A stretch of DNA of 62,372 nucleotides from positions 1-62,372 of the forward strand of contig CALVGZ010000011.1 in the NCBI GenBank assembly GCA_944327225.1, given 5' to 3'. Below are positions 1 to 62,372 of this stretch, in pieces (position 1 is the first letter of the stretch; the number at the start of each line of letters is the position of its first letter). The DNA comes from Candidatus Gastranaerophilales bacterium (GTDB lineage: Bacteria > Cyanobacteriota > Vampirovibrionia > Gastranaerophilales > Gastranaerophilaceae). The position numbers were made by a program, and so were the translations under genes. The notes beneath the pieces were generated by a model that saw only the letters and a program-made list of their open reading frames with translations, had not been told where the DNA came from and did not search any database.

Positions 1-15
1 TGCTGCTCCTTTTTG

Positions 16-23
16 TGTATAAT
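16..23 (+). promoter_or_regulatory. -10 hexamer of csoR-like gene, leaderless layout
   Basis: A perfect TATAAT sits at 18-23, preceded directly by TG. The A of the ATG at 30 lies 7 nt after the last base of the hexamer, exactly where transcription would start. There is no room for a ribosome binding site. The same spacing recurs at many other genes in this window. Confidence 0.6.
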
Positions 24-29
24 GAAAGT

Positions 30-338
30 ATGAAAAAAGAGTCTACAAACGATATGAACAGCAAAAATTTAAATAACCCGAGCCACAAACATGAGATACC
101 TCGCCTAAACAGGGCAATAGGTCAGTTGGAAGGTATCAAAAAAATGATTGAAGAACAACGATATTGTCCGGATATTATTGTGCAGCTCAAGGCTGTACGT
201 TCTGCAATTAAACATGTTGAAAGCAATATATTGAAAACACATCTTGAAGAATGTGTTGCTAAGTCTTTTTCTGATTCTGAAATTGCAAAAGAAAAAATTA
301 TGGAAATTAAAACTCTGCTTGATAAAATGCAGAGTTAA
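30..338 (+). CDS. csoR: CsoR/RcnR-family metal-sensing transcriptional repressor
   Basis: A small all-helical DNA-binding repressor of the CsoR/RcnR/FrmR family, which releases operator DNA when it binds copper or a related signal. A GTG at 15 in the same frame would give five extra residues, and there Cys51, His76 and Cys80 show the C-x24-H-x3-C ligand pattern of copper-type CsoR (subtract 5 for the start used here). The family core RLNRAIGQLEGIKKMI is intact. I chose ATG 30 because TATAAT lies 7 nt upstream of it; a second ATG lies at 54. The upstream neighbour is outside the window. The cation exporter that follows is convergent, so it is not in the same transcript. Family assignment is firm; the metal is inferred from ligand spacing. 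Confidence 0.85.
   Translation: MKKESTNDMNSKNLNNPSHKHEIPRLNRAIGQLEGIKKMIEEQRYCPDIIVQLKAVRSAIKHVESNILKTHLEECVAKSFSDSEIAKEKIMEIKTLLDKMQS
311..336 (+). terminator. possible terminator overlapping the csoR stop
   Basis: An 8-bp perfect stem (AACTCTGC / GCAGAGTT) with a 10-nt loop spans the last codons of the repressor gene and reaches into its stop codon. The sequence after it is A/T-rich but not a clean T run, so this is only a moderate intrinsic terminator. Confidence 0.4.
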
Positions 339-530
339 CTTATATATTTTAATTTGTTTTTAGATAGTAACTTTATATTCTTAAAATTGCAAATTTGCTC
401 ATTTATTTAATATTTCAAATTTTATGTTGCCCAAAATAATCAAACCATTTGAACTAAATAATCAAACCATGTGTTCTTTTACAACTATAACAAAATATAT
501 ATCTCTTTAATTTTAATTTATTTATTTTTT
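339..530. other. AT-rich intergenic stretch with a direct repeat
   Basis: This gap between the convergent csoR-like and cation-exporter genes shows no open reading frame above about 25 codons. Its only visible structure is a 15-bp direct repeat, annotated separately. Nothing else was recognised. Confidence 0.5.
434..470. repeat. 15-bp direct repeat, 22-bp period
   Basis: AAATAATCAAACCAT occurs at 434-448 and again at 456-470, identical, with start-to-start distance 22 bp (about two helical turns). A weaker relative, GTAATCAAAACA, lies near 534-545. The spacing would suit a protein binding site on one DNA face, but no adjacent promoter is evident. Confidence 0.5.
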
Positions 531-647
531 TCAGTAATCAAAACAAGTTATATTTCCAATATTTTTTGTCAAAGCATTTCTTGTTGCATTTGATACTATT
601 TCGATTAAAACCTCCGGTTTATCAGAATTCAAAGCGAAAACATACAT
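531..647 (-). CDS. small ORF downstream of the cation exporter
   Basis: A 38-residue frame starts 5 bases after the exporter stop codon and reads from MYVFALNSDKPE to NITCFDY. Its composition looks protein-like (mixed charged, aliphatic and aromatic residues), unlike random AT-rich frames here. No ribosome binding site precedes the ATG, so translation would have to be coupled to the exporter. It could equally be the remnant of a longer gene. No family recognised. Confidence 0.3.
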   Translation of the reverse strand: MYVFALNSDKPEVLIEIVSNATRNALTKNIGNITCFDY

Positions 648-652
648 TTAAA

Positions 653-1546
653 TTATATTTTAGTATAAACAATTGGTTCAATATGGATAATTGTTTCGGT
701 ATTTCCGATTTTTTCGCTTAAAATATTTTCAACTTCATTACAGAATTTATGACTGTCTTTAACGCTCATATCGCCATTTACGCAAATAGTTATTTCTATA
801 TTTTTTCTAACACCTGATTTTCTTGTTTTTAATTTGTCAATTTCAAATTCGCAGTTACTTTTTAAAAGATTTATTGCATAAATTATCTCTTGCTCTTCTT
901 TTTCTGAAAGGCTTTCATCAAGCAAATTTGAAACAGTTTTTCTGCAAATTGAATAACCTGCTTGTAAAATTAAAACCGCAACAATTAAAGCTATTATGGG
1001 GTCAAGAATATGAATATTTGTAATTTTAATTAAAAATAATCCAACTACAACGCCTAAGGAAGTATAAATATCCGTTCTTAAATGCTCTGCATCGGCAAAA
1101 AGTGCAATAGAGCCTGTTTTCTTTGCCGTTTTAAAAAGATGACAACTAACCAAAGCATTAATTACAACCGAAAAAAGCATAATATAAATAGCTAAATCAA
1201 CGCTTATTTGGGGTTGTGTGTGGGCAATCAGTTTTTTAGATGCCTCATAAACAATATACAATCCGGCCAATATAATTAATGTACCTTCGATTAGTCCTGA
1301 AAAATCTTCATATTTTCCATGTCCGAACGCATGGTCTTTATCAGCAGGCATAGCGGATTTTTTTACTGCAAAAAATGCAATAAATGAAGCTAACAAGTCA
1401 CTCATTGAATGAATGGCTTCAGAGATTATACTGAATGAATTTGTAATTATCCCTGCTATTAGTTTTAATATGATTAAAGATGAATTTGAAAATATGGATA
1501 ATTTTGCAGCTTTTTCATTAGTTTTTGGATTTATTATTTTATTCAT
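653..1546 (-). CDS. Cation diffusion facilitator (zinc/iron efflux, FieF/ZitB type)
   Basis: A 297-residue inner-membrane CDF transporter that exports divalent metal by proton antiport. The first ~200 residues hold six membrane segments and the remainder the cytoplasmic domain. The two transport-site signatures are visible: H46-x3-D50 in the second membrane segment and H155-x3-D159 in the fifth. The His-rich loop HAFGHGKYED (72-81) is typical of the family. An HD/HD site favours zinc over iron, but this is an inference. The start is set by AAGGA about 8 nt upstream. The gene is convergent with the csoR-like gene, and a small frame follows closely downstream. Confidence 0.93.
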   Translation of the reverse strand: MNKIINPKTNEKAAKLSIFSNSSLIILKLIAGIITNSFSIISEAIHSMSDLLASFIAFFAVKKSAMPADKDHAFGHGKYEDFSGLIEGTLIILAGLYIVYEASKKLIAHTQPQISVDLAIYIMLFSVVINALVSCHLFKTAKKTGSIALFADAEHLRTDIYTSLGVVVGLFLIKITNIHILDPIIALIVAVLILQAGYSICRKTVSNLLDESLSEKEEQEIIYAINLLKSNCEFEIDKLKTRKSGVRKNIEITICVNGDMSVKDSHKFCNEVENILSEKIGNTETIIHIEPIVYTKI

Positions 1547-1682
1547 TTAAAATCCTTTGATTGTATATAATTATTATTCTAACATAAGTTTAAATATTGA
1601 CATTAGAACTATATCAAAATATCATGAATACTGTAATTGCTTGGTATTGTATAAATTTTTAAATTTTAGTGTGAGGTGTACG

Positions 1683-2585
1683 ATGAAAATTTCCCCGGTT
1701 ACTTTTAATTTTAATAATTACAGATATAATTTAGCTAATAAAAGAATTAATTTTATGGGACAGGATTTGTTCTTGAAAAGTACGGACAATAATATCCAAA
1801 TGAAAAATGAAGAAGTGTTAAATAAAATTTTGAGTGAATTTGAAGATTTGGATGGAGTAGAAGCTATTGGAATTGGCGGGTCTAGTGCCTCAAAGAAAGC
1901 CGATTCTTCTTCTGACATTGATATATATGTCTTCACTTCAAAAGATATTCCAACAGAACAAAGAGAAAAGATTATACAAAAATATTCATCAAAATATGAT
2001 GTAGGACAAGATTACTTTGGTCCGGATGATGAATTTTATGTTGATTCAATGGATAAAGATTTTGATATTGTATATTTTGACAAAAAATGGATTGAAGATA
2101 ACTATGAAAATGTTTGGATAAACGGTAATCTGTCAAACGGATATACAACTTGTTTTTTATATACTTTGAGCATACTTGATGTAAAACACGATAAAACAGG
2201 TTGGCTTGAAAATTTAAAAGCTCAGCTAAATACTCCTTATCCTAAGAAATTGCAAGAAAATATAATTCAAAGAAATATGATGTTATTGAAAGATAAGCCT
2301 TTTGCTTCTTATTATGCTCAATTACAAAAGGCAGTTAAAAGAAAAGATTTTAATAGCGTAAATCATAGAATTGCAGCATTTTTAGAAAGTTATTTTGATA
2401 TAATTTTTGCAAGAAATGAATTACTGCACCCGGGTGAAAAAAGATTGGTTGAATATGCTAATGCTAATTGTAAGGTTTTACCTAAAGATTTTGAAAAAGA
2501 TGTAGACGATTTAGTTGTCGCACCCGTTGATAGAAAAACGCAAATTGCATCTAAAATGATTGAAAACCTAAAGGAAATTTTATAA
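1683..2585 (+). CDS. Nucleotidyltransferase-fold protein with F-x-G leader
   Basis: A 300-residue protein with the polymerase-beta-type nucleotidyltransferase signature. The glycine-serine loop IGIGGSSASKKAD is followed by SDIDIYVF, where the two Asp residues should bind Mg, and a third acidic site lies at FDIVYF. The C-terminal half is helical (HRIAAFLESYFDIIFARNE), as in stand-alone nucleotidyltransferases with a DUF4037-like tail. The frame is open back to 1557, but ATG 1683 follows GAGGTG and gives the start MKISPV. Residues 22-26 (INFMG) match the F-x-G element seen in other proteins here. The transferred group and target are unknown. It stands alone between genes on the other strand. 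Confidence 0.7.
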   Translation: MKISPVTFNFNNYRYNLANKRINFMGQDLFLKSTDNNIQMKNEEVLNKILSEFEDLDGVEAIGIGGSSASKKADSSSDIDIYVFTSKDIPTEQREKIIQKYSSKYDVGQDYFGPDDEFYVDSMDKDFDIVYFDKKWIEDNYENVWINGNLSNGYTTCFLYTLSILDVKHDKTGWLENLKAQLNTPYPKKLQENIIQRNMMLLKDKPFASYYAQLQKAVKRKDFNSVNHRIAAFLESYFDIIFARNELLHPGEKRLVEYANANCKVLPKDFEKDVDDLVVAPVDRKTQIASKMIENLKEIL

Positions 2586-2625
2586 GTTATTAGTTTTAAT
2601 TGCTAATAATTATTACAATATAAAA

Positions 2626-5325
2626 TTAAATATTTAATTCGCTGTAATCTATATTGTTTAAAATTATTTCAGGTTTTTTAAACTCGGGTATTTTTGCTTG
2701 TTTTATTATTTTTTTTGTTTTTGTTTCTCTGCCTATTGACCATCTTAAACCAACCTGCAAACCAATTCCATTTCTTCCACCGTTTGTAATATATGCTTGA
2801 ATAAAGCCAAGAAAGCTGTCTCCTATTCGTTTTTGAATTCCTGCACCGTATCTTACATAAGGTTTTACGGATAATTCGGGTAAGTAAACATCATTTGCAT
2901 AAAATCTTGATTCATCCAAAATATTCCAAGCAACAGAAACAGCTATATAAGGTTGTAAAAGATTTTTTAAATTGCCTATTATTTTTATTTGCGGTTCAAT
3001 ATGCAAAGCGTTTAAAGGCTTAGAATCTATCAAAACACCTTCTGATGCAGTATAATCAAAAACATTTACAAAAGTATAAGATGTCATTATATTTGGTTGA
3101 ATAATAAATTTATCCTCAAATAAAGGTATATTGAAGCCCGTTTTTTGGGCTATACCAGCATTTAGCATGGAAAAACTATCATTTCCAAAATATGTATTTG
3201 CTTTTGCACTATTTGCACCGACGGAAATACTCCATAAAGAAAAGAAATTATTTTTATAAAAAGCACTAATCGCACCTAAAAAACCGCCGTTATTATAAAT
3301 GCCGATACCGTTAAATGCCTGATGAGAACCACTATAACCTCCATATCCTCCGTATAAATATTTCCAGCCTCTTTTTAAATTTAAAAGATTGCTTTCACCC
3401 CCAAAAATATTACCGTAAGAAACATTTGAAACATCAGGGCCATTTTTTAAAGGTACTTTTTCAAATGTTGTAAAAGGTCTTAACCAAATTCCTTTATTTT
3501 CTTCAGGTATCGACAAAGGCGAAAACATAAATTGATTTTGACTTGCATCTACAATTTTATTATAACAATCAAAAGCAACTCTTCTTTTTTTATCCAGCAC
3601 CATAACCATATCAAGATTTGAAAAAACATTATTAAATGTATCTATTTGATTAAGATATCCGGCAAGTTGAGCCGCAATAGCAGGTGCGTAAACTGATAAA
3701 TCAAAACCCTGTCTGGTGAAATCAAAATAACCGTTAGTTGAATTATATGATGACAAATAATCATAAATAGGGGTTTTTATGATTTGAGTATTGTATTTAA
3801 CGGAATTTTTTAAGACAGAATCAGCAAAAGGAATTGAAATATATTCTCCCTCAGGAACACCGATCAAAGAAAGGTTTGGAACAAATATACTACCTGATCC
3901 GCTTAAACTGTCAGCATTAATTGTATCCATTGTATTTGTTAAAAAATCAACATCAGGATAAACATTAGACTGTCCGGTTAAACTTAAAATGTCGAAATTC
4001 ACATTATCTATCTGATTATTTTGCATATTGAAATTAACATTATTTAAAAAACTGGTTAATTTAGCATTAAAATAGCTACTTCCTTCAAGAATATTAACAG
4101 TCCCGCCGTTTAAAGAAAAATTACCCGTATAATTTGAATTATTACCACCTAAATTTAAAACTCCGTTATCATTTTTATATATTTCGCCGCTTCCTCTAAT
4201 GCCACTATATATATTTGTTGTACCGTCGCCATTAAAATTTATTGTATTAATATTAAAAATATCGTTTAATCCGCTTGAATCCCTATTATCTTTAAAAGTC
4301 GAATTTATAATAGTTAAAATGCCTTGATTACCAATAGCTCCACCTCTTGTGTTTTGAGCACTTAAATAATTATTTACAAAAGTTGAATCTTGAATTGTGA
4401 TATTTCCATCCATATAATTATAAATAGCTCCGCCCGATGAATCTACATCAGAGCTTATGTAATTATTACTAAAAACACTATTTAAAATATTTAAACTCGA
4501 ATTATTGTGAATTGCCCCGCCATAGGAAAGCGAGCCGTCATTTCCAATAATATGATTATTTAGAAAATAACTGTTTTCTATGTTCATATTTCCTGTATTA
4601 TAAATGCTTCCACCAAACAAATTAGCATTTGTGTCTTGGGTTATGGCGGAATTATCATTAAATAAACTGTTTGATATATTCATTGTTGCACCTTTTAAAT
4701 TAAAAATCGCTCCGCCATAAGAAAAGGCACTTCCATTTGTATAATTTCTGCTAAAAACAGAATCATTAATATTTATTGTATTTGCCCCTGATTCATTTCC
4801 GATAGCTCCACCTTCTGCAGTTCCCCCAAAGGTATAGTTATTGCTAAAAAGAGAAGAATCTATTGTTATTGTTCCTTTCTTTACATTATAAACTGCTCCG
4901 GCAAAAGCAAAATTACTACCTTGAGCATTTGCATAATTATCAATAAAAGCAGAATTTGATATTATTGTATTACCATTTTCGTTATATATAGCTCCTGCGT
5001 AATAATAGTAATTATAAAATTGACCTTTGCAATTTATTATTTTTAAATTGTTAAAGACACCTCCATCATTTAATACAAATCCTCCAAAAATATCTTTGCC
5101 GTCTATACTGTGGCTATCTCCTTGAAAAGTTAAATTTTTGGAATAAAAACTATTTCCGATTGAATTATCCGAAATTAAATCATCTAAAATGGTTATAGTA
5201 TCACCATTTACACTTTCTGAACCTGAAAGCAAAAGCTCATCAAAATTGCTAACATAAATATTATTAGCTTCAGATTTAAGAGAAATGAATAAGATAAATA
5301 AAATATATAATAACCTCAACCTCAT
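2626..5325 (-). CDS. Secreted beta-helix protein with GGAI/FxxN repeats and autotransporter barrel
   Basis: An 899-residue surface protein. Residues 1-20 form a Sec signal peptide (hydrophobic core, then SEA). Residues ~100-350 hold eight repeats of a GGAI-like motif (AGAIYN, AGAVYN, GGAIGN, GGAIFN, GGSIYN, GGAIHN, GGAIYN, GGAIGN), alternating with eight F-x-x-N motifs (FIDN, FSNN, FSRN, FNDN, FLNN, FSNN, FVNN, FKDN). This is the signature of chlamydial polymorphic membrane proteins and predicts a right-handed beta-helix. Residues ~600-860 resemble an autotransporter barrel (GIWLRPF at the start, IGLQVGLRWSIG near the end). Unusually, ~37 Lys-rich residues follow the barrel. There is no Shine-Dalgarno; TATTAT lies 6 nt before the ATG. 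Adhesin role is inferred. Confidence 0.82.
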   Translation of the reverse strand: MRLRLLYILFILFISLKSEANNIYVSNFDELLLSGSESVNGDTITILDDLISDNSIGNSFYSKNLTFQGDSHSIDGKDIFGGFVLNDGGVFNNLKIINCKGQFYNYYYYAGAIYNENGNTIISNSAFIDNYANAQGSNFAFAGAVYNVKKGTITIDSSLFSNNYTFGGTAEGGAIGNESGANTININDSVFSRNYTNGSAFSYGGAIFNLKGATMNISNSLFNDNSAITQDTNANLFGGSIYNTGNMNIENSYFLNNHIIGNDGSLSYGGAIHNNSSLNILNSVFSNNYISSDVDSSGGAIYNYMDGNITIQDSTFVNNYLSAQNTRGGAIGNQGILTIINSTFKDNRDSSGLNDIFNINTINFNGDGTTNIYSGIRGSGEIYKNDNGVLNLGGNNSNYTGNFSLNGGTVNILEGSSYFNAKLTSFLNNVNFNMQNNQIDNVNFDILSLTGQSNVYPDVDFLTNTMDTINADSLSGSGSIFVPNLSLIGVPEGEYISIPFADSVLKNSVKYNTQIIKTPIYDYLSSYNSTNGYFDFTRQGFDLSVYAPAIAAQLAGYLNQIDTFNNVFSNLDMVMVLDKKRRVAFDCYNKIVDASQNQFMFSPLSIPEENKGIWLRPFTTFEKVPLKNGPDVSNVSYGNIFGGESNLLNLKRGWKYLYGGYGGYSGSHQAFNGIGIYNNGGFLGAISAFYKNNFFSLWSISVGANSAKANTYFGNDSFSMLNAGIAQKTGFNIPLFEDKFIIQPNIMTSYTFVNVFDYTASEGVLIDSKPLNALHIEPQIKIIGNLKNLLQPYIAVSVAWNILDESRFYANDVYLPELSVKPYVRYGAGIQKRIGDSFLGFIQAYITNGGRNGIGLQVGLRWSIGRETKTKKIIKQAKIPEFKKPEIILNNIDYSELNI

Positions 5326-5337
5326 TTGATAATAATA
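5326..5337 (-). promoter_or_regulatory. -10 hexamer of the Pmp-like gene, leaderless layout
   Basis: On the minus strand TATTAT (5332-5337) is followed by six bases and then the ATG. No purine-rich ribosome binding site is present. Confidence 0.5.
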
Positions 5338-5393
5338 TTGGTTATCTTTTCATTTTAAATTAGCTAAAAGACTAGTCCAAATAAGCAAATAAA

Positions 5394-8135
5394 TTAATTC
5401 ATATTCCAATTTGGCTGTCTTCTATATAAAGTAATTAATTCTCCTGTCGGTGCAAAAATTGTTTCAATAATATCGGAATCTAATTTATGATTTTCTATTA
5501 TTCTTTGGCTATAGTTACTGCCTTTTACTAATAACGGTTTTTTGTTATAAATTGTATAAAAGATATTTTTGAGTTTTTCTTTTGTCTCGGGTGTATATAA
5601 TTCAGAAATATCATTTGCATTGCTAAGTACAAATCTGTCAATTGCTCTAAGTTTTGAGTGTAAAGTTAAATTTATAAATTTATCTTCATTTGGATATTTT
5701 AACCAATCATCAGAATTAACAAACTCAATAAATTCTTTAGGTAAAATTTCAATCAATGCTCTTATATATAAATAATCAGATATATTATCATCCAAACCAA
5801 GACTTTTTTTGTCTATTTTTAATAATCTTATAATATTTTGATAAGACTCACTTGATTTATTCATTTTAAATACAATTTCTTCAGCAATATTTTTTGCACT
5901 GTATTCTACCTTTTCATTAATTTTTGAACCAGGTAAAGCACTTATAAAATTTGAATCTTCTGAAACTCCATGGATTCCATTAATTATCTCAATAAGAGTA
6001 TTATTTAAAATCATAGGCGAGCTTAGAAGTTTTTTCATATCAACACAACAAATGTTATGAGCATTAATCTTTAAAGGCAATTCCAAGCTTATAATCTTTG
6101 CTTTAAGCATACCAAGCAATTTGTTGCATGCTTCAAAATCAACATCTTCGGGTAAATTTTTTAAATAAGAAATTATTTTATCATTTGACTCAGCAGTTTC
6201 TGAGTATTCTCTTATAAAATTACCCAAAGCAGTCAAAGACGGAACCTTTTTATCGGCAATTAAGGTTAAAATTTCTTTTCTTTTTTTGTCGTCTTTAATT
6301 TTAGATAAAAATTCATCAAGTTTTTCTTTGGATTTTACTAAAAACCCTGAATTTAAATAAAAATCTAATCTATCTTTTGTTAAATCAGGTAAATTTTCAT
6401 CATAAATTGTTTTTATAATTTCGAGACAATTTTTTCTGTATTTAACGTTTTCAGGACTATTATCCAAACTAATTTTATTTTCATTAATAAATCTGATTGC
6501 TTGGTTATGCTCAAAATAGAGCATAAAACTTTTAATCAAATCAATTTTTTCTTGATATAAAGAATCATTTTGAATATCAAACTTTGATATATTTTTTAAT
6601 ATTTCTTTTATGGAAGTTTTTTCATCTTGAAATAAATTATAATATTTTTTGTAAATATTTAGTGCGGTTTCGCCGGCAAAATAGGTCCCTTCAGGACTAT
6701 TTATAAATTCTTCGATTTCATCTTTTACTCTGTAAAACTTGTCTTTTTCAGATAATAAAATATCGATGGGTGGGTTTTTTTGTTTTTTTGATAAATCAAA
6801 AATATTAAAAGAACTGCAATAATTAAAAAGCTCAATAAAGCTTTTGAATTTATCTTTAGTTAAAGCTATTTCTTTACTTCGAGTAAATTCATTATATAGT
6901 CGCAAAAAACCATTAGAACTTGTTATTTTAAATTTATTAACTAATTGTATAATAAGTTTTAAATAGTCTGTATTTCCTTCTTCTTCATCAAAAACCGCAT
7001 TTATCACATCACTAAATTTAATATAAAAATTCGATGCTTCTTTTTCGCCAATTCCTTCAATATCCATAATTAAGCCGGATATAAAATTTTTATTTATGAT
7101 TTGTTTTAAAATATCCGAATCATTACCTTCTATAAAAGACTTACTGCTTATTTTATTAAAATCGTCTACAGAAACATTATTTTCATATAATAATCTGTAA
7201 AATTTTATTTTAGATTCTATTCCGGCAAAGCCTTTATTATCCATTCCAAATAATTGCAATGATTTTAATTTTATATTTTTTTGACTAATTGCAATATCTA
7301 TAATTTCTGATAGACCGTCAAGGTTTTCTCCGTTATTTTTGTCATAAAAATAATCAACTATTTCAGGATTTAGAGAATATACTTTTTTTGCGTCCTTTTT
7401 TGAATTTTTTTCATTTTGTTTTAATATATCAGCTAAAAAAGCTATTTTTCTTTCATAAGTACTTCTTAAATAATCAATAGCTTCAATTTTACTTAAAATA
7501 TCTTCAAAGTCATTAAATTTAGGTTTTAAATGGTCAAATTTTTCTTCAAATTCTGATGATTGATTAACTCCTAATTCTTTCAAAAAATCTATATAGCGAT
7601 TTAATTCCTCAAAATCAGGCTTTTCTTTTTGTGCCTCTCGGTTATATAAATATAATAGTATATCTGGAAATTCTGCTAAGTCTGTTTTATTTGTCAATTT
7701 TCCGTATATTTTTACAGCCTGCACTTTTTGATTGGAAAAAATTTCTCTTGTTTGGGATGTTTTATTACATAATTTTGCAAAATTAGATAATTGACCAATT
7801 GTATATATTTCTGATTCATAAAATATTGGTAATACTACTTCAATTTTTGGCATTCGAGAAAAAACATCCGAAATTTTGGCATTTAAAAGATAGCTTTGCA
7901 TAAATTTATTTGTTTTATCTGATAAAACATTAATAAATGCGGTAATTGTTGTTTCTTTATAAAAATCTTCATTTAAATGTAAAGAAATTTTATTATCAAA
8001 TGTCCCTTTAAAAGCAATTTTTTCTTTTTTTTGAAAAACATCTTTTTTTAATGTTAAACTTGAATTATTTTCAACTTTTTTTTGTTTTAAATTTTTATTG
8101 AAAAAAAAATTATTTTCAAAATTATAAATCTTCAT
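5394..8135 (-). CDS. Large helical protein of unknown function with F-x-G leader
   Basis: A 913-residue protein with no recognised domain. It has no signal peptide and no membrane segment. It is Lys/Glu/Asn/Ile-rich and appears helical almost throughout. The N-terminus is MKIYNF, a low-complexity Asn/Lys stretch, then IAFKG at residues 40-44, matching the element in other proteins of the window. The extreme C-terminus (PTGELITLYRRQPNW) has a more globular composition. The start follows AGGGTGA on the minus strand, a motif resembling that before the GH13 gene. It lies 68 bp downstream of the Pmp-like gene's start and may be transcribed separately. Confidence 0.6.
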   Translation of the reverse strand: MKIYNFENNFFFNKNLKQKKVENNSSLTLKKDVFQKKEKIAFKGTFDNKISLHLNEDFYKETTITAFINVLSDKTNKFMQSYLLNAKISDVFSRMPKIEVVLPIFYESEIYTIGQLSNFAKLCNKTSQTREIFSNQKVQAVKIYGKLTNKTDLAEFPDILLYLYNREAQKEKPDFEELNRYIDFLKELGVNQSSEFEEKFDHLKPKFNDFEDILSKIEAIDYLRSTYERKIAFLADILKQNEKNSKKDAKKVYSLNPEIVDYFYDKNNGENLDGLSEIIDIAISQKNIKLKSLQLFGMDNKGFAGIESKIKFYRLLYENNVSVDDFNKISSKSFIEGNDSDILKQIINKNFISGLIMDIEGIGEKEASNFYIKFSDVINAVFDEEEGNTDYLKLIIQLVNKFKITSSNGFLRLYNEFTRSKEIALTKDKFKSFIELFNYCSSFNIFDLSKKQKNPPIDILLSEKDKFYRVKDEIEEFINSPEGTYFAGETALNIYKKYYNLFQDEKTSIKEILKNISKFDIQNDSLYQEKIDLIKSFMLYFEHNQAIRFINENKISLDNSPENVKYRKNCLEIIKTIYDENLPDLTKDRLDFYLNSGFLVKSKEKLDEFLSKIKDDKKRKEILTLIADKKVPSLTALGNFIREYSETAESNDKIISYLKNLPEDVDFEACNKLLGMLKAKIISLELPLKINAHNICCVDMKKLLSSPMILNNTLIEIINGIHGVSEDSNFISALPGSKINEKVEYSAKNIAEEIVFKMNKSSESYQNIIRLLKIDKKSLGLDDNISDYLYIRALIEILPKEFIEFVNSDDWLKYPNEDKFINLTLHSKLRAIDRFVLSNANDISELYTPETKEKLKNIFYTIYNKKPLLVKGSNYSQRIIENHKLDSDIIETIFAPTGELITLYRRQPNWNMN

Positions 8136-8288
8136 ACTTCACCCTATAGATTAATTAAAAAAAAGTTTTTACAATACTTGCTTTAAAATAGCCTAAAATT
8201 AAGAATTGTAAATTTTTATTAAAATGATTTAAAAATTATTAATAAATTTATGAAAAAATGCCGTTAATCATAAATGGGAACGGAATAA

Positions 8289-10382
8289 ATGGAAAATATT
8301 TTTGCAAAAATTCAATATTTTATAGCTAACAAAATTTCTTACTCGGATTTAATAAAAAAAATCGAAGAACTTGAAACAAATGAAAATTCAGATGAAGAAA
8401 AAAGTCAAGAGTCTTCAGTATTTAATAATCTTTCGAAAGATGATATTCTTGAAATATACAATAAATTTGATATAGATGGTGATGGAAAAGTTGAAGAATC
8501 TGAATTTTCAGCTTATCAAGAAAATTACTTAAAAGATGTAAATAATATTTTTGGATATATGACAGAAAATATGTCAAAAGAAGATTTTGACAAAATATTT
8601 GATAAGTATCAAAGCTTATCAAATTTTGATACTGAAATGATTGATCAAATTTTCGATTGTGCAGATACAGATTCTGACGGCAAAATAACAGACGATGAAT
8701 TAAATGAATTTGAAAAAAAGTTTATTGGGCTTGAGGAAGCAGAGGAAATTGAGGAAGCAGAAGAAATTGAGGAAGCAGAAGAAATTGAAGAAGCAGAGGA
8801 AACACCAGTAAGCACAACAGGCGGATCAAGAGGAAGTGTCGGAGGATATTCAGGAGCGGGAAACAATGGAAGTATAGATTCGTCAAACGATTCAGGCACT
8901 AAAGATTATTCCGAAATGAGTTTAGATGAACTGGAAAGTGCAAAATCAACAGCAGAAGGAGAATTAAATACAGCACAAAGCGATCTTGATGCTGCTCAAC
9001 AAGAAGAAGCAACGGCACAAAGTGCTTATGACCTTGCAGAAGGCGATTTTGAAAATAAATACAATTCTATGCAAGAATTAAATCAACAAATGCAAGAAGC
9101 TATTGCAGAGGATGAAAATATCACTCAAGAGCAAAAAGAAGCTCTTTCTTCAATAGAAGAAAATTTAAATATTAACCAAGAAGCAATTAATACAACAAAA
9201 AATTCAATTTCGGAAAAAGAAACTGAAATATCGGGCAAAGAAACTGAAATATCGGGCAAAGAAACTGAAATATCGGGCAAAGAAAGTGAAATAAGTGCCA
9301 AACAAGCTACAATTTCAGAATTATACAGTCAGTTAAAAAATGTTTCTTCGGGCAGTACAGAAGAAGAACGCCAAGCGGCCATACAAAAAAGACAAGAATT
9401 AAAAAGTCAAATAGCTTCGGCAGAAGAAGAATTACAAACGCTTGAAAGTCAAAAAACTCAACTTAAAGAAGAAAAAAGCAATTTAGAAATTGAGAAACAA
9501 GCACTCGAAGCAGAGCTTTCGGAATTGGAAACACAAAAATCCCAACTAGAAAGTGAGCAAACAGAAATCTTAAATCAAAAAACCGATTTACTTGCAGAAA
9601 TTTCAAAAAATGCAAGTGAAAGTACAAAAGCCGTTATTGAACAATATCAACAGGCACAAAATGACTACGAAACGGCAAAAACAGAATTGAAAACAGTTAA
9701 AGAAACACTAAGTGAGGCCAAAGAAAAAACAACCGAAGCAGAAAGTGCCTACGAAACTAAAAAAGCGGAACTTGATGAAATTAATAGTTTAATAGCTGCA
9801 AAACAAGCTGAAAAAGCCTCTAAAATTTCAGATGAAGGCTCAGTAGAAATACCTGATTTTATATCCGATTCCGATAAAATAAAAATTCAACAATTACACC
9901 CTGAAATGCAGGAGGTAATGGTTGAATTCTTTGAAAAGGCAAAAGAAGCAGGACTTGAATTTACTCTTGAATGTGGCGGGCAAGTAAGAACTTTAAGTTA
10001 CCAAGAAGAATTGCACAACAGTAATTCATCAAGATACGGAACACCAAATCCATACGGAACATCATCTTTCCATCTATTAGGACTTGCTGTTGACATTACA
10101 CCCAAAGGATGTTCTTATGAACAATTAGCAACTATCGGTAAATCTGTAGGTCTGAGCTGGGGTGGAGATTGGCAAGGATATAAAGAAGGATGGCACTTCC
10201 AATTAGATAGCGGAGTTAAAGCTTTACTAAATGATTCATCTTTAAGCGATTCACAAAAAGAAGAAGAAATAGCAGAAAGATACCCCTGTATTAAAACACT
10301 ATACACAAGCGAAAACAGTTCTTATGAGTCTACTGATTTCTACACCGCTAAAGAACTTGCAAGTTTAGGCTATAGTGTTTAA
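8289..10382 (+). CDS. EF-hand / coiled-coil protein with C-terminal M15 (VanY-type) peptidase domain
   Basis: A 697-residue modular protein. Two canonical EF-hand calcium loops lie at 61-72 (DIDGDGKVEESE) and 126-137 (DTDSDGKITDDE). An acidic EEAEEI repeat follows, then a Gly/Ser linker (~175-200), a long coiled coil (~205-540) containing four KETEISG heptads, and a C-terminal M15-type DD- or LD-carboxypeptidase domain. The zinc site is complete: H595 and D602 in SFHLLGLAVDI, and H636 in GWHFQ, with WGGDW between them. That domain normally cleaves peptidoglycan peptides. No Sec signal is present although the substrate would be outside the cytoplasm, so export by another route is implied. GGAACGGAA precedes the ATG. 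The architecture parallels the protein at 12937-15084. Confidence 0.85.
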   Translation: MENIFAKIQYFIANKISYSDLIKKIEELETNENSDEEKSQESSVFNNLSKDDILEIYNKFDIDGDGKVEESEFSAYQENYLKDVNNIFGYMTENMSKEDFDKIFDKYQSLSNFDTEMIDQIFDCADTDSDGKITDDELNEFEKKFIGLEEAEEIEEAEEIEEAEEIEEAEETPVSTTGGSRGSVGGYSGAGNNGSIDSSNDSGTKDYSEMSLDELESAKSTAEGELNTAQSDLDAAQQEEATAQSAYDLAEGDFENKYNSMQELNQQMQEAIAEDENITQEQKEALSSIEENLNINQEAINTTKNSISEKETEISGKETEISGKETEISGKESEISAKQATISELYSQLKNVSSGSTEEERQAAIQKRQELKSQIASAEEELQTLESQKTQLKEEKSNLEIEKQALEAELSELETQKSQLESEQTEILNQKTDLLAEISKNASESTKAVIEQYQQAQNDYETAKTELKTVKETLSEAKEKTTEAESAYETKKAELDEINSLIAAKQAEKASKISDEGSVEIPDFISDSDKIKIQQLHPEMQEVMVEFFEKAKEAGLEFTLECGGQVRTLSYQEELHNSNSSRYGTPNPYGTSSFHLLGLAVDITPKGCSYEQLATIGKSVGLSWGGDWQGYKEGWHFQLDSGVKALLNDSSLSDSQKEEEIAERYPCIKTLYTSENSSYESTDFYTAKELASLGYSV
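8733..8804 (+). repeat. 18-bp in-frame tandem repeat (EEAEEI)
   Basis: Four near-identical 18-bp units such as GAGGAAGCAGAAGAAATT encode the acidic hexapeptide EEAEEI. Units differ only by GAA/GAG codon changes, which suggests recent slippage expansion. It joins the EF-hand part to the Gly-rich linker. Confidence 0.8.
9216..9299 (+). repeat. 21-bp in-frame tandem repeat (KETEISG)
   Basis: Three identical 21-bp units and a fourth degenerate one encode the heptad KETEISG within the coiled coil. One unit equals one heptad, so copy-number change would lengthen the coil without breaking register. Confidence 0.85.
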
Positions 10383-10387
10383 TAAAT

Positions 10388-12793
10388 TCAGTCAATCTTT
10401 TTAAATATAGCAGTAGTTTTTGCAGATAAATTTATGGGATGTTTTCTTTTTCCGTCACTCTTTATAATTTTTTCATTTATATTACCGTTGCCATTATATT
10501 TAATATTATCTGTATTCAATATTTCAATCCAATCACCTTTTGGAAATTCTATGTAATAGCTTTCAGAATCGTGACTTGGGTAACTTTGGTTTCCAAAATT
10601 AGTAATAGAATATATACTGTTGTCATTTTTATCATCTCTTGCATGAAAAGCGATTACTTGAGAATAAGGATGTTTTACAGAATCTTCAATAACAAAATGT
10701 CCATCAGATAATGCTGGATTGTGAATATTTATAGAATTTAAACATCTTATAAGTTCTCTAAAAGCACTCATTTTTGATTTTGCTTTCAATGAATAATCCA
10801 TTCCGAACAATTTAGACTGTTTTAGTGCATTTATATCGGTTTTATAGCCCTTTTCAATGTATAAATAGGGTTCATCTTTGATTAAATCTAATTGTCTAAA
10901 AAATTTAAACGGTGTTATATCACAATTTTCATCACCTTGGAAAACCATTTTAGGACCAGGAGTTGCAAAGACTCTTGCTATTGCCATTTTATTAATGTCA
11001 AAACTTTTATCAAACATTGCCCTTACTTTATCATAAGTTATCCCTAAATCCTTGCTTATTCCAAGAGGAATAAGTATCTCGCGTTCGAAATCTTCTTGCA
11101 AACTTATTTTTTCTTCAAAAGTACTAGATTCCGTTGGAGCAAACTTATCCAACATTCCCTTCTGTAGCATCGTTACAAGTTCATTTGAAGCAGCCTCCGC
11201 CTTTTGATTGCAAACTTTATTATAAGCATCATCAATCGAAAGCGACTCTTTTTTTTGCAGTTCTTGGACCCTTTTTAAATCTTCTTTATTTAAAATAATT
11301 CCTTCTTTTAAATGCAACATTGGACTAATAAGCTTTGAAATCAAACGAGTTCCGTCCATATTTCCAATTTCATCATGACTCATTAAATATTTAACATTAT
11401 CCTGTGCACAATAGCTTGCTTTCTCAATTGCAAATAAATCAACACTTCCAAATATAGTATCTTTTAATTTATGAAAAAAATTAAAATCCCATTCGCTATC
11501 ATAACCAAGCCTGCTTAAAACAGTATCATTATTTGAAATAGCAGTTATTACTTGTTCGTGTTCTTTTTCGGTTCCACCTTTTGCAATTTCCTTGTCAGTT
11601 AAAGGGCTTGTTACTCTTTTATCATGAATTTCATTTGGATTATACCAAAAATGATCTCCGCTAACACTTATTGAATCTCTTGCGTCTTCTGCTATTAAAA
11701 AAGCATCAGGCTTATGATAATTTATCTCTGCAGCAATTTGTTTCATAGTATAATCAGATGACATAAATTTTGTCATATCAAGTCTTAAACCATCACAATG
11801 ATAATTATCCAACCAATTTATAGCAGCATTTACGATATAGTCTCTCACATAACGTGAATTTTCTTTTTCATAATTGAAAGATAAACCAAAACAATTCCCG
11901 CAATCAATATATGGTCCGGTTTTATCTAACTGTTGCCCATCTATAGATATATGGTTGGGGACCATATCCATAATAACGTTTAAGCCAATACTATGAGCAT
12001 AGTCAATTAAAGATTTTAACTGATCCGCTCCACCCAAATGTTCTGACGGAGCAAATTTATCTACCCCATCATATCCCCAATTGAAAGAATATGTATTTTC
12101 AACCGGCATAATTTCAATTGCATTAAAACCTAATGAAGGTAAATTTTTAATTGCTTCTTTAGCATCTTCAAAAGTTCCGCCTTGAGTTAATGAAACTGTA
12201 TTAAATTCATATATTCTGGCAGAATCTATTGATGTTAAACCATTTTTTGAATCAGCCAATCTTGATATTCTTCTTTTATCATTTTTAAACCAATTATCAT
12301 CCTTCCATTTATATAAAGAATGATCATATATAACGGATTCTCCGATTAATTTTTTTTGCCTGAAGGAATATGGGTCTTTTACATTTTCTTTAATTGTTTT
12401 TCCGTCCTCATCAACTCTTTCTATTGTATAAAAATAAGAGTCGCCATGTTGAACTTCATTTGAAGGAATCTTTTGCGGGGTTTCAAAAATTCCATTTTCT
12501 TTTTTTTCGAGTTTATATTGAAGAATAGTTCCGTTTGGTTTTTTTACATTAACCGTAACTTTTTTAGTGTCAGGGTAGGAAAAAATTTTAAAAGAAACAT
12601 CTTTAGTTTCAGGATCAACAACAGCCCCCCAACTTTTATGTTCTTTCCAGCTTCTTTTAAAAGAAATATTATAAGAAGAATTTATGTTTATTTTCTCAGA
12701 TAAATTGCCTTTTGTTTCTTTTATTAAAAAAGTTTTATATTTTTTTATACTACAATCAACACTTGGCTTATAAGCAATACTTTGTATCCTCAA
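10388..12793 (-). CDS. GH13 alpha-amylase-family enzyme (branching-enzyme/trehalohydrolase-like) with F-x-G leader
   Basis: An 801-residue alpha-glucan enzyme. After an Asn/Lys-rich leader with ISFKR at 43-47, residues ~55-150 look like a CBM48-type beta-sandwich, as in branching enzymes and maltooligosyl-trehalose trehalohydrolases. The GH13 barrel follows, with all four signature regions: DMVPNH (276-281), GLRLDM with nucleophile D339, FLIAED with acid/base E369, and SHDE with H473/D474. The catalytic set is therefore complete. Exact specificity (branching, debranching or hydrolysis) cannot be read from the sequence. The start is TTG, preceded by AGGGGTG. No signal peptide is present. A second alpha-glucan enzyme, MalQ, lies at 38776-40692. 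Confidence 0.82.
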   Translation of the reverse strand: MRIQSIAYKPSVDCSIKKYKTFLIKETKGNLSEKININSSYNISFKRSWKEHKSWGAVVDPETKDVSFKIFSYPDTKKVTVNVKKPNGTILQYKLEKKENGIFETPQKIPSNEVQHGDSYFYTIERVDEDGKTIKENVKDPYSFRQKKLIGESVIYDHSLYKWKDDNWFKNDKRRISRLADSKNGLTSIDSARIYEFNTVSLTQGGTFEDAKEAIKNLPSLGFNAIEIMPVENTYSFNWGYDGVDKFAPSEHLGGADQLKSLIDYAHSIGLNVIMDMVPNHISIDGQQLDKTGPYIDCGNCFGLSFNYEKENSRYVRDYIVNAAINWLDNYHCDGLRLDMTKFMSSDYTMKQIAAEINYHKPDAFLIAEDARDSISVSGDHFWYNPNEIHDKRVTSPLTDKEIAKGGTEKEHEQVITAISNNDTVLSRLGYDSEWDFNFFHKLKDTIFGSVDLFAIEKASYCAQDNVKYLMSHDEIGNMDGTRLISKLISPMLHLKEGIILNKEDLKRVQELQKKESLSIDDAYNKVCNQKAEAASNELVTMLQKGMLDKFAPTESSTFEEKISLQEDFEREILIPLGISKDLGITYDKVRAMFDKSFDINKMAIARVFATPGPKMVFQGDENCDITPFKFFRQLDLIKDEPYLYIEKGYKTDINALKQSKLFGMDYSLKAKSKMSAFRELIRCLNSINIHNPALSDGHFVIEDSVKHPYSQVIAFHARDDKNDNSIYSITNFGNQSYPSHDSESYYIEFPKGDWIEILNTDNIKYNGNGNINEKIIKSDGKRKHPINLSAKTTAIFKKID

Positions 12794-12936
12794 ACTACAC
12801 CCCTAAACACAACTTTTAAACATATAACATCATTATCAGAAAACCTTAAATAAGGTATTCGATTTAACTTTTATATAATACAATACAATTGATATATTTG
12901 TAAATTTGTTAATTTTTGTATAATACAATCAAAAAG

Positions 12937-15084
12937 TTATTGCCTTACATATAACCCAATAGTACGTTCTTCATTTTGTGTATCTTCTTGTGTTTGCTCA
13001 GTTAAAATGTCATCTAAATTCTTAATCGAACCGTCTTTAACATCAACAACCAACAAATCACTTGTTGATATTGATTCTGCACCTTGTCTTACACCTACAA
13101 CAGAAACATAAAATTCATCATCATTATTGCCAACAATGTGCATTAATGAAGGTATGCCGGCACTTAATTGTTCTTGTACCCTTCCAAGCAATTCACTTTC
13201 ATCACTATATTCAAATTCCTGATACTCTGAAGCATCTGTACTTTCATCTGCTTCAGTTTCTTCATCTTCTTCATCTTCCGATTCGGTTTGAGTGCCTGTT
13301 AATTTATCATTAAAAGCAAAAGCTTTAGTTAAAGGATCATCTTGATCGGTTTCTTCACCTTCTTGTTCAGCTTCAGAAGCTAGACCATCAAGTTCATCAG
13401 CACCCATGATTGTATCATAAGTATCTTCACCTAATGTGTATGAATTTTCTTCTTTATCATTTTCTTCATCGGAAGATTCAACATCATTTTCTAAAACAGC
13501 ATTAACTAAATTATCTATTTCACCTTGTATTTCTTTAATTTCTCCTTGAATTTCGGAAATTTCAGTTTCTAATGTTCCCCTTAAGGTATCTTGCTCGGTG
13601 ATATATGCCTCTTTAGCATCTTCATAAGCACTCTTTGCTTCTTGTAACTCAGTATTTTCTATTTCTGCAATTTTATCTTCTATATCGGTCATTTTTTCAT
13701 TAAATGTATCCAATTCTTCCTGTAACCCCAAAAGTTCACCTTGTAAAGTACTGAGATTTTCTTGCTCTTCTTGGAGCTGAGTTTCTAAATCACTTTTTTG
13801 ACTGTTTAATTCTTCCATAGAACTTTCATAATCCGCAATCAAATCAGATATTGCCGCTTTCTCATCTTCATCTGTCTCGGAATCAGGAAGATTTTTATAA
13901 TAAGTAAGTGCTTTTTGACAAGAAGCCAAATTACTATCTATAGAAGTTATATTCATTTCAATATCTGCAATTTGCTGTTCTGAATCCATTATTGAAATTT
14001 CTTTTTCAGCAATTGCACTTTCTTTTTCTTCTATGGCTGTTTTTGTTTCGACTAATTGTTCGGATAATTCAGAATCAATAGTCTCTAAGAGTTCGTTATA
14101 TTTTTCAAAAGCAGCATCTTCCGCAGTTTTTAAATCAGCAAGTTCAGGACTTGAACCATCGATTACAGCATTTAATTCACCTTGTTTTGTGGAAAGTTCT
14201 GTTTGTTTTTCTGTTAATTTTTGTTTTAATTCGGCAAGCTCAGCGTTTTCCTCAGAATCATCATTTGTTTCCGGAACATTATTTTGACTGCCAACATTTC
14301 CTGTATATCCGGTACCACCAGCACCACCAGCACCTGACGAAGCTTGAGTTTCTGAAACTTTATCACTTTTATCATCGGTATCTATACCGTTTTTTTCACG
14401 TAAAGCATCAATAGATTTATTTGTTTCAAGCTGTTTGTCGTCTAAAGCAATTCTTTTTTCCTGCATATCTTTAAGAGCTTCTTTTGTTTCATCAGAAGCA
14501 CTTTCTAAGATTTTTTCTTCTATTTCATCTCGTTTTTGAAGTAATTCTTCTCTTTCTTTTAAATATTTTTCCAATTGTTCTTTTTCTTCATCAGTTAAAT
14601 CTGATTTTTCATTTAGTGCATTTATTAATTCATAATTTTCTTGCAAATCTTCTAATAGTTGAGATCTATCAGATAATAATTGACTATCAACTGAATTATC
14701 GGACATTAATAAAAATTCAAATTTATTATTGGATTCCTGATATTTTGACATATTTTCATCTTGAGTATTTAAATCCTCGAATATATCTTCTTTATCAAAT
14801 TCAAAATCATCAGAAAAACCATCAAAATCTTCAAAAGAAACTCCTGAAAATTCCGAATAGCTTTCAAGTTTTTGAATAAGATTTAACAACTCCTCGTCAG
14901 ATAGTTCACCATTATTATCTTTATCACACACCGAAAACAAATTTGATAAAATTTTTTCGCCTTTTTCTTCCGAGAAAATGCTTTTTTCCTCTTGAATATC
15001 TTCATCTTCAGATTCTCTTATATCATTTAAAATATAAGAGTTTGCATAATTAGAAATTAATGAAATTAAAGCATCAAGTTGCAT
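12937..15084 (-). CDS. EF-hand / coiled-coil protein of unknown function
   Basis: A 715-residue acidic protein without a signal peptide. One clear EF-hand loop lies at residues 54-65 (DKDNNGELSDEE). A long coiled coil occupies ~130-230 and ~275-560, interrupted by a Gly-rich linker (GAGGAGGTGYTGNVG). A very acidic stretch follows, then ~80 residues of more globular sequence (SLMHIVGNNDDEFYVSVVGV) at the C-terminus that I do not recognise. The module order (helical start, EF-hand, Gly linker, coiled coil, C-terminal domain) mirrors the M15 peptidase protein at 8289-10382, so the two may share an export or assembly route. AAGGAG precedes the ATG. It lies upstream of the GH13 gene and 97 bp downstream of the calpain gene's stop. 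Confidence 0.7.
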   Translation of the reverse strand: MQLDALISLISNYANSYILNDIRESEDEDIQEEKSIFSEEKGEKILSNLFSVCDKDNNGELSDEELLNLIQKLESYSEFSGVSFEDFDGFSDDFEFDKEDIFEDLNTQDENMSKYQESNNKFEFLLMSDNSVDSQLLSDRSQLLEDLQENYELINALNEKSDLTDEEKEQLEKYLKEREELLQKRDEIEEKILESASDETKEALKDMQEKRIALDDKQLETNKSIDALREKNGIDTDDKSDKVSETQASSGAGGAGGTGYTGNVGSQNNVPETNDDSEENAELAELKQKLTEKQTELSTKQGELNAVIDGSSPELADLKTAEDAAFEKYNELLETIDSELSEQLVETKTAIEEKESAIAEKEISIMDSEQQIADIEMNITSIDSNLASCQKALTYYKNLPDSETDEDEKAAISDLIADYESSMEELNSQKSDLETQLQEEQENLSTLQGELLGLQEELDTFNEKMTDIEDKIAEIENTELQEAKSAYEDAKEAYITEQDTLRGTLETEISEIQGEIKEIQGEIDNLVNAVLENDVESSDEENDKEENSYTLGEDTYDTIMGADELDGLASEAEQEGEETDQDDPLTKAFAFNDKLTGTQTESEDEEDEETEADESTDASEYQEFEYSDESELLGRVQEQLSAGIPSLMHIVGNNDDEFYVSVVGVRQGAESISTSDLLVVDVKDGSIKNLDDILTEQTQEDTQNEERTIGLYVRQ

Positions 15085-15180
15085 CCTTTGTCTCCTTATA
15101 TAAGTTTATATACGGCACTAATGCAATATTCTTGAGAAAAATAATATTTATATTAATTTTTGTTAAGCATTTTTTAATAA

Positions 15181-17133
15181 TTAAAATTCATAAAAGCTTA
15201 TTTGTGATGATTTTTCTTTCAATTCACTTCGACTGAAAGTATACATCATTGTAGTGTCCCATGGGTTGACCAATGTAATAAATTGTCCGTTCACATCTAA
15301 AACACTCCATGCATGTCCAAGACTATTTGCCATAACTATTTCTTTTCCTGAACTATCTGTTGCTATAATTTTTGAATTTTCATCTTCAGGTATAAAAGAT
15401 ACTATAGCAGCTACACCATTGGGATTTTCATCAATATAGTTAAAAATATTGTCAAAATTACTATCTAAATCGTACGAATTTTGCTTTATAGCTCCTGTTT
15501 CTTTTCCTGTTAAGGCTACAGTAAATTTTTCAAACGTACCGCCATTTAGCGGGTCATAATTTTTACCGGCCGCTTGTAATTCTTCTTGTTTTTGTTGTTC
15601 TGTTTCTGATAAATATTTTTCAAAAGCTACTTCCATTAAAATAACATCATCATCTCCGTATGAATATCTGGAATCACTTTTTGCCTTTTCTAATTCTTCA
15701 TTAGTGACTTTGTATTTTTTACCACCCAATTTAACATTGTAGTCATCCGAAAACCATATTTTGCTAATAGCCTTTTTAATTGCTTTTCTTCCTTCTTTTG
15801 TTATTGAAAAAGCATATAAACCGGATAACAGCCAGCAATCTCCACTTAATCCCTGACGAAAAGGTTCATCTATCTTTTCATTTATGGAAATATCTTGATC
15901 TAGTTCCAATCTATCTTTACCTGAAATAACTTTCCCTTCTTTATCATATAGTACAACGGAACCGTCATTATATCTTTTTTCTAGGCCTTCATCTGTAAAT
16001 CTGAATTCTGCAAATTCACTCTGATCTATTACTCTAAACAAAGGAGAATCTTTTCTATTTTCATTCATATACTTATATAAATCAGAGGCTTTAATATAAC
16101 CCTCACTATCCATAGTTATGGAAACTTCTTGACCATTTATAATTTCGGTTACAATAAGATTACCTTCGCTATCAAGAGTCATTTTTCCGTCATTAGTATA
16201 CCCGAAATCACCGTTCATAACACAACTTTGAACTTCTGAACTTAGATTTACTCTATGTATATAATCTACGGATAAATTAACAAAACCGGTTATTACATCT
16301 TCACCATCATAATATATAATTGTATCTGCAATGTTATCACTATTGGAATCTGTTTGACTTTCGGTTAAAACACCTCGTTCATCATAATTATATATGGTAA
16401 CCATACTTGTAGTCTGCCCGTTTTCATCTGTTTTTGTTTCTCTTCTTGCAAGAGGATAGGAGCTGTCTTCAAAATATTTCTGCTCTACTGAATATGTAAT
16501 ACCGTCCAATTTAATAAACATTGAAGTAAAATTACCATTTTCATCCGTTTCCACACCCCAATCATTTTTAGAAACTCCCATATCATGAGCATATTCGGCA
16601 AATTTTACGTCAGCAACGTCTTCGCAGTAATGCTCAAAATCATCAACCGAGTTTCCATACTTATCTTCACTTTTATAACAACCGGGATTATAGTTATAGT
16701 ATTGTAATACATCGAAAACTTTTGAAAGATTCTCATAATCTTCTATACTTTTATAATGATTAAAAATCATTGCTAAAAATTCATACTTATTATTTTTGTC
16801 AATTAATAAGTCATTCAATTTACTAAATTGTTCATAATATACCGGACCAACTGTAGAAGCATATCCAGGCAAATCGGGACGTTCGCCCGGATAATAAAGT
16901 TTCATAGTTTCTTCAAAATCTTTTGTGGTTAAGTATGAATTAATATCCCTTGCTCTTTGTGTTGTTGCACTTTGCATTTCTACACTATACATAAAAGGTT
17001 CATAAGTATCTGTTTCAGAACTAAAAACATTATCAATCACATCATTTGAACTGTCATATTGAGCTGACTTATCATTAACAGATAATGATTTAGTCCTTCC
17101 AAACAAAAATTCTAAATTCGTATCAAAAGACAT
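15181..17133 (-). CDS. Calpain-like (C2 family) cysteine protease
   Basis: A 650-residue protein whose last ~225 residues form a papain-fold calpain-type protease core. The catalytic Cys433 lies in QGLSGDCWLLS, with Q427 as oxyanion residue, His607 in LGHAWSVLDV and Asn623 in LVNPWD, so the triad is complete. The ~420 residues before it contain hydrophilic, Asp/Asn-rich strands with repeated D-x-(N/D)-x-(N/D)G turns (TDENGN, TDENGQ, DSEGN), perhaps calcium-binding. No signal peptide or membrane segment is present. Bacterial calpains are rare outside a few lineages. Substrate and cell location are unknown; its neighbours suggest a group of calcium-linked proteins sharing a non-Sec export route. 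Confidence 0.83.
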   Translation of the reverse strand: MSFDTNLEFLFGRTKSLSVNDKSAQYDSSNDVIDNVFSSETDTYEPFMYSVEMQSATTQRARDINSYLTTKDFEETMKLYYPGERPDLPGYASTVGPVYYEQFSKLNDLLIDKNNKYEFLAMIFNHYKSIEDYENLSKVFDVLQYYNYNPGCYKSEDKYGNSVDDFEHYCEDVADVKFAEYAHDMGVSKNDWGVETDENGNFTSMFIKLDGITYSVEQKYFEDSSYPLARRETKTDENGQTTSMVTIYNYDERGVLTESQTDSNSDNIADTIIYYDGEDVITGFVNLSVDYIHRVNLSSEVQSCVMNGDFGYTNDGKMTLDSEGNLIVTEIINGQEVSITMDSEGYIKASDLYKYMNENRKDSPLFRVIDQSEFAEFRFTDEGLEKRYNDGSVVLYDKEGKVISGKDRLELDQDISINEKIDEPFRQGLSGDCWLLSGLYAFSITKEGRKAIKKAISKIWFSDDYNVKLGGKKYKVTNEELEKAKSDSRYSYGDDDVILMEVAFEKYLSETEQQKQEELQAAGKNYDPLNGGTFEKFTVALTGKETGAIKQNSYDLDSNFDNIFNYIDENPNGVAAIVSFIPEDENSKIIATDSSGKEIVMANSLGHAWSVLDVNGQFITLVNPWDTTMMYTFSRSELKEKSSQISFYEF

Positions 17134-17230
17134 AAAATAAAAACTCTTTTTCTATTAATACGTTTTTATCGGCTTAATGAAAAAAATCTTAAGAAAAAAA
17201 TAAAAAATATAAATTTATGTAAATTTAAAA

Positions 17231-18547
17231 TTATTCAAAAACTAATCTTTTAACCTTTAATTTTAATATTTTCATATTTTCGGCATCACTAACTTTATAT
17301 AAGAAATATTCATCAGTTATTTCATCATTTATTTTTGCCATTTTGCCGAATTTTTTAATAAAATAACCACTTATTGTATTTATGCTTTCATCTTCTTTTA
17401 ATTTAATATTAAAATAATCTTCAAATTCATCTATTCTTGTTTTTCCCAATATTTCATATTCATCTTCATTTATTTTTTTAATTAAATCATTATTTTCATC
17501 ATCATCAAATTCATCTTGCACATCTCCGAAAATTTCTTCCAAAACATCTTCATGTGTAATCAATCCGCTGGTGCCGCCAAACTCATCCACGACAATTGCC
17601 ATTTGAGAATGTTTTTTTTGAAATTCCACATTAAGCTTTTCAACCGGCATTGTTTCAGGAACATATAAAGGTTTTCTTAAAATCTCGGAAATTTTTATTT
17701 CTTGATTATTTATAATAGGTAAATACAAATCTTTCATGTGGATAAAACCAATTATATGATCCAAATCATCCTTATAAACAGGGTATCTTGTAAATTGATT
17801 TTCAATTATAATTTCATTCAGTTCCTGCATAGTTGCATTTTCGGATATACAAACCATTTCCATTCTTGGTTTCATTATTTGAGATACATTAAGTTCAGAA
17901 AATTTAAAAACATTTTGTAGCATTTCTGCTTCTTGCTCTTTTATAACGCCACCTTTACAGCTTGCATCAATTAACATATTAAGTTCTTCGCTACTGCAGG
18001 CTCTGCTTTTTTCATTTGCAGGTTCTATTTTAATAAGTTTTAAAAGAAAATTGCCTAAACCGTTTAAAACAATTATCATTGGAGCAAAAATTCTTGTTAC
18101 TACATACATGGGTTTTGCAACAAATAATGTTGTATTTTCAGGGTACTGAAGTGCAATGGATTTTGGCATTAATTCACCTATTACAACATGTAATACCGTA
18201 ATTACACTAAATGCTACCACAACAGCAACGCTATGGGCTGCAACATTATCATAATTAACAGGTAAAAATTTAAATAAAGGCAACAAAACTTTTGCTAAAG
18301 TTGATTCTCCAACCCAGCCTATCCCGAGACTGGCTATAGTTATACCTAATTGTATCGCAGCAATGTATCTGTCAATATTTTTAACAGCATCAAAAGCCAA
18401 TTTGGCATCAAAATTTCCTTCGTTTGCAAGCTGGCAAATTCTTGTTTTTCTGACACCAACAAGAGCAAACTCAGCTGCCACAAAAAAACCGTTTACAAAA
18501 AGTAAAAAAACTATAAAAATAAGATTAAAAATAATTTTTAAATCCAT
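17231..18547 (-). CDS. CNNM/CorC-HlyC family membrane protein
   Basis: A 438-residue inner-membrane protein. Residues ~1-190 form the DUF21 membrane domain (four hydrophobic segments with SLGIGWVGE and GELMPKSIALQYPE). Two CBS domains follow (~205-330, with MKPRMEMVCI and VVDEFGGTSGLITHEDVLEEI), then a CorC_HlyC domain to the end. The family includes magnesium/cobalt exporters and proteins misnamed hemolysins. GTGAGA lies upstream of the ATG. It is monocistronic as far as can be seen. Confidence 0.9.
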   Translation of the reverse strand: MDLKIIFNLIFIVFLLFVNGFFVAAEFALVGVRKTRICQLANEGNFDAKLAFDAVKNIDRYIAAIQLGITIASLGIGWVGESTLAKVLLPLFKFLPVNYDNVAAHSVAVVVAFSVITVLHVVIGELMPKSIALQYPENTTLFVAKPMYVVTRIFAPMIIVLNGLGNFLLKLIKIEPANEKSRACSSEELNMLIDASCKGGVIKEQEAEMLQNVFKFSELNVSQIMKPRMEMVCISENATMQELNEIIIENQFTRYPVYKDDLDHIIGFIHMKDLYLPIINNQEIKISEILRKPLYVPETMPVEKLNVEFQKKHSQMAIVVDEFGGTSGLITHEDVLEEIFGDVQDEFDDDENNDLIKKINEDEYEILGKTRIDEFEDYFNIKLKEDESINTISGYFIKKFGKMAKINDEITDEYFLYKVSDAENMKILKLKVKRLVFE

Positions 18548-18623
18548 TTATTTCTCACGATTATCGGTATTTTGATAATAATATAAATTTTAATTATTTG
18601 CAAATTTACTCATTTTTAAAATT

Positions 18624-20234
18624 TTACTTGTTATATAAAATTTTAAATTCAAAACCATATTGAAAAGCCGACGGAATTTGAATACAAATATGCTCATATT
18701 CGCCTAAAATCGTATTAATACAATGAAAAGTACCGGGTTCTACAATAAGCATTTCACCTTCTTTTAAATTTTTATGTGTTAATTTACCATTTTGCATTAA
18801 TTCTAAAGTAGCTTCACCGTTTGTGACTAAATAAATTTCTTTTTGTTTTTTGTTTTCTTCATTTATATGTTTGTGTAAAGCTTCTGTTGAATGTATTTCC
18901 GACATTTTCACTGGTTCTTTTTTATTTGATTGAACAACAGAAACACCCGTTGATAAAGTCTCATAATCTTTATAAGCAAGCATAATAGAATTTGTAAGCC
19001 AACTTGTTCTTTCTGAATTCCAACAATTTATTTTATCATTCAAATTATATATAGATAATTCATCCGATATAAATTTTAAACCGGTTACATCAAATCCGCA
19101 TAAATTTTCTTTCTTCCACATGCCAATAATTAAATTTATTTCTTCTTCCAAAAAACCGTTTTCAAAAAGCATTTTTTTAAAAATTTCTTCGTTGGGATAT
19201 AACTTTCGCCAATATAAATTTTCCGATTTGAATTTTTTATTATCAAATAAAATTCTTTTTTGTCTCATTTTTTCAATAAGCAAGCAATTAAAATCACCAA
19301 TAAGATTTTTTCTTACTGATCTGCTATCCATTTTAACTTGTCTTGCTTGCATATAAAAAGGAAGCAAAGTATTAATTTCTTCTTGGGAAAAATCTAAATC
19401 AAGCATTTTTTTCTTAAAAAATTCTTCATTGCAACCAAAATTGAATTTTATGAAACCATTTTCTTCTTGATTTATGACTTTTTTTTGAAATAATTTATCG
19501 AGTAAAGTCTTTAAATATTCAATTATTTTTTTATCTTCGGTTGACAACAAAGCTCTTGCGGAATATAAAGCATTAATTAAGTTATTTTGTTGAGCCCATT
19601 TATTTATAGACATTTTGTTTAAGAAAAATTCATTCCTAAATTTTGAAGGAAGTAAAATATCACTTGAAAATCCACCGTTATAATGATGAGAATTGTTGCT
19701 TACTGCTTCTGAATATTTATTTCTAATATTATCATCTGGACAATCTTTCGAATATTTTTGATACCAATCAAATTCCTTTTTTGAGCTTATTACCAAAGGA
19801 TAACCCTTAGAAATTGTAATTTTTGCTTTTGTGCCTTTTTTTATACAAACAGCTGAATTTTCGGATATTTTTATAATTTTATCTTTATATTGAACAAAAC
19901 CCTCTGCTCCTTTTGGAAAAATAATTTGTGTATTAAGTTTAAACTCATCGTTTTTTTCAAGAAACGATATGGCATCTATTCCATATATTAAACTTGTTGA
20001 CGTCTCATCACCTAAAAAATAAGATTTATCAGAAGATTTTCTAAGCTCACTTATTTGGCCTGAAGAAGAAATAACTTCTGCTTTAATAATCTTCGGACTA
20101 CGCCCTGCAAAAAATATCGGAGCATTATTATTTTTACGTACGTCAAAATGAAAGGGGTTATTTGTATTTTTACTTATGGTATTTCCTTTTTTAAAAATTA
20201 TTTTAGTTGTATTATTTATAGAATTTATTTTCAT
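18624..20234 (-). CDS. Bicupin-like protein with F-x-G leader
   Basis: A 536-residue protein of unknown function. The N-terminus is MKINSINN, with IFFAG at 40-44. Residues ~75-160 look like a degenerate cupin barrel (GFVQYKDKIIKISENSAVCI, then a KGT turn) without metal ligands. The middle (~190-400) is helical. Residues ~440-525 are a canonical cupin with a complete metal site: HKH, then E in KEIYLVTNG, then EPGTFHCIN. The gene starts 44 bp after the phosphonoacetaldehyde reductase stop on the same strand, so it could be cotranscribed. Hydroxyethylphosphonate dioxygenase and methylphosphonate synthase are cupin enzymes acting on that pathway's product, but I see no specific match to them. A sugar-binding or isomerase-like cupin is an equal alternative. 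Confidence 0.6.
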   Translation of the reverse strand: MKINSINNTTKIIFKKGNTISKNTNNPFHFDVRKNNNAPIFFAGRSPKIIKAEVISSSGQISELRKSSDKSYFLGDETSTSLIYGIDAISFLEKNDEFKLNTQIIFPKGAEGFVQYKDKIIKISENSAVCIKKGTKAKITISKGYPLVISSKKEFDWYQKYSKDCPDDNIRNKYSEAVSNNSHHYNGGFSSDILLPSKFRNEFFLNKMSINKWAQQNNLINALYSARALLSTEDKKIIEYLKTLLDKLFQKKVINQEENGFIKFNFGCNEEFFKKKMLDLDFSQEEINTLLPFYMQARQVKMDSRSVRKNLIGDFNCLLIEKMRQKRILFDNKKFKSENLYWRKLYPNEEIFKKMLFENGFLEEEINLIIGMWKKENLCGFDVTGLKFISDELSIYNLNDKINCWNSERTSWLTNSIMLAYKDYETLSTGVSVVQSNKKEPVKMSEIHSTEALHKHINEENKKQKEIYLVTNGEATLELMQNGKLTHKNLKEGEMLIVEPGTFHCINTILGEYEHICIQIPSAFQYGFEFKILYNK

Positions 20235-20278
20235 ATCTAATACGGATAATTATTTAAAAACACTAAAATATTTTTTTG

Positions 20279-21271
20279 TCAAAATTTTTTTGAAATAAAT
20301 TTTCTCGGATTATTTTTCAATCTTTCAGAATCAATATAATCTATTTCATAATTTATTTGCTTTATTCCGATTTGTTCAAATAAATTTGAGAAATATTCAA
20401 AAGCATTAGAAATACCGATTAAAGAATATATTTCTTTCATTCTTTCTTTAACAAAATCAACCCCTCTTGGATCATTTAAAGTTTCAGTATCAATTTTTTT
20501 GTTGTACTCCATTAATCTTGCAATATTCAATGCAACGGCATGTCCATGAGGTAAGCCATATTTTGTTGTTATTGCATAAGACATAGCATGTGCTATTGTT
20601 GTTCTTGAAATATTAATGGCTCTGCCTGCTAAATTTGACGCCAGCATCATATTCTTGGAATATTCTTCATCGGATGAATTGACGTATTTTACAATATTAT
20701 CCCTGCATAATTTTATTGCTTCAATAGCGTATTGTCTGCTTTCTTCGGTTGATTTTGTTGCAAAATAAGACTCAATTGCTTGTGAATACGCGTCAAGTGC
20801 AGTTGTTGCTTTTAAATATTTTGGATTATTTTCAACAAATTGACTGTCAGCAATTGAAATATCAGGTAAAATCAAGGGACTATCCAAAGATTTTTTAATA
20901 CCGTTTTCATAATAAACGGCAAATTGAGTAACTTCGGAACCTGTGCCTGATGTTGTCGGGATTGCGACAAGTTTTAAATTTAATTTATTTTTAAATTTAA
21001 AAATTTTTGCAAAATCTATAACGCTTCCGCCGCCTATTGCAATAATTATATCGAAATTTAAATTATTATTAAACAACAATATGGCCTTTTCAATATCTTC
21101 AATTTTAGGATTTGTTAAAAAATCGTTGTAAAAAGTTGGGTTTTTAAGATATTTTTCAACAATAGGTTTAATTTTTTCAAAAGATTTTTTTCCGCAAAAA
21201 ACAAGAGGGTTTTTAAAATTAATTTTCAAAAGCTCGCAAATTGCACCTTTATATACAAAATTATTTTTCAT
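20279..21271 (-). CDS. Phosphonoacetaldehyde reductase (iron-containing alcohol dehydrogenase family)
   Basis: A 330-residue dehydrogenase. GGGSVIDFAK and TTSGTGSEVT form the NAD(P)-binding and pyrophosphate loops of the group III alcohol dehydrogenases. The metal region reads ALDAYSQAIESY: the usual second ligand His of D-x3-H is replaced by Gln, as I recall for PhpC-type phosphonoacetaldehyde reductases. The remaining His residues are in IAHAMSY and LPHGHAVAL. The expected reaction is phosphonoacetaldehyde to 2-hydroxyethylphosphonate in the cytoplasm. The start overlaps the end of the decarboxylase gene by 11 bp, with GGAG inside that gene. Placement as third gene after pepM and the decarboxylase supports the call more than sequence alone. 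Confidence 0.82.
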   Translation of the reverse strand: MKNNFVYKGAICELLKINFKNPLVFCGKKSFEKIKPIVEKYLKNPTFYNDFLTNPKIEDIEKAILLFNNNLNFDIIIAIGGGSVIDFAKIFKFKNKLNLKLVAIPTTSGTGSEVTQFAVYYENGIKKSLDSPLILPDISIADSQFVENNPKYLKATTALDAYSQAIESYFATKSTEESRQYAIEAIKLCRDNIVKYVNSSDEEYSKNMMLASNLAGRAINISRTTIAHAMSYAITTKYGLPHGHAVALNIARLMEYNKKIDTETLNDPRGVDFVKERMKEIYSLIGISNAFEYFSNLFEQIGIKQINYEIDYIDSERLKNNPRKFISKKF

Positions 21272-22358
21272 TTAATTTCTCCATAAAAGCTTTTTTGTTT
21301 TCTGTTGGAGATTTTTCAGGCCTTGGAAGATTTTTGGCGTCATCAGGTCTTATTTTAATTTCCAAAAAAGAAAGTTCTTTGTTTTTAATAAATTCCGGCA
21401 AAATTTTTTCAAGTTCGAGTTGAGTTTTTGTTGTATATATCTTTTTATAACCTGCACCTTTAAAAATTTCACAAAAATCCATTATTTCTGCTGATGTAGG
21501 TTGAGATCCGACTGAATTATGAACAAAATTATTTAATAAAATATGTTTAAAATTGCAGGGAGATTTAACCGCTATTGTACCAATGGCACCAAGGTGCATT
21601 AACAAAGCACCGTCACCATCAAGACAAAATATTGTTTTATCCTTCTTATTTAAAGCTACAGATAAAGCAATGGAGCTGGCATGTCCCATAGAACCGACAG
21701 TTAAAAAATTTCTTGAATTATCTTTTGAATTTTTATAAAGTTCTCTTGAAATATAACCTGTAGTTGAAACAAAAAAAGAATCACGAGGTGCCAATTTTAA
21801 TATTGTATTTATTGCCATTTCTCTGGTTAATTCAAATTCTTGAAAAATATTTTTATTTATTATTTCTTTTTCAAAAGCACCTTTTTTAACCACAAAAGCA
21901 AAAGATTTTTTTGTTTTGTTCATATATTCTTTTGCTGTTAAAAGCTGTTTTTTTACAATGTTTATATCATTTGATAAAATTTCATTTTTTAAGTCAATAC
22001 AATTTAATAATTCTCTTGTTAAAAGCCCCTGTTTAAAATGCTGCGGCTCGTCCTTTATATCGGGTTCGCCTCTCCAGCCAATAATGAATAATAAAGGTAT
22101 TTCATAAATATCTGCTAAAGATAAAATTGGATTAATTGCATTTCCAAGTCCCGAATTTTGCATATAAATAACAGGAATTTTACCTGTTGAAAGATAATGC
22201 CCGCAACCCATTGCAACTGCATTTCCTTCGTTTGCGGTTATTGTATTTTCCATATTTAAAATCTCAGAACAAAAAGATTTTAAAAGACTGTCGGGGACTC
22301 CAAAAAATGTTTTAAAATTTTGTTCTTTTAGGGCATTAACGAAGTCTTTTGCAAGCAT
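21261..22358 (-). CDS. ppd: Phosphonopyruvate decarboxylase
   Basis: A 365-residue thiamine-diphosphate enzyme that converts phosphonopyruvate to phosphonoacetaldehyde, making phosphonate synthesis irreversible. Glu44 in TANEGNAVAMG is the cofactor-activating glutamate. The ThDP/Mg motif runs from GDG (248-250) to NN (276-277), followed by FVHNSVGSQPT, which is characteristic of this enzyme. The length matches the single-chain family (~370-380). It starts one base after the pepM stop codon and overlaps the reductase by 11 bp, so the three genes form one tight operon. Confidence 0.92.
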   Translation of the reverse strand: MLAKDFVNALKEQNFKTFFGVPDSLLKSFCSEILNMENTITANEGNAVAMGCGHYLSTGKIPVIYMQNSGLGNAINPILSLADIYEIPLLFIIGWRGEPDIKDEPQHFKQGLLTRELLNCIDLKNEILSNDINIVKKQLLTAKEYMNKTKKSFAFVVKKGAFEKEIINKNIFQEFELTREMAINTILKLAPRDSFFVSTTGYISRELYKNSKDNSRNFLTVGSMGHASSIALSVALNKKDKTIFCLDGDGALLMHLGAIGTIAVKSPCNFKHILLNNFVHNSVGSQPTSAEIMDFCEIFKGAGYKKIYTTKTQLELEKILPEFIKNKELSFLEIKIRPDDAKNLPRPEKSPTENKKAFMEKLNEK

Positions 22359-22359
22359 T

Positions 22360-23679
22360 TTAACGACCTCCGGGAATTAAATTTAAAATGTCATTTATTT
22401 TCATGCAATATTCATCAGATGCCTCTTTACATCTGTGATTTTTTAAAATACTTTTTGCACTATTAACCATCGCAGGCCATGCAGCTCTTAAAAGATGATT
22501 TGCATATATCACAACCTTTATGTCATTTTCAATCAATTCTTCTTCCGTAACCTCGCTATATGAAGAAGGCACAACTATTAGAGGTTTTTTATTTTCCAAA
22601 GTATTATAAATTCTTGCAAATTCCCTTATTTCATCGAAGGTTTTTTGTCTTGAATGTATCATGATACCGTCAGCTCCGGCTTCAAGATATATTTTAGCCC
22701 GATTTATGGCATCATTTATACCTTTTTCTAAAATTAAACTTTCAATTCTTGCTATAATCATAAAATCATCGGTTACTTGAGCTTGTTTTCCGGCTTTAAT
22801 CTTTAAAGCAAAGTCCTCGGGGTTGTCTTGATTTTGTTCAACATCTAAACCAAAGAGAGAATTTTTCTTTAAACCGATTTTATCTTCTATAATTATCGCT
22901 GAAACCCCGAGACGTTCAAGTGTTTTAACCGTAAAAACAAAATGTTCGCAAGGTCCCCCGTTATCTCCATCGTATATTACAGGTTTTGTTGTAACATCTA
23001 AAATGTCGTTTAAAGTAGACATTCTGGATGTTGTATCTAAATAACCTGTATCAGGTTTTCCTTGTGCAGCGGATTGAGTTAAAGACGATAACCAAATGCC
23101 GTCAAATTCAACCTTTCTTCCTTCTTGCTCAACTGAAACATTTTCAACAATTAAACCGCTTAATCCGTTATGAGCTTCTAAAATAGTTACCAATTCTTTA
23201 GAATTTAAAAGACGTTTAAATCTTTTTCCTCTAATTTCCGGAGTTGTTCCCACTTCTTTTAAAATCTTATTAAGTTTAGTTGAAGAAATACCTTCTGTAT
23301 ATGGTATATCAATTACTTTTCCACCCCATTCTTTCATAACTTCAATTATTTTTTGTCTGGTTTGAGCTTGAACTCCAGTTTTCCAATCGTCACCATGAAG
23401 CACATAATCAGGTTTAATTTTTAAAATATTTGGGACGTAATCAAGAGTTTCTTGTGCTATAACCTCGCTAACTCCCTTAACATTTTCAACAACTACTTTT
23501 CTCTGTTCAAATGTCATATAAGGAAGTCTTTTATAGCTTGCAATGGCTTTATCAGTTAAAAGTCCCACAATAATTTTGCCGCCACCTTCATTATTTAAAA
23601 TTTTTCTTGCCTCATTTATTATGTTTAAATGTCCGGGGTGTAATAAATCCGCACTCATTCCTATATAAATTTTTTTCAT
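22360..23679 (-). CDS. pepM: Phosphoenolpyruvate phosphomutase fused to an N-terminal cytidylyltransferase
   Basis: A 439-residue two-domain enzyme. Residues 1-~145 form an HxGH-class cytidylyltransferase ([10 protein letters not shown] with HPGH at 14-17; GISSTKLNK at 130-138). Residues ~160-439 form a PEP mutase of the isocitrate-lyase superfamily with the diagnostic EDK-x5-NS motif (EDK 265-267, NS 273-274) and the Mg-binding DGDNGG. The mutase makes the C-P bond (PEP to phosphonopyruvate). The fused domain probably activates the pathway's end product with CTP. The frame is open to 23805, but ATG 23679 with GGAG upstream matches the family start MKKIYIGMS. It heads the three-gene phosphonate operon. 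Confidence 0.93.
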
Positions 23680-23711
23680 TTTAACTCCGAAATTAAATAG
23701 TTTATTTTTAA

Positions 23712-23740
23712 ATAATACCTTATTTATGTTGCAATAACAA
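23712..23740 (-). promoter_or_regulatory. Sigma-70-type promoter of the phosphonate operon
   Basis: On the minus strand TTGTTA (23735-23740) and TATTAT (23712-23717) are separated by 17 bp. The inferred leader to the pepM ATG is about 25 nt and includes GGAG. Confidence 0.5.
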
Positions 23741-23746
23741 TAATTA

Positions 23747-23752
23747 TATAGT
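23747..23752 (+). promoter_or_regulatory. Possible -10 of the divergent glycan operon
   Basis: TATAGT lies 30 bp upstream of the ATG at 23782, leaving a short leader that carries GCGGAG. No convincing -35 was found. It faces away from the pepM promoter in a 102-bp shared intergenic region. Confidence 0.35.
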
Positions 23753-23781
23753 ATCTTTAAAACATTAGCGGAGTTTATTAT

Positions 23782-24183
23782 ATGTCTGAAGATTTTAGAA
23801 CACATTTAGAAAATATCGGATTTGAAAAATATCTGAATAAATTAAAGAAAAAATTAAAAAATAAAACTTCAATAATATACGGGGCGGGAAGTTTTTTTAA
23901 ATATATAAATGAAAACTATGATTTATCAGATTTAAATATAATCGGAATTTCCGATATGAAATTTGACGAAAATAATGAAGGAAACGATTTTTTAGGATAT
24001 AAAATGATACCTAAAGATAAAATCGTAAATTATAAGCCTGATTATGTGCTTGTTACAACTTTAAAATATATAAGTATTGTTGAAGATTTTGAAATAAATA
24101 TTTTAAATAAAACTAAAATTAAGGTTTTACCATTGGCAAAACTCCCTATCTTGCAATTAATTAAAGATATCTGGATGAATTAA
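23782..24183 (+). CDS. Small Rossmann-like nucleotide-binding protein
   Basis: A 133-residue protein with a dinucleotide- or nucleotide-sugar-binding fold start, [13 protein letters not shown] (residues ~33-45), followed by an alternating beta/alpha pattern ([18 protein letters not shown]). Stand-alone versions of this domain often sit beside polysaccharide-modifying genes or at the N-terminus of capsule enzymes. GGAG precedes the ATG. Its stop overlaps the next start as TAATG, so it is translationally coupled to the transferase. It runs divergently from pepM. The ligand is unknown. Confidence 0.6.
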
Positions 24184-25484
24184 TGTATATATCTTATGAA
24201 AAAATATTTAATACAATGGCACTTTTTGCTCCAATAAAACTTGGAGTGAAAATAAAAAAAATCGGACAAAAATTAAAAATAAAAAGTAATTTAAGATATA
24301 TTTCAAAAAATAAAAAAGAAGTCATAAAAAAATTAAAAGAAAAGTTTAAAAATAATCAAAAAATTAATGTGGTTTTTTATATTTATGACGAAACAAAATG
24401 GAAATCTCAAAGTATATACGATATTTTTGAAAATAATGACAAATTTACTCCTTATATTTTTGTTTCTAAAAATTGTTCTCCTGAAAACAATATGAATTTT
24501 CAAACAAAAAATGACATAAAAAAAGTTTATGATTTTTTTGAAAATAAAAAAATGAGAGTTTTTTATGCTTATGATTTTGAAAAAGATGATTATATACCAT
24601 TTAATGAAATGCCGATTAAGCCTGATATAGTTTTTTATTCTCATCCTTGGTATATCTATGAAACACAAGGTCCAGTAATGGTTTCAGAATATGCAATAAC
24701 TTGTTATATACCATATTTTTTGGCTACATCTGTTTCCCCTATTGAATATTATACAAAATTTCACCAATATGTTGAAAATCATTATGTTTTAAATGATTTA
24801 ATTAAAAATTATTATGCAAAAAATATGGACAACAAAGGCAAAAATCTTAAATCAACAGGTCATCCTATGTTAGATTATTTTTACTTGAATAAAAATAAAC
24901 AATATGAAAATAAAAACTATACAATTTATGCTCCGCACTGGTCAGTCGATAAAAATAATAATTTACATTGGGGCACCTTTCTTGATTTAGGCTATAAAAT
25001 TTTAAATTTTGCAAAATCTCATCCTGAGCTAAATTGGGTATATAAACCTCATCCTTGTCTTGAAAGCTATTTAATTGTGAATAAATATTTTTCAAAAGAT
25101 GAAATTGATTTGTATAGAAAGGAATGGAAAAATATCGGGCAAATTGTGGAAACGGGCGATTATCTTGATTTATTTATGCAATCAAAAGCTCTCATAACCG
25201 ATTGCGGTTCATTTGAAACTGAATATTTTTTAACTCAAAAACCACTAATCCACTTAAAATCAAATATTGACCCAACTCCCTTTAATCCTTCGGTAGATAA
25301 AATCGTAAAATCCTGTTATGAGGCAGAAAACTTTGACGAATTGGAGAAAATTTTAAATGAAGTTTTAATTAAAAATAACGATTACAAATCAGACCAAAGA
25401 AAAAAAGTATACAAAGAATTAGGTTATGAGAATAATTATGCTGCAAAAAATATTTTGGAGGATATTTTAAATTGCCTGAAATAA
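24183..25484 (+). CDS. CDP-glycerol glycerophosphotransferase-like enzyme (TagB/TagF family)
   Basis: A 433-residue protein of the teichoic-acid polymerase family, GT-B fold. Family landmarks are IYAPHWSVD, NWVYKPHP and TDCGSFETEYFLTQKPLIHL, the last corresponding to the TDYSS...DY...KP motif of TagF. These enzymes move a phospho-alditol from a CDP-linked donor. Because the opposite operon encodes a cytidylyltransferase fused to PEP mutase, the likely donor here is a CMP-phosphonate, so the enzyme may transfer a phosphonate to a glycan; this is inference. It overlaps the upstream gene by one base and the downstream gene by 13 bases. Confidence 0.8.
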   Translation: MYISYEKIFNTMALFAPIKLGVKIKKIGQKLKIKSNLRYISKNKKEVIKKLKEKFKNNQKINVVFYIYDETKWKSQSIYDIFENNDKFTPYIFVSKNCSPENNMNFQTKNDIKKVYDFFENKKMRVFYAYDFEKDDYIPFNEMPIKPDIVFYSHPWYIYETQGPVMVSEYAITCYIPYFLATSVSPIEYYTKFHQYVENHYVLNDLIKNYYAKNMDNKGKNLKSTGHPMLDYFYLNKNKQYENKNYTIYAPHWSVDKNNNLHWGTFLDLGYKILNFAKSHPELNWVYKPHPCLESYLIVNKYFSKDEIDLYRKEWKNIGQIVETGDYLDLFMQSKALITDCGSFETEYFLTQKPLIHLKSNIDPTPFNPSVDKIVKSCYEAENFDELEKILNEVLIKNNDYKSDQRKKVYKELGYENNYAAKNILEDILNCLK

Positions 25485-26473
25485 GTATAATAACCCCATT
25501 TTATAATAGTGAAAAATATCTTGAACAGTGCATTTTAAGTGTTCTTGAACAAAATTTTGAAAACTTTGAATTAATTTTAATTAATGACGGCTCAATTGAT
25601 AATTCTTTTAAAATCGCTCAAAAATATCTTTCAGATAATAGAGTACAGATTTTTTCAAAAGAAAACGAAGGTCAAGGAGTTGCAAGAAATTTTGCTATTA
25701 AAAAGGCAAAAGGTGAAATTATTTTATATCTTGATTCAGATGATTGGCTTGAAAAAAATGCACTTTCGGAAATATACAAAAAATTTAGCCAAGACAATCC
25801 TGATATATTATTTTTTAATGCGTATAAATTTTTTGAAGAAACAAGACAAAAAAATGAATACAGATATATTGACTCATATTTTTTGAAGTATAAAGAAAAT
25901 ATTTTTTCAGCCGAAACTGCTCCGAATATACTTTTTGATACAGGCGGATTGCCTTTTAGAGCCTACAAAAAAGATTTTTTAATTAAAAATGATATAAAAT
26001 ACTCCGAAACAAGATTTATAGAAGATTCGGAATTTTATGTAAAAGCACTTTTATATGCTGAAAAAATTTGTTGTTTAAATCAATATTTAGTAAATTACAG
26101 AATTCATGAAAACTCAACAACCTTTACACAAAATAAAAGAATAAAAACAATAAAAGACACATTTTTTACTTGTGAAAATATATTAAAAAATTCAAAATAT
26201 TATAAAAATAAAAAAATTATAAATTCATTTTTAAATAACAGATTAAGACAATTATTCTATTATTTTGCAATTTGTGACAAAAAAAACAGAAAAAAATATT
26301 TTTACATGTTTAAAATTATTGCAAAATACATAAAAAATACTTATTCTTTTGATTTTGTACAAAAAAATACTCAATTTTTTAAACTAAATGATATAATTAG
26401 ACAAAACTATGAATTATATGAACTTAAAAAAAGATTTTTATTAACGAAAATATTTTTAAAACATTACTTTTAA
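25472..26473 (+). CDS. Family 2 glycosyltransferase
   Basis: A 333-residue GT-A glycosyltransferase. It opens with EISIITPFYNSEKYLEQCI, has LINDGSIDNS, then NEGQGVARNFAIKKAKGEI and the metal-binding YLDSDDWLE. The C-terminal third is Lys/Asn-rich, without an evident membrane helix. The start is TTG at 25472, chosen because the family N-terminus begins there and GGAGG lies 10 nt upstream, within the transferase gene. It is expected to build the cell-surface glycan of this locus; donor sugar unknown. Confidence 0.88.
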   Translation: MPEISIITPFYNSEKYLEQCILSVLEQNFENFELILINDGSIDNSFKIAQKYLSDNRVQIFSKENEGQGVARNFAIKKAKGEIILYLDSDDWLEKNALSEIYKKFSQDNPDILFFNAYKFFEETRQKNEYRYIDSYFLKYKENIFSAETAPNILFDTGGLPFRAYKKDFLIKNDIKYSETRFIEDSEFYVKALLYAEKICCLNQYLVNYRIHENSTTFTQNKRIKTIKDTFFTCENILKNSKYYKNKKIINSFLNNRLRQLFYYFAICDKKNRKKYFYMFKIIAKYIKNTYSFDFVQKNTQFFKLNDIIRQNYELYELKKRFLLTKIFLKHYF

Positions 26474-26485
26474 AAAGGAAATATA

Positions 26486-27361
26486 ATGAAACTTTCAACT
26501 TTGGTTAGAATAGTAAATCAATTTAAAAATTTATCTGATAAAATTTTGCCTTGTACCTTTCAGGATTTTTTGTCTAGAAAATTAGGTAAAGGAACATACT
26601 TATCGCAAGTTGAATTTCATCTTGTTGACCATTGTAATTTAAATTGTGCTCATTGCAACCATTTTACCCCGTTAGCAGATGAGAATTTCTGCAAAATAGA
26701 TGACATAATTTCTGATTTTAAAAAATTAAAAACAATTTTTGATAATATTGGAAAAATTTTTATTTTGGGCGGAGAACCGCTTTTGCATCCTGAACTTTTA
26801 GATATTTTAGAGCCTTTGAGAACAATTTATCCAAAAAGCGAAATAATTATTATTACGAACGGGATTTTACTTGATAAACAAAATGAAAATTTCTTTAAGA
26901 TGCTAAAAAAATATAATATTGCCATTTCAATGACACATTATCCTATAAAAGTAGATTATGAAGGATGGATAAAAAAACTTGATGAAATGGGTATAAAAGC
27001 ATATTATTTCAGTTTGGATAGAAACAAAATGAGAAAACAAAATCTTAATTTAGAAGGAAAAAATAATAAAAATAAAGCTTTTTCAATGTGTATAGAAAAA
27101 AGATGTCATTTTGTCAGAGATGGAAAACTCTATATCTGTACACCCATTCCAAATATATGTTTTTTAAATAAATATTTTAATGTTAACTTTGAAGTCACGA
27201 AAAACGATTATATAGATTTAAACAAAATTAAAAGTGCTTCAAAAATTAATTCAATGTTTAAAAAACCCGTTAACTTTTGCAAATATTGCAATGATAAAGA
27301 AATTGAATTTGATACCTATAAAATATCCAAGAAAGAAATTAATGAATGGGTTAAATCATAG
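26486..27361 (+). CDS. Radical SAM protein of the glycan/phosphonate locus
   Basis: A 291-residue radical SAM enzyme. The cluster motif is DHCNLNCAHC (C-x3-C-x2-C), and LGGEPLLHPELL is the SAM-binding GGE motif. Further cysteines near the C-terminus (MCIEKRC, YICTPIPNIC, FCKYC) suggest a SPASM-like auxiliary iron-sulfur site. Such proteins often accompany capsule or LPS loci, where their reactions are mostly unproven. AAGGAAA precedes the ATG and the gap from the glycosyltransferase is 12 bp, so it closes the plus-strand operon. Its end overlaps the convergent phosphatase gene by 11 bp. Confidence 0.82.
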   Translation: MKLSTLVRIVNQFKNLSDKILPCTFQDFLSRKLGKGTYLSQVEFHLVDHCNLNCAHCNHFTPLADENFCKIDDIISDFKKLKTIFDNIGKIFILGGEPLLHPELLDILEPLRTIYPKSEIIIITNGILLDKQNENFFKMLKKYNIAISMTHYPIKVDYEGWIKKLDEMGIKAYYFSLDRNKMRKQNLNLEGKNNKNKAFSMCIEKRCHFVRDGKLYICTPIPNICFLNKYFNVNFEVTKNDYIDLNKIKSASKINSMFKKPVNFCKYCNDKEIEFDTYKISKKEINEWVKS

Positions 27362-28001
27362 TTAAAATATTTTCATATAAATCTGAAAAATTATCAAAAA
27401 TAATTTCTGCACCATTTTGAATAAGAAAGTCACGTGTTTTATAGCCCCAAGAAACGCTATAGCAAGCAATGCCAGCATTTTTAGCTGTTTGAATGTCTAT
27501 CTCGCTGTCCCCAATAAAAAGTGCTTCTTTTTCATTGACATCAAAAGTTTTTATAATGCTTAAGAGGCTTTTAGGATTTGGTTTTTTAGGAAAATCAATT
27601 GTTTCTCCCATTGAAATATCAAAAATATCTTCAAAAAATAATTTAGATAATTTTTTAACTTCAAAATCAGGTTTATTAGATAATACTGCAAGTTTTAAAC
27701 CCTTATCTTTTAACTTCTTAAGAGTTTCTTTTGCACCGTTATAGGGTCTTGTTTTATTTGTTGAATTTTTTGAATAATGGTTTTTAAAAATTTCAAAACA
27801 TTCACCAATTTTTTCTACATTATCACCGACGGCTCTTTCTATTAATTTGTAAACCCCGTTTCCTACAAACTCTCTTATTTCATTTATATTCCTTTTTTTT
27901 AAATTGCATTTTTCAAGTGCAAAATTGACACTATCTGTTAAATCTTCAAGAGTATATAATAAAGTTCCGTCCATATCAAAAACTACAACTTTTACTTTCA
28001 T
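27351..28001 (-). CDS. gph: HAD-family phosphatase (phosphoglycolate phosphatase-like)
   Basis: A 216-residue haloacid-dehalogenase phosphatase. Motif I is VVFDMDGTLL, motif II lies in LAVLSNKPD, motif III is the Lys in FPKKPNP, and motif IV is FIGDSEIDIQTA. The cap domain between I and II has the helical four-bundle pattern of Gph/PgmB-like enzymes. ATG 28001 follows AAGGA and gives the family-typical start MKVKVVVFD. Phosphoglycolate is the usual substrate, but closely related members act on other small phosphates. It could in principle act on phosphonate-locus metabolites given its position. Confidence 0.82.
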   Translation of the reverse strand: MKVKVVVFDMDGTLLYTLEDLTDSVNFALEKCNLKKRNINEIREFVGNGVYKLIERAVGDNVEKIGECFEIFKNHYSKNSTNKTRPYNGAKETLKKLKDKGLKLAVLSNKPDFEVKKLSKLFFEDIFDISMGETIDFPKKPNPKSLLSIIKTFDVNEKEALFIGDSEIDIQTAKNAGIACYSVSWGYKTRDFLIQNGAEIIFDNFSDLYENILTMI

Positions 28002-28140
28002 TTTTAATCCTTTTTCAGTATGAAAATTACCTAAAACCATTACAATTATTTACAAAGATGATATAATTTTATTATAACGTGGAACACAGAATATTATAGT
28101 ATAATCATACGGATATGATAAGATAAAAGGATTTATTATT

Positions 28141-29982
28141 ATGTCTACAACAATTACAGGCGTCGGTTCAGGTTTTGATATAGATAGTTGGATTACCCAG
28201 CTTGTTTCTGCTAAAGAAACTTCTCTTTTAACACCACTTCAAACAAAACTGACAACTTTACAAAATAAAAGTTCGGCATTAACGGAGCTAAAAGGTAAAT
28301 ATTCAACCTTGCAATCAGCTTTGCAAACTTTTACAAAAACAATATATGATTCCACCTCGGATATGTGGTGTAATACAACAATAAATTCTTCTAATTCAGC
28401 TTATGCAACGGCAACTTCATCGGGAAATGTTGCAAGTGCCAATATTGAACTTCAAATAGAACAAATTGCAACAGCAACAAGTGCAAAAAGTGTAAATAGC
28501 CTGGGTACAATTTCAAAAGAAAATATAGAAAATGCAAAATTCACCAATCTAGCTAATGGTCAAGCTACCGCAGGTAACTTCACAATGTTTTTAAACGGTA
28601 AAGAATATGAAATTGAAATTGAATCAAATGATACCGTTAAAAATGTTATGGATAAAATCTATAATGCAACAGATGGTAAAATTCAAGCAAGCGTTGATGA
28701 TAACGGTAATTTTTCTATAAAAGCATATAAAGAAGAAACTGATTCTGACGGTGCAAAAAGTTATGTTGTAGATGAAAGTGCAATATTATCTTTAGGGTCA
28801 AGCTCGGATGAATCTAATTTAGCTTCAGCTTTAAAACTGCATGATAAAGAAGGAACATACAGCTACACAAGCTCCTATCCAGTTTCAACAGTAAATACAA
28901 AATCGGCAATGGCAAGTGCTGAATCGGGGTTGAGTGGAATAAAATTCTTCGATGAAAATGGAGACCCTGCTAAATCGGGTACAATTACAATTAACGGTGT
29001 AGATTTTGAAATTGATGAAAGTACATCATTAAATACTTTAATTTCAAGAATTAACGGAAACTCCGAAGCAAACGTTAAAGCAAGTTATGATTCCTTAACT
29101 AATAAGCTTATTCTGACTTCAACCGAAACAGGTCAAAATAACATTAGCTTAACAGAATCAGGAACAAATTTATTAAATGTTTTAGGTTTTACAACAGGTG
29201 AAGGTGAAAACGAAATATTGGCCCAAGGTTCTCAGACACTGGGACAAAATGCAATAGTATACATTAACGGAAATAAAGTTATCTCAACTTCAAACACGAT
29301 AACTGGTGAATCATCCGGTATAGCTAATCTTTCGATTACAGTTAAAAAACCAACGAGTGACTATTCAAACAATAAGGATGATGAAAAAAATATCACACTT
29401 GATATTGAACCAGATTATACAAAAGTCAAAGAAGCCTTACAAACATTTGTTGACGCATATAACGATGTAGTTACAACTACAAAATCAATGGCGGGTTCAG
29501 ATGGTGCAATCGGACATGATTCAACACTGAATTCAATTTTATCATCCGTAAGAGGACTAACATCAGATGTAAGCAACAACGACGGAATGTATACAATGCT
29601 TGCTCAAATAGGTATTTCAGCATCATCCGCAGATACAACTAAACTAACTATTGATGAAAAAAAATTAGATGAAGCATTAACAAAAAACTTTGATTCTGTT
29701 AAATTGCTTCTATCCGACGGTTATACAAGTAAAACCGATAATGGATTGTTTGATAAGCTTTTGGCTGATGTTACGTCTGTTTTGGATGTTGAAAACGGAT
29801 ATTTTAGCCAAAAAACATCGAGTATTGATTCTCAAATAGATTCCGTAAACGACAGAATTGAAAGAGCAAACACAAAAATTGCAAACTACGAAGCAAGAAT
29901 TACTAAACAATTTAATAATATGGATTCAACCATTTCAACGTTAAGTGCTCAACTATCTTCATTCCAATCTTATTTCGGATAA
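28141..29982 (+). CDS. fliD: Flagellar hook-associated protein 2 (filament cap)
   Basis: A 613-residue FliD. The N-terminus TITGVGSGFDIDSWITQLV is the family signature, followed by a predicted coiled coil (~35-75), repeated D2/D3 beta domains, the central INGNKVISTSNTITG element, and a C-terminal coiled coil (~555-605). It caps the growing flagellar filament and is exported by the flagellar type III system, consistent with the absence of a signal peptide. AAGGA precedes the ATG. No fliS, fliT or flagellin gene accompanies it here, so it is an isolated flagellar gene. Confidence 0.93.
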   Translation: MSTTITGVGSGFDIDSWITQLVSAKETSLLTPLQTKLTTLQNKSSALTELKGKYSTLQSALQTFTKTIYDSTSDMWCNTTINSSNSAYATATSSGNVASANIELQIEQIATATSAKSVNSLGTISKENIENAKFTNLANGQATAGNFTMFLNGKEYEIEIESNDTVKNVMDKIYNATDGKIQASVDDNGNFSIKAYKEETDSDGAKSYVVDESAILSLGSSSDESNLASALKLHDKEGTYSYTSSYPVSTVNTKSAMASAESGLSGIKFFDENGDPAKSGTITINGVDFEIDESTSLNTLISRINGNSEANVKASYDSLTNKLILTSTETGQNNISLTESGTNLLNVLGFTTGEGENEILAQGSQTLGQNAIVYINGNKVISTSNTITGESSGIANLSITVKKPTSDYSNNKDDEKNITLDIEPDYTKVKEALQTFVDAYNDVVTTTKSMAGSDGAIGHDSTLNSILSSVRGLTSDVSNNDGMYTMLAQIGISASSADTTKLTIDEKKLDEALTKNFDSVKLLLSDGYTSKTDNGLFDKLLADVTSVLDVENGYFSQKTSSIDSQIDSVNDRIERANTKIANYEARITKQFNNMDSTISTLSAQLSSFQSYFG

Positions 29983-29993
29983 AACAGACAAGC

Positions 29994-31022
29994 TTATTTA
30001 TTTAGTCTGCCTGCTAACTGACCACATGCAGCGTCAATATCTGCACCTCTTTCAAGCCTTATGGTTACTTTTTTCCCGCTTGCTTCAAGCAGATACTTAA
30101 ACCTTAGCATATCATTTCTTTCGGGTTTTTTAAATTTATCACCTTTAATCGGGTTATATGGAATAAGATTTATGTTACATTTTAAATCTTTTAAATAATT
30201 TATAAGTTCTTTTGCACATTCAATGGTATCATTAAACCCGCCGATTAAAATATACTCGATTGTAATTCTGTCTTTGGTTTGTTGGTTATAAATTTTCAGT
30301 ACATCATGCAAAGCATTTATATCATATTTTCTTTCTATGGGCATAACCTCACTTCTTAGTGCATGATTAGGAGAATGCAAGGAAACAGCCAGTGTCGGAA
30401 GCAACTCATTTTTTGATAATTCCAAGATTTTTGGAACAACTCCGCAAGTTGAAAGAGTTATTCTTCTTATTGATATTTGAAGATTTTTATTAATCAATTT
30501 CAAAGCTTCAACAACATTATCAAAATTGTCCAAGGGTTCTCCCTGCCCCATAAAAACTACATTTGTAATTTTTAGGCCGGTATCTATTTGGGCGTGTAAT
30601 ATTTGAGAAATTATTTCGTGTGCAAAAAGATTTCTCTTAAAACCGTTTTTTCCGGTTGCACAGAATTTACAACCCATTTTACAGCCAATTTGACTTGAAA
30701 CACACATTGAAAGATTTGAACGATTATCAAACCTCATCAAAACAGTTTCCGCACAGTTACCGTCAGCAAATTCAATTAAATATTTAATTGTACCGTCTTT
30801 TGAGATTTGTCTTAATTTTATTTTTGAATCTAAAATAGTACAATTTTCATTTAAAAAAGCTCTGAATTCCTTTTTGACATCTGTCATATCATCAAAAGAA
30901 GAAGCATTTTTTGCCCAAATCCAAGAAAAAATTTGTTGTGCTTTATATTTTTTTTCACCTTTTGATACTATAAAATCAATAAGTTCTTCTTTTGAAAACT
31001 TTGATAATACAACTTTTTCCAT
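29994..31022 (-). CDS. rlmN: 23S rRNA m2A2503 / tRNA m2A37 methyltransferase
   Basis: A 342-residue radical SAM methyltransferase that methylates C2 of A2503 in 23S rRNA and A37 of some tRNAs. The cluster motif is GCKMGCKFCATG. The catalytic Cys pair is completed by Cys in RRITLSTCGV... and in DAACGQLAGRL at the C-terminus. The length fits RlmN. There is no Shine-Dalgarno; an extended -10 (TGTTAATAT) lies 6 nt before the ATG. It is convergent with fliD, 11 bp apart. Confidence 0.95.
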   Translation of the reverse strand: MEKVVLSKFSKEELIDFIVSKGEKKYKAQQIFSWIWAKNASSFDDMTDVKKEFRAFLNENCTILDSKIKLRQISKDGTIKYLIEFADGNCAETVLMRFDNRSNLSMCVSSQIGCKMGCKFCATGKNGFKRNLFAHEIISQILHAQIDTGLKITNVVFMGQGEPLDNFDNVVEALKLINKNLQISIRRITLSTCGVVPKILELSKNELLPTLAVSLHSPNHALRSEVMPIERKYDINALHDVLKIYNQQTKDRITIEYILIGGFNDTIECAKELINYLKDLKCNINLIPYNPIKGDKFKKPERNDMLRFKYLLEASGKKVTIRLERGADIDAACGQLAGRLNK

Positions 31023-31037
31023 ATTGAAATATTAACA
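31023..31037 (-). promoter_or_regulatory. Extended -10 of rlmN, leaderless layout
   Basis: On the minus strand TG-T-TAATAT is followed by six bases and the ATG. The hexamer is at 31029-31034. Confidence 0.5.
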
Positions 31038-31115
31038 TAAATTAAAAATTTTTTAAAAATCATTTAATTTCTATTGCAAATAAAATATCTTTAAAATAAA
31101 ATGTATTTACCCGAA

Positions 31116-31133
31116 GTGGCTTTGGTATGCCAC
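31116..31133 (+). promoter_or_regulatory. Leader hairpin before rpmI-rplT
   Basis: GTGGC (31116-31120) and GCCAC (31129-31133) form a 5-bp stem with an 8-nt loop, 25 nt upstream of the rpmI start and just before AAGGAG. In many bacteria this operon is controlled by L20 binding its leader. Whether this hairpin is that site is a guess from position. Confidence 0.35.
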
Positions 31134-31158
31134 AAGGAAACAAAAAAAGGAGAAAAAA

Positions 31159-31371
31159 ATGCCTAAAATGAAAACACACAGATCAGCAGCTAAACGCTAC
31201 AAAATCACAGGAACCGGTAAAATTTTAAGACAAAAAGCCGGAAAAGGACACCTACTGGCTCATAAAAGCTCAGCTAGAAAAAACAGACTTTCAGGTACAA
31301 CTGAAGTGTTTGAAGGAAATTTAAAAATGATTTCCAAAGAGTTGCCGTACAAAAAGAAATTCACTAGATAG
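31159..31371 (+). CDS. rpmI: 50S ribosomal protein L35
   Basis: A 70-residue basic ribosomal protein. MPKMKTHRSAAKRYKITGTGK is the family start (first 20 residues diagnostic), and the GHLLAHKSSARKNRL segment is also conserved. AAGGAG lies 7 nt upstream. It is followed by rplT after 10 bp. infC, often the first gene of this operon, is absent here. Confidence 0.97.
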   Translation: MPKMKTHRSAAKRYKITGTGKILRQKAGKGHLLAHKSSARKNRLSGTTEVFEGNLKMISKELPYKKKFTR

Positions 31372-31381
31372 GAGCTGAACA

Positions 31382-31732
31382 ATGAGAGTCAAACGTGGTA
31401 ATGTTTTAAGAAAAAGACATAAAAAAATATTGAAATTAGCTAAAGGCTTCTTAGGAGCAAGGAGCAGAATATTTAAAGTTGCAAACATTGCTGTAATGAA
31501 AAAATTGAAATATCAATACAGAGACAGACGTAACCTAAAAAGAAATATGCGTGCTCTTTGGATAATTAGAATTAATGCTGCAGTTCGTGAATTGGGACTT
31601 AGCTATTCAAAATTTATGAATATGCTTAAAAAAGCTAACATCCAAGTGAACAGAAAAATGTTGGCTGAACTTGCAACAAACGAACCAGAAGCTTTTAAGG
31701 TTTTGGTTGAAACAGCACAAAGTGCAAAATAG
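31382..31732 (+). CDS. rplT: 50S ribosomal protein L20
   Basis: A 116-residue ribosomal protein that binds 23S rRNA early in assembly. [20 protein letters not shown] and [10 protein letters not shown] near the start, and the [20 protein letters not shown] core, are characteristic. AGGAG precedes the ATG. An intrinsic terminator follows 28 bp after the stop, closing the rpmI-rplT operon. Confidence 0.97.
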
Positions 31733-31760
31733 CTTAATAGTAAATATATTAAAATACACA

Positions 31761-31787
31761 AAGACCGCATATTATATGCGGTCTTTT
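31761..31787 (+). terminator. Intrinsic terminator after rplT
   Basis: A perfect 11-bp stem (AAGACCGCATA / TATGCGGTCTT) with a 3-nt loop runs into a short T-rich tail. It ends the ribosomal operon. Confidence 0.85.
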
Positions 31788-31847
31788 CAAATTTGGATGC
31801 CTCTCTTTTTCGTGCTGTTCTCTTTACTCTCTTTACTCTCTTGATTT

Positions 31848-32036
31848 TTAATCCAAAAGTGCTTCCAAAATCGCTGCATTTTTAGTTGCAAATGTGTTTT
31901 CCCTCATTTTTGAACGATTAATATACGTTCTCAATGCTTCTCTGATTAGTTCACTTCTTGTTCTGTTCTCGCCTTCTGCTACAGAATCAATTTGTGATAA
32001 AAACTTCTCGGGCATTGAAATTAGAACTCTTGCCAT
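31848..32036 (-). CDS. Ribbon-helix-helix (CopG-type) regulator
   Basis: A 62-residue DNA-binding protein. RVLISMPEKFLSQIDSVA is the beta-strand plus first helix, and RTRSELIREALRTYI the second helix of a ribbon-helix-helix fold, active as a dimer. The frame is open to 32195, but AAGGAG sits 7 nt before ATG 32036, giving the usual compact length; an ATG two codons earlier is too close to it. Such proteins are often antitoxins, but no toxin gene is adjacent: the next gene downstream is convergent rplT. A stand-alone regulator is more likely. Confidence 0.75.
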   Translation of the reverse strand: MARVLISMPEKFLSQIDSVAEGENRTRSELIREALRTYINRSKMRENTFATKNAAILEALLD

Positions 32037-32207
32037 TGACATTCTCCTTATCGCTATTTTATTTTTGTTATCGTTCTTACATATATATAAAGTATATCTA
32101 AAAGAATAAATTGATTTTTTAAAATATTCTAGCTTAATATTTCTTAATAAATTCATAAAAAGTTCTCTAAAATATGACAAAACTTTTATTGCCATTAAAT
32201 AAAAAAT

Positions 32208-32591
32208 ATGAGAAATGTTTTAATAAAATTATTTAAAAATAAAAAACAATGCAATCATAAAAAAGCTTTATTAAATACAAATGAAGGATACTGCCCTGAC
32301 TGCGGACAATATCTGGTAAAAAATTATTATATAGTAAGATGTGCTTCATGTGGTGTTAAAAGAGAAGCAAAACTTGTCTGGGGAGAAATATTGCCAAAAG
32401 ATAAATATTGCTCAAATTGTGGGGCAAAAGAATATTATATTGAAAAATTAGATAAAATCAATTTTATAGATGCTCAATATGCAATATATCTGAAGGAAAT
32501 AGCACAAGAACTAAAAATTTTGCATCCCGATACACAAATTTGGGTAGAGGAAAATGAAAAAATAAGACAAATAGGAATAAAATCAACTTAA
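32208..32591 (+). CDS. Zinc-ribbon protein of unknown function
   Basis: A 127-residue protein with a tandem zinc-ribbon arrangement: CPDCG, CASCG and CSNCG knuckles within ~60 residues, preceded by a CNH. The C-terminal ~45 residues are helical and acidic (EIAQELKILHPDTQIWVEEN). No domain beyond the ribbons is recognised. There is no Shine-Dalgarno; an AT-rich hexamer (TTAAAT, 32195-32200) lies 7 nt before the ATG. Its 3' end overlaps the dnaE end by 9 bp on the opposite strand. Confidence 0.6.
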   Translation: MRNVLIKLFKNKKQCNHKKALLNTNEGYCPDCGQYLVKNYYIVRCASCGVKREAKLVWGEILPKDKYCSNCGAKEYYIEKLDKINFIDAQYAIYLKEIAQELKILHPDTQIWVEENEKIRQIGIKST

Positions 32592-35500
32592 AGATTGGAC
32601 TTCTACTTCAAGCTTATCTTTAAAAGCATCGGTCAACTCTCTTTCAACAGAACTATTTAAACTAATCCAAAGGTGAGAGTTGGTAAGCATTTGAAATCTT
32701 TTTAAATTATCAAATTCATCAGGTGCTTCAAAATCAATCACAACAGGATTTTCACCTTTATGTTTTGCAAGAAGTTCTTTTAATAATACATTTTCTTCAG
32801 CTGCAAATTCTTTTAAAAAATGCAAAGTAACAACATTAACTTCACCAATAGGTTTGACTTCGTTTATTGCAAGATTAATTTCATCATCTCGGACATTAAC
32901 TTTTGCTTTAATTATAACTTTTTGTTCTGATTCGATTGATACACCGTAATTTTCAACTACTTTGGGGAAAGCAACCACGCCGATTCTACCTGTTAAATCT
33001 TCAATTTGACCTGTTTTAATATATTTTGTAGGATCCTTTTTAGTTGGTTTTTGAACAATTTGAGATAATAAGCCACAAATTGTAACCGATTCGTCTTGTT
33101 TTGGATTTTCTAAAATATCTTCTATAGTTTCTGTTGTTATATATTTTAAGGTATTCTTAATAGAAGCTAACGGATGAGAAGTAACATAAATACCCATTAA
33201 TTCTTTTTCAAACATTTGAATTTGAGAATCGGAAAATTCATCCTCGCTGCTTCCTGACATTTTAAATGTCGGTATATTAAGTTCTTCCTGCTGTTCGCCG
33301 CCAAAAGCCGAAAATAAACTGACTTGACCTGACATTTTTGTTTTTTCAGTATTGTGAACAAAATCCACAACACTATCTATATTATTCAAAAGTTGCTTTC
33401 TGGATTTTTCAATACCTGTAAAAGCCCCGGCTTTAATTAAACTTTCAAGCGTTCTTTTGTTTAAACATTTTGAATCGACTCTTGAACAAAAATCAAAAAA
33501 GCTTTCAAAAGGTTTGTTTTTTCTTTCTTTTTCGATTTGTTCAATTACAGCTTCTCCCACATTTTTAATAGAAGCTAAACCAAAACGAATATTTTTACCG
33601 TCAGGGGTGAATTGAGAATTTGAATTATTTATATCAGGTGCTAATACTTCAATACCTTGTGCTTGACATTGAAGAATATATTGTTGAGTTTTGTCTTTAT
33701 TATCAGCAACGGAAGTTAACATTGCACACATATATTCAACAGGAAAATGAGCTTTTAAATATGCTGTTTGATAAGCTACAAAAGCATAAGCAGAAGAATG
33801 TGCTTTATTAAAACAATATTTTGCAAAACTTTCAATTTGCTCAAATAATTTAGTGGCAGCTTCAGAACTCATACCTTTTTTAGCTGTCGCTTCAACAAAA
33901 ATAGATTTTTGTTCCGCCATTTGTTGAAGTTTCTTTTTGCCCATCATACGACGAACCATATCAGCTCCGCCTAATGAGTAATCAGCTAAAGTTTGAAATA
34001 TTGCCATAATTTGCTCTTGGTATAGGATTGTTCCATAAGTATCTTTTAAAATACCTTCCAATAAAGGATGAGCGTATTCAATTTTTTGACGGCCATGTTT
34101 TCTGTCAATAAAGTCTTCTACCATGCCAGCTTCCAACGGTCCCGGACGATAAAGAGCGACCATAGCACCCAAATCCTCAAAAACCGTAGGTTTTAAACGT
34201 TTAATATATTTCTTCATTCCGCCTGATTCAAGTTGAAAAACCGCATCAGTTTCGCCTTTTGATAACATTTCAAATGTAGCTTTATCATCAAGCGGAATAT
34301 TATTTATGTCAATATCTTTACCGGTTCTTTCTTTAATTAAATCAAGTGCATCTTGGATAATCGTTAAAGTTTCAAGCCCTAAAAAGTCCATTTTCAAAAG
34401 CCCGAGTTTTTCAATGCCCGCCATCGGATATTGAGTTGTTGTAGCTTTTTCTTTTGATAAAGCAACTGGAATAATCTCATCCATTGGACGGGGTGCTATA
34501 ATAACTCCGGCGGCATGAGTACCTACTTGATTTTTAAGCCCTTCCATGTGCAGTGCTTCATCAACCAAACTTTGTACTTGTGAATTTTCATCACATAATT
34601 TTTTTAGCTCCATTCCTTTCAGCAAGGCTTCCTTTAATTTTGTTCCGGGAGCATTTGGAACCATTCCTGCCCAACTGTTTGCTTGAGAAAAAGGTATATC
34701 ATATACTCTGCAAACCGCCTTCAAAGCAGCCTTAGCAGCCAAAGTGCCGAAAGTTATAATTTGACAAACATGATCTTTGCCCCACCTGTCTGAAACATAA
34801 TCTATAACTTCACCACGTCTGCGTTTACAAAAATCAATATCTATATCGGGCATCGATATTCTTTCAGGATTTAAAAACCTCTCAAATAATAAATTATGAT
34901 ATATAGGATCAAGCTCAGTTATTCCAAGTGCATAAGCTACAATTGAACCGGCAGCCGAGCCTCTGCCGGGACCGACCGGAATATGGTGTTCTTTTGCCCA
35001 ATTAATAAAATCCCAAGTCAAAAGAAAATATGCGGGAAATCCCATTTTAAAAATTACACTTTTTTCATATTCATAACGCTCAATTATAGAATCACTGACA
35101 GGTTCGCCATATCGCTTCTTTAATCCTTCACGACAAAGATAGTCAAAATATTCCTCTTCGCTATATCCGTTCGGACAAGGAAATTTAGGCAAATATTCTT
35201 TTGTTTTTCCAAATTCCAACTTATCCATTTGAAAATCAACTTTTGAAGCAACTTCTACAGTATTATTAATACATTCATTAAAATATTCTTCATCCATCCA
35301 AGAAAAAGCTTGCCTAAGCTCATCTACCGTTTTTACATAAAATTCATTTACTGAAAACTTAAATCTGTCAGGATTTGATTTTGATGATTTTGTTTGTTCG
35401 CACAATAGAGTATCATGCCAAGAAGCGTCTTGTGCCTTTAAATAATGTGAATCATTTGTTATGACCGTTTTTATATTCAATTCTTTTGCTATTTCAATTA

Positions 35501-36107
35501 AAAACGGATTAGATTCTTTCTGTTCTTTTAAGCCATGATCTTGAAGCTCGATATAATAATCATCTTTAAAAAGTTCTTTATAATATTTAGCTCTTTTTAT
35601 GGCTTCTTCTTTATTTCCATCTAAGTAAAACTTTGCAACTTCGCCTTGGATACAAGCTGATAAACATATTAAATCATCTTTATATTTTTCTAGAAGTTCG
35701 TGATTTATACGAGGTTTATAATAATACCCTTCGGTTGTTGCAATTGAATCTAATTTGCATAAATTATGGTAGCCGTTTTGATTTTTTGCCAATAAAACCA
35801 AATGGTACATGGTTTTTTTGGATCTATCTTCCAGTACGTCGCCATCACAAATATAAAATTCACATCCTAAAATTGGCTTTACGGTTTCTATTTTCTTTTT
35901 GAATTCTTGTTCACTCTCATCTAACATGTGAGATAACATTTCATTTTTTGCTATAAACATATCAGCACAACCATACATAACCCCGTGATCTGTAATTGCA
36001 ATTGCAGGCATGTCATTTTGGGCTGCGTATTTATATAAATCGGGTATTTTTATGGCTCCGTCCAGCAAGGAGTATTCTGTGTGTACATGCAATGGAACAT
36101 ATTTCAT
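32583..36107 (-). CDS. dnaE: DNA polymerase III alpha subunit
   Basis: A 1174-residue replicative polymerase of the DnaE1 type. The N-terminal PHP domain starts HVHTEYSLLDG. The palm carries the catalytic PDIDIDFCKRRR motif, followed by CFNKAHSSAYAFVAYQTAY in the fingers, a helix-hairpin-helix region, and an OB-fold domain (ESVTICGLLSQIV). The length is normal. It has no Shine-Dalgarno and an extended -10 (TGTTAAAAT) just before the ATG. It is a good marker for placing the organism. Confidence 0.97.
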   Translation of the reverse strand: MKYVPLHVHTEYSLLDGAIKIPDLYKYAAQNDMPAIAITDHGVMYGCADMFIAKNEMLSHMLDESEQEFKKKIETVKPILGCEFYICDGDVLEDRSKKTMYHLVLLAKNQNGYHNLCKLDSIATTEGYYYKPRINHELLEKYKDDLICLSACIQGEVAKFYLDGNKEEAIKRAKYYKELFKDDYYIELQDHGLKEQKESNPFLIEIAKELNIKTVITNDSHYLKAQDASWHDTLLCEQTKSSKSNPDRFKFSVNEFYVKTVDELRQAFSWMDEEYFNECINNTVEVASKVDFQMDKLEFGKTKEYLPKFPCPNGYSEEEYFDYLCREGLKKRYGEPVSDSIIERYEYEKSVIFKMGFPAYFLLTWDFINWAKEHHIPVGPGRGSAAGSIVAYALGITELDPIYHNLLFERFLNPERISMPDIDIDFCKRRRGEVIDYVSDRWGKDHVCQIITFGTLAAKAALKAVCRVYDIPFSQANSWAGMVPNAPGTKLKEALLKGMELKKLCDENSQVQSLVDEALHMEGLKNQVGTHAAGVIIAPRPMDEIIPVALSKEKATTTQYPMAGIEKLGLLKMDFLGLETLTIIQDALDLIKERTGKDIDINNIPLDDKATFEMLSKGETDAVFQLESGGMKKYIKRLKPTVFEDLGAMVALYRPGPLEAGMVEDFIDRKHGRQKIEYAHPLLEGILKDTYGTILYQEQIMAIFQTLADYSLGGADMVRRMMGKKKLQQMAEQKSIFVEATAKKGMSSEAATKLFEQIESFAKYCFNKAHSSAYAFVAYQTAYLKAHFPVEYMCAMLTSVADNKDKTQQYILQCQAQGIEVLAPDINNSNSQFTPDGKNIRFGLASIKNVGEAVIEQIEKERKNKPFESFFDFCSRVDSKCLNKRTLESLIKAGAFTGIEKSRKQLLNNIDSVVDFVHNTEKTKMSGQVSLFSAFGGEQQEELNIPTFKMSGSSEDEFSDSQIQMFEKELMGIYVTSHPLASIKNTLKYITTETIEDILENPKQDESVTICGLLSQIVQKPTKKDPTKYIKTGQIEDLTGRIGVVAFPKVVENYGVSIESEQKVIIKAKVNVRDDEINLAINEVKPIGEVNVVTLHFLKEFAAEENVLLKELLAKHKGENPVVIDFEAPDEFDNLKRFQMLTNSHLWISLNSSVERELTDAFKDKLEVEVQSLS

Positions 36108-36123
36108 AATTTAAATTTTAACA
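36108..36123 (-). promoter_or_regulatory. Extended -10 of dnaE, leaderless layout
   Basis: On the minus strand TG-T-TAAAAT (hexamer 36115-36120) is followed by seven bases and the ATG, one base more than at the other genes with this arrangement. Confidence 0.45.
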
Positions 36124-36153
36124 TAGACAAAAAGCATGGAAAAAATCTGTCTG

Positions 36154-36726
36154 TTATTCCATTTTGTTCAATAATGCCTTTACATCTTCCGTTATTATCA
36201 TTTTTGGGTATTTATTTACAAATTCATCAAATATTGCCTTTGCTGTACCCTTTTTTCCTGTTTTATAGTATATTAAACCTGCTATTACTCTGTTATAAGG
36301 ATTTTCTTTGTCTGACATTACTTTTTTTATTTCTGCTTCATGAGTTTTGGTTTTTATACAAGCCTCTGCATAAGCTTCATAATAAGTCATATTTATGCAA
36401 TCTTTTTCTATAGCACCATTAAAAGCATTTTTTGCCAAATTATATCTTTTTAATTCCATAAAACATCTTCCGATGTTGTACAAATAAACAGCACTTTCTT
36501 GTGAATTTGGTATTAAATTATATGCTATTTCATATTCCTTTAATGCCCCTATATAATGCTTTTCATCAAAATATATATTTCCCATATTTGAATGAAGTCT
36601 AGCATTTTTTCTTGCATCTATTTTTTGCCATTCATATCCATCCAATCCTCTGTTTGAATTCATTGAAAACGAGGGTATGCTTATAAATATAAACAATACA
36701 AATAATATTTTATAATTCAATTTCAT
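36154..36726 (-). CDS. Exported TPR-repeat protein
   Basis: A 190-residue protein with an N-terminal hydrophobic segment (ILFVLFIFISIPSFS) that acts as a signal peptide or anchor. Helical repeats follow: ARLHSNMGNIYFDEKHYIGA, SAVYLYNIGRCFMELKRYN and AGLIYYKTGKKGTA fit the tetratricopeptide pattern. It probably works in the periplasm as a protein-binding scaffold. ATG 36726 is preferred over the in-frame TTG at 36741. It overlaps the end of the MBL hydrolase gene by 17 bp, so it is the last gene of the minus-strand run that starts with the sigma factor. Confidence 0.72.
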   Translation of the reverse strand: MKLNYKILFVLFIFISIPSFSMNSNRGLDGYEWQKIDARKNARLHSNMGNIYFDEKHYIGALKEYEIAYNLIPNSQESAVYLYNIGRCFMELKRYNLAKNAFNGAIEKDCINMTYYEAYAEACIKTKTHEAEIKKVMSDKENPYNRVIAGLIYYKTGKKGTAKAIFDEFVNKYPKMIITEDVKALLNKME

Positions 36727-37639
36727 AATTTTCTTTTGCAAAATAAATATTTTCTTCTATATTTGCAAATTCTTTTTCTAACATTGAAAGTTTTTCATCA
36801 TCATATTCAGGATCGTAGTGAAAAAAGAAAAGTCTTTTTGCTTTTGACAATTTATAATTTTCTATTGCCATTTCAAAAGTTGAATGCCCGAATCCTTGTT
36901 TTGGTTGAATTGGATTAATATAATCCTGATAAGTATATTGAGCATCGTGTATTAAGCAGTCTGCTCCGTAAGCAAATTGGATAAATTTTTTATCGGCTCC
37001 GATATAACTTTCTTTATCTGTTGCATATATAAGTGTTTTCGAATTATATTTTATTTTTATACACAAACACCCATTTTTTGGATGTGCTTGAGTTTTATAA
37101 GCAGTAATTACAATATCATCATTTTTAAATTTTAAATCATTGTAATTTAAACTATCATATACTTTTGTAGAAGAGTCCTGAGAAATAACTATTACATCAT
37201 CTTCATTTAAATTTTTTATAGTAAAATTACTCCTTATTTCCTCCAAACCCAAAGGAAAAACCTTATCAAAAAGAATTGTTCTTAATGTATCTTCCAATTT
37301 CTCGTCATTTGTATTTAAACCAAAAAGATTTATTGTAGATGTTGGTTCAAATAAAGGTTTGTAAAATTGAAGCCCTTGTATGTGATCTTGATGTATATGA
37401 CTCAATAAAATAGTTGCATGATGCGGGACTTTTTTACCTTGTATGATCGCATTTTTTAATACATCCAAACCAACATCTATTATACCTGTTCCACTATCTA
37501 ATATTATGAGCTGATTACCGCAATTTACTTCAACGCACGCAGTATTCCCCCCAAATTTTAAAAAATTTATTTTGGGACTAGGATAAGAACCTCTTGTACC
37601 TCTAAATCTGACTGTAAATTTTTCACTGTTATCTTTCAT
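36710..37639 (-). CDS. Metallo-beta-lactamase-fold hydrolase
   Basis: A 309-residue hydrolase. FRGTRGSYPSP and LILDSGTGI are N-terminal landmarks of the RNase Z/phosphodiesterase branch. LLSHIHQDHIQGL is the HxHxDH dimetal site; further ligands are His in QAHPKNG and Asp in LIHDAQYTYQD, with a final His in GFGHSTFEMA. No signal peptide, so cytoplasmic. The branch includes cyclic-nucleotide phosphodiesterases; the substrate here is unknown. It lies 16 bp after the metallophosphoesterase gene in the same run. Confidence 0.8.
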   Translation of the reverse strand: MKDNSEKFTVRFRGTRGSYPSPKINFLKFGGNTACVEVNCGNQLIILDSGTGIIDVGLDVLKNAIIQGKKVPHHATILLSHIHQDHIQGLQFYKPLFEPTSTINLFGLNTNDEKLEDTLRTILFDKVFPLGLEEIRSNFTIKNLNEDDVIVISQDSSTKVYDSLNYNDLKFKNDDIVITAYKTQAHPKNGCLCIKIKYNSKTLIYATDKESYIGADKKFIQFAYGADCLIHDAQYTYQDYINPIQPKQGFGHSTFEMAIENYKLSKAKRLFFFHYDPEYDDEKLSMLEKEFANIEENIYFAKENYEIEL

Positions 37640-37655
37640 GGCAACTCTGTATTTC

Positions 37656-38786
37656 TTATTGTAACGTGTTTTCTTGTTCTATCTTTTTATTTTTTTTACT
37701 CTTTTTTTCTTTTCTTGTTCTATTTTTCTTTTGCTTTAAATCTTTATGTTCTAATAATTTTTTTACTTCACTTTTTTTAGTTTTAGCAGTTTTAGAAGCG
37801 TTTTTTATTTTATTTCTCTTATATCTGATTGATTTTGGATGTTTTTTCTTTAATACAAAACTTGTTTGTCTGTCTTTTTCGTATCCTGCTAATGTGGCAT
37901 AGGATATCACGCTTTGTCTGTTTTTTTCTTTTATATCTTCCAATCTTGTTGAAATAAAATCAAATTTAAATGAGACTCTATCTTTATAATTAACAATTTT
38001 TATATGACGGAACGCCATAGGATAAGTCACCAAGGAAGGAGTCGAAACAAAAACTATATTACCTATTCTCCTGATTTTTGCGGCATGATAGTGACCTGAA
38101 ACTACTACTATAGGATTTTTATATTTAATTAATATCTCATTAAATTCATCCGCATTTAAAAGTGCATGTTCTTGAGCTACAAAAGGTTGAACTGAAGGGA
38201 AATGCATTGCAATAAGAATTACTTTATCTTGATTTTGAGATAATTCATTTTCTAAAAATTGTAGCTGCTCCTGAGACAATTCGCCATTTGATGTATTTCT
38301 ATCTGATATAGTAGCATCAAGTACAATAATTCTATAATCAGTTTTTGGGCTAAACGCATAGAATGTATCTGAAAAAGTATAATTTGGATTACATTTTTTT
38401 ACAATATCCAAAACCACATCTTTTTCCAAGCCACCATAAGAAAGATCATGGTTCCCAAAAGCATTCAATGTTGGGTAATGCAACTTGGTTAAAAGAGTAT
38501 AATATTCCCTATAGTTATCAACTGTTGCACTATCTACCATATCACCGGTAAATAAAACAAAATCAAGACCCTTTATTTCGTTTATTTGTTCTATTGCATC
38601 TTTTAAAAGAACACTTGATGAGCCTAAAGCCTTGTATGAAGTATCTTCTCTATCAACTGAAATATGAGTATCTGAAATCTGAACAAAATCCAGAGTCATA
38701 TTTCTGAAAGAAAAAGCAAAACAACTCAAAGCACCTATTAACAATAGGCACAAAATAACTAAAATTTTAGATAATTTATTTTTCAT
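37656..38786 (-). CDS. Membrane-anchored metallophosphoesterase with Lys-rich tail
   Basis: A 376-residue calcineurin-like phosphoesterase. The N-terminal hydrophobic stretch (ILVILCLLLIGALSCFAF) is a signal peptide or anchor. The dimetal motifs are complete: DTHIS, FTGDMVD, AFGNHD, AMHFPS and VSGHYHAAKI. The last ~65 residues are extremely basic (for example KKNRTRKEKKSKKNKK) and lie outside the enzyme domain, suggesting binding to anionic surface polymer or membrane. It overlaps malQ by 11 bp. The natural substrate is unknown. Confidence 0.82.
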   Translation of the reverse strand: MKNKLSKILVILCLLLIGALSCFAFSFRNMTLDFVQISDTHISVDREDTSYKALGSSSVLLKDAIEQINEIKGLDFVLFTGDMVDSATVDNYREYYTLLTKLHYPTLNAFGNHDLSYGGLEKDVVLDIVKKCNPNYTFSDTFYAFSPKTDYRIIVLDATISDRNTSNGELSQEQLQFLENELSQNQDKVILIAMHFPSVQPFVAQEHALLNADEFNEILIKYKNPIVVVSGHYHAAKIRRIGNIVFVSTPSLVTYPMAFRHIKIVNYKDRVSFKFDFISTRLEDIKEKNRQSVISYATLAGYEKDRQTSFVLKKKHPKSIRYKRNKIKNASKTAKTKKSEVKKLLEHKDLKQKKNRTRKEKKSKKNKKIEQENTLQ

Positions 38787-40692
38787 TTACCAACTGTTCT
38801 AATTTTTCCAATAAATCTTGATGGTCTTTATAAAATTCCCATCCTCTAGCTTTCATAGCATAAATCATAGCTAAAGGCAAATTTAAAGCTTCGTTTGTTC
38901 TTAATTTTTCTTTATATAAATCTTCAAAATCACAAGGTAATCTTAACGTCCAATTAGGATCTCCTGAAGTTCCCGGAACATTATAAACTTCATTTATTCC
39001 AAAGAAATCTGTAAAGAAAATTTGAACATTTTGAGCTTTAGATGCAAAACACTCTACGAGTTTCATAAATGCAAAGAATTTTTCATCACTGTACATTTTA
39101 TGCCACATTTCGTCTTTATTTCCAAATTCGGAGCATAAATCCTCAATTAAATTTTTAATATAAGGATTTGCTTCTTCAGTATTTACAAGTTTTGAAGCCC
39201 ACATTCTAATCGGTTCGTTATCATGTGTTCCAACCATAACCCAAGAATTTGGAGTTATATTTTTACATCTATAGGGATGATCTTCCTCTTGAGTTACTAC
39301 AAATTGAACGAGTTTCATACCTTGAAGACCGTATTTTTTCATAACCTGAACAACAGGATAAGTTAAAGTACCTAAATCTTCAGCTATAATTGAATCTTTA
39401 TCAAGCCCTGCTTCTTTTGCCGATGCTATAACAATCTTTTCAATCATTCTGCCATATAAGGTTATTTGTTCATCATTTAAATTATCAATCCAACGTTCAT
39501 CATCAGGTGTTGCAAACTTACCTTCAATTGGGGTTTTATTAATGTTTTCCTCGCGAGCTATTGAATATTTTTTAAGTTCCGGATGAGTCGGCGAAGAATA
39601 CAATCTTCCTGCACCTTCTTCAACCTTTGGAAGATGTCCTTTTTTGTATACCCAAGGATCAATTAAACCAACAGTATGATCAATTCTAACTCCGCCGGGA
39701 TTTTCTTTGAACATTTTTGTATATAATTTTTTAAGTAAAAGACCTGCTTCACCAAGCGAACCGTCCCTATTAAACAATTTTTCAGGATTTATAACGCTAA
39801 AACCCCAAGCTTGTCCGTCTTTTGAAAAATAATCCGGAGGACAACCCAAACACCAACCATCCAAAAACAAAGATTGGTAAGCCCAATTATCCCTGTCTGA
39901 AAAAGCAACTTGCCTGTCTGCAATTAGTTTAAGCCCCAATTTTTTTGTATATTCAAGAGTTTCTTCGCTTTGTTTTTGAACTATAAATTGTTCTAATTTA
40001 TATTTTTCAATTGTGTCAAAATACTTCTTTTGAATTTCTTTTATTCTTTTTTCAGCCTGTTTTTTATCGGCTCTTCCAAACAATGTTCTATCTAGCTCAC
40101 TTTTCCATTGGGGCCAATAATCCGAATTGTTTTCAATGGATAATGCCTCATAAAGCGAATCTTTATCCAACCAAAAAGCATTTTCTTCTTTAAATATTTC
40201 AAAATCCTTTTTCATAGCTTTTGAGGCATTTTTTTTGAAATTTTTATAAAATTCATTAGCACACAATTCCATACTTTCGATAGCGTACACATAGGCTGCT
40301 TTATTTGAATTTTTATTAGGATTCATTTCGATAATTTTATCAAGTGTTTTTTGTGATAAAATTTTTCCCCATTTATCTGTTGTTAATTCTTTTAAATTTA
40401 TAAATAATGGATTTTTTGAAAAAACAGTTCCCGTATATGGAGAAGAATCAGAAAGCTTTGTTTTACCGCAAGGTCCTAATTGTACAGCACTAAAAACTCC
40501 TTTTAAATAATCAAACAAGGATTTTGCACAAGTTGAATTGTAAGTTCCGAAACCTATATTTTCATTATTTTTTGAAGGAAAGCTGACCCCATGCAAAATA
40601 AGAGCTAAATTTTTCTTTCCCAAAACATCAAGAGCCTCTTTAATTACGGCCTTATATTCCTTAGTAAACAGTTTTGATTCTTGTAATAACAT
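38776..40692 (-). CDS. malQ: 4-alpha-glucanotransferase (amylomaltase, GH77)
   Basis: A 638-residue cytoplasmic enzyme that transfers alpha-1,4-glucan chains. GH77 landmarks: GVRIDHTVGL with nucleophile Asp, IAEDLGTLTYPV with acid/base Glu, and VGTHDNEPIRMW with the stabilising Asp. The length is slightly above the usual ~500-600. AAGGAGAGG precedes the ATG. It begins 24 bp after the sigma factor stop, so the two are probably cotranscribed. With the GH13 enzyme at 10388-12793 it points to use of glycogen or imported maltodextrins. Confidence 0.93.
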   Translation of the reverse strand: MLLQESKLFTKEYKAVIKEALDVLGKKNLALILHGVSFPSKNNENIGFGTYNSTCAKSLFDYLKGVFSAVQLGPCGKTKLSDSSPYTGTVFSKNPLFINLKELTTDKWGKILSQKTLDKIIEMNPNKNSNKAAYVYAIESMELCANEFYKNFKKNASKAMKKDFEIFKEENAFWLDKDSLYEALSIENNSDYWPQWKSELDRTLFGRADKKQAEKRIKEIQKKYFDTIEKYKLEQFIVQKQSEETLEYTKKLGLKLIADRQVAFSDRDNWAYQSLFLDGWCLGCPPDYFSKDGQAWGFSVINPEKLFNRDGSLGEAGLLLKKLYTKMFKENPGGVRIDHTVGLIDPWVYKKGHLPKVEEGAGRLYSSPTHPELKKYSIAREENINKTPIEGKFATPDDERWIDNLNDEQITLYGRMIEKIVIASAKEAGLDKDSIIAEDLGTLTYPVVQVMKKYGLQGMKLVQFVVTQEEDHPYRCKNITPNSWVMVGTHDNEPIRMWASKLVNTEEANPYIKNLIEDLCSEFGNKDEMWHKMYSDEKFFAFMKLVECFASKAQNVQIFFTDFFGINEVYNVPGTSGDPNWTLRLPCDFEDLYKEKLRTNEALNLPLAMIYAMKARGWEFYKDHQDLLEKLEQLVNEK

Positions 40693-40716
40693 TATCCTCT
40701 CCTTAAAAATAAAAAA

Positions 40717-41382
40717 TTAATAGTTGTTAAGACCTCGTTTTTGTAAATATTCACGCACATGATTTAAAGAAGCTTGAACTATCCTTGTAATTCTGGAACT
40801 GGAAAGCCCGACCATTGTCGCAATTTGTTTTACTTGCATATTACGATAAAACCTGTATTCTACAATGGTTCTATCCTTTTGGGGTAATTTTGAAATTGCT
40901 TCTTTTATTAATTTGCTTAATTCTGATATTTCCGCTTTTTCGTCCGGTGTTGCTGATGTATCTTTTATAAAATCAAAAGGCGATTCATTATCGGAACTTG
41001 CTGCCATAATAGAATCAATCGATAAAATTGTTTCATAAACTGCTTCTCTAACCTTAGAAGGCGAAACATCAAGTGTTGATTGATTTTCAGAATACTCTTC
41101 TCCTGTTTCTTCCTCGCCGTCTTCTTTTTTGTGTTTTAAGGTATACCACTTGTAACGATTTCTAAGTTCATTTCTTATTGCCCAACGAACAGCCGTTGCA
41201 ATATAAGATGAATTATAATTTTGTAACTGTTCTTCTGTTTTATTTTTAAACAAAGCTTGAAGTGCAATAATACCTATTGAAACAAGTTCATCACAATCCA
41301 GCATGTGACTTGGAATTCTTTTATATTCTACCCTTGCAACTTTTTGTATAATATCGATATAGTCTTTTAATTTAGCTTGCAA
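40717..41382 (-). CDS. Sigma-70 family factor, FliA/sigma-28-like
   Basis: A 221-residue alternative sigma factor. Region 2 includes MLDCDELVSIGIIALQALF and ATAVRWAIRNELR. Region 4 ends in a helix-turn-helix (VKQIATMVGLSSSRITRIVQ) preceded by LPQKDRTIVEYRFYRN. The short region 3 and the domain order resemble FliA/WhiG. If it is FliA-like it could drive fliD and other motility genes. The start is a TTG at 41382 with a weak ribosome binding site; no earlier ATG exists. It heads a run with malQ, which is unusual for a motility sigma factor. Confidence 0.75.
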   Translation of the reverse strand: MQAKLKDYIDIIQKVARVEYKRIPSHMLDCDELVSIGIIALQALFKNKTEEQLQNYNSSYIATAVRWAIRNELRNRYKWYTLKHKKEDGEEETGEEYSENQSTLDVSPSKVREAVYETILSIDSIMAASSDNESPFDFIKDTSATPDEKAEISELSKLIKEAISKLPQKDRTIVEYRFYRNMQVKQIATMVGLSSSRITRIVQASLNHVREYLQKRGLNNY

Positions 41383-41455
41383 CTTTTGCTACCGTCTATA
41401 CTATCTATATAATTAAATTTTACTATCATAAATTAAATAATGCAAATAGGTAAAT

Positions 41456-42865
41456 TTAATGAACTTTTTCGTTTTTATATGCCCTGTGAGACATATAAGA
41501 CAAAATTGCACAAACTATACCAAAAAATATAGCCCAATATATGGCACAATGATAACCTTTAATAAATGCCAAATTTTCACTTAACCCATTTTTTAAAGCA
41601 ATATTTTTTGCAAAATCAAAAATACTTATAGAAATTGATATACCTAAAAGCATGCCGACATTACGAAACATAGCCAAAATTCCGGACGCTATACCCATTT
41701 TGCCCATAGGTGCAACGGAAACAATTAAAGCATTCACGCTTGGTTGATAGCAACCCGAACCTGCACCAATTAAGGCTTGTCCTATTATAATATTCCAATA
41801 GGTTAAATTCTCACCAATTGTTGTAAAAATGATATAACCCAAAACAATCAAAATTGTTCCGGTTGTCATTAGTATTGAACTGTGTAATTTTTTTGTTAAT
41901 TTACCATTCAATAGTGCAAGTACCATAAACATTATTGAAAAAGGCAATATTAAAATAGCCGTCATAACGGGACTTTTGCCTAAAACTTCTTGCGTATAAA
42001 AAGGAAACAACAATGCATTTGTAAAAAGTGCAAAATATGCAATTAAAAGTGCAAAATTACCGTATGTAAAAACTTTTGATTTAAAAAGCTCAAAATTTAC
42101 AACCGGATATGGTATTCTCTTTTCTTGAAAATAAAATATTACCGCAAATATCAAAAATAAAATACCAAAAAATATTATTCTATGTGACATCCAACCCCAA
42201 TCATGCCCTTTGGAAATTATCATAAGCATTGATAAAATCGTAATCAGCATATAAAACATCCCGAAATAATCAAACTTAAATTCTGATTTATGAGCAATTT
42301 CAGGTATGTATTTTTTTGAATAATAAGCTCCGATAAGCCCTATTATAATACTTGGTATAAATATTGAACGCCAAGAAAAAAAATGCATCAAAAAACCGCC
42401 CAATATTGGTCCGGACATTCCAGCTAATGCCATCAAAGCAGTTGAGAACCCAAGAGCCTTTGCCCTTTTATTACCTTTAAAAATAGATGAAATTATTGCA
42501 TAATTATTAGACAACAATATACTTGCACCCGTTGCCTGTATAATTCTTGATAAAATCAAAGTTGTCAAATTAAAAGAAAAAGTATTTAAAAAAGCCCCAA
42601 GGGCAAAAATTAAATATCCTAAAGCGTATAGATTACTTCTTGAAACTAAATCATTTAATTTTCCAAAAAGAGTTAAAAAAGTTGATAAAATTAATATATA
42701 TGCAGTAACTGCCCATTGAGCAGCATTTATTGAAATGTTAAAATTGTTCGCTATTTCATACAAAGCGACATTAACGGTATTAGAATCCATCATGGCAAGA
42801 AAACCGCCTATGGCACTAACAGTAAAAATAATCCATTTTAATTTTGTAGTTTCCTGACTAAACAT
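41456..42865 (-). CDS. MFS multidrug exporter (DHA2 type)
   Basis: A 469-residue polytopic membrane protein with about 14 hydrophobic segments. The N-terminal half shows the DHA2 pattern: MMDSNTVNVALYEIANNF, WAVTAYILILS, LSRIIQATGASIL and the antiporter motif SGPILGGFLM followed by FFSWRSIF. It exports drugs or metabolites by proton exchange; the substrate is unknown. It is a close relative in type to EmrB at 52837-54396 but has no adaptor gene beside it. There is no clear Shine-Dalgarno. Confidence 0.87.
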   Translation of the reverse strand: MFSQETTKLKWIIFTVSAIGGFLAMMDSNTVNVALYEIANNFNISINAAQWAVTAYILILSTFLTLFGKLNDLVSRSNLYALGYLIFALGAFLNTFSFNLTTLILSRIIQATGASILLSNNYAIISSIFKGNKRAKALGFSTALMALAGMSGPILGGFLMHFFSWRSIFIPSIIIGLIGAYYSKKYIPEIAHKSEFKFDYFGMFYMLITILSMLMIISKGHDWGWMSHRIIFFGILFLIFAVIFYFQEKRIPYPVVNFELFKSKVFTYGNFALLIAYFALFTNALLFPFYTQEVLGKSPVMTAILILPFSIMFMVLALLNGKLTKKLHSSILMTTGTILIVLGYIIFTTIGENLTYWNIIIGQALIGAGSGCYQPSVNALIVSVAPMGKMGIASGILAMFRNVGMLLGISISISIFDFAKNIALKNGLSENLAFIKGYHCAIYWAIFFGIVCAILSYMSHRAYKNEKVH

Positions 42866-42909
42866 AAATATTTGTTATTAACGCTTTCCGAATTAAAATA
42901 TTAACACTA

Positions 42910-43602
42910 TTATTTCTTAGAAGCAACAACAAATAAATTTTTCCCTAAAAAAAACGAAAAGAATATATCAAAAAATCTGCTTGAATTAAAAATTTTATCA
43001 TATAGTTTAATTTGAAACTTGTTTATATCGCCATGATTATTTTTAATATTGTCTTTTAAAATATAAATTAAAGTAATAAAAACTCCGAAAAAATCGCAAT
43101 ATCTTATTTTATCTATCTTAAAACCTGAAAGTTCAAGTTTTTTTGTTATCATTTTTTTGTCATATCTTCTATAATGTCCTGTTTTTTTATCCATTGAAGA
43201 AAAAAGCCAATTAAATGCGGGCAAATATAAGAAAATTTTTCCGTTATTTTTAAGCTTTGAATTTATTTTTAATAAAATTTCGACATCATCAAAAATATGT
43301 TCCAAAGTGTTCAACGAATATATAAAATCAAATTCAGCTTTTAATTCATCTAAATTTGAAAAAAATTTTATTTTATTTTCTTTGTTGTTAAAATAATTTT
43401 CATCATTATCCACACCAAAAATTTCAAGTTCTGGCATTTTATCTAAAATCATTTTAATAAAAAAACCGTCAGAACAACCAAAATCAAGAATTTTTTTATA
43501 ATAATTTTTCTTTATTATTTTCAAAATTAAATTTACAATAAAATTATTATAATTTTTTGCAAATTTCATTATTTCAAGATTATCTTTTGCTTGATATTCC
43601 AT
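42910..43602 (-). CDS. Class I SAM-dependent methyltransferase
   Basis: A 230-residue methyltransferase. Motif I is KILDFGCSDGFFI, the acidic loop IFGVDND follows, and YSLNTLEHIFDD is the motif IV region typical of Methyltransf_11/12 members. A hydrophobic C-terminus (FFDIFFSFFLGKNLFVV) resembles that of methyltransferases beside polyprenyl-glycan genes. The gene is divergent from the DPM1-like glycosyltransferase across only 36 bp. TATAAT lies 6 nt before its ATG. Confidence 0.82.
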   Translation of the reverse strand: MEYQAKDNLEIMKFAKNYNNFIVNLILKIIKKNYYKKILDFGCSDGFFIKMILDKMPELEIFGVDNDENYFNNKENKIKFFSNLDELKAEFDFIYSLNTLEHIFDDVEILLKINSKLKNNGKIFLYLPAFNWLFSSMDKKTGHYRRYDKKMITKKLELSGFKIDKIRYCDFFGVFITLIYILKDNIKNNHGDINKFQIKLYDKIFNSSRFFDIFFSFFLGKNLFVVASKK

Positions 43603-43638
43603 ATTTTAATTATATGTTGACTGTGTTATAATTTGCAA
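43603..43638. promoter_or_regulatory. 36-bp divergent promoter pair, both leaderless
   Basis: The minus-strand TATAAT (43609-43614) plus six bases leads to the methyltransferase ATG. The plus-strand TGTTATAAT (hexamer 43627-43632) plus six bases leads to the glycosyltransferase ATG. The hexamers are 12 bp apart, so each gene's -35 position falls in the other's promoter. The two polymerases should exclude each other. Confidence 0.65.
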
Positions 43639-44349
43639 ATGGAATATGAGATTGCGGTTTTAATACCCTGCTTTAATGAGGAAAAAACAATCCAAAAAGT
43701 TATAGAAGACTTTTTGAATGTACTTAAAGATTATAATTTTAAAATTTATGCTTACGATAATGCTTCGAGTGATAGCTCTGCAAGCATAATTAAAAATTTT
43801 AATAATAAAAGAGTAAAATACAAATTTATTAAACAAAAAGGGAAAGGTTATGTCATAAAGCAAATGCTCAGTGAAATTCAAGCAGATTGCTATATACTTA
43901 TTGACGGAGACGATACATATCCCGCTCAAAAAAGCCTTGAGATGATTAAATTAATACAAAGTGATAGTTGCGATATGGTGGTAGGTGACAGACTATCAGG
44001 CAATTTTAAAGAAAAAAATGAGAGACTTTTTCACTCTTTTGGAAATAAATTTATCACAAAGCTCGTAAACCTTTTTTTTAGTGCATCTTTAAATGACGTA
44101 ATGAGCGGATATAGAGCATTTAGCAAAAATTTTGTTAAAAATCTGAACATTTTAACAAAAGGATTTGAAATAGAAACAGAAATTACAATTTTTGCACTTA
44201 AAAACAATTTCAAAATAATTGAAATTCCAATAAATATAAAGCAAAGACCAAAGGGCAGTAAATCTAAATTAAACACCTATATTGACGGGTTCAAAGTTTT
44301 AAAAACAATTTTTTATTTTAAAGGTCAAAAAAATGAAAAGAATATTTAA
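43639..44349 (+). CDS. GT2 glycosyltransferase, dolichol-phosphate-mannose-synthase-like
   Basis: A 236-residue GT-A enzyme: YEIAVLIPCFNEEKTIQKVI at the start, YAYDNASSDSS, the metal site LIDGDDTYPA, and MVVGDRLSG. No C-terminal membrane helices, so it is the short DPM1-like form that charges a polyprenyl phosphate with one sugar. ATG 43639 is preferred over the in-frame TTG at 43633 because TATAAT is placed for it. It overlaps the following membrane protein gene by 17 bp; together they suggest a polyprenyl-linked sugar transferred outside the membrane. Confidence 0.88.
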   Translation: MEYEIAVLIPCFNEEKTIQKVIEDFLNVLKDYNFKIYAYDNASSDSSASIIKNFNNKRVKYKFIKQKGKGYVIKQMLSEIQADCYILIDGDDTYPAQKSLEMIKLIQSDSCDMVVGDRLSGNFKEKNERLFHSFGNKFITKLVNLFFSASLNDVMSGYRAFSKNFVKNLNILTKGFEIETEITIFALKNNFKIIEIPINIKQRPKGSKSKLNTYIDGFKVLKTIFYFKGQKNEKNI

Positions 44350-45940
44350 TTTTTCAATCCTATATTCTTTATTGTTTTCTTTTTGTTTGACAACAGGATA
44401 TTGCCTTGATAAATATGCGGATATTTTTAAATTTAATTTAAAAATATTCTCAATTGCTTTTGGTGCTATTTTTATAATTAGTTTTTTATTTTTAAAATTT
44501 TTACCCAAAATACAAAATAAAATCAATATAAAAATACCTGAAAAATTAGAAAATTATTTATTTAAACCAAATAAAAAATGTTTTTTCAGAAATTGGATAA
44601 TTATTTTAATTTGTTATGTACCGGCTTTTTTGGCTTATTTCCCGGGATTATTTACGTACGATGTTATATATCAGGCAAATTTTTTTATAAATCATGATTA
44701 TATTGAAATAAATCCTATTTTTCATAGTTTTTTAGTTTTATTGGTTTTAGTATTTGGTTTTTTCTTAAAATCTGCAACAATTCCGATTTTTTTTCTGACT
44801 TTAGTTCAAATGCTCGTCATGACGGCAATTTTTGCATACTGTATTTTTGTAATGTCAAAATTAAAAATAAATAAATTAATAACTTTATTATCACTCTTAT
44901 TTTTTGCTCTACACCCGATTAATCAAATGTTTTCTTTAATTTCTACAAAAGATACTTTGTTTTCCGGACTAATATTGCTTTACATTCTTTTTTTAGTTGA
45001 ACTTTTTTCTGATAAAAAATTTTTCTTTAAAAAAAACATCAATATACTAAAAATAATTTTAGTTGTTTGTTTTATGTTTATGTTTAGACATAACGGCTTT
45101 ATAGCATATATTTTAACACTACCTTTTATCTTATTCCCCCTTAAAAAATACAAAAAGGCTTTTGTTTGCTTTTTAGTACCTGTATTATTTTATTTTTCTT
45201 TTGGATTAATAAAGAAATCTTTTAACATAAAACCTCCGCCAATTGCTTCTTCTGTAGCAATACCTTTACAACAAATGGCAAGAGTCAGAAAATACCAAGA
45301 CAAGAACTTATCCGAACTTGATAAAAAAGCATTTAGACTAATTGTATCAAAAGATAAAGAACTTAAATATTTCCCATATAATGTTGATACTGTTAAAATT
45401 GATAATGAGATGTTGCATAGTGATTTTATCGAGCATTCAATCAGAAATAATCCCAAACTTTTTATTTCACTATATTTAAAATGGATGATTTTATATCCAA
45501 AAGATTATATTAATGCGTTTTTTCTTCAAACCTATGCTTATTATTATCCGATAGGAAAATATAGAACAATAGCGGAACACTTTTTTATTTTAACATATAA
45601 TCGTTGGGAAAATATTTTTGGAGTTCCTATTTATTCATATTGTTTTAACCCAATTTTAAGAAAATTTTATGACTCAATATTTTTATTTAATTCATTTGAA
45701 AAAAATCTCATAAGCTTTATTTTATTTGCAATGGGTGTTAATTTTTGGATTATTGTGAGCGGATTTTTTATAATGTTTTATAAAAAACAATATGATTTCA
45801 TTTTGCCGTTAATTATAATCCCCTTTTTATTTTTAACTGTATTGTTCGGACCTATTGCACTTTTAAGATATATTTACCAGAATTACATAATCGTTCCAAT
45901 TTTATTGGGTTTTTGTCTTTCAAAATTTGAAAAAAGTTAA
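44333..45940 (+). CDS. Polytopic membrane protein, probable GT-C type (DUF6020-like)
   Basis: A 535-residue protein with about 12 membrane segments. Loop motifs AYFPGLFTYDVIYQANFF, NPIFHSF and ALHPINQMFSLISTKD recall DUF6020/GT-C family proteins, which use polyprenyl-linked sugars. A soluble loop lies at ~300-370. It overlaps the upstream DPM1-like gene by 17 bp, which would supply its donor. The acceptor is unknown. Confidence 0.68.
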   Translation: MKRIFNFSILYSLLFSFCLTTGYCLDKYADIFKFNLKIFSIAFGAIFIISFLFLKFLPKIQNKINIKIPEKLENYLFKPNKKCFFRNWIIILICYVPAFLAYFPGLFTYDVIYQANFFINHDYIEINPIFHSFLVLLVLVFGFFLKSATIPIFFLTLVQMLVMTAIFAYCIFVMSKLKINKLITLLSLLFFALHPINQMFSLISTKDTLFSGLILLYILFLVELFSDKKFFFKKNINILKIILVVCFMFMFRHNGFIAYILTLPFILFPLKKYKKAFVCFLVPVLFYFSFGLIKKSFNIKPPPIASSVAIPLQQMARVRKYQDKNLSELDKKAFRLIVSKDKELKYFPYNVDTVKIDNEMLHSDFIEHSIRNNPKLFISLYLKWMILYPKDYINAFFLQTYAYYYPIGKYRTIAEHFFILTYNRWENIFGVPIYSYCFNPILRKFYDSIFLFNSFEKNLISFILFAMGVNFWIIVSGFFIMFYKKQYDFILPLIIIPFLFLTVLFGPIALLRYIYQNYIIVPILLGFCLSKFEKS

Positions 45941-46007
45941 CAATTAAAGACAAATAAAGGTTTTTGTAGTAATATTTAAACGCCGAAGATATAAAGGGAG
46001 TATGATG

Positions 46008-47192
46008 ATGTTTGAGAACTATTTTTCTAAAAGAATTAAAGCAACGCCCTCATCTTTTATAAGAGAAATTTTAAAAGTAACACAAAAACCTGAAATAATT
46101 TCATTTGCAGGCGGACTTCCGAATCCGATATCCTTTCCGCAGGAAGAACTTAAAATTTCAATGAACAGAATTGCGGATGAATTCGGTGCAAAAATATATC
46201 AATATTCAACAACCCTTGGACTTGATTCTTTGAGAGAATATATTGTTGAAAGATACAAAAAAATTTGGAATATGGATATAACAATAGATAACGTTATTAT
46301 TACAACAGGTTCTCAGCAGGCACTTGATTTAATCGGAAAAGTTTTTATAAATGAAGGCGACAAAGTTATGGTTGAAAGTCCTTCATATCTTGGACTTTTG
46401 CAAGCTTTTCATCTTTATGATGCTAATTTTATTCAAACAAAACTAAACGATGATGGGTTGGATATAGAAGAACTTAAAAAAACAATAAAAAATCATAAAC
46501 CAAAACTTGCATATTTAATTCCGAACTTTCAAAACCCGACAGGCTTAACTTACACCTTGGAAAACAGAAAAAAAGTTTTTGAAGTTATTAAAGATGAAAA
46601 TATGATTTTAATTCAAGATGATCCTTATGGAGAATTAAGGTTTACTGATGATGATAGAATCCCATATATCGGATTAAATCAAACTGAAAAAAATATTTAT
46701 CTGGGTTCTTTTTCAAAAATTGTTACCCCGGGAATGAGATTGGGTTATGTAATTGCAAATAAAGAAATTATAAAAATGCTGGAAACTGCAAAACAAGCTT
46801 CTGATTTACATTCTAATATATTTGGTCAGTATTTAATTTCTGATTACTTATATAATAATGACCTTGATAAACACATTGAAAAAATCAAAAAATTATACAA
46901 AACCCAAGCAAATGCTATGGTTGAAGCTATGAAAAAATATTTTCCAAAAAATATCAAATTTACCGTTCCAAAAGGTGGAATGTTCACTTGGGTAACTTTA
47001 GAAGAAGGAAAATCATCAGCAAAACTTTTTGATAAAGCTATTCGAAAAAATGTAGCCTTTGTTCCGGGAAATCCCTTTTATGTTGATACTGCAAAAGACG
47101 TTAATACTCTAAGATTAAATTATACAAATGCTAATGAAAAAACAATTACAGAAGGTATAAAACGTTTAAGTGAAGCTTTGCTTGAAATATAA
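46008..47192 (+). CDS. PLP-dependent aminotransferase, class I/II (2-aminoadipate/LysN-like)
   Basis: A 394-residue fold-type I aminotransferase. ISFAGGLPNPISFP near the start, YSTTLGLDSLREYI, NFQNPTGLTY and the PLP-lysine motif SFSKIVTPGMRLGY are typical of the 2-aminoadipate/MocR-like subgroup. Three consecutive ATGs lie at 46002, 46005 and 46008; GGGAG ends at 46000, so the third has the best spacing. Substrate is uncertain (aminoadipate, aromatic or branched-chain amino acids). Confidence 0.85.
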   Translation: MFENYFSKRIKATPSSFIREILKVTQKPEIISFAGGLPNPISFPQEELKISMNRIADEFGAKIYQYSTTLGLDSLREYIVERYKKIWNMDITIDNVIITTGSQQALDLIGKVFINEGDKVMVESPSYLGLLQAFHLYDANFIQTKLNDDGLDIEELKKTIKNHKPKLAYLIPNFQNPTGLTYTLENRKKVFEVIKDENMILIQDDPYGELRFTDDDRIPYIGLNQTEKNIYLGSFSKIVTPGMRLGYVIANKEIIKMLETAKQASDLHSNIFGQYLISDYLYNNDLDKHIEKIKKLYKTQANAMVEAMKKYFPKNIKFTVPKGGMFTWVTLEEGKSSAKLFDKAIRKNVAFVPGNPFYVDTAKDVNTLRLNYTNANEKTITEGIKRLSEALLEI

Positions 47193-47222
47193 ATACAAAT
47201 TGTAAAATTTTATTAAAAAGTC

Positions 47223-47242
47223 TGATTGCTAATCAATTTTTT
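47223..47242 (+). terminator. Weak terminator after the aminotransferase
   Basis: TGATT-GCT-AATCA forms a 5-bp AT-rich stem followed by six T residues. Plausible but weak. Confidence 0.35.
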
Positions 47243-47295
47243 CTTAAATATTTACTTTATATAAATATCAAGAGTTTATATTTTAGGAGAGAATT

Positions 47296-47370
47296 ATGAA
47301 AATTATTAGATTTATTGCAGATGTTATATCAGTTGTAAACGAATATGACAAAAAATATCGTACAATTTAA
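47296..47370 (+). CDS. 24-residue small ORF
   Basis: ATG 47296 is preceded by TAGGAGAG at good spacing, one of the best ribosome binding sites in the window. The frame encodes MKIIRFIADVISVVNEYDKK and ends in YRTI. The first half is hydrophobic or amphipathic, the second charged. It stands 41 bp before the unknown membrane protein gene and may be a small membrane-associated peptide or a leader peptide. No family recognised. Confidence 0.4.
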   Translation: MKIIRFIADVISVVNEYDKKYRTI

Positions 47371-47411
47371 TAGAATGACAAATTTTAAATTGATTTCGTT
47401 TTTAATCTTAT

Positions 47412-49334
47412 ATGAATGCTATTAATTTTAAAAATAATATACAATTAAATTCTCCTAATCCCGAGGTCAAAAAAAGACTCGAAGATAAGGAGAATTTTAC
47501 CGCTATTGATAAAGAAAAACTTAAACAAGATGTAGCCGAATTTCAAGAAAAAGCACAAGACCACGCTAAAGAAAATTTTGTTTCGCAAACAACAAAAAAT
47601 CTTAAACCGAAAAATACTAAAAAATTTATTATTTCACTCGCTGCAACACTTGCAACGGTTGTCGGACTTGCAGTTATTGGAAATAAGTCTTCAAATAAAA
47701 TGGCTGAACTTGGTATAAGAGTTGATGATTTTTTAAAAAATCAAAAATGGTTTAATTCGCTTGGCGAATTTTTCAAAAAAGGTAAAAATAAAATTGCAAA
47801 AACTTTAAAAAAAGTACCGGTAATTAATAATATAGCTGAAACTTTAAAAAAACGTCCTGCAAAAGCAAAATGCGATCTTACCAGAGGTTATGGTAGGGGT
47901 TTTGTAAGTATTTTTAGTTTAACTCCAGTTGATATATTAAAAAAAGCTTTTAAAGACCCTGATAGTCAATTAGCTGCACTTATAGAACTTGTAGGAAAAG
48001 AAAAAGCACAAACTTTCGCAGACTTTTTAAACGGTAAATCAACTCAAATACTTGATAACAAAGAATTCTGCACAAAATTAACCGAAGCAATTAAAGAAAA
48101 ATTTAACTTAACAACAAAAAAAGATTTACTTGGTTTCTTAAAAAACCTTCAAAAAGGAAGACATAACAAAACAGATTTAAATAAATTTAAAAATATTGAA
48201 ATGAAAGAAAAAGGCCTCGGTGCTATTATAGGTTCATGGTGGCCGGTTAATATAATAGATTCCTTAGGTAAAAAAATCTTTAAAAACAATTGGAAAGGAT
48301 TTGGAAAAGGTAATCTCGGCGATTCTTTAATAAAATTTAACGTAGTTAACGGTACGCTTGCAGATACTAAAATAGGTTCACTTATTCAAAAATCAATAAC
48401 TGTTCCGGCTGAATCAATTACAAACTTTGTAAACGATAAATCCGGTTTAGGTGCTTTTTTATGTGCCTCTATATTATCTTTGTATAATAATGTCCAAGAT
48501 GCACCAAAAGAAAAAAAGGTAGCTACAATAGCAAATGATTATATCGGAACAATGGGAAGTATAGCAATTTCAACTCCGCTTGCTTTTGCTACAACATACG
48601 GACTTGCAAGTTTAAAAAATCTTGATGGAAATAGAAGTTTCTTATCAAAAATTCTAAAAGGAATCGGTAAATTCTTTGGTATGGGATTGGATAAGATAGA
48701 CTCTAATGGTACAATTTCTAAAACAAATAGCAAATTTATAAGATTTGCAGGGGGTGCTTTAAGATTTTTCCTTATTATGTCAGTATTTTCACCATTCTTT
48801 TCAAAACCAATAAAAAAAGTAATAAATAAAATATTTGGAAAACCTTATGATGCTAATGAAGCAAAAAGAGAAGAAATGCTTCAACAACAAAGAAATACTG
48901 TTATCCCTGAGCTAGGAATAACAGCAGGAGAATTTGAAGAAAAAATTAAAGCAAATCCTGATGCAATTAACAAAGTTCAATCCGATCCGGCACTTGCAAA
49001 TGAATTAAAAAGAAATCCAAAATTAATTTTAGATATTTTAGACGGAAAAGAAATTAAAACAAAACCAAAAGATAAATTATTAAGTCCTGCAAATATGAAT
49101 TTAATAAACGATAAAAGTAAAACTTCTCAAAATGACAAAAGAGAACTATTTGGACTTGAAAATAAAAAAGAAACAAAAGATAATTCAACAATTTCGCAAG
49201 ATACTGCAACATACATTCCATCAAGTCAGTTCACAGCAAAAAACACTACCCTAAGCGAAGTTCAAAACCAAGAATATCAACAAATAATGACTAAAGCTGA
49301 TGAAGCTTTAAAAAATGCAGAAAAATATATTTAA
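47412..49334 (+). CDS. Membrane-associated protein of unknown function
   Basis: A 640-residue, Lys-rich protein. The start MNAINFKNN resembles the F-x-G element but lacks the Gly. Hydrophobic segments lie at ~72-90 (FIISLAATLATVVGLAVIG), ~345-360, ~380-400 and ~448-465 (FFLIMSVFSPFFS). The intervening parts are basic and Gly/Lys-rich. The last ~160 residues are polar and probably unstructured. No signal peptide or known domain. No Shine-Dalgarno is seen; TTTAAT lies 5 nt before the ATG. Its end overlaps the convergent matrixin gene by 4 bp. Confidence 0.6.
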   Translation: MNAINFKNNIQLNSPNPEVKKRLEDKENFTAIDKEKLKQDVAEFQEKAQDHAKENFVSQTTKNLKPKNTKKFIISLAATLATVVGLAVIGNKSSNKMAELGIRVDDFLKNQKWFNSLGEFFKKGKNKIAKTLKKVPVINNIAETLKKRPAKAKCDLTRGYGRGFVSIFSLTPVDILKKAFKDPDSQLAALIELVGKEKAQTFADFLNGKSTQILDNKEFCTKLTEAIKEKFNLTTKKDLLGFLKNLQKGRHNKTDLNKFKNIEMKEKGLGAIIGSWWPVNIIDSLGKKIFKNNWKGFGKGNLGDSLIKFNVVNGTLADTKIGSLIQKSITVPAESITNFVNDKSGLGAFLCASILSLYNNVQDAPKEKKVATIANDYIGTMGSIAISTPLAFATTYGLASLKNLDGNRSFLSKILKGIGKFFGMGLDKIDSNGTISKTNSKFIRFAGGALRFFLIMSVFSPFFSKPIKKVINKIFGKPYDANEAKREEMLQQQRNTVIPELGITAGEFEEKIKANPDAINKVQSDPALANELKRNPKLILDILDGKEIKTKPKDKLLSPANMNLINDKSKTSQNDKRELFGLENKKETKDNSTISQDTATYIPSSQFTAKNTTLSEVQNQEYQQIMTKADEALKNAEKYI

Positions 49335-49894
49335 AAACCATATATTTTTCTTACTGTTTCAATATCTTTTTTGGATACCGTACTCAATCTTGGACTTGCA
49401 GTCGTAGGATACATAATATCATTAATATTATCACTATGACCTAAAATACCTATCGCATGACCTATTTCGTGTAATGTAATTTTATTTAATTGAGCATCGG
49501 TAAAATTAAAACCGATTGGACTGTGTTTTGAAATTGAAATTTCAGCCTTTGCAAGATAAATTTTACCTTGGATTTTTATATGGCTTGTTTTTGTAATACC
49601 GGCTTCGCTATCTGATAACTTATCCACAAATTTTATTATAATATCAGCCTCATCAGGTGTTTTAACATATTTAAAATTTAAATCACTTCCGAGTGCATCA
49701 TCCCAAGTTTTAAAACTTCTTGTGAATATATATTCTTTAAGTTCATCGGGTGTTATATATACTCTAATATTTTTTGGATTAATCCAAACGGCAGGAATAT
49801 CGACATCAGAATAATAAGTACGCAAGTCTTGTCTTGCAAATACGAACGAAAATAAACATAAACAAATTAAAACTATATTAATTGTAAACTTCAT
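49331..49894 (-). CDS. Exported matrixin-type zinc metalloprotease
   Basis: A 187-residue secreted protease. Residues 1-20 form a Sec signal peptide (MKFTINIVLICLCLFSFVFA). The zinc motif HEIGHAIGILGH is the extended HExxHxxGxxH of M10-type metzincins, followed by the Met-turn in DIMYP. The domain is minimal, without hemopexin or peptidoglycan-binding parts. An in-frame ATG seven codons upstream exists, but TATAAT is placed exactly for ATG 49894 and the signal peptide begins there. Targets unknown; likely periplasmic or extracellular. Confidence 0.85.
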   Translation of the reverse strand: MKFTINIVLICLCLFSFVFARQDLRTYYSDVDIPAVWINPKNIRVYITPDELKEYIFTRSFKTWDDALGSDLNFKYVKTPDEADIIIKFVDKLSDSEAGITKTSHIKIQGKIYLAKAEISISKHSPIGFNFTDAQLNKITLHEIGHAIGILGHSDNINDIMYPTTASPRLSTVSKKDIETVRKIYGF

Positions 49895-49906
49895 ATACAA
49901 ATTATA
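49895..49906 (-). promoter_or_regulatory. -10 of the matrixin gene inside the tolC 3' end
   Basis: On the minus strand TATAAT (49901-49906), six bases, then ATG. The hexamer overlaps the stop codon of the upstream tolC-like gene, so the protease could be transcribed independently of it. Confidence 0.55.
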
Positions 49907-51257
49907 TTTTAGCACCGGTTGTTTTGTAAAGACTGATTTTATCTATATAGCAATCTATCTTTGTTTGTGCCAAAAGCTTTTTCATATATAACAAACTTTC
50001 CTTTTGCTGTAACAAATCAAGTTTGGAAATGACTCCTGTATTATATTTTGATTCGGCATAATTATATTCACGTTGTTGAATATCGTGAGCTTTGATATTA
50101 TTTAAAAGTTTTTCATTATCGGATTTTAAATTATACAAAGAATCATTTACCTCCTGAATTGCGGTTAAATTAGTTTTTTGATAATTTTGAAGCAGTTGTT
50201 CATATTTGTTTTTATTTAATTTTAAATTAGCAACTCTAACAAATCCGGTAAATAAGGGCAAATCAGCACTTGCACCAAGTAAAGACAAGCTGTTTTTCCA
50301 ACCCATTGATCCCATAGATGATGAAGCTATAAAAGTTAGAAGCCCCAAAATATTTATTGTTGGTAAAAATTCTTTCTTTGCAACTCTTATATCAATTCCT
50401 GCCGCTTCTAATTGTTTTTCTATTGCTTTGTAATCGGGACGATTAACTATAATATCCGAAGAAATTTCATTCGGAATTTCAAAATCAATTCCAAGCTCAT
50501 CCAATGAGCTTCTTTGATATTCTTTTGTATTATTCGGGCTGTCTCCGATTAATACAGCAAGTGCATTTAAAGCATTTTCCCTTGATTTTTTATAATCTAG
50601 CAAATCATTTTGAGCTAAAACATAGGATTTTTCTGCAGCAATCAAATCGGATGTAGAAACTATCCCTTCATCATTTGATAATTTCATTAAATTATATATT
50701 TCTTCTCTGTCTTGGGTCAATTTTTCTTGAATTTCAATTATCTTATCCAGCATAACGATATTATAATATACTGTAGCGACCATTGAAATAACGGCTATAT
50801 CTGAAGTTTGCGTTTGATACACAGCCCCTTCCAGCAATTTTTTTGAGGATTTTGTCTTGTCCCAATTTTTTCCGAATAAATCTAATTCATAACTTGCCAT
50901 AATTGGTAGTGCAAGAGAACCATCAGTTTTTGTTGTATCTGGCATTTTTAAAAGCAAAGGAGAAACCCCTGCAGTTATTGTGGGCAATTGGCCGGCTCTT
51001 GTTGCCATTACATTCAATTTTGCCTGTTCAATTTTAAGTGCCGCAGTTTTAATGTCATTGTTATTATTTATTGCGGTTACAATATATTTTTCAAGGCATG
51101 GATCATCAAGTTTTTTCCACCAATCAAAATTGATATAATCTAAAATCGTTGTAGGCGGCAAATCTTTTGAACTTACTTCCAATATTGCAGAAGCAGGATT
51201 CACTATAAAACAAAATATAAAAGTTGTTAATAAGACCAGTGCAGATAGCTTTTTCAT
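49902..51257 (-). CDS. tolC: TolC-like outer-membrane efflux channel (NodT type)
   Basis: A 451-residue outer-membrane factor. Residues 1-24 form a signal peptide (ending ASA) with no lipobox Cys, so unlike many NodT proteins it is not a lipoprotein. Two OEP repeats follow, each with strand-helix patterns; IVNRPDYKAIEKQLEAAGIDIRVAK is the characteristic midpoint (VxRPD). It would pair with the divergent EmrAB pump. GAGGAAA precedes the ATG. The shared 129-bp region with marR contains two inverted repeats. Confidence 0.9.
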   Translation of the reverse strand: MKKLSALVLLTTFIFCFIVNPASAILEVSSKDLPPTTILDYINFDWWKKLDDPCLEKYIVTAINNNNDIKTAALKIEQAKLNVMATRAGQLPTITAGVSPLLLKMPDTTKTDGSLALPIMASYELDLFGKNWDKTKSSKKLLEGAVYQTQTSDIAVISMVATVYYNIVMLDKIIEIQEKLTQDREEIYNLMKLSNDEGIVSTSDLIAAEKSYVLAQNDLLDYKKSRENALNALAVLIGDSPNNTKEYQRSSLDELGIDFEIPNEISSDIIVNRPDYKAIEKQLEAAGIDIRVAKKEFLPTINILGLLTFIASSSMGSMGWKNSLSLLGASADLPLFTGFVRVANLKLNKNKYEQLLQNYQKTNLTAIQEVNDSLYNLKSDNEKLLNNIKAHDIQQREYNYAESKYNTGVISKLDLLQQKESLLYMKKLLAQTKIDCYIDKISLYKTTGAKI

Positions 51258-51284
51258 ATTTTCCTCAAAATTTTATTGCATTTT

Positions 51285-51326
51285 TAACAATAGAATGTTA
51301 GCATATTAATGTTGCAAAAGCAACAT
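51285..51326. promoter_or_regulatory. Two inverted repeats, probable MarR operators
   Basis: ATGTTGC-AAAA-GCAACAT (51309-51326) is a perfect 7-bp inverted repeat. TAACA-N6-TGTTA (51285-51300) is a second one. Both sit between the divergent tolC and marR starts, where a MarR dimer would control both operons. MarR-family regulators usually bind such 16-20 bp palindromes. Confidence 0.65.
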
Positions 51327-51386
51327 GTTATTTATACAACATATTTAGAATTTACAAAAAATTTTTTTATAACTATAAAGGAAGCT

Positions 51387-51842
51387 ATGAAAACAAAATA
51401 TGAAGATTCAATTTTTTACCATATAAATTCTTGTGCAAGATATTTTCATGTTGTTTTTGAGCAATTTTTTAAAGAGTTAAATCTTGGAATTAATGCTATG
51501 GAACACCTTGCTTTAGCGGTAATTATAGAAACAGGAAATTGTTGTCAAAGAGATTTAGCAAGAATTATTTTAAAAGATAGAGCAGGAACGGGCAAATTGG
51601 TTAATATTCTACAAAGCAAAGGATTAATTAAAATTAAACTTACAACAAAAAACAACAGACCCGCTAAAATATTAACCCCAACTGAAAAAGGAATAGAATT
51701 AAATGAAAAAATTAGAACAATTATTATGCCTCTGTTGAGTAAAATAAGAGAAGAATTAGACGAACAAACTTTGGATAAAACATCCGAAATATTAAAACAT
51801 TTAAAAAATATAGTAGAAAAAATTATGAAAAAAAATATATAG
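51387..51842 (+). CDS. MarR-family transcriptional regulator
   Basis: A 151-residue winged-helix repressor. CCQRDLARIILKDRAGTGKLV is the recognition region and LIKIKLTTKNNRPAKILTPT the wing. ATG 51387 follows AAGGAAG; the frame is open further upstream but runs through the palindromic operator. It is first in an operon with emrA (10 bp gap) and emrB, so it most likely represses the exporter until a drug or phenolic ligand binds. Confidence 0.88.
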   Translation: MKTKYEDSIFYHINSCARYFHVVFEQFFKELNLGINAMEHLALAVIIETGNCCQRDLARIILKDRAGTGKLVNILQSKGLIKIKLTTKNNRPAKILTPTEKGIELNEKIRTIIMPLLSKIREELDEQTLDKTSEILKHLKNIVEKIMKKNI

Positions 51843-51852
51843 GAGAATTTTT

Positions 51853-52836
51853 ATGACTGAAGCAGAACAAATACAAGAAACAGAACATAAAAGAATTAAA
51901 AAAAGAAAATTTCTTGTTCCTATTTTAACAATTTTAGCAATTACGGCAGGGATATATTTATTTCACGAAAGCCATTTTCAATCAACCGATGATGCTTATG
52001 TAGAAGCAGATATAATTCAAGTAACGCCAAAGGTTTCAGGTCATATTATTGAAAGTTATATAACCGATAATATGCACATAAAGGAAGGTGACCTTGTTGC
52101 AAAAATTGATGATGAAATGTATAAGGCTAAATATGAGCAGGCAAAAGCAAATTATGAAAGAGCTATACTAAATCAAAAAAATGCTAAAGCAAACTTGAAA
52201 TCCGTTGACTCACAAATAAAACTTGCCAAAACAGATTTGGAAAGGTACAAAAAATTATACGAAGAAGGTGCTGTTTCAAAACAAACACTGGATAAAGCCC
52301 AAACCAACTACGACAATGTTTTAGCGAGTCAAACAAGGGCAAAAGAAGATATTTTTGCTAAAGGAAATAATGTAGCAGATGCTGACTTAAAAGCACTTAA
52401 AGCCATTATGGATCAAGCCAAATTAAATCTTGAATATACAAATGTAATTTCTCCAAATACAGGAGTTGTAACAAACCGACGGATTGAAAAAGGAAGTTTT
52501 GTATCGGTAGGTGGACCTTTGTTTGCAGTTGTTCCTGATAAAATCTGGATAGTTGCAAATTTTAAAGAAAATCAAGTAGGTCAAATGCGTCCGGGACAAG
52601 ATGTTTCAATTAAAATTGATGCCTATCCGCACAAAAAATTCAAAGGAAAAGTTGATTCGATTCAAAGGGCTTCAGGTGCTAAATCGAGCTTATTTCCACC
52701 GGAAAATGCTGTTGGATCTTTTGTAAAAATAGTACAAAGAATTCCTGTTAAAATTGTATTTGATGAAACCATCGACTCATCAAAATATAATATAGTTTCA
52801 GGCATGAGCGTTGTACCTAAGGTAAGAGTTAAATAA
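51853..52836 (+). CDS. emrA: Membrane-fusion protein of an EmrAB-type exporter
   Basis: A 327-residue HlyD/EmrA adaptor. One N-terminal membrane helix (KFLVPILTILAITAGIYLF), the biotinyl-lipoyl half motif TDDAYVEADIIQVTPKVSGH, a coiled-coil hairpin (~95-180), then NTGVVTNRRIEKGSFV and a beta-barrel. It bridges EmrB and the TolC channel across the periplasm. AGGAG precedes the ATG. It abuts emrB without a gap. Confidence 0.92.
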   Translation: MTEAEQIQETEHKRIKKRKFLVPILTILAITAGIYLFHESHFQSTDDAYVEADIIQVTPKVSGHIIESYITDNMHIKEGDLVAKIDDEMYKAKYEQAKANYERAILNQKNAKANLKSVDSQIKLAKTDLERYKKLYEEGAVSKQTLDKAQTNYDNVLASQTRAKEDIFAKGNNVADADLKALKAIMDQAKLNLEYTNVISPNTGVVTNRRIEKGSFVSVGGPLFAVVPDKIWIVANFKENQVGQMRPGQDVSIKIDAYPHKKFKGKVDSIQRASGAKSSLFPPENAVGSFVKIVQRIPVKIVFDETIDSSKYNIVSGMSVVPKVRVK

Positions 52837-54396
52837 ATGGCAAACGACACATCAGAACAAAATTGGAAACCGACAAAAAATCCTTGGGTTACTTGCATAC
52901 CCTTAATGGTTGCGGCTTTTATGTTTGTATTGGATGAGACTATAGCAAACGTAGCACTTCCATACATGGCAGGCAGTTTTAGCGTCTCAAGACAAGAAAG
53001 CACCTGGATTTTGACAAGTTATTTAATAGCTTCGGGTATTGTTATTCCCTCGGTTGACTTTTTTTGTAAATTATTTGGCAGAAAAAATTTCTTTATACTA
53101 AGTATTATAATCTTTACGGTTTCGTCATTTTTATGCGGAATTGCAACTTCTCTTCCAATGATGGTAGTAACAAGAATACTACAAGGTTTTGGAGGCGGAG
53201 CACTTTTGCCGTTAGCTCAAGCAATGAATTTGGAATTATTCCCGTTGGAAAAAAGAGCTCAATCTATGGCAATGTTTGGTCTTGTTGTTGTTATAGCACC
53301 CATTATTGGTCCTGTCTTGGGCGGTTGGATAACAACAAACTGGTCATGGCCTTTTATATATTTTATTAACATACCTGTGGGTATTCTTGCAGTATATCTT
53401 GCAAAAGAATGTATTGAAGACCCTCCTTATGCCAGAAAACAAAAAAATGTATCAATAGATGGACTTGGGTTTTTTATGTTAATCGGTTGGCTTACTTGTA
53501 TGCAAATAGTTCTTGACAAAGGTAATGATGCAGACTGGTTTGGCTCCACTTGGGTTTGTTGGATGACATTTTTTGCAGTTGTTTTTGCGATTTGGTTTTT
53601 CTATATTCAAGCAACCAAAAAAAATTCTCTTATAGATTTAAAGGTTTTTAAAGACGGTAATTTTTTCTTTGGAACCCTTATGCAAATTGTAATGCAAGGA
53701 GTATTATTAGCTTCTCTTGCAATTTTACCCCAATTTTTGCAAGGTCTTATGGGCTATGATGCTTATTTATCAGGGCTTGCCATGATGCCAAGAGGTATAG
53801 GGGCATTATCGACAGTAATTTTTATAGGTACAATCGGAAGCAAAATAAACAACAAAATTCTTGTAACTATGGGAATGACAATTTTAAGTATATCTGGTTT
53901 TATGTTATGCGAATTAAATTTACAAATTTCAACCTTAAGTATTGCAATTCCTAATTTTATTATGGGTGTAGGTATGGCAATGTGCATGATTCCAATTATC
54001 ACATTATCTACAATGACATTAACAAATGAACAAATGACAAACGCTTCAGGTGTTCAAAATCTATTAAAAAACCTTGGCGGAGCAATTGGAACATCAATAG
54101 TAACAACACTTATCTCAAGAAAAGCACAAGCTCATCAAAGTTTTCTTGTTGATAATCTTACAATGTTAAATGATAATTTTATTGAAAGATTAAATTCATA
54201 TAGCAGCACATTTCAGTCTTTAACTGATCCAATTAGTGCAAATTATATGGCAAATACAATGTTATACAAACAAATGCTTCAACAAGCAAATATGGGAGCT
54301 TTTCGAGATACTTTTGAAGTATGTGCTATTGCGTGTTTAGCTATAATTCCTCTGATTTTATTTATAAAAGGAATTAAAAAAGCTGAAAAAGCTTAA
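52837..54396 (+). CDS. emrB: MFS drug exporter of an EmrAB-type system
   Basis: A 519-residue DHA2 transporter with 14 predicted membrane segments. FMFVLDETIANVALPYMAGS, STWILTSYLIASGIVIP, RILQGFGGGALLPLAQ and the antiporter motif GPVLGGWI followed by NWSWPFIYFINIP are typical of EmrB. It exports hydrophobic compounds by proton antiport through EmrA and TolC. It starts directly after the emrA stop codon. A terminator-like hairpin covers its last codons but is oriented for the opposite strand. Confidence 0.93.
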   Translation: MANDTSEQNWKPTKNPWVTCIPLMVAAFMFVLDETIANVALPYMAGSFSVSRQESTWILTSYLIASGIVIPSVDFFCKLFGRKNFFILSIIIFTVSSFLCGIATSLPMMVVTRILQGFGGGALLPLAQAMNLELFPLEKRAQSMAMFGLVVVIAPIIGPVLGGWITTNWSWPFIYFINIPVGILAVYLAKECIEDPPYARKQKNVSIDGLGFFMLIGWLTCMQIVLDKGNDADWFGSTWVCWMTFFAVVFAIWFFYIQATKKNSLIDLKVFKDGNFFFGTLMQIVMQGVLLASLAILPQFLQGLMGYDAYLSGLAMMPRGIGALSTVIFIGTIGSKINNKILVTMGMTILSISGFMLCELNLQISTLSIAIPNFIMGVGMAMCMIPIITLSTMTLTNEQMTNASGVQNLLKNLGGAIGTSIVTTLISRKAQAHQSFLVDNLTMLNDNFIERLNSYSSTFQSLTDPISANYMANTMLYKQMLQQANMGAFRDTFEVCAIACLAIIPLILFIKGIKKAEKA

Positions 54397-54420
54397 AAAA
54401 AGGCTGTCTTAAACAGCCTT
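54394..54420 (-). terminator. Intrinsic terminator for the DNA methylase gene
   Basis: Arms AAGGCTGT (54400-54407) and ACAGCCTT (54413-54420) form an 8-bp stem with a 5-nt loop. On the minus strand it is followed by seven T residues (54394-54400), inside the end of emrB on the other strand. Confidence 0.75.
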
Positions 54421-54444
54421 AATATTCTCATCTATTGTCTAAAC

Positions 54445-55332
54445 TCATTTCTTTCTGACTCTTTTTAATTTTGTTTTTTGAAAAATCATGATGTATTCAT
54501 GTTCAAACACATTAAAACCTCCGGACAAAGCCCGGTATCTCCAAAGATTTGCGGTTTTACCTTTAGCTTTTTCATTTCCCGTTATATTTTTTACAATTAC
54601 AGCCTTTGTTGTAAAACCTATTTCTTCCATTCTTTTTTGACATTCAAATCCTAAAGAAATATATCTGCTGTTTGCATATTTATCACCTATTATAAGAGCA
54701 GCAAATCTATTTTGTTCTAACAAATCATAACCATTTTTAGCAACTTTTTTAAATAACTCATAAAATTCTTCAGTTGAAGAACAATTTGATAAATCTTCTT
54801 TTTTATCAGAAAACTTGATTATATCATCATAAGGTGGGTGCAAAATCAAAAATTGAGCATTACTTTCCCCCATTATATCTAGCCTTGCTTGTATTTTTTC
54901 TTTTGTTTTTTCAGAAGCACTATCTCCCTGAATAATATTAATATCAACAACAAGTTCTTTTGAATTAAATTTGGATGACACATAATTAACCATTTCTTGT
55001 TTTAATTCAACTCCTATACATCTCCTTTCAAGATTTCTGGCTTCAATACCGGTTGTACCCGAACCAAAAAATAAATCAAGAACTATATCATTTTTCTTTG
55101 TATATCTTGTTAAAAGTTGTGTTGCTATTTGAGGAATATAGTTGCCATGGTAATCATAACTGTGTCCGCCTGTTTTTTCACGAGATGAAAACTCCCACCA
55201 GGTACCCGTTTTAATATTTTCATATAATTTCCAATTATTTAAATCAATATCGTTATAAGGCTTTGTTTTAACCGGTTTTACAACTTCAAGAGTTGCCTTG
55301 TTAATTGCTTTCTTTTTCGAACTGATTGGCAT
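54445..55332 (-). CDS. Solitary DNA methyltransferase (amino-methylating)
   Basis: A 295-residue DNA methylase. Motif X/I region: IVLDLFFGSGTTGIEARNLE, with a following acidic VELKQEM; motif IV is LILHPPYDDI, a variant of (D/S)PPY in which the first residue is His. The class methylates adenine N6 or cytosine N4. No restriction gene is adjacent, so it may be regulatory or a relic. The frame extends to a GTG at 55344, but ATG 55332 follows GAGGGA. A terminator lies directly after it. Confidence 0.75.
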   Translation of the reverse strand: MPISSKKKAINKATLEVVKPVKTKPYNDIDLNNWKLYENIKTGTWWEFSSREKTGGHSYDYHGNYIPQIATQLLTRYTKKNDIVLDLFFGSGTTGIEARNLERRCIGVELKQEMVNYVSSKFNSKELVVDINIIQGDSASEKTKEKIQARLDIMGESNAQFLILHPPYDDIIKFSDKKEDLSNCSSTEEFYELFKKVAKNGYDLLEQNRFAALIIGDKYANSRYISLGFECQKRMEEIGFTTKAVIVKNITGNEKAKGKTANLWRYRALSGGFNVFEHEYIMIFQKTKLKRVRKK

Positions 55333-55461
55333 GAAATCCCTCACAAGAGTATTTGAATAAAGTATAATAAAAGTGATTCATAATTAAATCAACTTAATAT
55401 ATTAAAAATTTATATTAAAGCAATTTTTTTAATTGAGATGTTTTATTTTGGTATGATAAAT

Positions 55462-57045
55462 ATGAATTCATATAGTTTTGATAGTTTTAGAGAAAAAACA
55501 AAGCCGATTAATCCTCAAAAATTAAGTATTTTCTACTATAACGACACTCACGGAAACTCGGATCAAATTGCGGGGATTGTTCATAGTGCAAAGCAATTTA
55601 AAGCTGACAGCTTTAATGGTAATTCTGTAAACTTTGTTTTATCTGCAGGAGACAATTATTCCGGAGCTGACGTTAAAAAAAATAATTTTATAGTTAGCTT
55701 AATGCAAAACATTATGGGAGTAGATTTATCCGCAGTAGGAAATCATGAAATAGACGGAGGCGTCAAGGGACTATATGAAGTTGCAAAAAATAGAAAAACG
55801 CAATTTATTGCATCAAATGTTATTTTGCCGGAAAATAGCCCCATAAAAGATATTATTAAGAAATCTACAATTAAAGAACAAAAGGGCGTTAAATACGGTT
55901 TTATTGGAGCAATGCCCGTTGATTTTAAAACTTGCAGTAAAGAAGAAAACCAAAAAGATATTTCTGTTATGGATTTTGACGAATCAATAAAAGCTATGCA
56001 AAATGAAATTAATAACTTAAAATCACAGGGTATAAATAAAATAATCCTACTTTCTCATAGCGGTTATGAACTTGATAAAAAATATGCTCAAAATCTTGAC
56101 GGTGTTGATATAATTGTAGGTGGACATACACATACGGTTGTTGAAGGTGCAGAAAACGACGAAAATATCGTAAAATCTAAGTCAGGCGAACCTGTTTTAA
56201 TTGTTCAGGCAGGCGAAAATGGTAAATATTTTGGAAGAATTGAAGCTGAATTCGATGAAAACGGTATCCTAAAAGAAATTGAAAACAAATTAGAAAGAAG
56301 CATAAACAATAAAAAATGCCCCATTATTGAACATATTAAAGAAGAAAACTTGGGAAAAAGTCCAAAAATTGCCACAATTTCAAAAATAGACCCCTTCCCA
56401 AAAAATAGAAGAATTGCCCCTTGTGCTTGGACTAACGCAGTTGCGGATTCAATGAAAAGTGAGTTAAATACTCAAATAGCCCTAATAAACGCAGCAAATA
56501 TAAGAAAAGTCCCGCAAGCGGGTATATTAACCGAAAGAGATGTTTCTGAATCTGCTCCGATGAAAAATAAACTTTTAAAAACTAAAATAACTCAAAAACA
56601 ATTAATTGAAGCAATTAAATCAGCACTAAGGAGAACTTTCAGTGATAAAGAAGGTGTTCCGGGAATTCTTATTACAAGCGGTATAACTTATAAAGCAGAT
56701 GATAAAGGAAATCTTCTGGAAGCCTATTTTGTTGAAAAAGACGGCACAAAAACTTCAATTGATATAAACAATCCGTCTGAAAATATCATATACACGATTG
56801 CTTATGATAATTTTGTAGCTAAAAAAGATGGAGAGTATCCTGAACTTTATCCTAAGTTTGAAGTTGAAAATTTGGAATTTGATAAAGACACAACAATGAT
56901 AAATTATCTGAACAAATTATCTCAAAAAGATAATCTGGAATTTATTGATGATAAAAGAATTGAAATACAAAGAACATCACAACCGACATTCCAAGGCAAT
57001 AAAATCCAAAACTTTTTAGACTTAACCTGCCCAAAAGCTTCATAA
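55462..57045 (+). CDS. 5'-nucleotidase/UshA-like phosphoesterase with C-terminal F-x-G tail
   Basis: A 527-residue two-domain phosphoesterase. Metallophosphatase motifs: NDTHGN, VGNHEIDGG, LSHSGYELD and VGGHTHTVVEG. The C-terminal 5'-nucleotidase domain holds the substrate-binding loop, here LINAANIRKV instead of the usual N-G-G-G-x-R-type glycine-rich loop, so specificity may differ. UshA relatives are periplasmic, but no signal peptide is present. After the domain a ~25-residue tail carries PTFQG (508-512). ATG 55462 is chosen because TGGTATGAT lies 4 nt upstream; in-frame ATGs at 55438 and 55453 are alternatives. The last ~104 bp overlap uppP on the opposite strand. Confidence 0.78.
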   Translation: MNSYSFDSFREKTKPINPQKLSIFYYNDTHGNSDQIAGIVHSAKQFKADSFNGNSVNFVLSAGDNYSGADVKKNNFIVSLMQNIMGVDLSAVGNHEIDGGVKGLYEVAKNRKTQFIASNVILPENSPIKDIIKKSTIKEQKGVKYGFIGAMPVDFKTCSKEENQKDISVMDFDESIKAMQNEINNLKSQGINKIILLSHSGYELDKKYAQNLDGVDIIVGGHTHTVVEGAENDENIVKSKSGEPVLIVQAGENGKYFGRIEAEFDENGILKEIENKLERSINNKKCPIIEHIKEENLGKSPKIATISKIDPFPKNRRIAPCAWTNAVADSMKSELNTQIALINAANIRKVPQAGILTERDVSESAPMKNKLLKTKITQKQLIEAIKSALRRTFSDKEGVPGILITSGITYKADDKGNLLEAYFVEKDGTKTSIDINNPSENIIYTIAYDNFVAKKDGEYPELYPKFEVENLEFDKDTTMINYLNKLSQKDNLEFIDDKRIEIQRTSQPTFQGNKIQNFLDLTCPKAS

Positions 57046-57784
57046 AATATTTAATACATAAATATCCGACTATAAAAGAAGTTACAAAACCAAGTAAAAG
57101 TGCTTTTATGTTAAATGCCATAATTTCCTTAAAATCAAGCTCCATTAATGGATATACAAGACTTGCAAGAAAGATAACGGGAATACTTATTAAAAAAGAG
57201 AATCTTGCGGCTTCAATTCTGTTCATACCCCTCATAATGGCGGTTGAAATGGTTAAACCGCTTCTTGAAAATCCGGGGAAAACCGCTAAACCCTGAGCAA
57301 TAGAAATCAATATTGCTGTCTTTAAAGATAAATTTTTATTTCCCTTGTACATTTTTTCACTAAATAAAAGTATAAAACCTGTCCCCATAAGAAAAAAGCA
57401 CACTATTTGAGGATTAGCGGTTAAAAATTCAACTTTTTCTTTTAACAATAGTCCTATAATTCCTGTAATAACAACGGATAGAGCAATATATCCGACAAGT
57501 TTTACGTTTTGATTTCTATAATCACTATTTTTAACTGATTTAAAAAATTCTAAACAAATATTTTTCAAATCCCTGAAAAAATATATAACAACAGCAAACA
57601 AAGTAGCTAAATGTACTAAAATATCAAAAAAAATTTCTTCTTGATTAATTTCCTGACTTACGGGAGTACCAGATAGTAAACCGCATATTTCATGCGAAAA
57701 AACAATATGAGCAGAACTTGATATTGGCAAAAACTCGCTCAAACCTTGAATTGCACCGGTTATTACAGCTTGGATAGTTTGCAT
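56942..57784 (-). CDS. uppP: Undecaprenyl-diphosphatase
   Basis: A 280-residue polytopic membrane enzyme that recycles the lipid carrier for peptidoglycan and O-glycans. ITGAIQGLSEFLPISSSAH at the start and FPGFSRSGLTIS are the catalytic BacA/UppP motifs. The end, SLKSFGFYCLGM, also matches the family, so the 3' end is genuine although it overlaps the 5'-nucleotidase gene by 104 bp. ATG 57784 follows GAGG; the family begins at MQTIQAVITG. It lies 10 bp downstream of queD. Confidence 0.93.
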   Translation of the reverse strand: MQTIQAVITGAIQGLSEFLPISSSAHIVFSHEICGLLSGTPVSQEINQEEIFFDILVHLATLFAVVIYFFRDLKNICLEFFKSVKNSDYRNQNVKLVGYIALSVVITGIIGLLLKEKVEFLTANPQIVCFFLMGTGFILLFSEKMYKGNKNLSLKTAILISIAQGLAVFPGFSRSGLTISTAIMRGMNRIEAARFSFLISIPVIFLASLVYPLMELDFKEIMAFNIKALLLGFVTSFIVGYLCIKYFMKLLGRLSLKSFGFYCLGMSVVMFFVFQFFYHQ

Positions 57785-57794
57785 ATAAACCCTC

Positions 57795-58157
57795 TTAATT
57801 TTCTTCAAAATAACTTGCCCGAGAAGTTATTGTCTCCCAAACATCTACACGATAAACCAAATCAAAGCGTTCTTTTGCCTTTTTATAAATAAACCTCGCA
57901 ATAAACTCTGAACTTGGGCTTTCGCCTTTAAATTCAGATAATTCATTCAAATCTTTGTGATCAAGATAGTCTATTATCTCATTTATTTCTTTTTTCAATA
58001 CCTTAAAATCGATTAAGATGTTTGATTTATCAAGTTTATCACCTTTTGCATAAACTTCAACCTTCCAATTGTGTCCATGCGGGTTTTCGCATTTGCCCTT
58101 ATAATTCAACAAATGATGTGCGGATGAAAAACTCGTTTCTATTTTAACTTCGAACAT
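57795..58157 (-). CDS. queD: 6-carboxytetrahydropterin synthase
   Basis: A 120-residue enzyme of queuosine (7-deazaguanine) biosynthesis, converting dihydroneopterin triphosphate. SSAHHLLNY, the zinc-binding PHGHNWKVEV, and LIDFKVLKKEINEIIDYLDHKDLNE are diagnostic. No Shine-Dalgarno: TGTTATCAT lies 6 nt before the ATG. It shares a 61-bp divergent region with the thioesterase gene and is followed closely by uppP. No other que genes are present in the window. Confidence 0.9.
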   Translation of the reverse strand: MFEVKIETSFSSAHHLLNYKGKCENPHGHNWKVEVYAKGDKLDKSNILIDFKVLKKEINEIIDYLDHKDLNELSEFKGESPSSEFIARFIYKKAKERFDLVYRVDVWETITSRASYFEEN

Positions 58158-58172
58158 AGGTTAATGATAACA
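58158..58172 (-). promoter_or_regulatory. Extended -10 of queD, leaderless layout
   Basis: On the minus strand TG-T-TATCAT (hexamer 58164-58169), then TAACCT, then the ATG. Confidence 0.55.
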
Positions 58173-58203
58173 TGAAATAAAACAAGTACAAAAACTTTAT
58201 TTA

Positions 58204-58218
58204 TGATAAAATAGCCCT
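58204..58218 (+). promoter_or_regulatory. Extended -10 of the thioesterase gene, leaderless layout
   Basis: TG-A-TAAAAT (hexamer 58207-58212) followed by six bases and the ATG at 58219. It mirrors the queD promoter on the other strand. Confidence 0.55.
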
Positions 58219-58626
58219 ATGAGTCATGCTTTTAAACAAAAAGTATTTTATGCAGACACAGATGCCTATGGTGTTGTATGGCATGGAAGTTATTTAAGAT
58301 GGCTTGAAATGGGTCGCATTTTTTTGTGCGAAAAAGCAGGTTTTAAGTTATCGGAATTGGTTAAACAGGATATAACTCTCCCTGTTGTTGATTTAAATAT
58401 ACAATATAAATGCGGTGCAAAGCTTGATGATGAAATAATGATACATACTAAAATATCCGATTACGGTAAATTTTATTTAACTTTTCAACAGAAAATAACT
58501 GACGAAAAGGAAGAAAAGACGTATATCAATGCAGTTGTTAAAATTGTTGCGATACACAACGATGGAAAACTATATAGGAGTTTACCCGAGCCTGTTTTAA
58601 AAATATTACAAGCGAATGCTCGGTAA
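58219..58626 (+). CDS. ybgC: Acyl-CoA thioesterase, YbgC/4-hydroxybenzoyl-CoA type
   Basis: A 135-residue hot-dog-fold thioesterase. YADTDAYGVVWHGSYLRWLEMGR contains the catalytic Asp of the DxDxxGVVxHxxY motif (first 20 residues of it). The length is typical. YbgC cleaves short or long acyl-CoA and in proteobacteria is linked to the Tol-Pal system, which is not seen here. A bidirectional terminator follows. Confidence 0.9.
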   Translation: MSHAFKQKVFYADTDAYGVVWHGSYLRWLEMGRIFLCEKAGFKLSELVKQDITLPVVDLNIQYKCGAKLDDEIMIHTKISDYGKFYLTFQQKITDEKEEKTYINAVVKIVAIHNDGKLYRSLPEPVLKILQANAR

Positions 58627-58661
58627 AATTACGGGCTTAAATAATTTAAGCCCGTAATTTT
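58625..58661. terminator. Bidirectional intrinsic terminator
   Basis: A perfect 17-bp stem (58625-58641 and 58645-58661) around a TAA loop, GC-rich in the middle (ACGGGCTT) with A and T runs on both flanks. It separates the convergent thioesterase and umuC genes and should work in both directions. Confidence 0.9.
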
Positions 58662-58664
58662 AAA

Positions 58665-59852
58665 TCATTTAATTCCCATTTTTATAATGCCCTTGCCGAA
58701 TTTTTCTTCAAGTTTATCCCAAGATTTTGAAAGATTTTCTTTTTTAATTGATTCTTCGCCATCAAAAATAGAAATCTGTCTTGTACTCGCGGAAGTTAAT
58801 TTCATGGCACAAAATCCGACAGAACGATAAACAATATCCTTTTTGAACAGTTTATCTAAAATTTGTTTTGAATGTTCAACAAGCTCAAATTCACTGTTAA
58901 CGGGATTGACAAGATTTATTTTAATATCTGAAATTTGAAAATCCTTTGTTCTTAACATAACTGATATACAACCTGTTAAAAGATTTTGACTTCTTAATTT
59001 TTTACAAACCTTATGAATATGAGCATTTAATTCTTTTTGAATAAAATTTTTATCCGTTTGAAACTCTTTAAAACTTTCGCTTCTTGAAATCGACTTTGGT
59101 GCTTCCTGAATTGATTTAACAGGATTAATTGAATTTCCTAAAAGCTCCTGTTTTAAATCTAAACCAACTTTTCCTAAATTTTTCTTTATCCAAATATCTT
59201 CTTGAGATACAAAATCCCAAGCTGTTTGAATTAAATGCTTTTTTAATAAAGCAGTTGTATTTTTCCCAACACCCCAAATTTCGCTTATTAAAGTTGCTTT
59301 TAATTCCTTTTCAATTTCCCTATAACCAATTTTATAGGTTTTATTTTCAATTAACTCCTCTTTTAAAGTTTTTTGAAGATTTTTTGTCTTTTCGCAAGCA
59401 AGTTTAGCTAAAACCTTAGAATAAGAAAGACCCACCGAAACATCAATTCCAACTTCGTTTTTAATATCTTCTACAATTTTTTTAATTATATCCTCATAAG
59501 AACATTTAAAGGTTTTTCTCAAGCCTGTCAAATCCAAAAAAGCTTCATCTATAGAATATATCTCAATATCGGGAGTAAAATCATAAAGCTTATCCATAAC
59601 TCTCTTTGAAATTTCACAATAAAAAGGCAAATTTCCCGATAAGAATACAACTTTTTTGAATTGATTTTTAATCATAAAATAAGGTGCACCCATATTCACA
59701 CCCATCTTTTTAGCTTCATTAGAACGAGAAACAACACATCCGTCATTATTAGATAAAACACAAACAGGCTTTCCTATAAGCTCAGGCTTTAATAGTCTTT
59801 CACATGATACAAAAAAATTGTTACAATCAACAAGTGCTATAACTCTTTTCAT
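58665..59852 (-). CDS. umuC: Y-family DNA polymerase, UmuC-like
   Basis: A 395-residue translesion polymerase. VIALVDCNNFFVSCERLL holds the first catalytic Asp, LSNNDGCVVSRSNEAKK is the UmuC signature, and YSIDEAFLDLTG holds the second catalytic Asp-Glu pair. The little-finger domain and a C-terminal UmuC-type extension follow. It starts at the last base of the lexA stop codon, preceded by AAGGAAA, so the two form one SOS-controlled operon. No separate umuD is present. Confidence 0.92.
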   Translation of the reverse strand: MKRVIALVDCNNFFVSCERLLKPELIGKPVCVLSNNDGCVVSRSNEAKKMGVNMGAPYFMIKNQFKKVVFLSGNLPFYCEISKRVMDKLYDFTPDIEIYSIDEAFLDLTGLRKTFKCSYEDIIKKIVEDIKNEVGIDVSVGLSYSKVLAKLACEKTKNLQKTLKEELIENKTYKIGYREIEKELKATLISEIWGVGKNTTALLKKHLIQTAWDFVSQEDIWIKKNLGKVGLDLKQELLGNSINPVKSIQEAPKSISRSESFKEFQTDKNFIQKELNAHIHKVCKKLRSQNLLTGCISVMLRTKDFQISDIKINLVNPVNSEFELVEHSKQILDKLFKKDIVYRSVGFCAMKLTSASTRQISIFDGEESIKKENLSKSWDKLEEKFGKGIIKMGIK

Positions 59853-60439
59853 TAGCTTATTTTCCTTGTTATGCCAACTGCCACGCCAAAAATTGATAAA
59901 GAATTTTTAGGACGAAGAATCGGATAATCTTTGTTTTCGGGTTTTAAATAAAATCCTTTTTTATCTTTTTTATAAGTTTTTAAAGTAAATTCATTATCTA
60001 TAACAGCAAGAACAATATCGTCGGGATTGGCAATTGAAGTTTTTTTTATAATCACGTAATCACCGTCAAATATTCCGATATCTACCATTGAATCTCCTGA
60101 AACTTTAAAAACAAACGTAGAAGGACTGTTTATATCTAAAAGCACATCAAATGAAATCCTTTTTTCAATTTTATCATCCATAATTGATGCAAAACCTGCT
60201 TTAACATAACTTGAAACAAGTTTTGCACCTAAATATTTAGGATTTATATAAAAATATTCATTATCTTGAATTAAAAAACCTTTATTTTTTAAAATTTCCA
60301 CATATTGTTTTATTGAATTCTTGGATTTATAACCAAATTCATTTTTGATTGTCTCGTAACTGGGTAAAGCTTTTGTTGAAAAAAACTCTTTAAGTTTTTC
60401 AAAAAATTCTCTTTGTCTTTCGGTTAATTCATTTTTCAT
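59852..60439 (-). CDS. lexA: LexA-family SOS repressor
   Basis: A 195-residue repressor. Residues ~1-60 are a winged helix-turn-helix (LTERQREFFEKLKEF; SYETIKNEFGYKSKNSIKQY). The self-cleavage site A81-G82 (YVKAGF) and the serine-lysine dyad S117 (SGDSM) and K154 (FTLKTYK) are intact, so it should be cleaved upon RecA activation. The DNA-binding domain distinguishes it from UmuD, although it might also serve the UmuD role for the polymerase it precedes. A 24-bp palindrome overlaps its -10 element, indicating autoregulation. The mRNA is predicted leaderless. Confidence 0.92.
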   Translation of the reverse strand: MKNELTERQREFFEKLKEFFSTKALPSYETIKNEFGYKSKNSIKQYVEILKNKGFLIQDNEYFYINPKYLGAKLVSSYVKAGFASIMDDKIEKRISFDVLLDINSPSTFVFKVSGDSMVDIGIFDGDYVIIKKTSIANPDDIVLAVIDNEFTLKTYKKDKKGFYLKPENKDYPILRPKNSLSIFGVAVGITRKIS

Positions 60440-60444
60440 AATAA

Positions 60445-60468
60445 TATTATGTACATTTGTACATAATA
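60445..60468. promoter_or_regulatory. LexA operator overlapping the lexA -10
   Basis: A perfect palindrome: arms TATTATGTACA and TGTACATAATA around TT. The core GTAC-N4-GTAC matches the reported cyanobacterial LexA box rather than the CTGT-N8-ACAG type of enterobacteria. On the minus strand the -10 CATAAT (60446-60451) lies within it, six bases from the ATG, so a bound repressor would block transcription directly. Confidence 0.85.
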
Positions 60469-60636
60469 AGTCAAGTAAACTTTAAATGTATTTATATTGA
60501 AAAAAATTTGAATTACTGTAAACTTTTGTAAATTTATTTAATTAAAAAAATAAAAAATAGCAAAAAGAAAAATTCACACACATTTAAAAGCATGTAAACT
60601 CCTCTATAAACTCCGTAATACTAATTCTATCCATCA
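60469..60636 (+). ncRNA. Candidate small RNA between lexA and the Gly-rich gene
   Basis: The 243-bp gap contains no ORF, yet ends in a strong plus-strand terminator (60637-60671) although no plus-strand gene lies between it and the divergent lexA start. A short untranslated transcript is the simplest explanation. The exact 5' end is not visible; the GTAAACT element occurs at ~60523 and again at ~60595. Coordinates are the outer limits. Confidence 0.3.
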
Positions 60637-60671
60637 CGGCTTAATTTGTTCACAAATTAGCCGTTTTTTTT
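60637..60671 (+). terminator. Strong plus-strand intrinsic terminator without an upstream gene
   Basis: CGGCTTAATTTGT pairs with ACAAATTAGCCG (12 pairs, one bulge) and is followed by eight T residues. Read on the minus strand there is no T run after the hairpin, so it does not serve the minus-strand gene that ends at 60683. Confidence 0.75.
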
Positions 60672-60682
60672 ATGGAAAAGAA

Positions 60683-61498
60683 TTATAACTCATCAACCAA
60701 CTTAGAATCAGATTCCATATTAGATTTTAGAGTTTGTCTTACAATGTCTGCTTGAGTATCAAGCATTTTACAAACAGTTTCAATATTTCTTACTTTATCT
60801 TCCAAAATAACGTCAGCATTGTTTGTAATGTTGCCTGTTATATTTTGGTAAGCAGATAAAGCAGCAGAGCCTGTTCCTTGCATTAAGTTGCCGGCTACTA
60901 TTGCTCCAAGCCCGAATTCACCTGCATAAGGTGCTAAAGCCTGCAATATTCCGCCCCAACCGGAAATTAAGCCTGCAATAGGGAGTACAATGTTTTGTCC
61001 AAAGCCAAAACCGCTTGTAGCTCCAGTAGCATAAGACGCGGTGTTAAGAGCCGCTAATCCCGCGGCAGAAACGGCATAACCCGTTGCCATACCTGCAGCT
61101 CCGCCTGTCGGAACTCCGTCTTCTCCAAAACCCATCGAAATGCTTGCAGCACCTGAAGGGAAACCCGAATAACTGGATAAACCTGATACACCAAAAGAAT
61201 TTGTACCTGAATCGAGATAAGAATTTGTCGAATAATTAGGTGACCAATATGAAGTTCCGGGAATATTCATCATTTGAGATCCGCCTAATGTCGGCATAAA
61301 ACTTGAAGGAGAAAATAAATTAGCTAACTGCCACAAAAAACCGCCGGCAGTACCAAATCCTGAACCTGTAGAAGTTGAACCTGAAACGGTTAAATCTCTT
61401 AACCTATCATAGGTTTCATATAATTCAGCTTTTGCAGCGGAACTTGCAGCTCCATATTTATTCGCAATTGTTAACTCGTGGTCATTCTTATAAGACAT
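60683..61498 (-). CDS. Gly/Ala/Ser-rich protein of unknown function
   Basis: A 271-residue protein without a signal peptide. Residues ~1-35 are helical and charged. The middle is dominated by Gly, Ser and Ala with many G-x3-G spacings, and a weakly hydrophobic core at ~135-215 (AGMATGYAVSAAGLAALNTA; LPIAGLISGWGGILQALAPY) could enter membranes. The C-terminal ~45 residues are a charged amphipathic helix (DKVRNIETVCKMLDTQADIV). Helix / glycine-zipper hydrophobic core / helix is seen in secreted pore-forming or translocator proteins, but no family is recognised. GAGG precedes the ATG. Confidence 0.6.
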   Translation of the reverse strand: MSYKNDHELTIANKYGAASSAAKAELYETYDRLRDLTVSGSTSTGSGFGTAGGFLWQLANLFSPSSFMPTLGGSQMMNIPGTSYWSPNYSTNSYLDSGTNSFGVSGLSSYSGFPSGAASISMGFGEDGVPTGGAAGMATGYAVSAAGLAALNTASYATGATSGFGFGQNIVLPIAGLISGWGGILQALAPYAGEFGLGAIVAGNLMQGTGSAALSAYQNITGNITNNADVILEDKVRNIETVCKMLDTQADIVRQTLKSNMESDSKLVDEL

Positions 61499-61631
61499 AC
61501 TTTACCTCGTGTAATCCATCCTAAAATAAATTGTCATAACACACACAATTTACTCTTCGGCATAAGTTTTTAAAACTTTAATGTTTTTTTAAAAAAAGTC
61601 AAATTTTTGTAAAGTTTTTTAAAATTATTAA

Positions 61632-61655
61632 AAAAATGGGGCATTAACTATGCCC
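61632..61655 (-). terminator. Intrinsic terminator for the Cys-rich gene
   Basis: GGGCAT (61639-61644) and ATGCCC (61650-61655) form a 6-bp stem with a 5-nt loop. On the minus strand a run of T residues follows after a short CA gap (61631-61637). Confidence 0.65.
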
Positions 61656-61686
61656 TTTAACCAAAACACAAAAAATAATATGAAAA

Positions 61687-62372
61687 TTAGTTCATTTCAG
61701 TTACACAGCGAACCGAAGTGCCATAAGTACTTTCCTGAGATCCATATCTATATACACTATGATCAAGTAAATAAGCTTTTAGTATACCATTACTATCTGC
61801 AGAAGAATATATCATTGATGCTACACATTTATCAGTATACGCACCATAGCAGTAAGTAATTATATCACATCGAGCAAGATCTATATCGCCAGCATGATTA
61901 CATAACATCAGTCCATTTTGGCCAACCCCTAATGAAGCATTAAACCAACTTTTAGCTTCATCAGGAGTTGCAAGTCTCCAAGTTTTTCCTGCATAATTAA
62001 ATTTAGCACATATTTCATTTGCTGCTTCCCGGTTGCATACTGTTCTTGTGCAACCTGAATACCCGCCGTTATTTGAATCACAATTTTTTGCTGTTGTTCC
62101 CTTCCAGCAGCATTTTTGAGATTGAGCATAACAGTATTCACTTCCTGCTTGAGCTACACTAACAGTATATGGTATTGGAAGCATCAAGCTATCTCCCATA
62201 TTTTTTCTTGTAACGCATAAGTTACCTATTCTCATAAAATTAGAATCAGAACAATTAAAATCTGAACTATTGTTTTCGCAACTTTTTTTATCACTGGATG
62301 GATGGTATCCTTGATTGCAGCTTTCACATTTTCCATCCTTATCACATACCGCACAGTTTGCTACAGTACAAG
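61687..62372 (-). CDS. Cys-rich secreted-type protein, N-terminus beyond the window
   Basis: The frame stays open to the last base of the window, so the gene is partial: at least 228 residues, missing its start. The visible N-terminal part is a CxxC-rich segment (CTVANCAVCDKDGKCESCNQ), like furin/EGF-type extracellular modules. A C-terminal domain follows with paired Cys residues (QKCCWKGTTAKNC; GCTRTVCN) and the WRLATPDEAKSWF...VRCVTEMN pattern, reminiscent of DUF1566/Lcl-type extracellular domains. It is probably a disulfide-stabilised surface or pilus-tip protein; this is inference. An ATG at 62235 is internal, not the true start. Confidence 0.65.
   Translation of the reverse strand, partial: CTVANCAVCDKDGKCESCNQGYHPSSDKKSCENNSSDFNCSDSNFMRIGNLCVTRKNMGDSLMLPIPYTVSVAQAGSEYCYAQSQKCCWKGTTAKNCDSNNGGYSGCTRTVCNREAANEICAKFNYAGKTWRLATPDEAKSWFNASLGVGQNGLMLCNHAGDIDLARCDIITYCYGAYTDKCVASMIYSSADSNGILKAYLLDHSVYRYGSQESTYGTSVRCVTEMN

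Follow-up and report, generated by a model that had tools for sequence, protein, structure and literature searches.

The stretch of DNA analysed here (the window; 62,372 nucleotides) originates from a genome of Candidatus Gastranaerophilales, gut bacteria related to cyanobacteria, and contains three genes encoding a protein with an M15 peptidase domain (the M15 protein), an EF-hand/coiled-coil protein (the coil protein) and a calpain-like protease. The three open reading frames are real, and their synteny is kept in a second genome, G003 (CALUWM010000001.1), whose orthologues show 71%, 52% and 73% identity, respectively. The features of the locus are as follows.

8289-10382, + strand: M15 protein, 697 aa, with EF-hand module, coiled coil and M15 peptidase; orthologue in G003
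8469-8504, + strand: EF-hand loop 1 of the M15 protein, residues 61-72, DIDGDGKVEESE; Pfam EF-hand_7, 37 bits
8664-8699, + strand: EF-hand loop 2 of the M15 protein, residues 126-137, DTDSDGKITDDE; Pfam
8805-8906, + strand: Gly/Ser-rich linker of the M15 protein, residues 173-206; from sequence
8907-9833, + strand: four-helix coiled-coil region of the M15 protein, residues 207-515; coil homology with the other family members
9876-10208, + strand: M15 peptidase domain of the phage L-Ala-D-Glu endopeptidase type; Pfam M15_4, PDB 8q2g/2vo9, PHROG endolysins
10388-12793: GH13 gene, between the M15 and coil genes, unrelated
12937-15084, - strand: coil protein, 715 aa; EF-hand, coiled coil and an inactivated C-terminal domain of papain-like type
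12940-13443, - strand: pseudo-C39-like domain of the coil protein; its homologues in relatives are intact papain-like domains
13450-14259, - strand: coiled coil of the coil protein, about residues 276-545
14260-14346, - strand: Gly-rich linker of the coil protein, about residues 247-275; from sequence
14890-14925, - strand: EF-hand loop of the coil protein, residues 54-65, DKDNNGELSDEE
15181-17133, - strand: 650-aa cysteine peptidase of calpain-like (C2) type; same strand as the coil gene and 96 bp upstream of it
15214-15891, - strand: calpain-like catalytic domain; triad C433 (15835-15837), H607 (15313-15315), N623 (15265-15267)

A single operon for the three genes was ruled out, because the unrelated GH13 gene separates the M15 gene from the coil gene and the strands are opposite. 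Both EF-hands of the M15 protein score above the Pfam cut-off and loop 1 is conserved in the orthologue; the single EF-hand of the coil protein (20.2 bits) falls under the cut-off when taken alone. All three loops fit the 12-residue pattern D-x-[DNS]-x-[DNSG]-G-x-hydrophobic-x-x-x-E and are predicted to bind calcium. The M15 domain matches Peptidase_M15_4 with 31.1 bits (Pfam cut-off 25) and possesses the zinc ligands H595, D602 and H636 (SxHxxGxAxD...WH pattern) together with WGGDW, as expected from an M15 peptidase of the M15_C endolysin type. Its closest solved relatives in a sequence search are phage L-Ala-D-Glu endolysins (PDB 8q2g and 2vo9). In the AF2 model of the M15 protein, the coil alone is confident, the linker is non-helical with low confidence and the M15 domain is unreliable; Foldseek with this model gave no match below E 0.001, EnvC appearing at E 0.15.

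The C-terminal domain attributed to the coil protein in the preliminary description is present, but its catalytic residues are lost. It matches a protein of genome G013 (31% over 178 aa, E 1e-23), and its intact relatives match Peptidase_C39_2 and keep the catalytic Cys and His that are missing from both the coil protein and its G003 orthologue, hence its designation as pseudo-C39-like rather than as a C39 peptidase. The calpain-like protease with a complete triad, also reported beside the coil gene, is confirmed: C433, H607 and N623 form the Cys-His-Asn triad of C2 peptidases and are kept in the orthologue. The protein shares the QGxxGDCWLL, HAxSV and NPWD motifs with the calpain (C2) family but differs from it by the lack of the C2L and penta-EF-hand domains. 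Because its Peptidase_C2 match is below the cut-off (15.8 bits against 23.8, Pfam), a PDB sequence search gave no match and the AlphaFold model has a pLDDT of 38, it is classed as calpain-like and not as calpain. About 30 relatives of this protease occur, in 18/39 genomes.

A modular family with exchangeable C-terminal domains

The M15 and coil proteins belong to a modular family, of which 63 proteins were aligned, composed of a start helix, a SIFxYSxEFK motif and an EF-hand, followed by a linker, the homologous coiled coil and a C-terminal domain that can be exchanged. The architecture common to the two proteins, pointed out in the preliminary description together with a proposal to look for it with other C-termini, is thus real and much wider than first seen, and this search did uncover domains swapped across the family. 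The coils of the two proteins are homologous, both aligning with a third protein of the same genome; the M15 coil scores 127 bits against the L,D-transpeptidase (LDT) coil, none of 50 shuffles exceeded 67 bits, and these shuffles, along with the common non-coil N-terminal motifs, rule out a chance likeness of coiled coils. The family is present in 25/39 relatives, with five differently ended copies in the genome of the window, and is patchy at the class level (10/194 genomes, E<=1e-8).

C-terminal enzymes were confirmed by Pfam (E<=1e-4) in about 26 of the 63 members, namely CHAP (13), SLT (4), GH108 (3), YkuD_2 (2), glucosaminidase (2) and M15 (2). Papain-like and alpha/beta-hydrolase ends are also found, the non-wall ends including calpain and esterase, and some members end without any C-terminal enzyme. 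According to these assignments, domains predicted to degrade the wall predominate. PHROG endolysin matches were obtained for M15 and CHAP members, and PADLOC matches are limited to the coil. The EF-hand is the most constant element, positions 1 and 12 of its loop (loop 2 in the M15 protein) being the only columns conserved to at least 90% in the 63 members; canonical loops occur in 45 of the 59 members picked by the coil alone, compared with 9 in 446 other ORFs, and shuffled sets of 70 give 0.55 per set. The family is nameless in the domain libraries and papers searched, most subscription journals being outside this search, and is apparently undescribed.

The three proteins had been presented as a calcium-linked set. 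This holds for the M15 and coil proteins, which have EF-hands, but the calpain-like protein of the window has none, the “DENG” turns formerly noticed in it not being EF-hands, and its putative calcium link comes from its neighbourhood and one fusion only. At two independent loci, calpain and family genes are neighbours, for 0.2 pairs expected. In genome G214 (L146:2183-7543), a calpain-type domain is fused to the EF-hand/coil module (module E 1e-33); a nine-sequence calpain HMM missed this fusion, which was detected by profile alignment with the calpain set (hhalign 97.7%, E 2e-12). A 2015 survey found an EF-hand in no bacterial calpain homologue (PMC4631099), and the predicted G214 fusion would be an exception to this statement.

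Export signals and candidate routes

The lack of a Sec signal in the three proteins, already reported from the letters alone, is borne out by their N-terminal hydropathy: over the first 50 residues, the maximum for 12 residues is 0.46-1.18, compared with 2.88-3.38 for four exported proteins of the window. Signal peptides hidden by mis-set starts were ruled out by in-frame stops shortly upstream. A hydrophobic N-terminus is likewise absent from nearly all family members, which have no clear Sec signal.

A second FlhA, FlhB and FliF, by which a second type III export apparatus was recognised, were found in essentially all relatives searched. Genome G009, with no flagellin and no flagellar copies, keeps these second genes and has two family members; G036, also without flagellin, retains FliF and FlhA of the second type. 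This retention of a second SctJ/FliF, SctV/FlhA and SctU/FlhB without flagellin identifies, on the basis of gene content, a non-flagellar T3SS, which appears so far to have been counted as incomplete flagellar genes. It is the best candidate export route for the family. The patchiness of the family and the universality of the apparatus in the relatives searched speak against this route, and family genes are unlinked to the second T3SS genes, save one weak coil-only match adjoining FlhB-2 in G004. A leaderless SLT gene sits within the second T3SS locus.

The flagellar T3SS as sole route is weakened by the two family members of G009, which lacks flagellin. In a search that took in VirB4 and the contractile sheath, VirB4 was found in 0/39 genomes and sheath genes in 0/24 in-genus genomes, on which basis a T4SS and contractile injection were dismissed as routes.

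Possible function and competing explanations

Several known systems share part of this organization. Polymorphic toxins and modular effector systems also combine a constant leader part with swapped C-terminal enzymes, as the family does, and like it are lineage-specific, patchy and rich in wall hydrolases; in contrast, the family has no trafficking domain recognised in Pfam/NCBIfam scans, no Sec-like N-terminus and no recurrent adjacent immunity gene (no recurring small neighbour in 43 loci), and its EF-hand and coiled-coil carrier is a feature of its own. In the EnvC/PcsB type, a coiled coil is also joined to or controls wall hydrolases, but these proteins have Sec signals and work with FtsEX, whereas the family has EF-hands and no signal. 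The proposed logic of the family, inactive inside and calcium-folded outside, resembles that of RTX proteins, which fold with calcium after T1SS export; however, RTX nonapeptides are absent from the family, which has EF-hands instead, and T1SS is reported missing from published gut genomes of the group (PMC3787301).

The missing of the usual export signal suggests a calcium-triggered weapon or tool leaving by another route. The family, its swapped domains, the conserved EF-hand, the absence of Sec signals and the second export apparatus are seen in the sequences; export, its route, calcium activation and the target are inferred. The M15 and coil proteins are two members of a lineage-specific family in which a leaderless EF-hand/coiled-coil carrier bears interchangeable C-terminal enzymes, for the most part peptidoglycan hydrolases. 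That these proteins are exported, activated by calcium and attack neighbours is a tentative reading to which we give somewhat less than an even chance. The proteins would be made inactive inside the low-calcium cytoplasm and would exit in one step via a non-Sec machine, for which the second type III apparatus, conserved in the relatives, is the best candidate. Outside, at millimolar calcium, the EF-hand would fold and the carrier stiffen, and the C-terminal enzyme would then attack the wall of nearby cells or their surface proteins, the calpain-like protease possibly acting as a partner or alternative cargo. The more specific proposal that a hitherto unrecognised, flagellum-independent type III apparatus delivers this arsenal of EF-hand carriers, with enzymes (chiefly peptidoglycan hydrolases, and calpain-like proteases) activated by extracellular calcium, is regarded as unlikely. 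The absence of linkage between the family and the T3SS, the enzyme-less members, the dead enzyme of the coil protein and the lack of an immunity gene all count against the mechanism. Antibacterial effectors are usually adjoined by an immunity gene; if the enzymes were activated only by extracellular calcium, the producer would therefore need none. The preliminary interpretation, a common non-Sec export route with calcium switching after export, for example to attack neighbours, is partly supported as a whole.

Phage L-Ala-D-Glu endolysins wait in the cytoplasm, and the earlier premise, by which an M15 domain is of no use there, was consequently too strong; EndoT5, being a phage endolysin, requires no Sec signal. 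The family proteins could similarly remain cytoplasmic until lysis or membrane failure and then be activated by calcium, so as to kill or recycle siblings and neighbours with no export machine, a scenario that has a small though real chance of being correct. The solved relatives of the M15 domain and the PHROG matches of the M15 and CHAP members argue for it, as does the calcium activation of EndoT5, of the same M15_C type (PMC10487532), which also bears on the premise above. The M15 protein shares with EndoT5 the catalytic domain type, WGGDW and the lack of a Sec signal, and calcium control is plausible for it as well, but the calcium site of EndoT5 is a loop inside the peptidase while the M15 protein adds a 300-residue coil and has its EF-hands apart, at the N-terminus, and EndoT5 is from a phage whereas the M15 protein is chromosomal. 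Against this scenario, no phage gene was recognised across the 62 kb window, no relative of the M15 domain was found in the viral collection, the long coiled-coil carrier and broad domain swapping are foreign to endolysins, and some members have non-wall ends.

Exported carriers could instead be directed at the producer itself, for instance perforating its own peptidoglycan for passage of the flagellum or of the second T3SS, or else recycling it. FlgJ acts on the own wall for flagella, and the SLT gene of the second T3SS locus and the wall chemistry suggested by the L,D-transpeptidase-ended member fit with such a role; we nevertheless consider it rather improbable, as five differently ended copies in one genome and fast interspecies swapping point away from housekeeping, many apparatus-bearing genomes have no family member and non-wall ends exist. 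That the proteins stay in the cytoplasm as scaffolds or SMC-like proteins, with EF-hands sensing calcium inside the cell and enzymes acting on non-wall targets, is very improbable: the coils do score against SMC/Rad50 models, but weakly and well under the cut-offs, as is usual for any coiled coil, no ATPase is present, and GH108, SLT, CHAP, LDT and M15 act on peptidoglycan, outside the inner membrane.

If exported, the family would represent undescribed, calcium-controlled and domain-swapping wall-degrading effectors in a common and mostly uncultured gut lineage, and would supply testable substrates for the second type III apparatus. Calcium gating would moreover offer a way to dispense with immunity genes.

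A leaderless family with an EF-hand module and exchangeable C-terminal domains

The three ORFs of the preliminary description, carried by contig C11 of a 1.73 Mb genome (99.8% complete), were recovered, and their order is the same in the close relative G003:

8289-10382 (+), M15 peptidase protein
12937-15084 (-), coil protein
15181-17133 (-), calpain-like protease

Pfam assigns the M15 protein an M15_4 domain besides two EF-hands. The EF-hand of the coil protein scores under the cut-off, as does the Peptidase_C2 match of the calpain-like protein. The triad of the latter, claimed to be complete, is present and conserved (C433/H607/N623); some 30 sequences related to this protein are spread over 18 of 39 related genomes. 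The reported lack of a Sec signal also holds, all three N-termini being unlike Sec leaders (hydropathy 0.46-1.18; four exported window proteins score 2.88-3.38). A single operon was ruled out, since a GH13 gene separates the M15 and coil genes, which are encoded on different strands. This GH13 protein (10388-12793, -) resembles TreZ/branching enzymes, scores under all cut-offs for these and has a leader-like N-terminal extension.

The proposed search for the same architecture with other C-terminal ends retrieved three further copies in the same genome, as well as members in relatives. The third copy ends in an L,D-transpeptidase domain (YkuD_2, 55.8 bits) and the two additional ones in CHAP and CHAP-like domains. 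Over about 290-300 residues, the M15 protein and the L,D-transpeptidase protein share 34% identity in their coils (127 bits; shuffle maximum 67). Searches with two profiles, one for the coil (A1) and one for the N-terminal module with its EF-hand (A2), detected members in 25 of the 39 relatives and, class-wide, in only 10 of 194 genomes, all within one family of genomes; in the smaller set of relatives, two genomes from another family of genomes also carry members. The module runs roughly LKxxFxxYL, SIFxYSxEFKxFL, acidic spacer, EF-hand. In the 63-member alignment only two columns, EF-hand loop positions 1 and 12, are at least 90% conserved. Because the A2 model itself contains the EF-hand, the count was redone on members picked by coil alone: a canonical loop is present in 45 of 59. 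Among other ORFs the figure is 9 of 446, and shuffled sets of 70 give 0.55 each on average. No named family for this module or carrier was found in Pfam, NCBIfam, PHROGs or PADLOC, and no published description in a literature search of incomplete coverage.

The same genome encodes leaderless EF-hand proteins outside the family (L003/L033:4723-8643, 1306 residues; L034:4385-7246, 953; L001/L035:6319-6855, 178 residues). Stretch L035 (contig C15) also holds, in one neighbourhood, three copies of small proteins starting MGWVTLTLRKRxLKQSHAxYQLRDLQISREKRQLAR or similar.

C-terminal domains and the calpain-like proteases

The C-terminal ends assigned by Pfam at E<=1e-4 (n=63) include CHAP (13), SLT (4), GH108 (3), YkuD_2 (2), glucosaminidase (2) and M15 (2). 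Inspection by eye and weaker matches added ends of CHAP-like, lysozyme-like, C39-like papain and alpha/beta-hydrolase type; some members have no such end. At its C-terminus the coil protein has a papain-like domain in which Cys and His are lost, as they are in the orthologue; genome G013 has an intact homologue (31% over 178 residues). Given the loss of these catalytic residues, the coil protein may be a binding or regulatory partner.

The adjoining calpain-like protease, whose triad appears complete, has no EF-hand; together with the coil protein it would resemble, in outline, the catalytic and EF-hand subunit pair of eukaryotic calpain. A calpain-like gene adjoins a family gene at each of two independent loci (one in G000/G003, i.e. 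the present genome and its close relative, the other in G012/G014), where 0.2 pairs are expected, which is suggestive, not strong, evidence of a link. A more telling pointer is a fusion in genome G214, where a single 1786-residue protein bears the N-terminal module (E 1e-33) and a C-terminal GDCYL...HAY...NPWD domain, not called by Pfam, which hhalign matches to the local calpain-like set (97.7%, E 2e-12).

Possible export routes and a second type III apparatus

VirB4 was not found in the 39 genomes, nor a contractile sheath in 24 genomes of the window's genus, and gut relatives are stated to lack T1SS (PMC3787301). Essentially every relative encodes two full-length FlhA/SctV types, a soluble FlhA-C protein, two FlhB/SctU and two FliF/SctJ. 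The second set was detected across essentially all of the 39 Gastranaerophilales genomes. In the present genome, its FlhA and FliF are grouped with a leaderless SLT gene as well as FliH-like and FliE-like genes. The coordinates are:

C8 25.2-31.8 kb (L050:6666-13263) and C19:33287-34312 (L088:5147-6322), second apparatus (FlhA-2, FlhB-2, FliF-2, FliH-like, FliE-like)
L050:12607-13263 (-) and L101:558-1256 (+), gene for a leaderless lytic transglycosylase, located within the second T3SS locus

FlhA-2 scores under both NCBIfam cut-offs, FlhA and SctV. Genomes G009 (97% complete) and G036 lack flagellin and the flagellar FliF and keep the second type, so that, judged by gene content, the second apparatus is independent of the flagellum. 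As G009 also keeps two family members, the flagellum is not needed to retain the family. The second apparatus is a candidate exporter of the family proteins. It may belong to the flagellar-gene subset to which most Gastranaerophilales genomes then known were limited (Soo et al., PMC4040986).

The soluble FlhA-C protein (about 500 residues; L051:5693-7204, +) matches FlhA over the cytosolic C-terminal half alone, is conserved in essentially all genomes searched and is perhaps a docking platform or decoy. Proteins starting MGxSASQARFLxLTARK or similar (L037:5575-6567, L088:3181-4275, L155:1-520), one copy of which adjoins FlhB-2, may be type III substrates or components of the machine. Leaderless proteins with an M[KR]I start, followed within 70 residues by a short F-x-G motif, are encoded in the window (5394-8135, -; 18624-20234, -) and beside several family genes (14 in sampled ORFs, 4.9 expected); these features could be another targeting signal. 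Some 11 kb separate a FliD-like flagellar cap gene (28141-29982, +) from the calpain-like gene, and the genome also encodes flagellins. The row at 20279-23805 (-), comprising a cytidylyltransferase/PEP-mutase fusion and phosphonopyruvate decarboxylase-like and alcohol dehydrogenase-like genes, is, judged from sequence, a putative phosphonate biosynthesis locus.

A putative calcium-gated carrier and its alternatives

The main rival to an exported, calcium-gated carrier is liberation of the proteins when cells lyse, in the manner of endolysins, and the nearest relatives of the window M15 domain are phage L-Ala-D-Glu endopeptidases (8q2g, 2vo9) and PHROG endolysins. This domain carries a WGGDW motif; a conserved Trp close to the active site is important in its subfamily, one member of which, EndoT5, is activated by calcium (PMC10487532). 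Remodelling of the producer's own wall is the second rival. The family works in like manner to polymorphic effector systems, of which it lacks two defining features, an immunity gene and a known trafficking domain, and it was therefore not classed among them. No recurrent immunity gene was found beside family genes at 43 loci, an absence that would be explained if export skipped the periplasm and activity required calcium. AlphaFold models, built from two sequences each, were uninformative, with a pLDDT of 38 for the calpain-like protein and confidence limited to a four-helix coil for the M15 protein, whose model had no significant Foldseek match.

The best reading of the family is that of a calcium-gated carrier. 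It would be inactive or flexible within the producer cell and would fold and become active at outside calcium levels, the coil acting as a docking rod or spacer, while the enzyme at the C-terminus would be a warhead directed mainly against the peptidoglycan of other cells.

What the first reader, a model, noticed from the sequence alone, without database searches (positions are those of the whole stretch)
60445..60468. Cyanobacterial-type LexA box on the -10 of a lexA-umuC operon
A 24-bp perfect palindrome with GTAC-N4-GTAC core covers the -10 and adjoins a leaderless start. The core agrees with reported cyanobacterial LexA sites, supporting the placement of the organism near Cyanobacteria. 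LexA directly coupled to UmuC with no UmuD raises the question whether cleaved LexA doubles as the polymerase partner.
Basis: partly seen in the sequence, partly recalled or inferred. Interest (0 to 1): 0.55.

Follow-up and report, generated by a model that had tools for sequence, protein, structure and literature searches.

The report
Self-cleaving LexA/UmuD-like repressor beside umuC
In gut relatives of cyanobacteria, a protein built like the damage-response repressor LexA, but with a UmuD-like second half, appears to switch off only its own operon with the error-prone DNA polymerase UmuC, and in some lineages the DNA-binding half has been lost, leaving a UmuD-like protein behind.

Summary
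The box is real, though not a perfect palindrome: 11 of 12 pairs match, with an exact GTAC-N4-GTAC core. It covers the -10 and ends 5 nt before the lexA ATG. Symmetry alone is not beyond chance, but position and core recur across the genus. The organism is a Gastranaerophilales (Cyanobacteria-related), yet the core is no marker: most sister genera have AGAC-N4-GTCT, some GAAC-N4-GTTC, at the same promoter position. The core changes together with repressor residues 39 and 44. In 28 genus genomes the box (at most 1 mismatch) occurs essentially only here: a one-operon switch, not an SOS master regulator. This is the genome's only S24 protein, so there is no separate UmuD. Its C-terminal half lies between LexA and UmuD, slightly nearer UmuD. 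In three independent lineages the DNA-binding half and the operator are gone while the C-terminal half stays next to umuC under purifying selection. I infer a dual repressor/UmuD, related in logic to UmuDAb and HdiR. Against this: UmuCs of this order lack the known UmuD'-binding tail (0 of 106), and many relatives keep UmuC with no partner.

The parts
60445..60468 (.). operator: inverted repeat, 11 of 12 pairs, core GTAC-N4-GTAC
   Evidence: same place in relatives
60469..60474 (-). -35 element TTGACT (predicted)
60446..60451 (-). -10 element CATAAT (predicted), inside the operator, 17-nt spacer
59852..60439 (-). LexA/UmuD-like repressor gene, 195 aa, start codon 60437-60439, stop codon included
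60242..60439 (-). LexA-type winged HTH, residues 1-66 (Pfam match 3-59)
59852..60196 (-). fragment after the predicted cleavage bond A81-G82 (residues 82-195), S24 fold with S117 and K154
58665..59852 (-). umuC, 395 aa, overlaps the repressor gene by 1 nt; lacks the C-terminal UmuD'-binding tail

Best explanation
The locus is a self-contained, DNA-damage-switched polymerase operon. A protein of LexA architecture (LexA-type winged HTH plus UmuD-like S24 half) binds as a dimer to the inverted repeat on the -10 and represses only its own leaderless repressor-umuC transcript. RecA filaments trigger self-cleavage at A81-G82. That frees the promoter and at the same time yields a 114-residue C-terminal fragment that acts as the UmuD'-like partner of the co-translated UmuC. 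Shown by computation: the architecture, the conserved operator position, the nearly unique box per genome, the association of repressor residues with box core, and the HTH-less derivatives. Inferred: binding, cleavage, leaderlessness and the partner role. My separate odds: autorepression through this box about 0.9; C-terminal fragment as polymerase subunit about 0.6.
For: Operator position: centre at -17 or -18 in 67 of 78 HTH-bearing loci. Core and recognition-helix residues 39/44 agree in 75 of 75 loci where both could be read. Box (at most 1 mismatch) once per genome in 23 of 28 genus genomes, at this gene; twice in 3, never in 2, and these two are the genomes whose repressor lost its HTH. 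umuC within 400 nt downstream in 83 of 88 loci. Only S24 protein in the genome; RecA present. C-terminal half scores 96.7 bits as UmuD and 87.6 as LexA. HTH-less derivatives in 10 of 88 loci, three separate losses on the UmuC tree, each with loss of the box, 9 of 10 keeping AG and GDSM, dN/dS 0.059-0.179 within the HTH-less group against 0.055-0.153 in HTH-bearing controls.
Against: UmuCs of this order lack the C-tail known to bind UmuD' (0 of 106 full-length; E. coli and six class-level UmuCs beside true UmuDs have it). Many relatives keep umuC with no S24 partner nearby, so UmuC may need none. The repressor-box association rests on three changes only and is not significant as independent events. 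G046 has a perfect second box upstream of recA, so the regulon is not always one operon. The C-terminal tree is unrooted and 123 columns long. L048 has lost the cleavage Ala and may be decaying.
Confidence: 0.6

Rival explanations
1. Pure local repressor: the protein is only a LexA/HdiR-like switch for umuC. Its C-terminal half serves dimerisation and self-cleavage, and UmuC works without a UmuD subunit.
For: No UmuD'-binding C-tail in 0 of 106 order-level UmuCs, that is, none has it; a large clade has umuC without partner.
Against: The S24 half is kept beside umuC, with its cleavage site and dyad, after HTH and operator are lost and is under purifying selection; a repressor without DNA binding would have no use.
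Confidence: 0.3
2. Canonical LexA: master regulator of an SOS regulon, with umuC as one of many targets and a cyanobacterial-type box.
For: Whole protein passes the NCBIfam LexA cut-off, 115.2 against 110.95 bits; whole fold matches LexA first; in one relative, G046, recA also has the box.
Against: Only one box in this genome and one per genome in 23 of 28 genus genomes; no GTAC-N4-GTAC core in the fetched recA region of G000; the second exact core lies inside an RNase Y-like coding sequence.
Confidence: 0.08
3. The palindrome is a chance feature of AT-rich promoter DNA.
For: Symmetry of this degree is expected about once per window by chance.
Against: Its position stays fixed while the core changes in step with the recognition helix, and it is lost each time the HTH is lost although L043, L131, L132 and L137 keep the 6-nt gap between -10 and ATG.
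Confidence: 0.02

Closest known systems
UmuDAb of Acinetobacter (PMC4807011, passages; PMC8565304, passages)
   Same: UmuD-like S24 half with an added N-terminal DNA-binding part, size of LexA, represses its own and umuDC promoters, restricted to error-prone polymerases; in some species in one operon with umuC.
   Different: UmuDAb has no HTH that domain searches recognise and uses a co-repressor DdrR; here the HTH is a recognisable LexA domain, the box has a 4-nt core spacer, and HTH-less derivatives exist.
HdiR of Lactococcus and Streptococcus (PMC8565304, passages)
   Same: RecA-cleaved S24 repressor of itself and a umuC; minimal SOS.
   Different: HdiR groups with phage repressors; here the DNA-binding domain is LexA-type.
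LexA of Cyanobacteria (PMC3091678, passages)
   Same: LexA architecture; GTAC-N4-GTAC core in this genus.
   Different: Cyanobacterial LexA controls recA and other genes; its C-terminal half scores clearly as LexA, not UmuD; outer bases of the box differ.
UmuD/UmuD' of polymerase V
   Same: S24 gene overlapping umuC; UmuD' (recalled: residues 25-139, 115 aa) is about the size of the 114-residue fragment; the g26 HTH-less proteins are 130-147 aa against 139.
   Different: HTH attached in most lineages; UmuC here lacks the C-tail that binds UmuD'.

Membership tests
LexA (architecture) | LexA winged HTH plus S24 domain | tested here: met
   Pfam PF01726 32.5 bits (cut-off 23.7) and PF00717 85.7 bits; TIGR00498 115.2 bits against 110.95; fold
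LexA (architecture) | cleavage bond and Ser-Lys dyad | tested here: met
   A81-G82, S117, K154
LexA as SOS master regulator | boxes at recA and other repair genes | tested here: not met
   one box per genome in 23 of 28 genus genomes; none near G000 recA
LexA as SOS master regulator | binds the box and is cleaved with RecA | not testable with these tools
   needs purified protein
UmuD | passes the NCBIfam UmuD cut-off | tested here: not met
   94.8 bits for the whole protein, 96.7 for the half, cut-off 110
UmuD | no DNA-binding domain | tested here: not met
   LexA HTH present; but absent in 10 of 88 related loci
UmuD | in operon with umuC | tested here: met
   1-nt overlap; within 400 nt in 83 of 88 loci
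UmuD | UmuC partner has the UmuD'-binding C-tail | tested here: not met
   0 of 106 order-level UmuCs
UmuDAb-type repressor | UmuD-like S24 half with N-terminal DNA-binding domain | tested here: met
   UmuD likeness of the half is moderate, 96.7 against 87.6 bits
UmuDAb-type repressor | represses its own promoter and error-prone polymerase genes | tested here: inconclusive
   operator position only; no binding data
HdiR | phage-repressor-type HTH | tested here: not met
   Pfam finds LexA_DNA_bind and no phage HTH

The most novel reading that the evidence does not exclude
One protein is both the operon's LexA-type repressor and its UmuD: a single self-cleavage turns the promoter on and makes the polymerase subunit, so no umuD gene is needed. 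In three lineages the DNA-binding half was shed together with its operator, producing a UmuD-like gene anew.
Probability: 0.55. Interest if true: 0.65.

Novelty: new variant of a known kind. Interest (0 to 1): 0.5.

Why it matters
It offers a natural series (full repressor, HTH-less derivative, partner lost altogether) in which one can ask whether LexA-like and UmuD-like functions are separable in one S24 protein, and how repressor and operator change together. It would add a third independent case, beside HdiR and UmuDAb, of an S24 protein dedicated to an error-prone polymerase, in bacteria for which my searches (open-access library only) found no paper on their LexA or UmuC. It also corrects the use of a GTAC core as a marker of cyanobacterial affinity.

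Tried and rejected
Chance symmetry of the palindrome: not excluded by counts alone, rejected on conservation. Regulon by exact core: the second hit lies inside an RNase Y-like coding sequence (the name RNase Y is mine, read from the sequence, no family search was run on it). Further sites were checked in context: of 12, six lie inside ORFs (G045, G010, G174, two in G059, G039); G160, G191 and G027 lie between ORFs without a convincing promoter position; G009 and G267 lie about 40-60 nt upstream of ORFs and were not pursued; G046 lies upstream of recA. Class-level f12 LexAs: TTGTACNNNNGTACAA is perfect at lexA in 5 of 5 genomes and once elsewhere (G101); with one mismatch allowed there are 29 sites against 29 for the reversed control. 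Statistical proof of covariation failed for lack of independent events: 2-3 pairs, all concordant, p 0.5 at best. Rfam gave only chance microRNA matches. Phage and plasmid searches gave only relatives below 60% identity.

Rows dropped before counts: from 95 repressor loci I left out 5 class-level LexAs and 2 contig-end cases (L046, L138), giving 88. In one search, 78 count as HTH-bearing; L144 and L146 were placed there by hand because their helix did not fit my pattern, and L162 has no box, which leaves 75 loci with both helix and box. From the UmuC tree I left out L104-L109, L111-L113, E. coli and two short rows. Of the 124 positive genomes not all were fetched. In L039 my script's start codon is probably too far upstream; the promoter-spaced ATG downstream was read by eye.

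Full report
What is in the window. The 24 bases at 60445-60468 are a near-perfect inverted repeat (11 of 12 pairs) with an exact GTAC-N4-GTAC core. On the minus strand a -35 (TTGACT) abuts it, the -10 (CATAAT) lies inside it after a 17-nt spacer, and the ATG of a 195-aa protein begins 6 nt after the -10. umuC follows with a 1-nt overlap. A 24-mer this symmetric is expected about once per window by chance, so symmetry alone proves nothing.

Which organism. The closest named records, at 65-83% protein identity, are mostly Candidatus Gastranaerophilales metagenome assemblies, several with titles naming gut samples. The assembly G000 has 1.73 Mb and is 99.78% complete.

Protein. Pfam finds a LexA DNA-binding domain and an S24 domain. 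The cleavage bond A81-G82 and the residues S117 and K154 are invariant among 20 aligned relatives. The AlphaFold2 model has a winged HTH and an S24 fold with a poorly predicted linker and cleavage region (mean pLDDT 76; residues 74-100 under 50); Foldseek ranks LexA first. The C-terminal half alone scores 96.7 bits for UmuD against 87.6 for LexA; E. coli LexA's half scores 87.1 against 178.4, a cyanobacterial LexA's 48.8 against 108.5, a class-level UmuD 107.5 against 67.3, and an HTH-less g26 protein 85.5 against 92.3. In the PDB sequence search the UmuD chain of 8gmt scores 64.3 bits over this half, the LexA C-terminal fragment 1jhc 51.3. A tree of 68 C-terminal halves (123 columns) separates 12 LexAs from all others (98/99) and also nine UmuDs from all others (98/98). 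The Gastranaerophilales proteins lie between, 40 of 41 of them with the UmuD of G111 (97/82). The tree is unrooted, so UmuD ancestry is suggested, not shown.

Conservation and neighbourhood. A homologue was found in 67 of 116 relatives, among them all 28 genus members, and in 124 of 383 order members at 1e-12. Of 88 order-level loci examined, umuC follows within 20 nt in 49 and within 21-400 nt in 34; it is 1790 nt away in L164 and not seen in four (L129, L146, L154, L156), whose fetched stretches or contigs may be too short. Class-level LexAs of family f12 were not beside umuC in the fetched stretches, and G111 there has a separate umuD next to its umuC.

Operator and repressor change together. 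A core lies upstream in 77 of 78 HTH-bearing loci. Recognition-helix residue 39 is His in all 35 loci with an (A/G)GAC core; Ser39 with Trp44 goes with GAAC (5 loci; two of these have a GTAC right arm); Ser39 with Lys, Arg, Ala or Val44 goes with GTAC (34) or GCAC/GTAC (1). The numbering equals that of E. coli LexA, whose DNA contacts include Ser39 and Glu44 (PMC3091678, passages). Related sequences share these states and the tree needs only three changes, so this is a strong association with weak statistics.

Regulon. In the 28 genus genomes the 18-bp box with at most one mismatch occurs once in 23, twice in three and never in two; every genome with a match has one at this gene, and the reversed control pattern occurs in three genomes. 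In 25 AGAC-type genomes the box is at this gene in all 25, with nine further sites against 47 for the reversed control. One of the nine is perfect: it lies upstream of recA in G046. So the usual state is one operon, with one probable extension to recA.

HTH loss. Ten of 88 loci code for an S24 protein without HTH: L039, L043, L048 and seven of genus g26 (L131-L137), 130-147 aa apart from the uncertain starts of L039 and of a few others. On the UmuC tree these are three separate losses, each with loss of the box. L043, L131, L132 and L137 keep the gap of 6 nt between -10 and ATG. Nine of ten keep AG and GDSM; L048 does not and may be decaying. dN/dS of pairs within the HTH-less group is 0.059-0.179, in HTH-bearing controls 0.055-0.153, with dS near saturation in several pairs. 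The S24 half is therefore useful without DNA binding, beside umuC. I take this as the best evidence for a UmuD role.

Against it. The C-tail of UmuC that binds UmuD' (PMC6511836, passages) is present in E. coli and six class-level UmuCs with UmuD-like neighbours, but in 0 of 106 order-level ones, including those beside HTH-less UmuD-like genes. A large related clade has umuC with no S24 partner nearby. Either the contact differs, or UmuC here needs no partner.

Known kinds. UmuDAb and HdiR already show S24 repressors dedicated to error-prone polymerases (PMC8565304 and PMC4807011, passages). This locus works like them. It differs in its recognisable LexA HTH, its place in one operon with umuC across an order, and its HTH-less derivatives. 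I found no paper on LexA or UmuC of this group (open-access library only); searches for LexA/UmuD fusion wording brought UmuDAb, HdiR and other LexA papers, judged from listings apart from those read.

Noticed in passing
window 60592-60671, + strand (5' stem perhaps from about 60578): Candidate small RNA: an intergenic element found in 27 of 28 genus genomes at 87-100% DNA identity although the neighbouring repressor proteins are only 62-84% identical. About 46 nt beginning ATGTAAACTCCTC are identical in all aligned copies, followed by a strong terminator hairpin and T run. It has two AAACUCC motifs, no Rfam match, and the layout recalls cyanobacterial Yfr1 with its ACUCCUCACAC (PMC2190773, passages). 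It is often, not always, next to this operon. Possibly more interesting than the box.
   Followed up: partly
L261 (G046:C41), 636-653: A perfect AGAC-type box about 150 nt upstream of recA in one relative: probable growth of the one-operon regulon.
   Followed up: partly
L171, L196, L197, L199: Some S24 proteins of the wider phylum that resemble UmuD carry an N-terminal extension (GRPxGxGKYGEPTK...RLP) that matches no Pfam family in the two tested, L171 and L196.
   Followed up: partly
L084-L103, L114-L119: umuC without any repressor or UmuD-like neighbour in many genera of the same family: an error-prone polymerase apparently free of this control.
   Followed up: partly
window 60683-61498, - strand: 271-aa Gly/Ser/Ala-rich ORF next to the operon with no Pfam match.
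   Followed up: no
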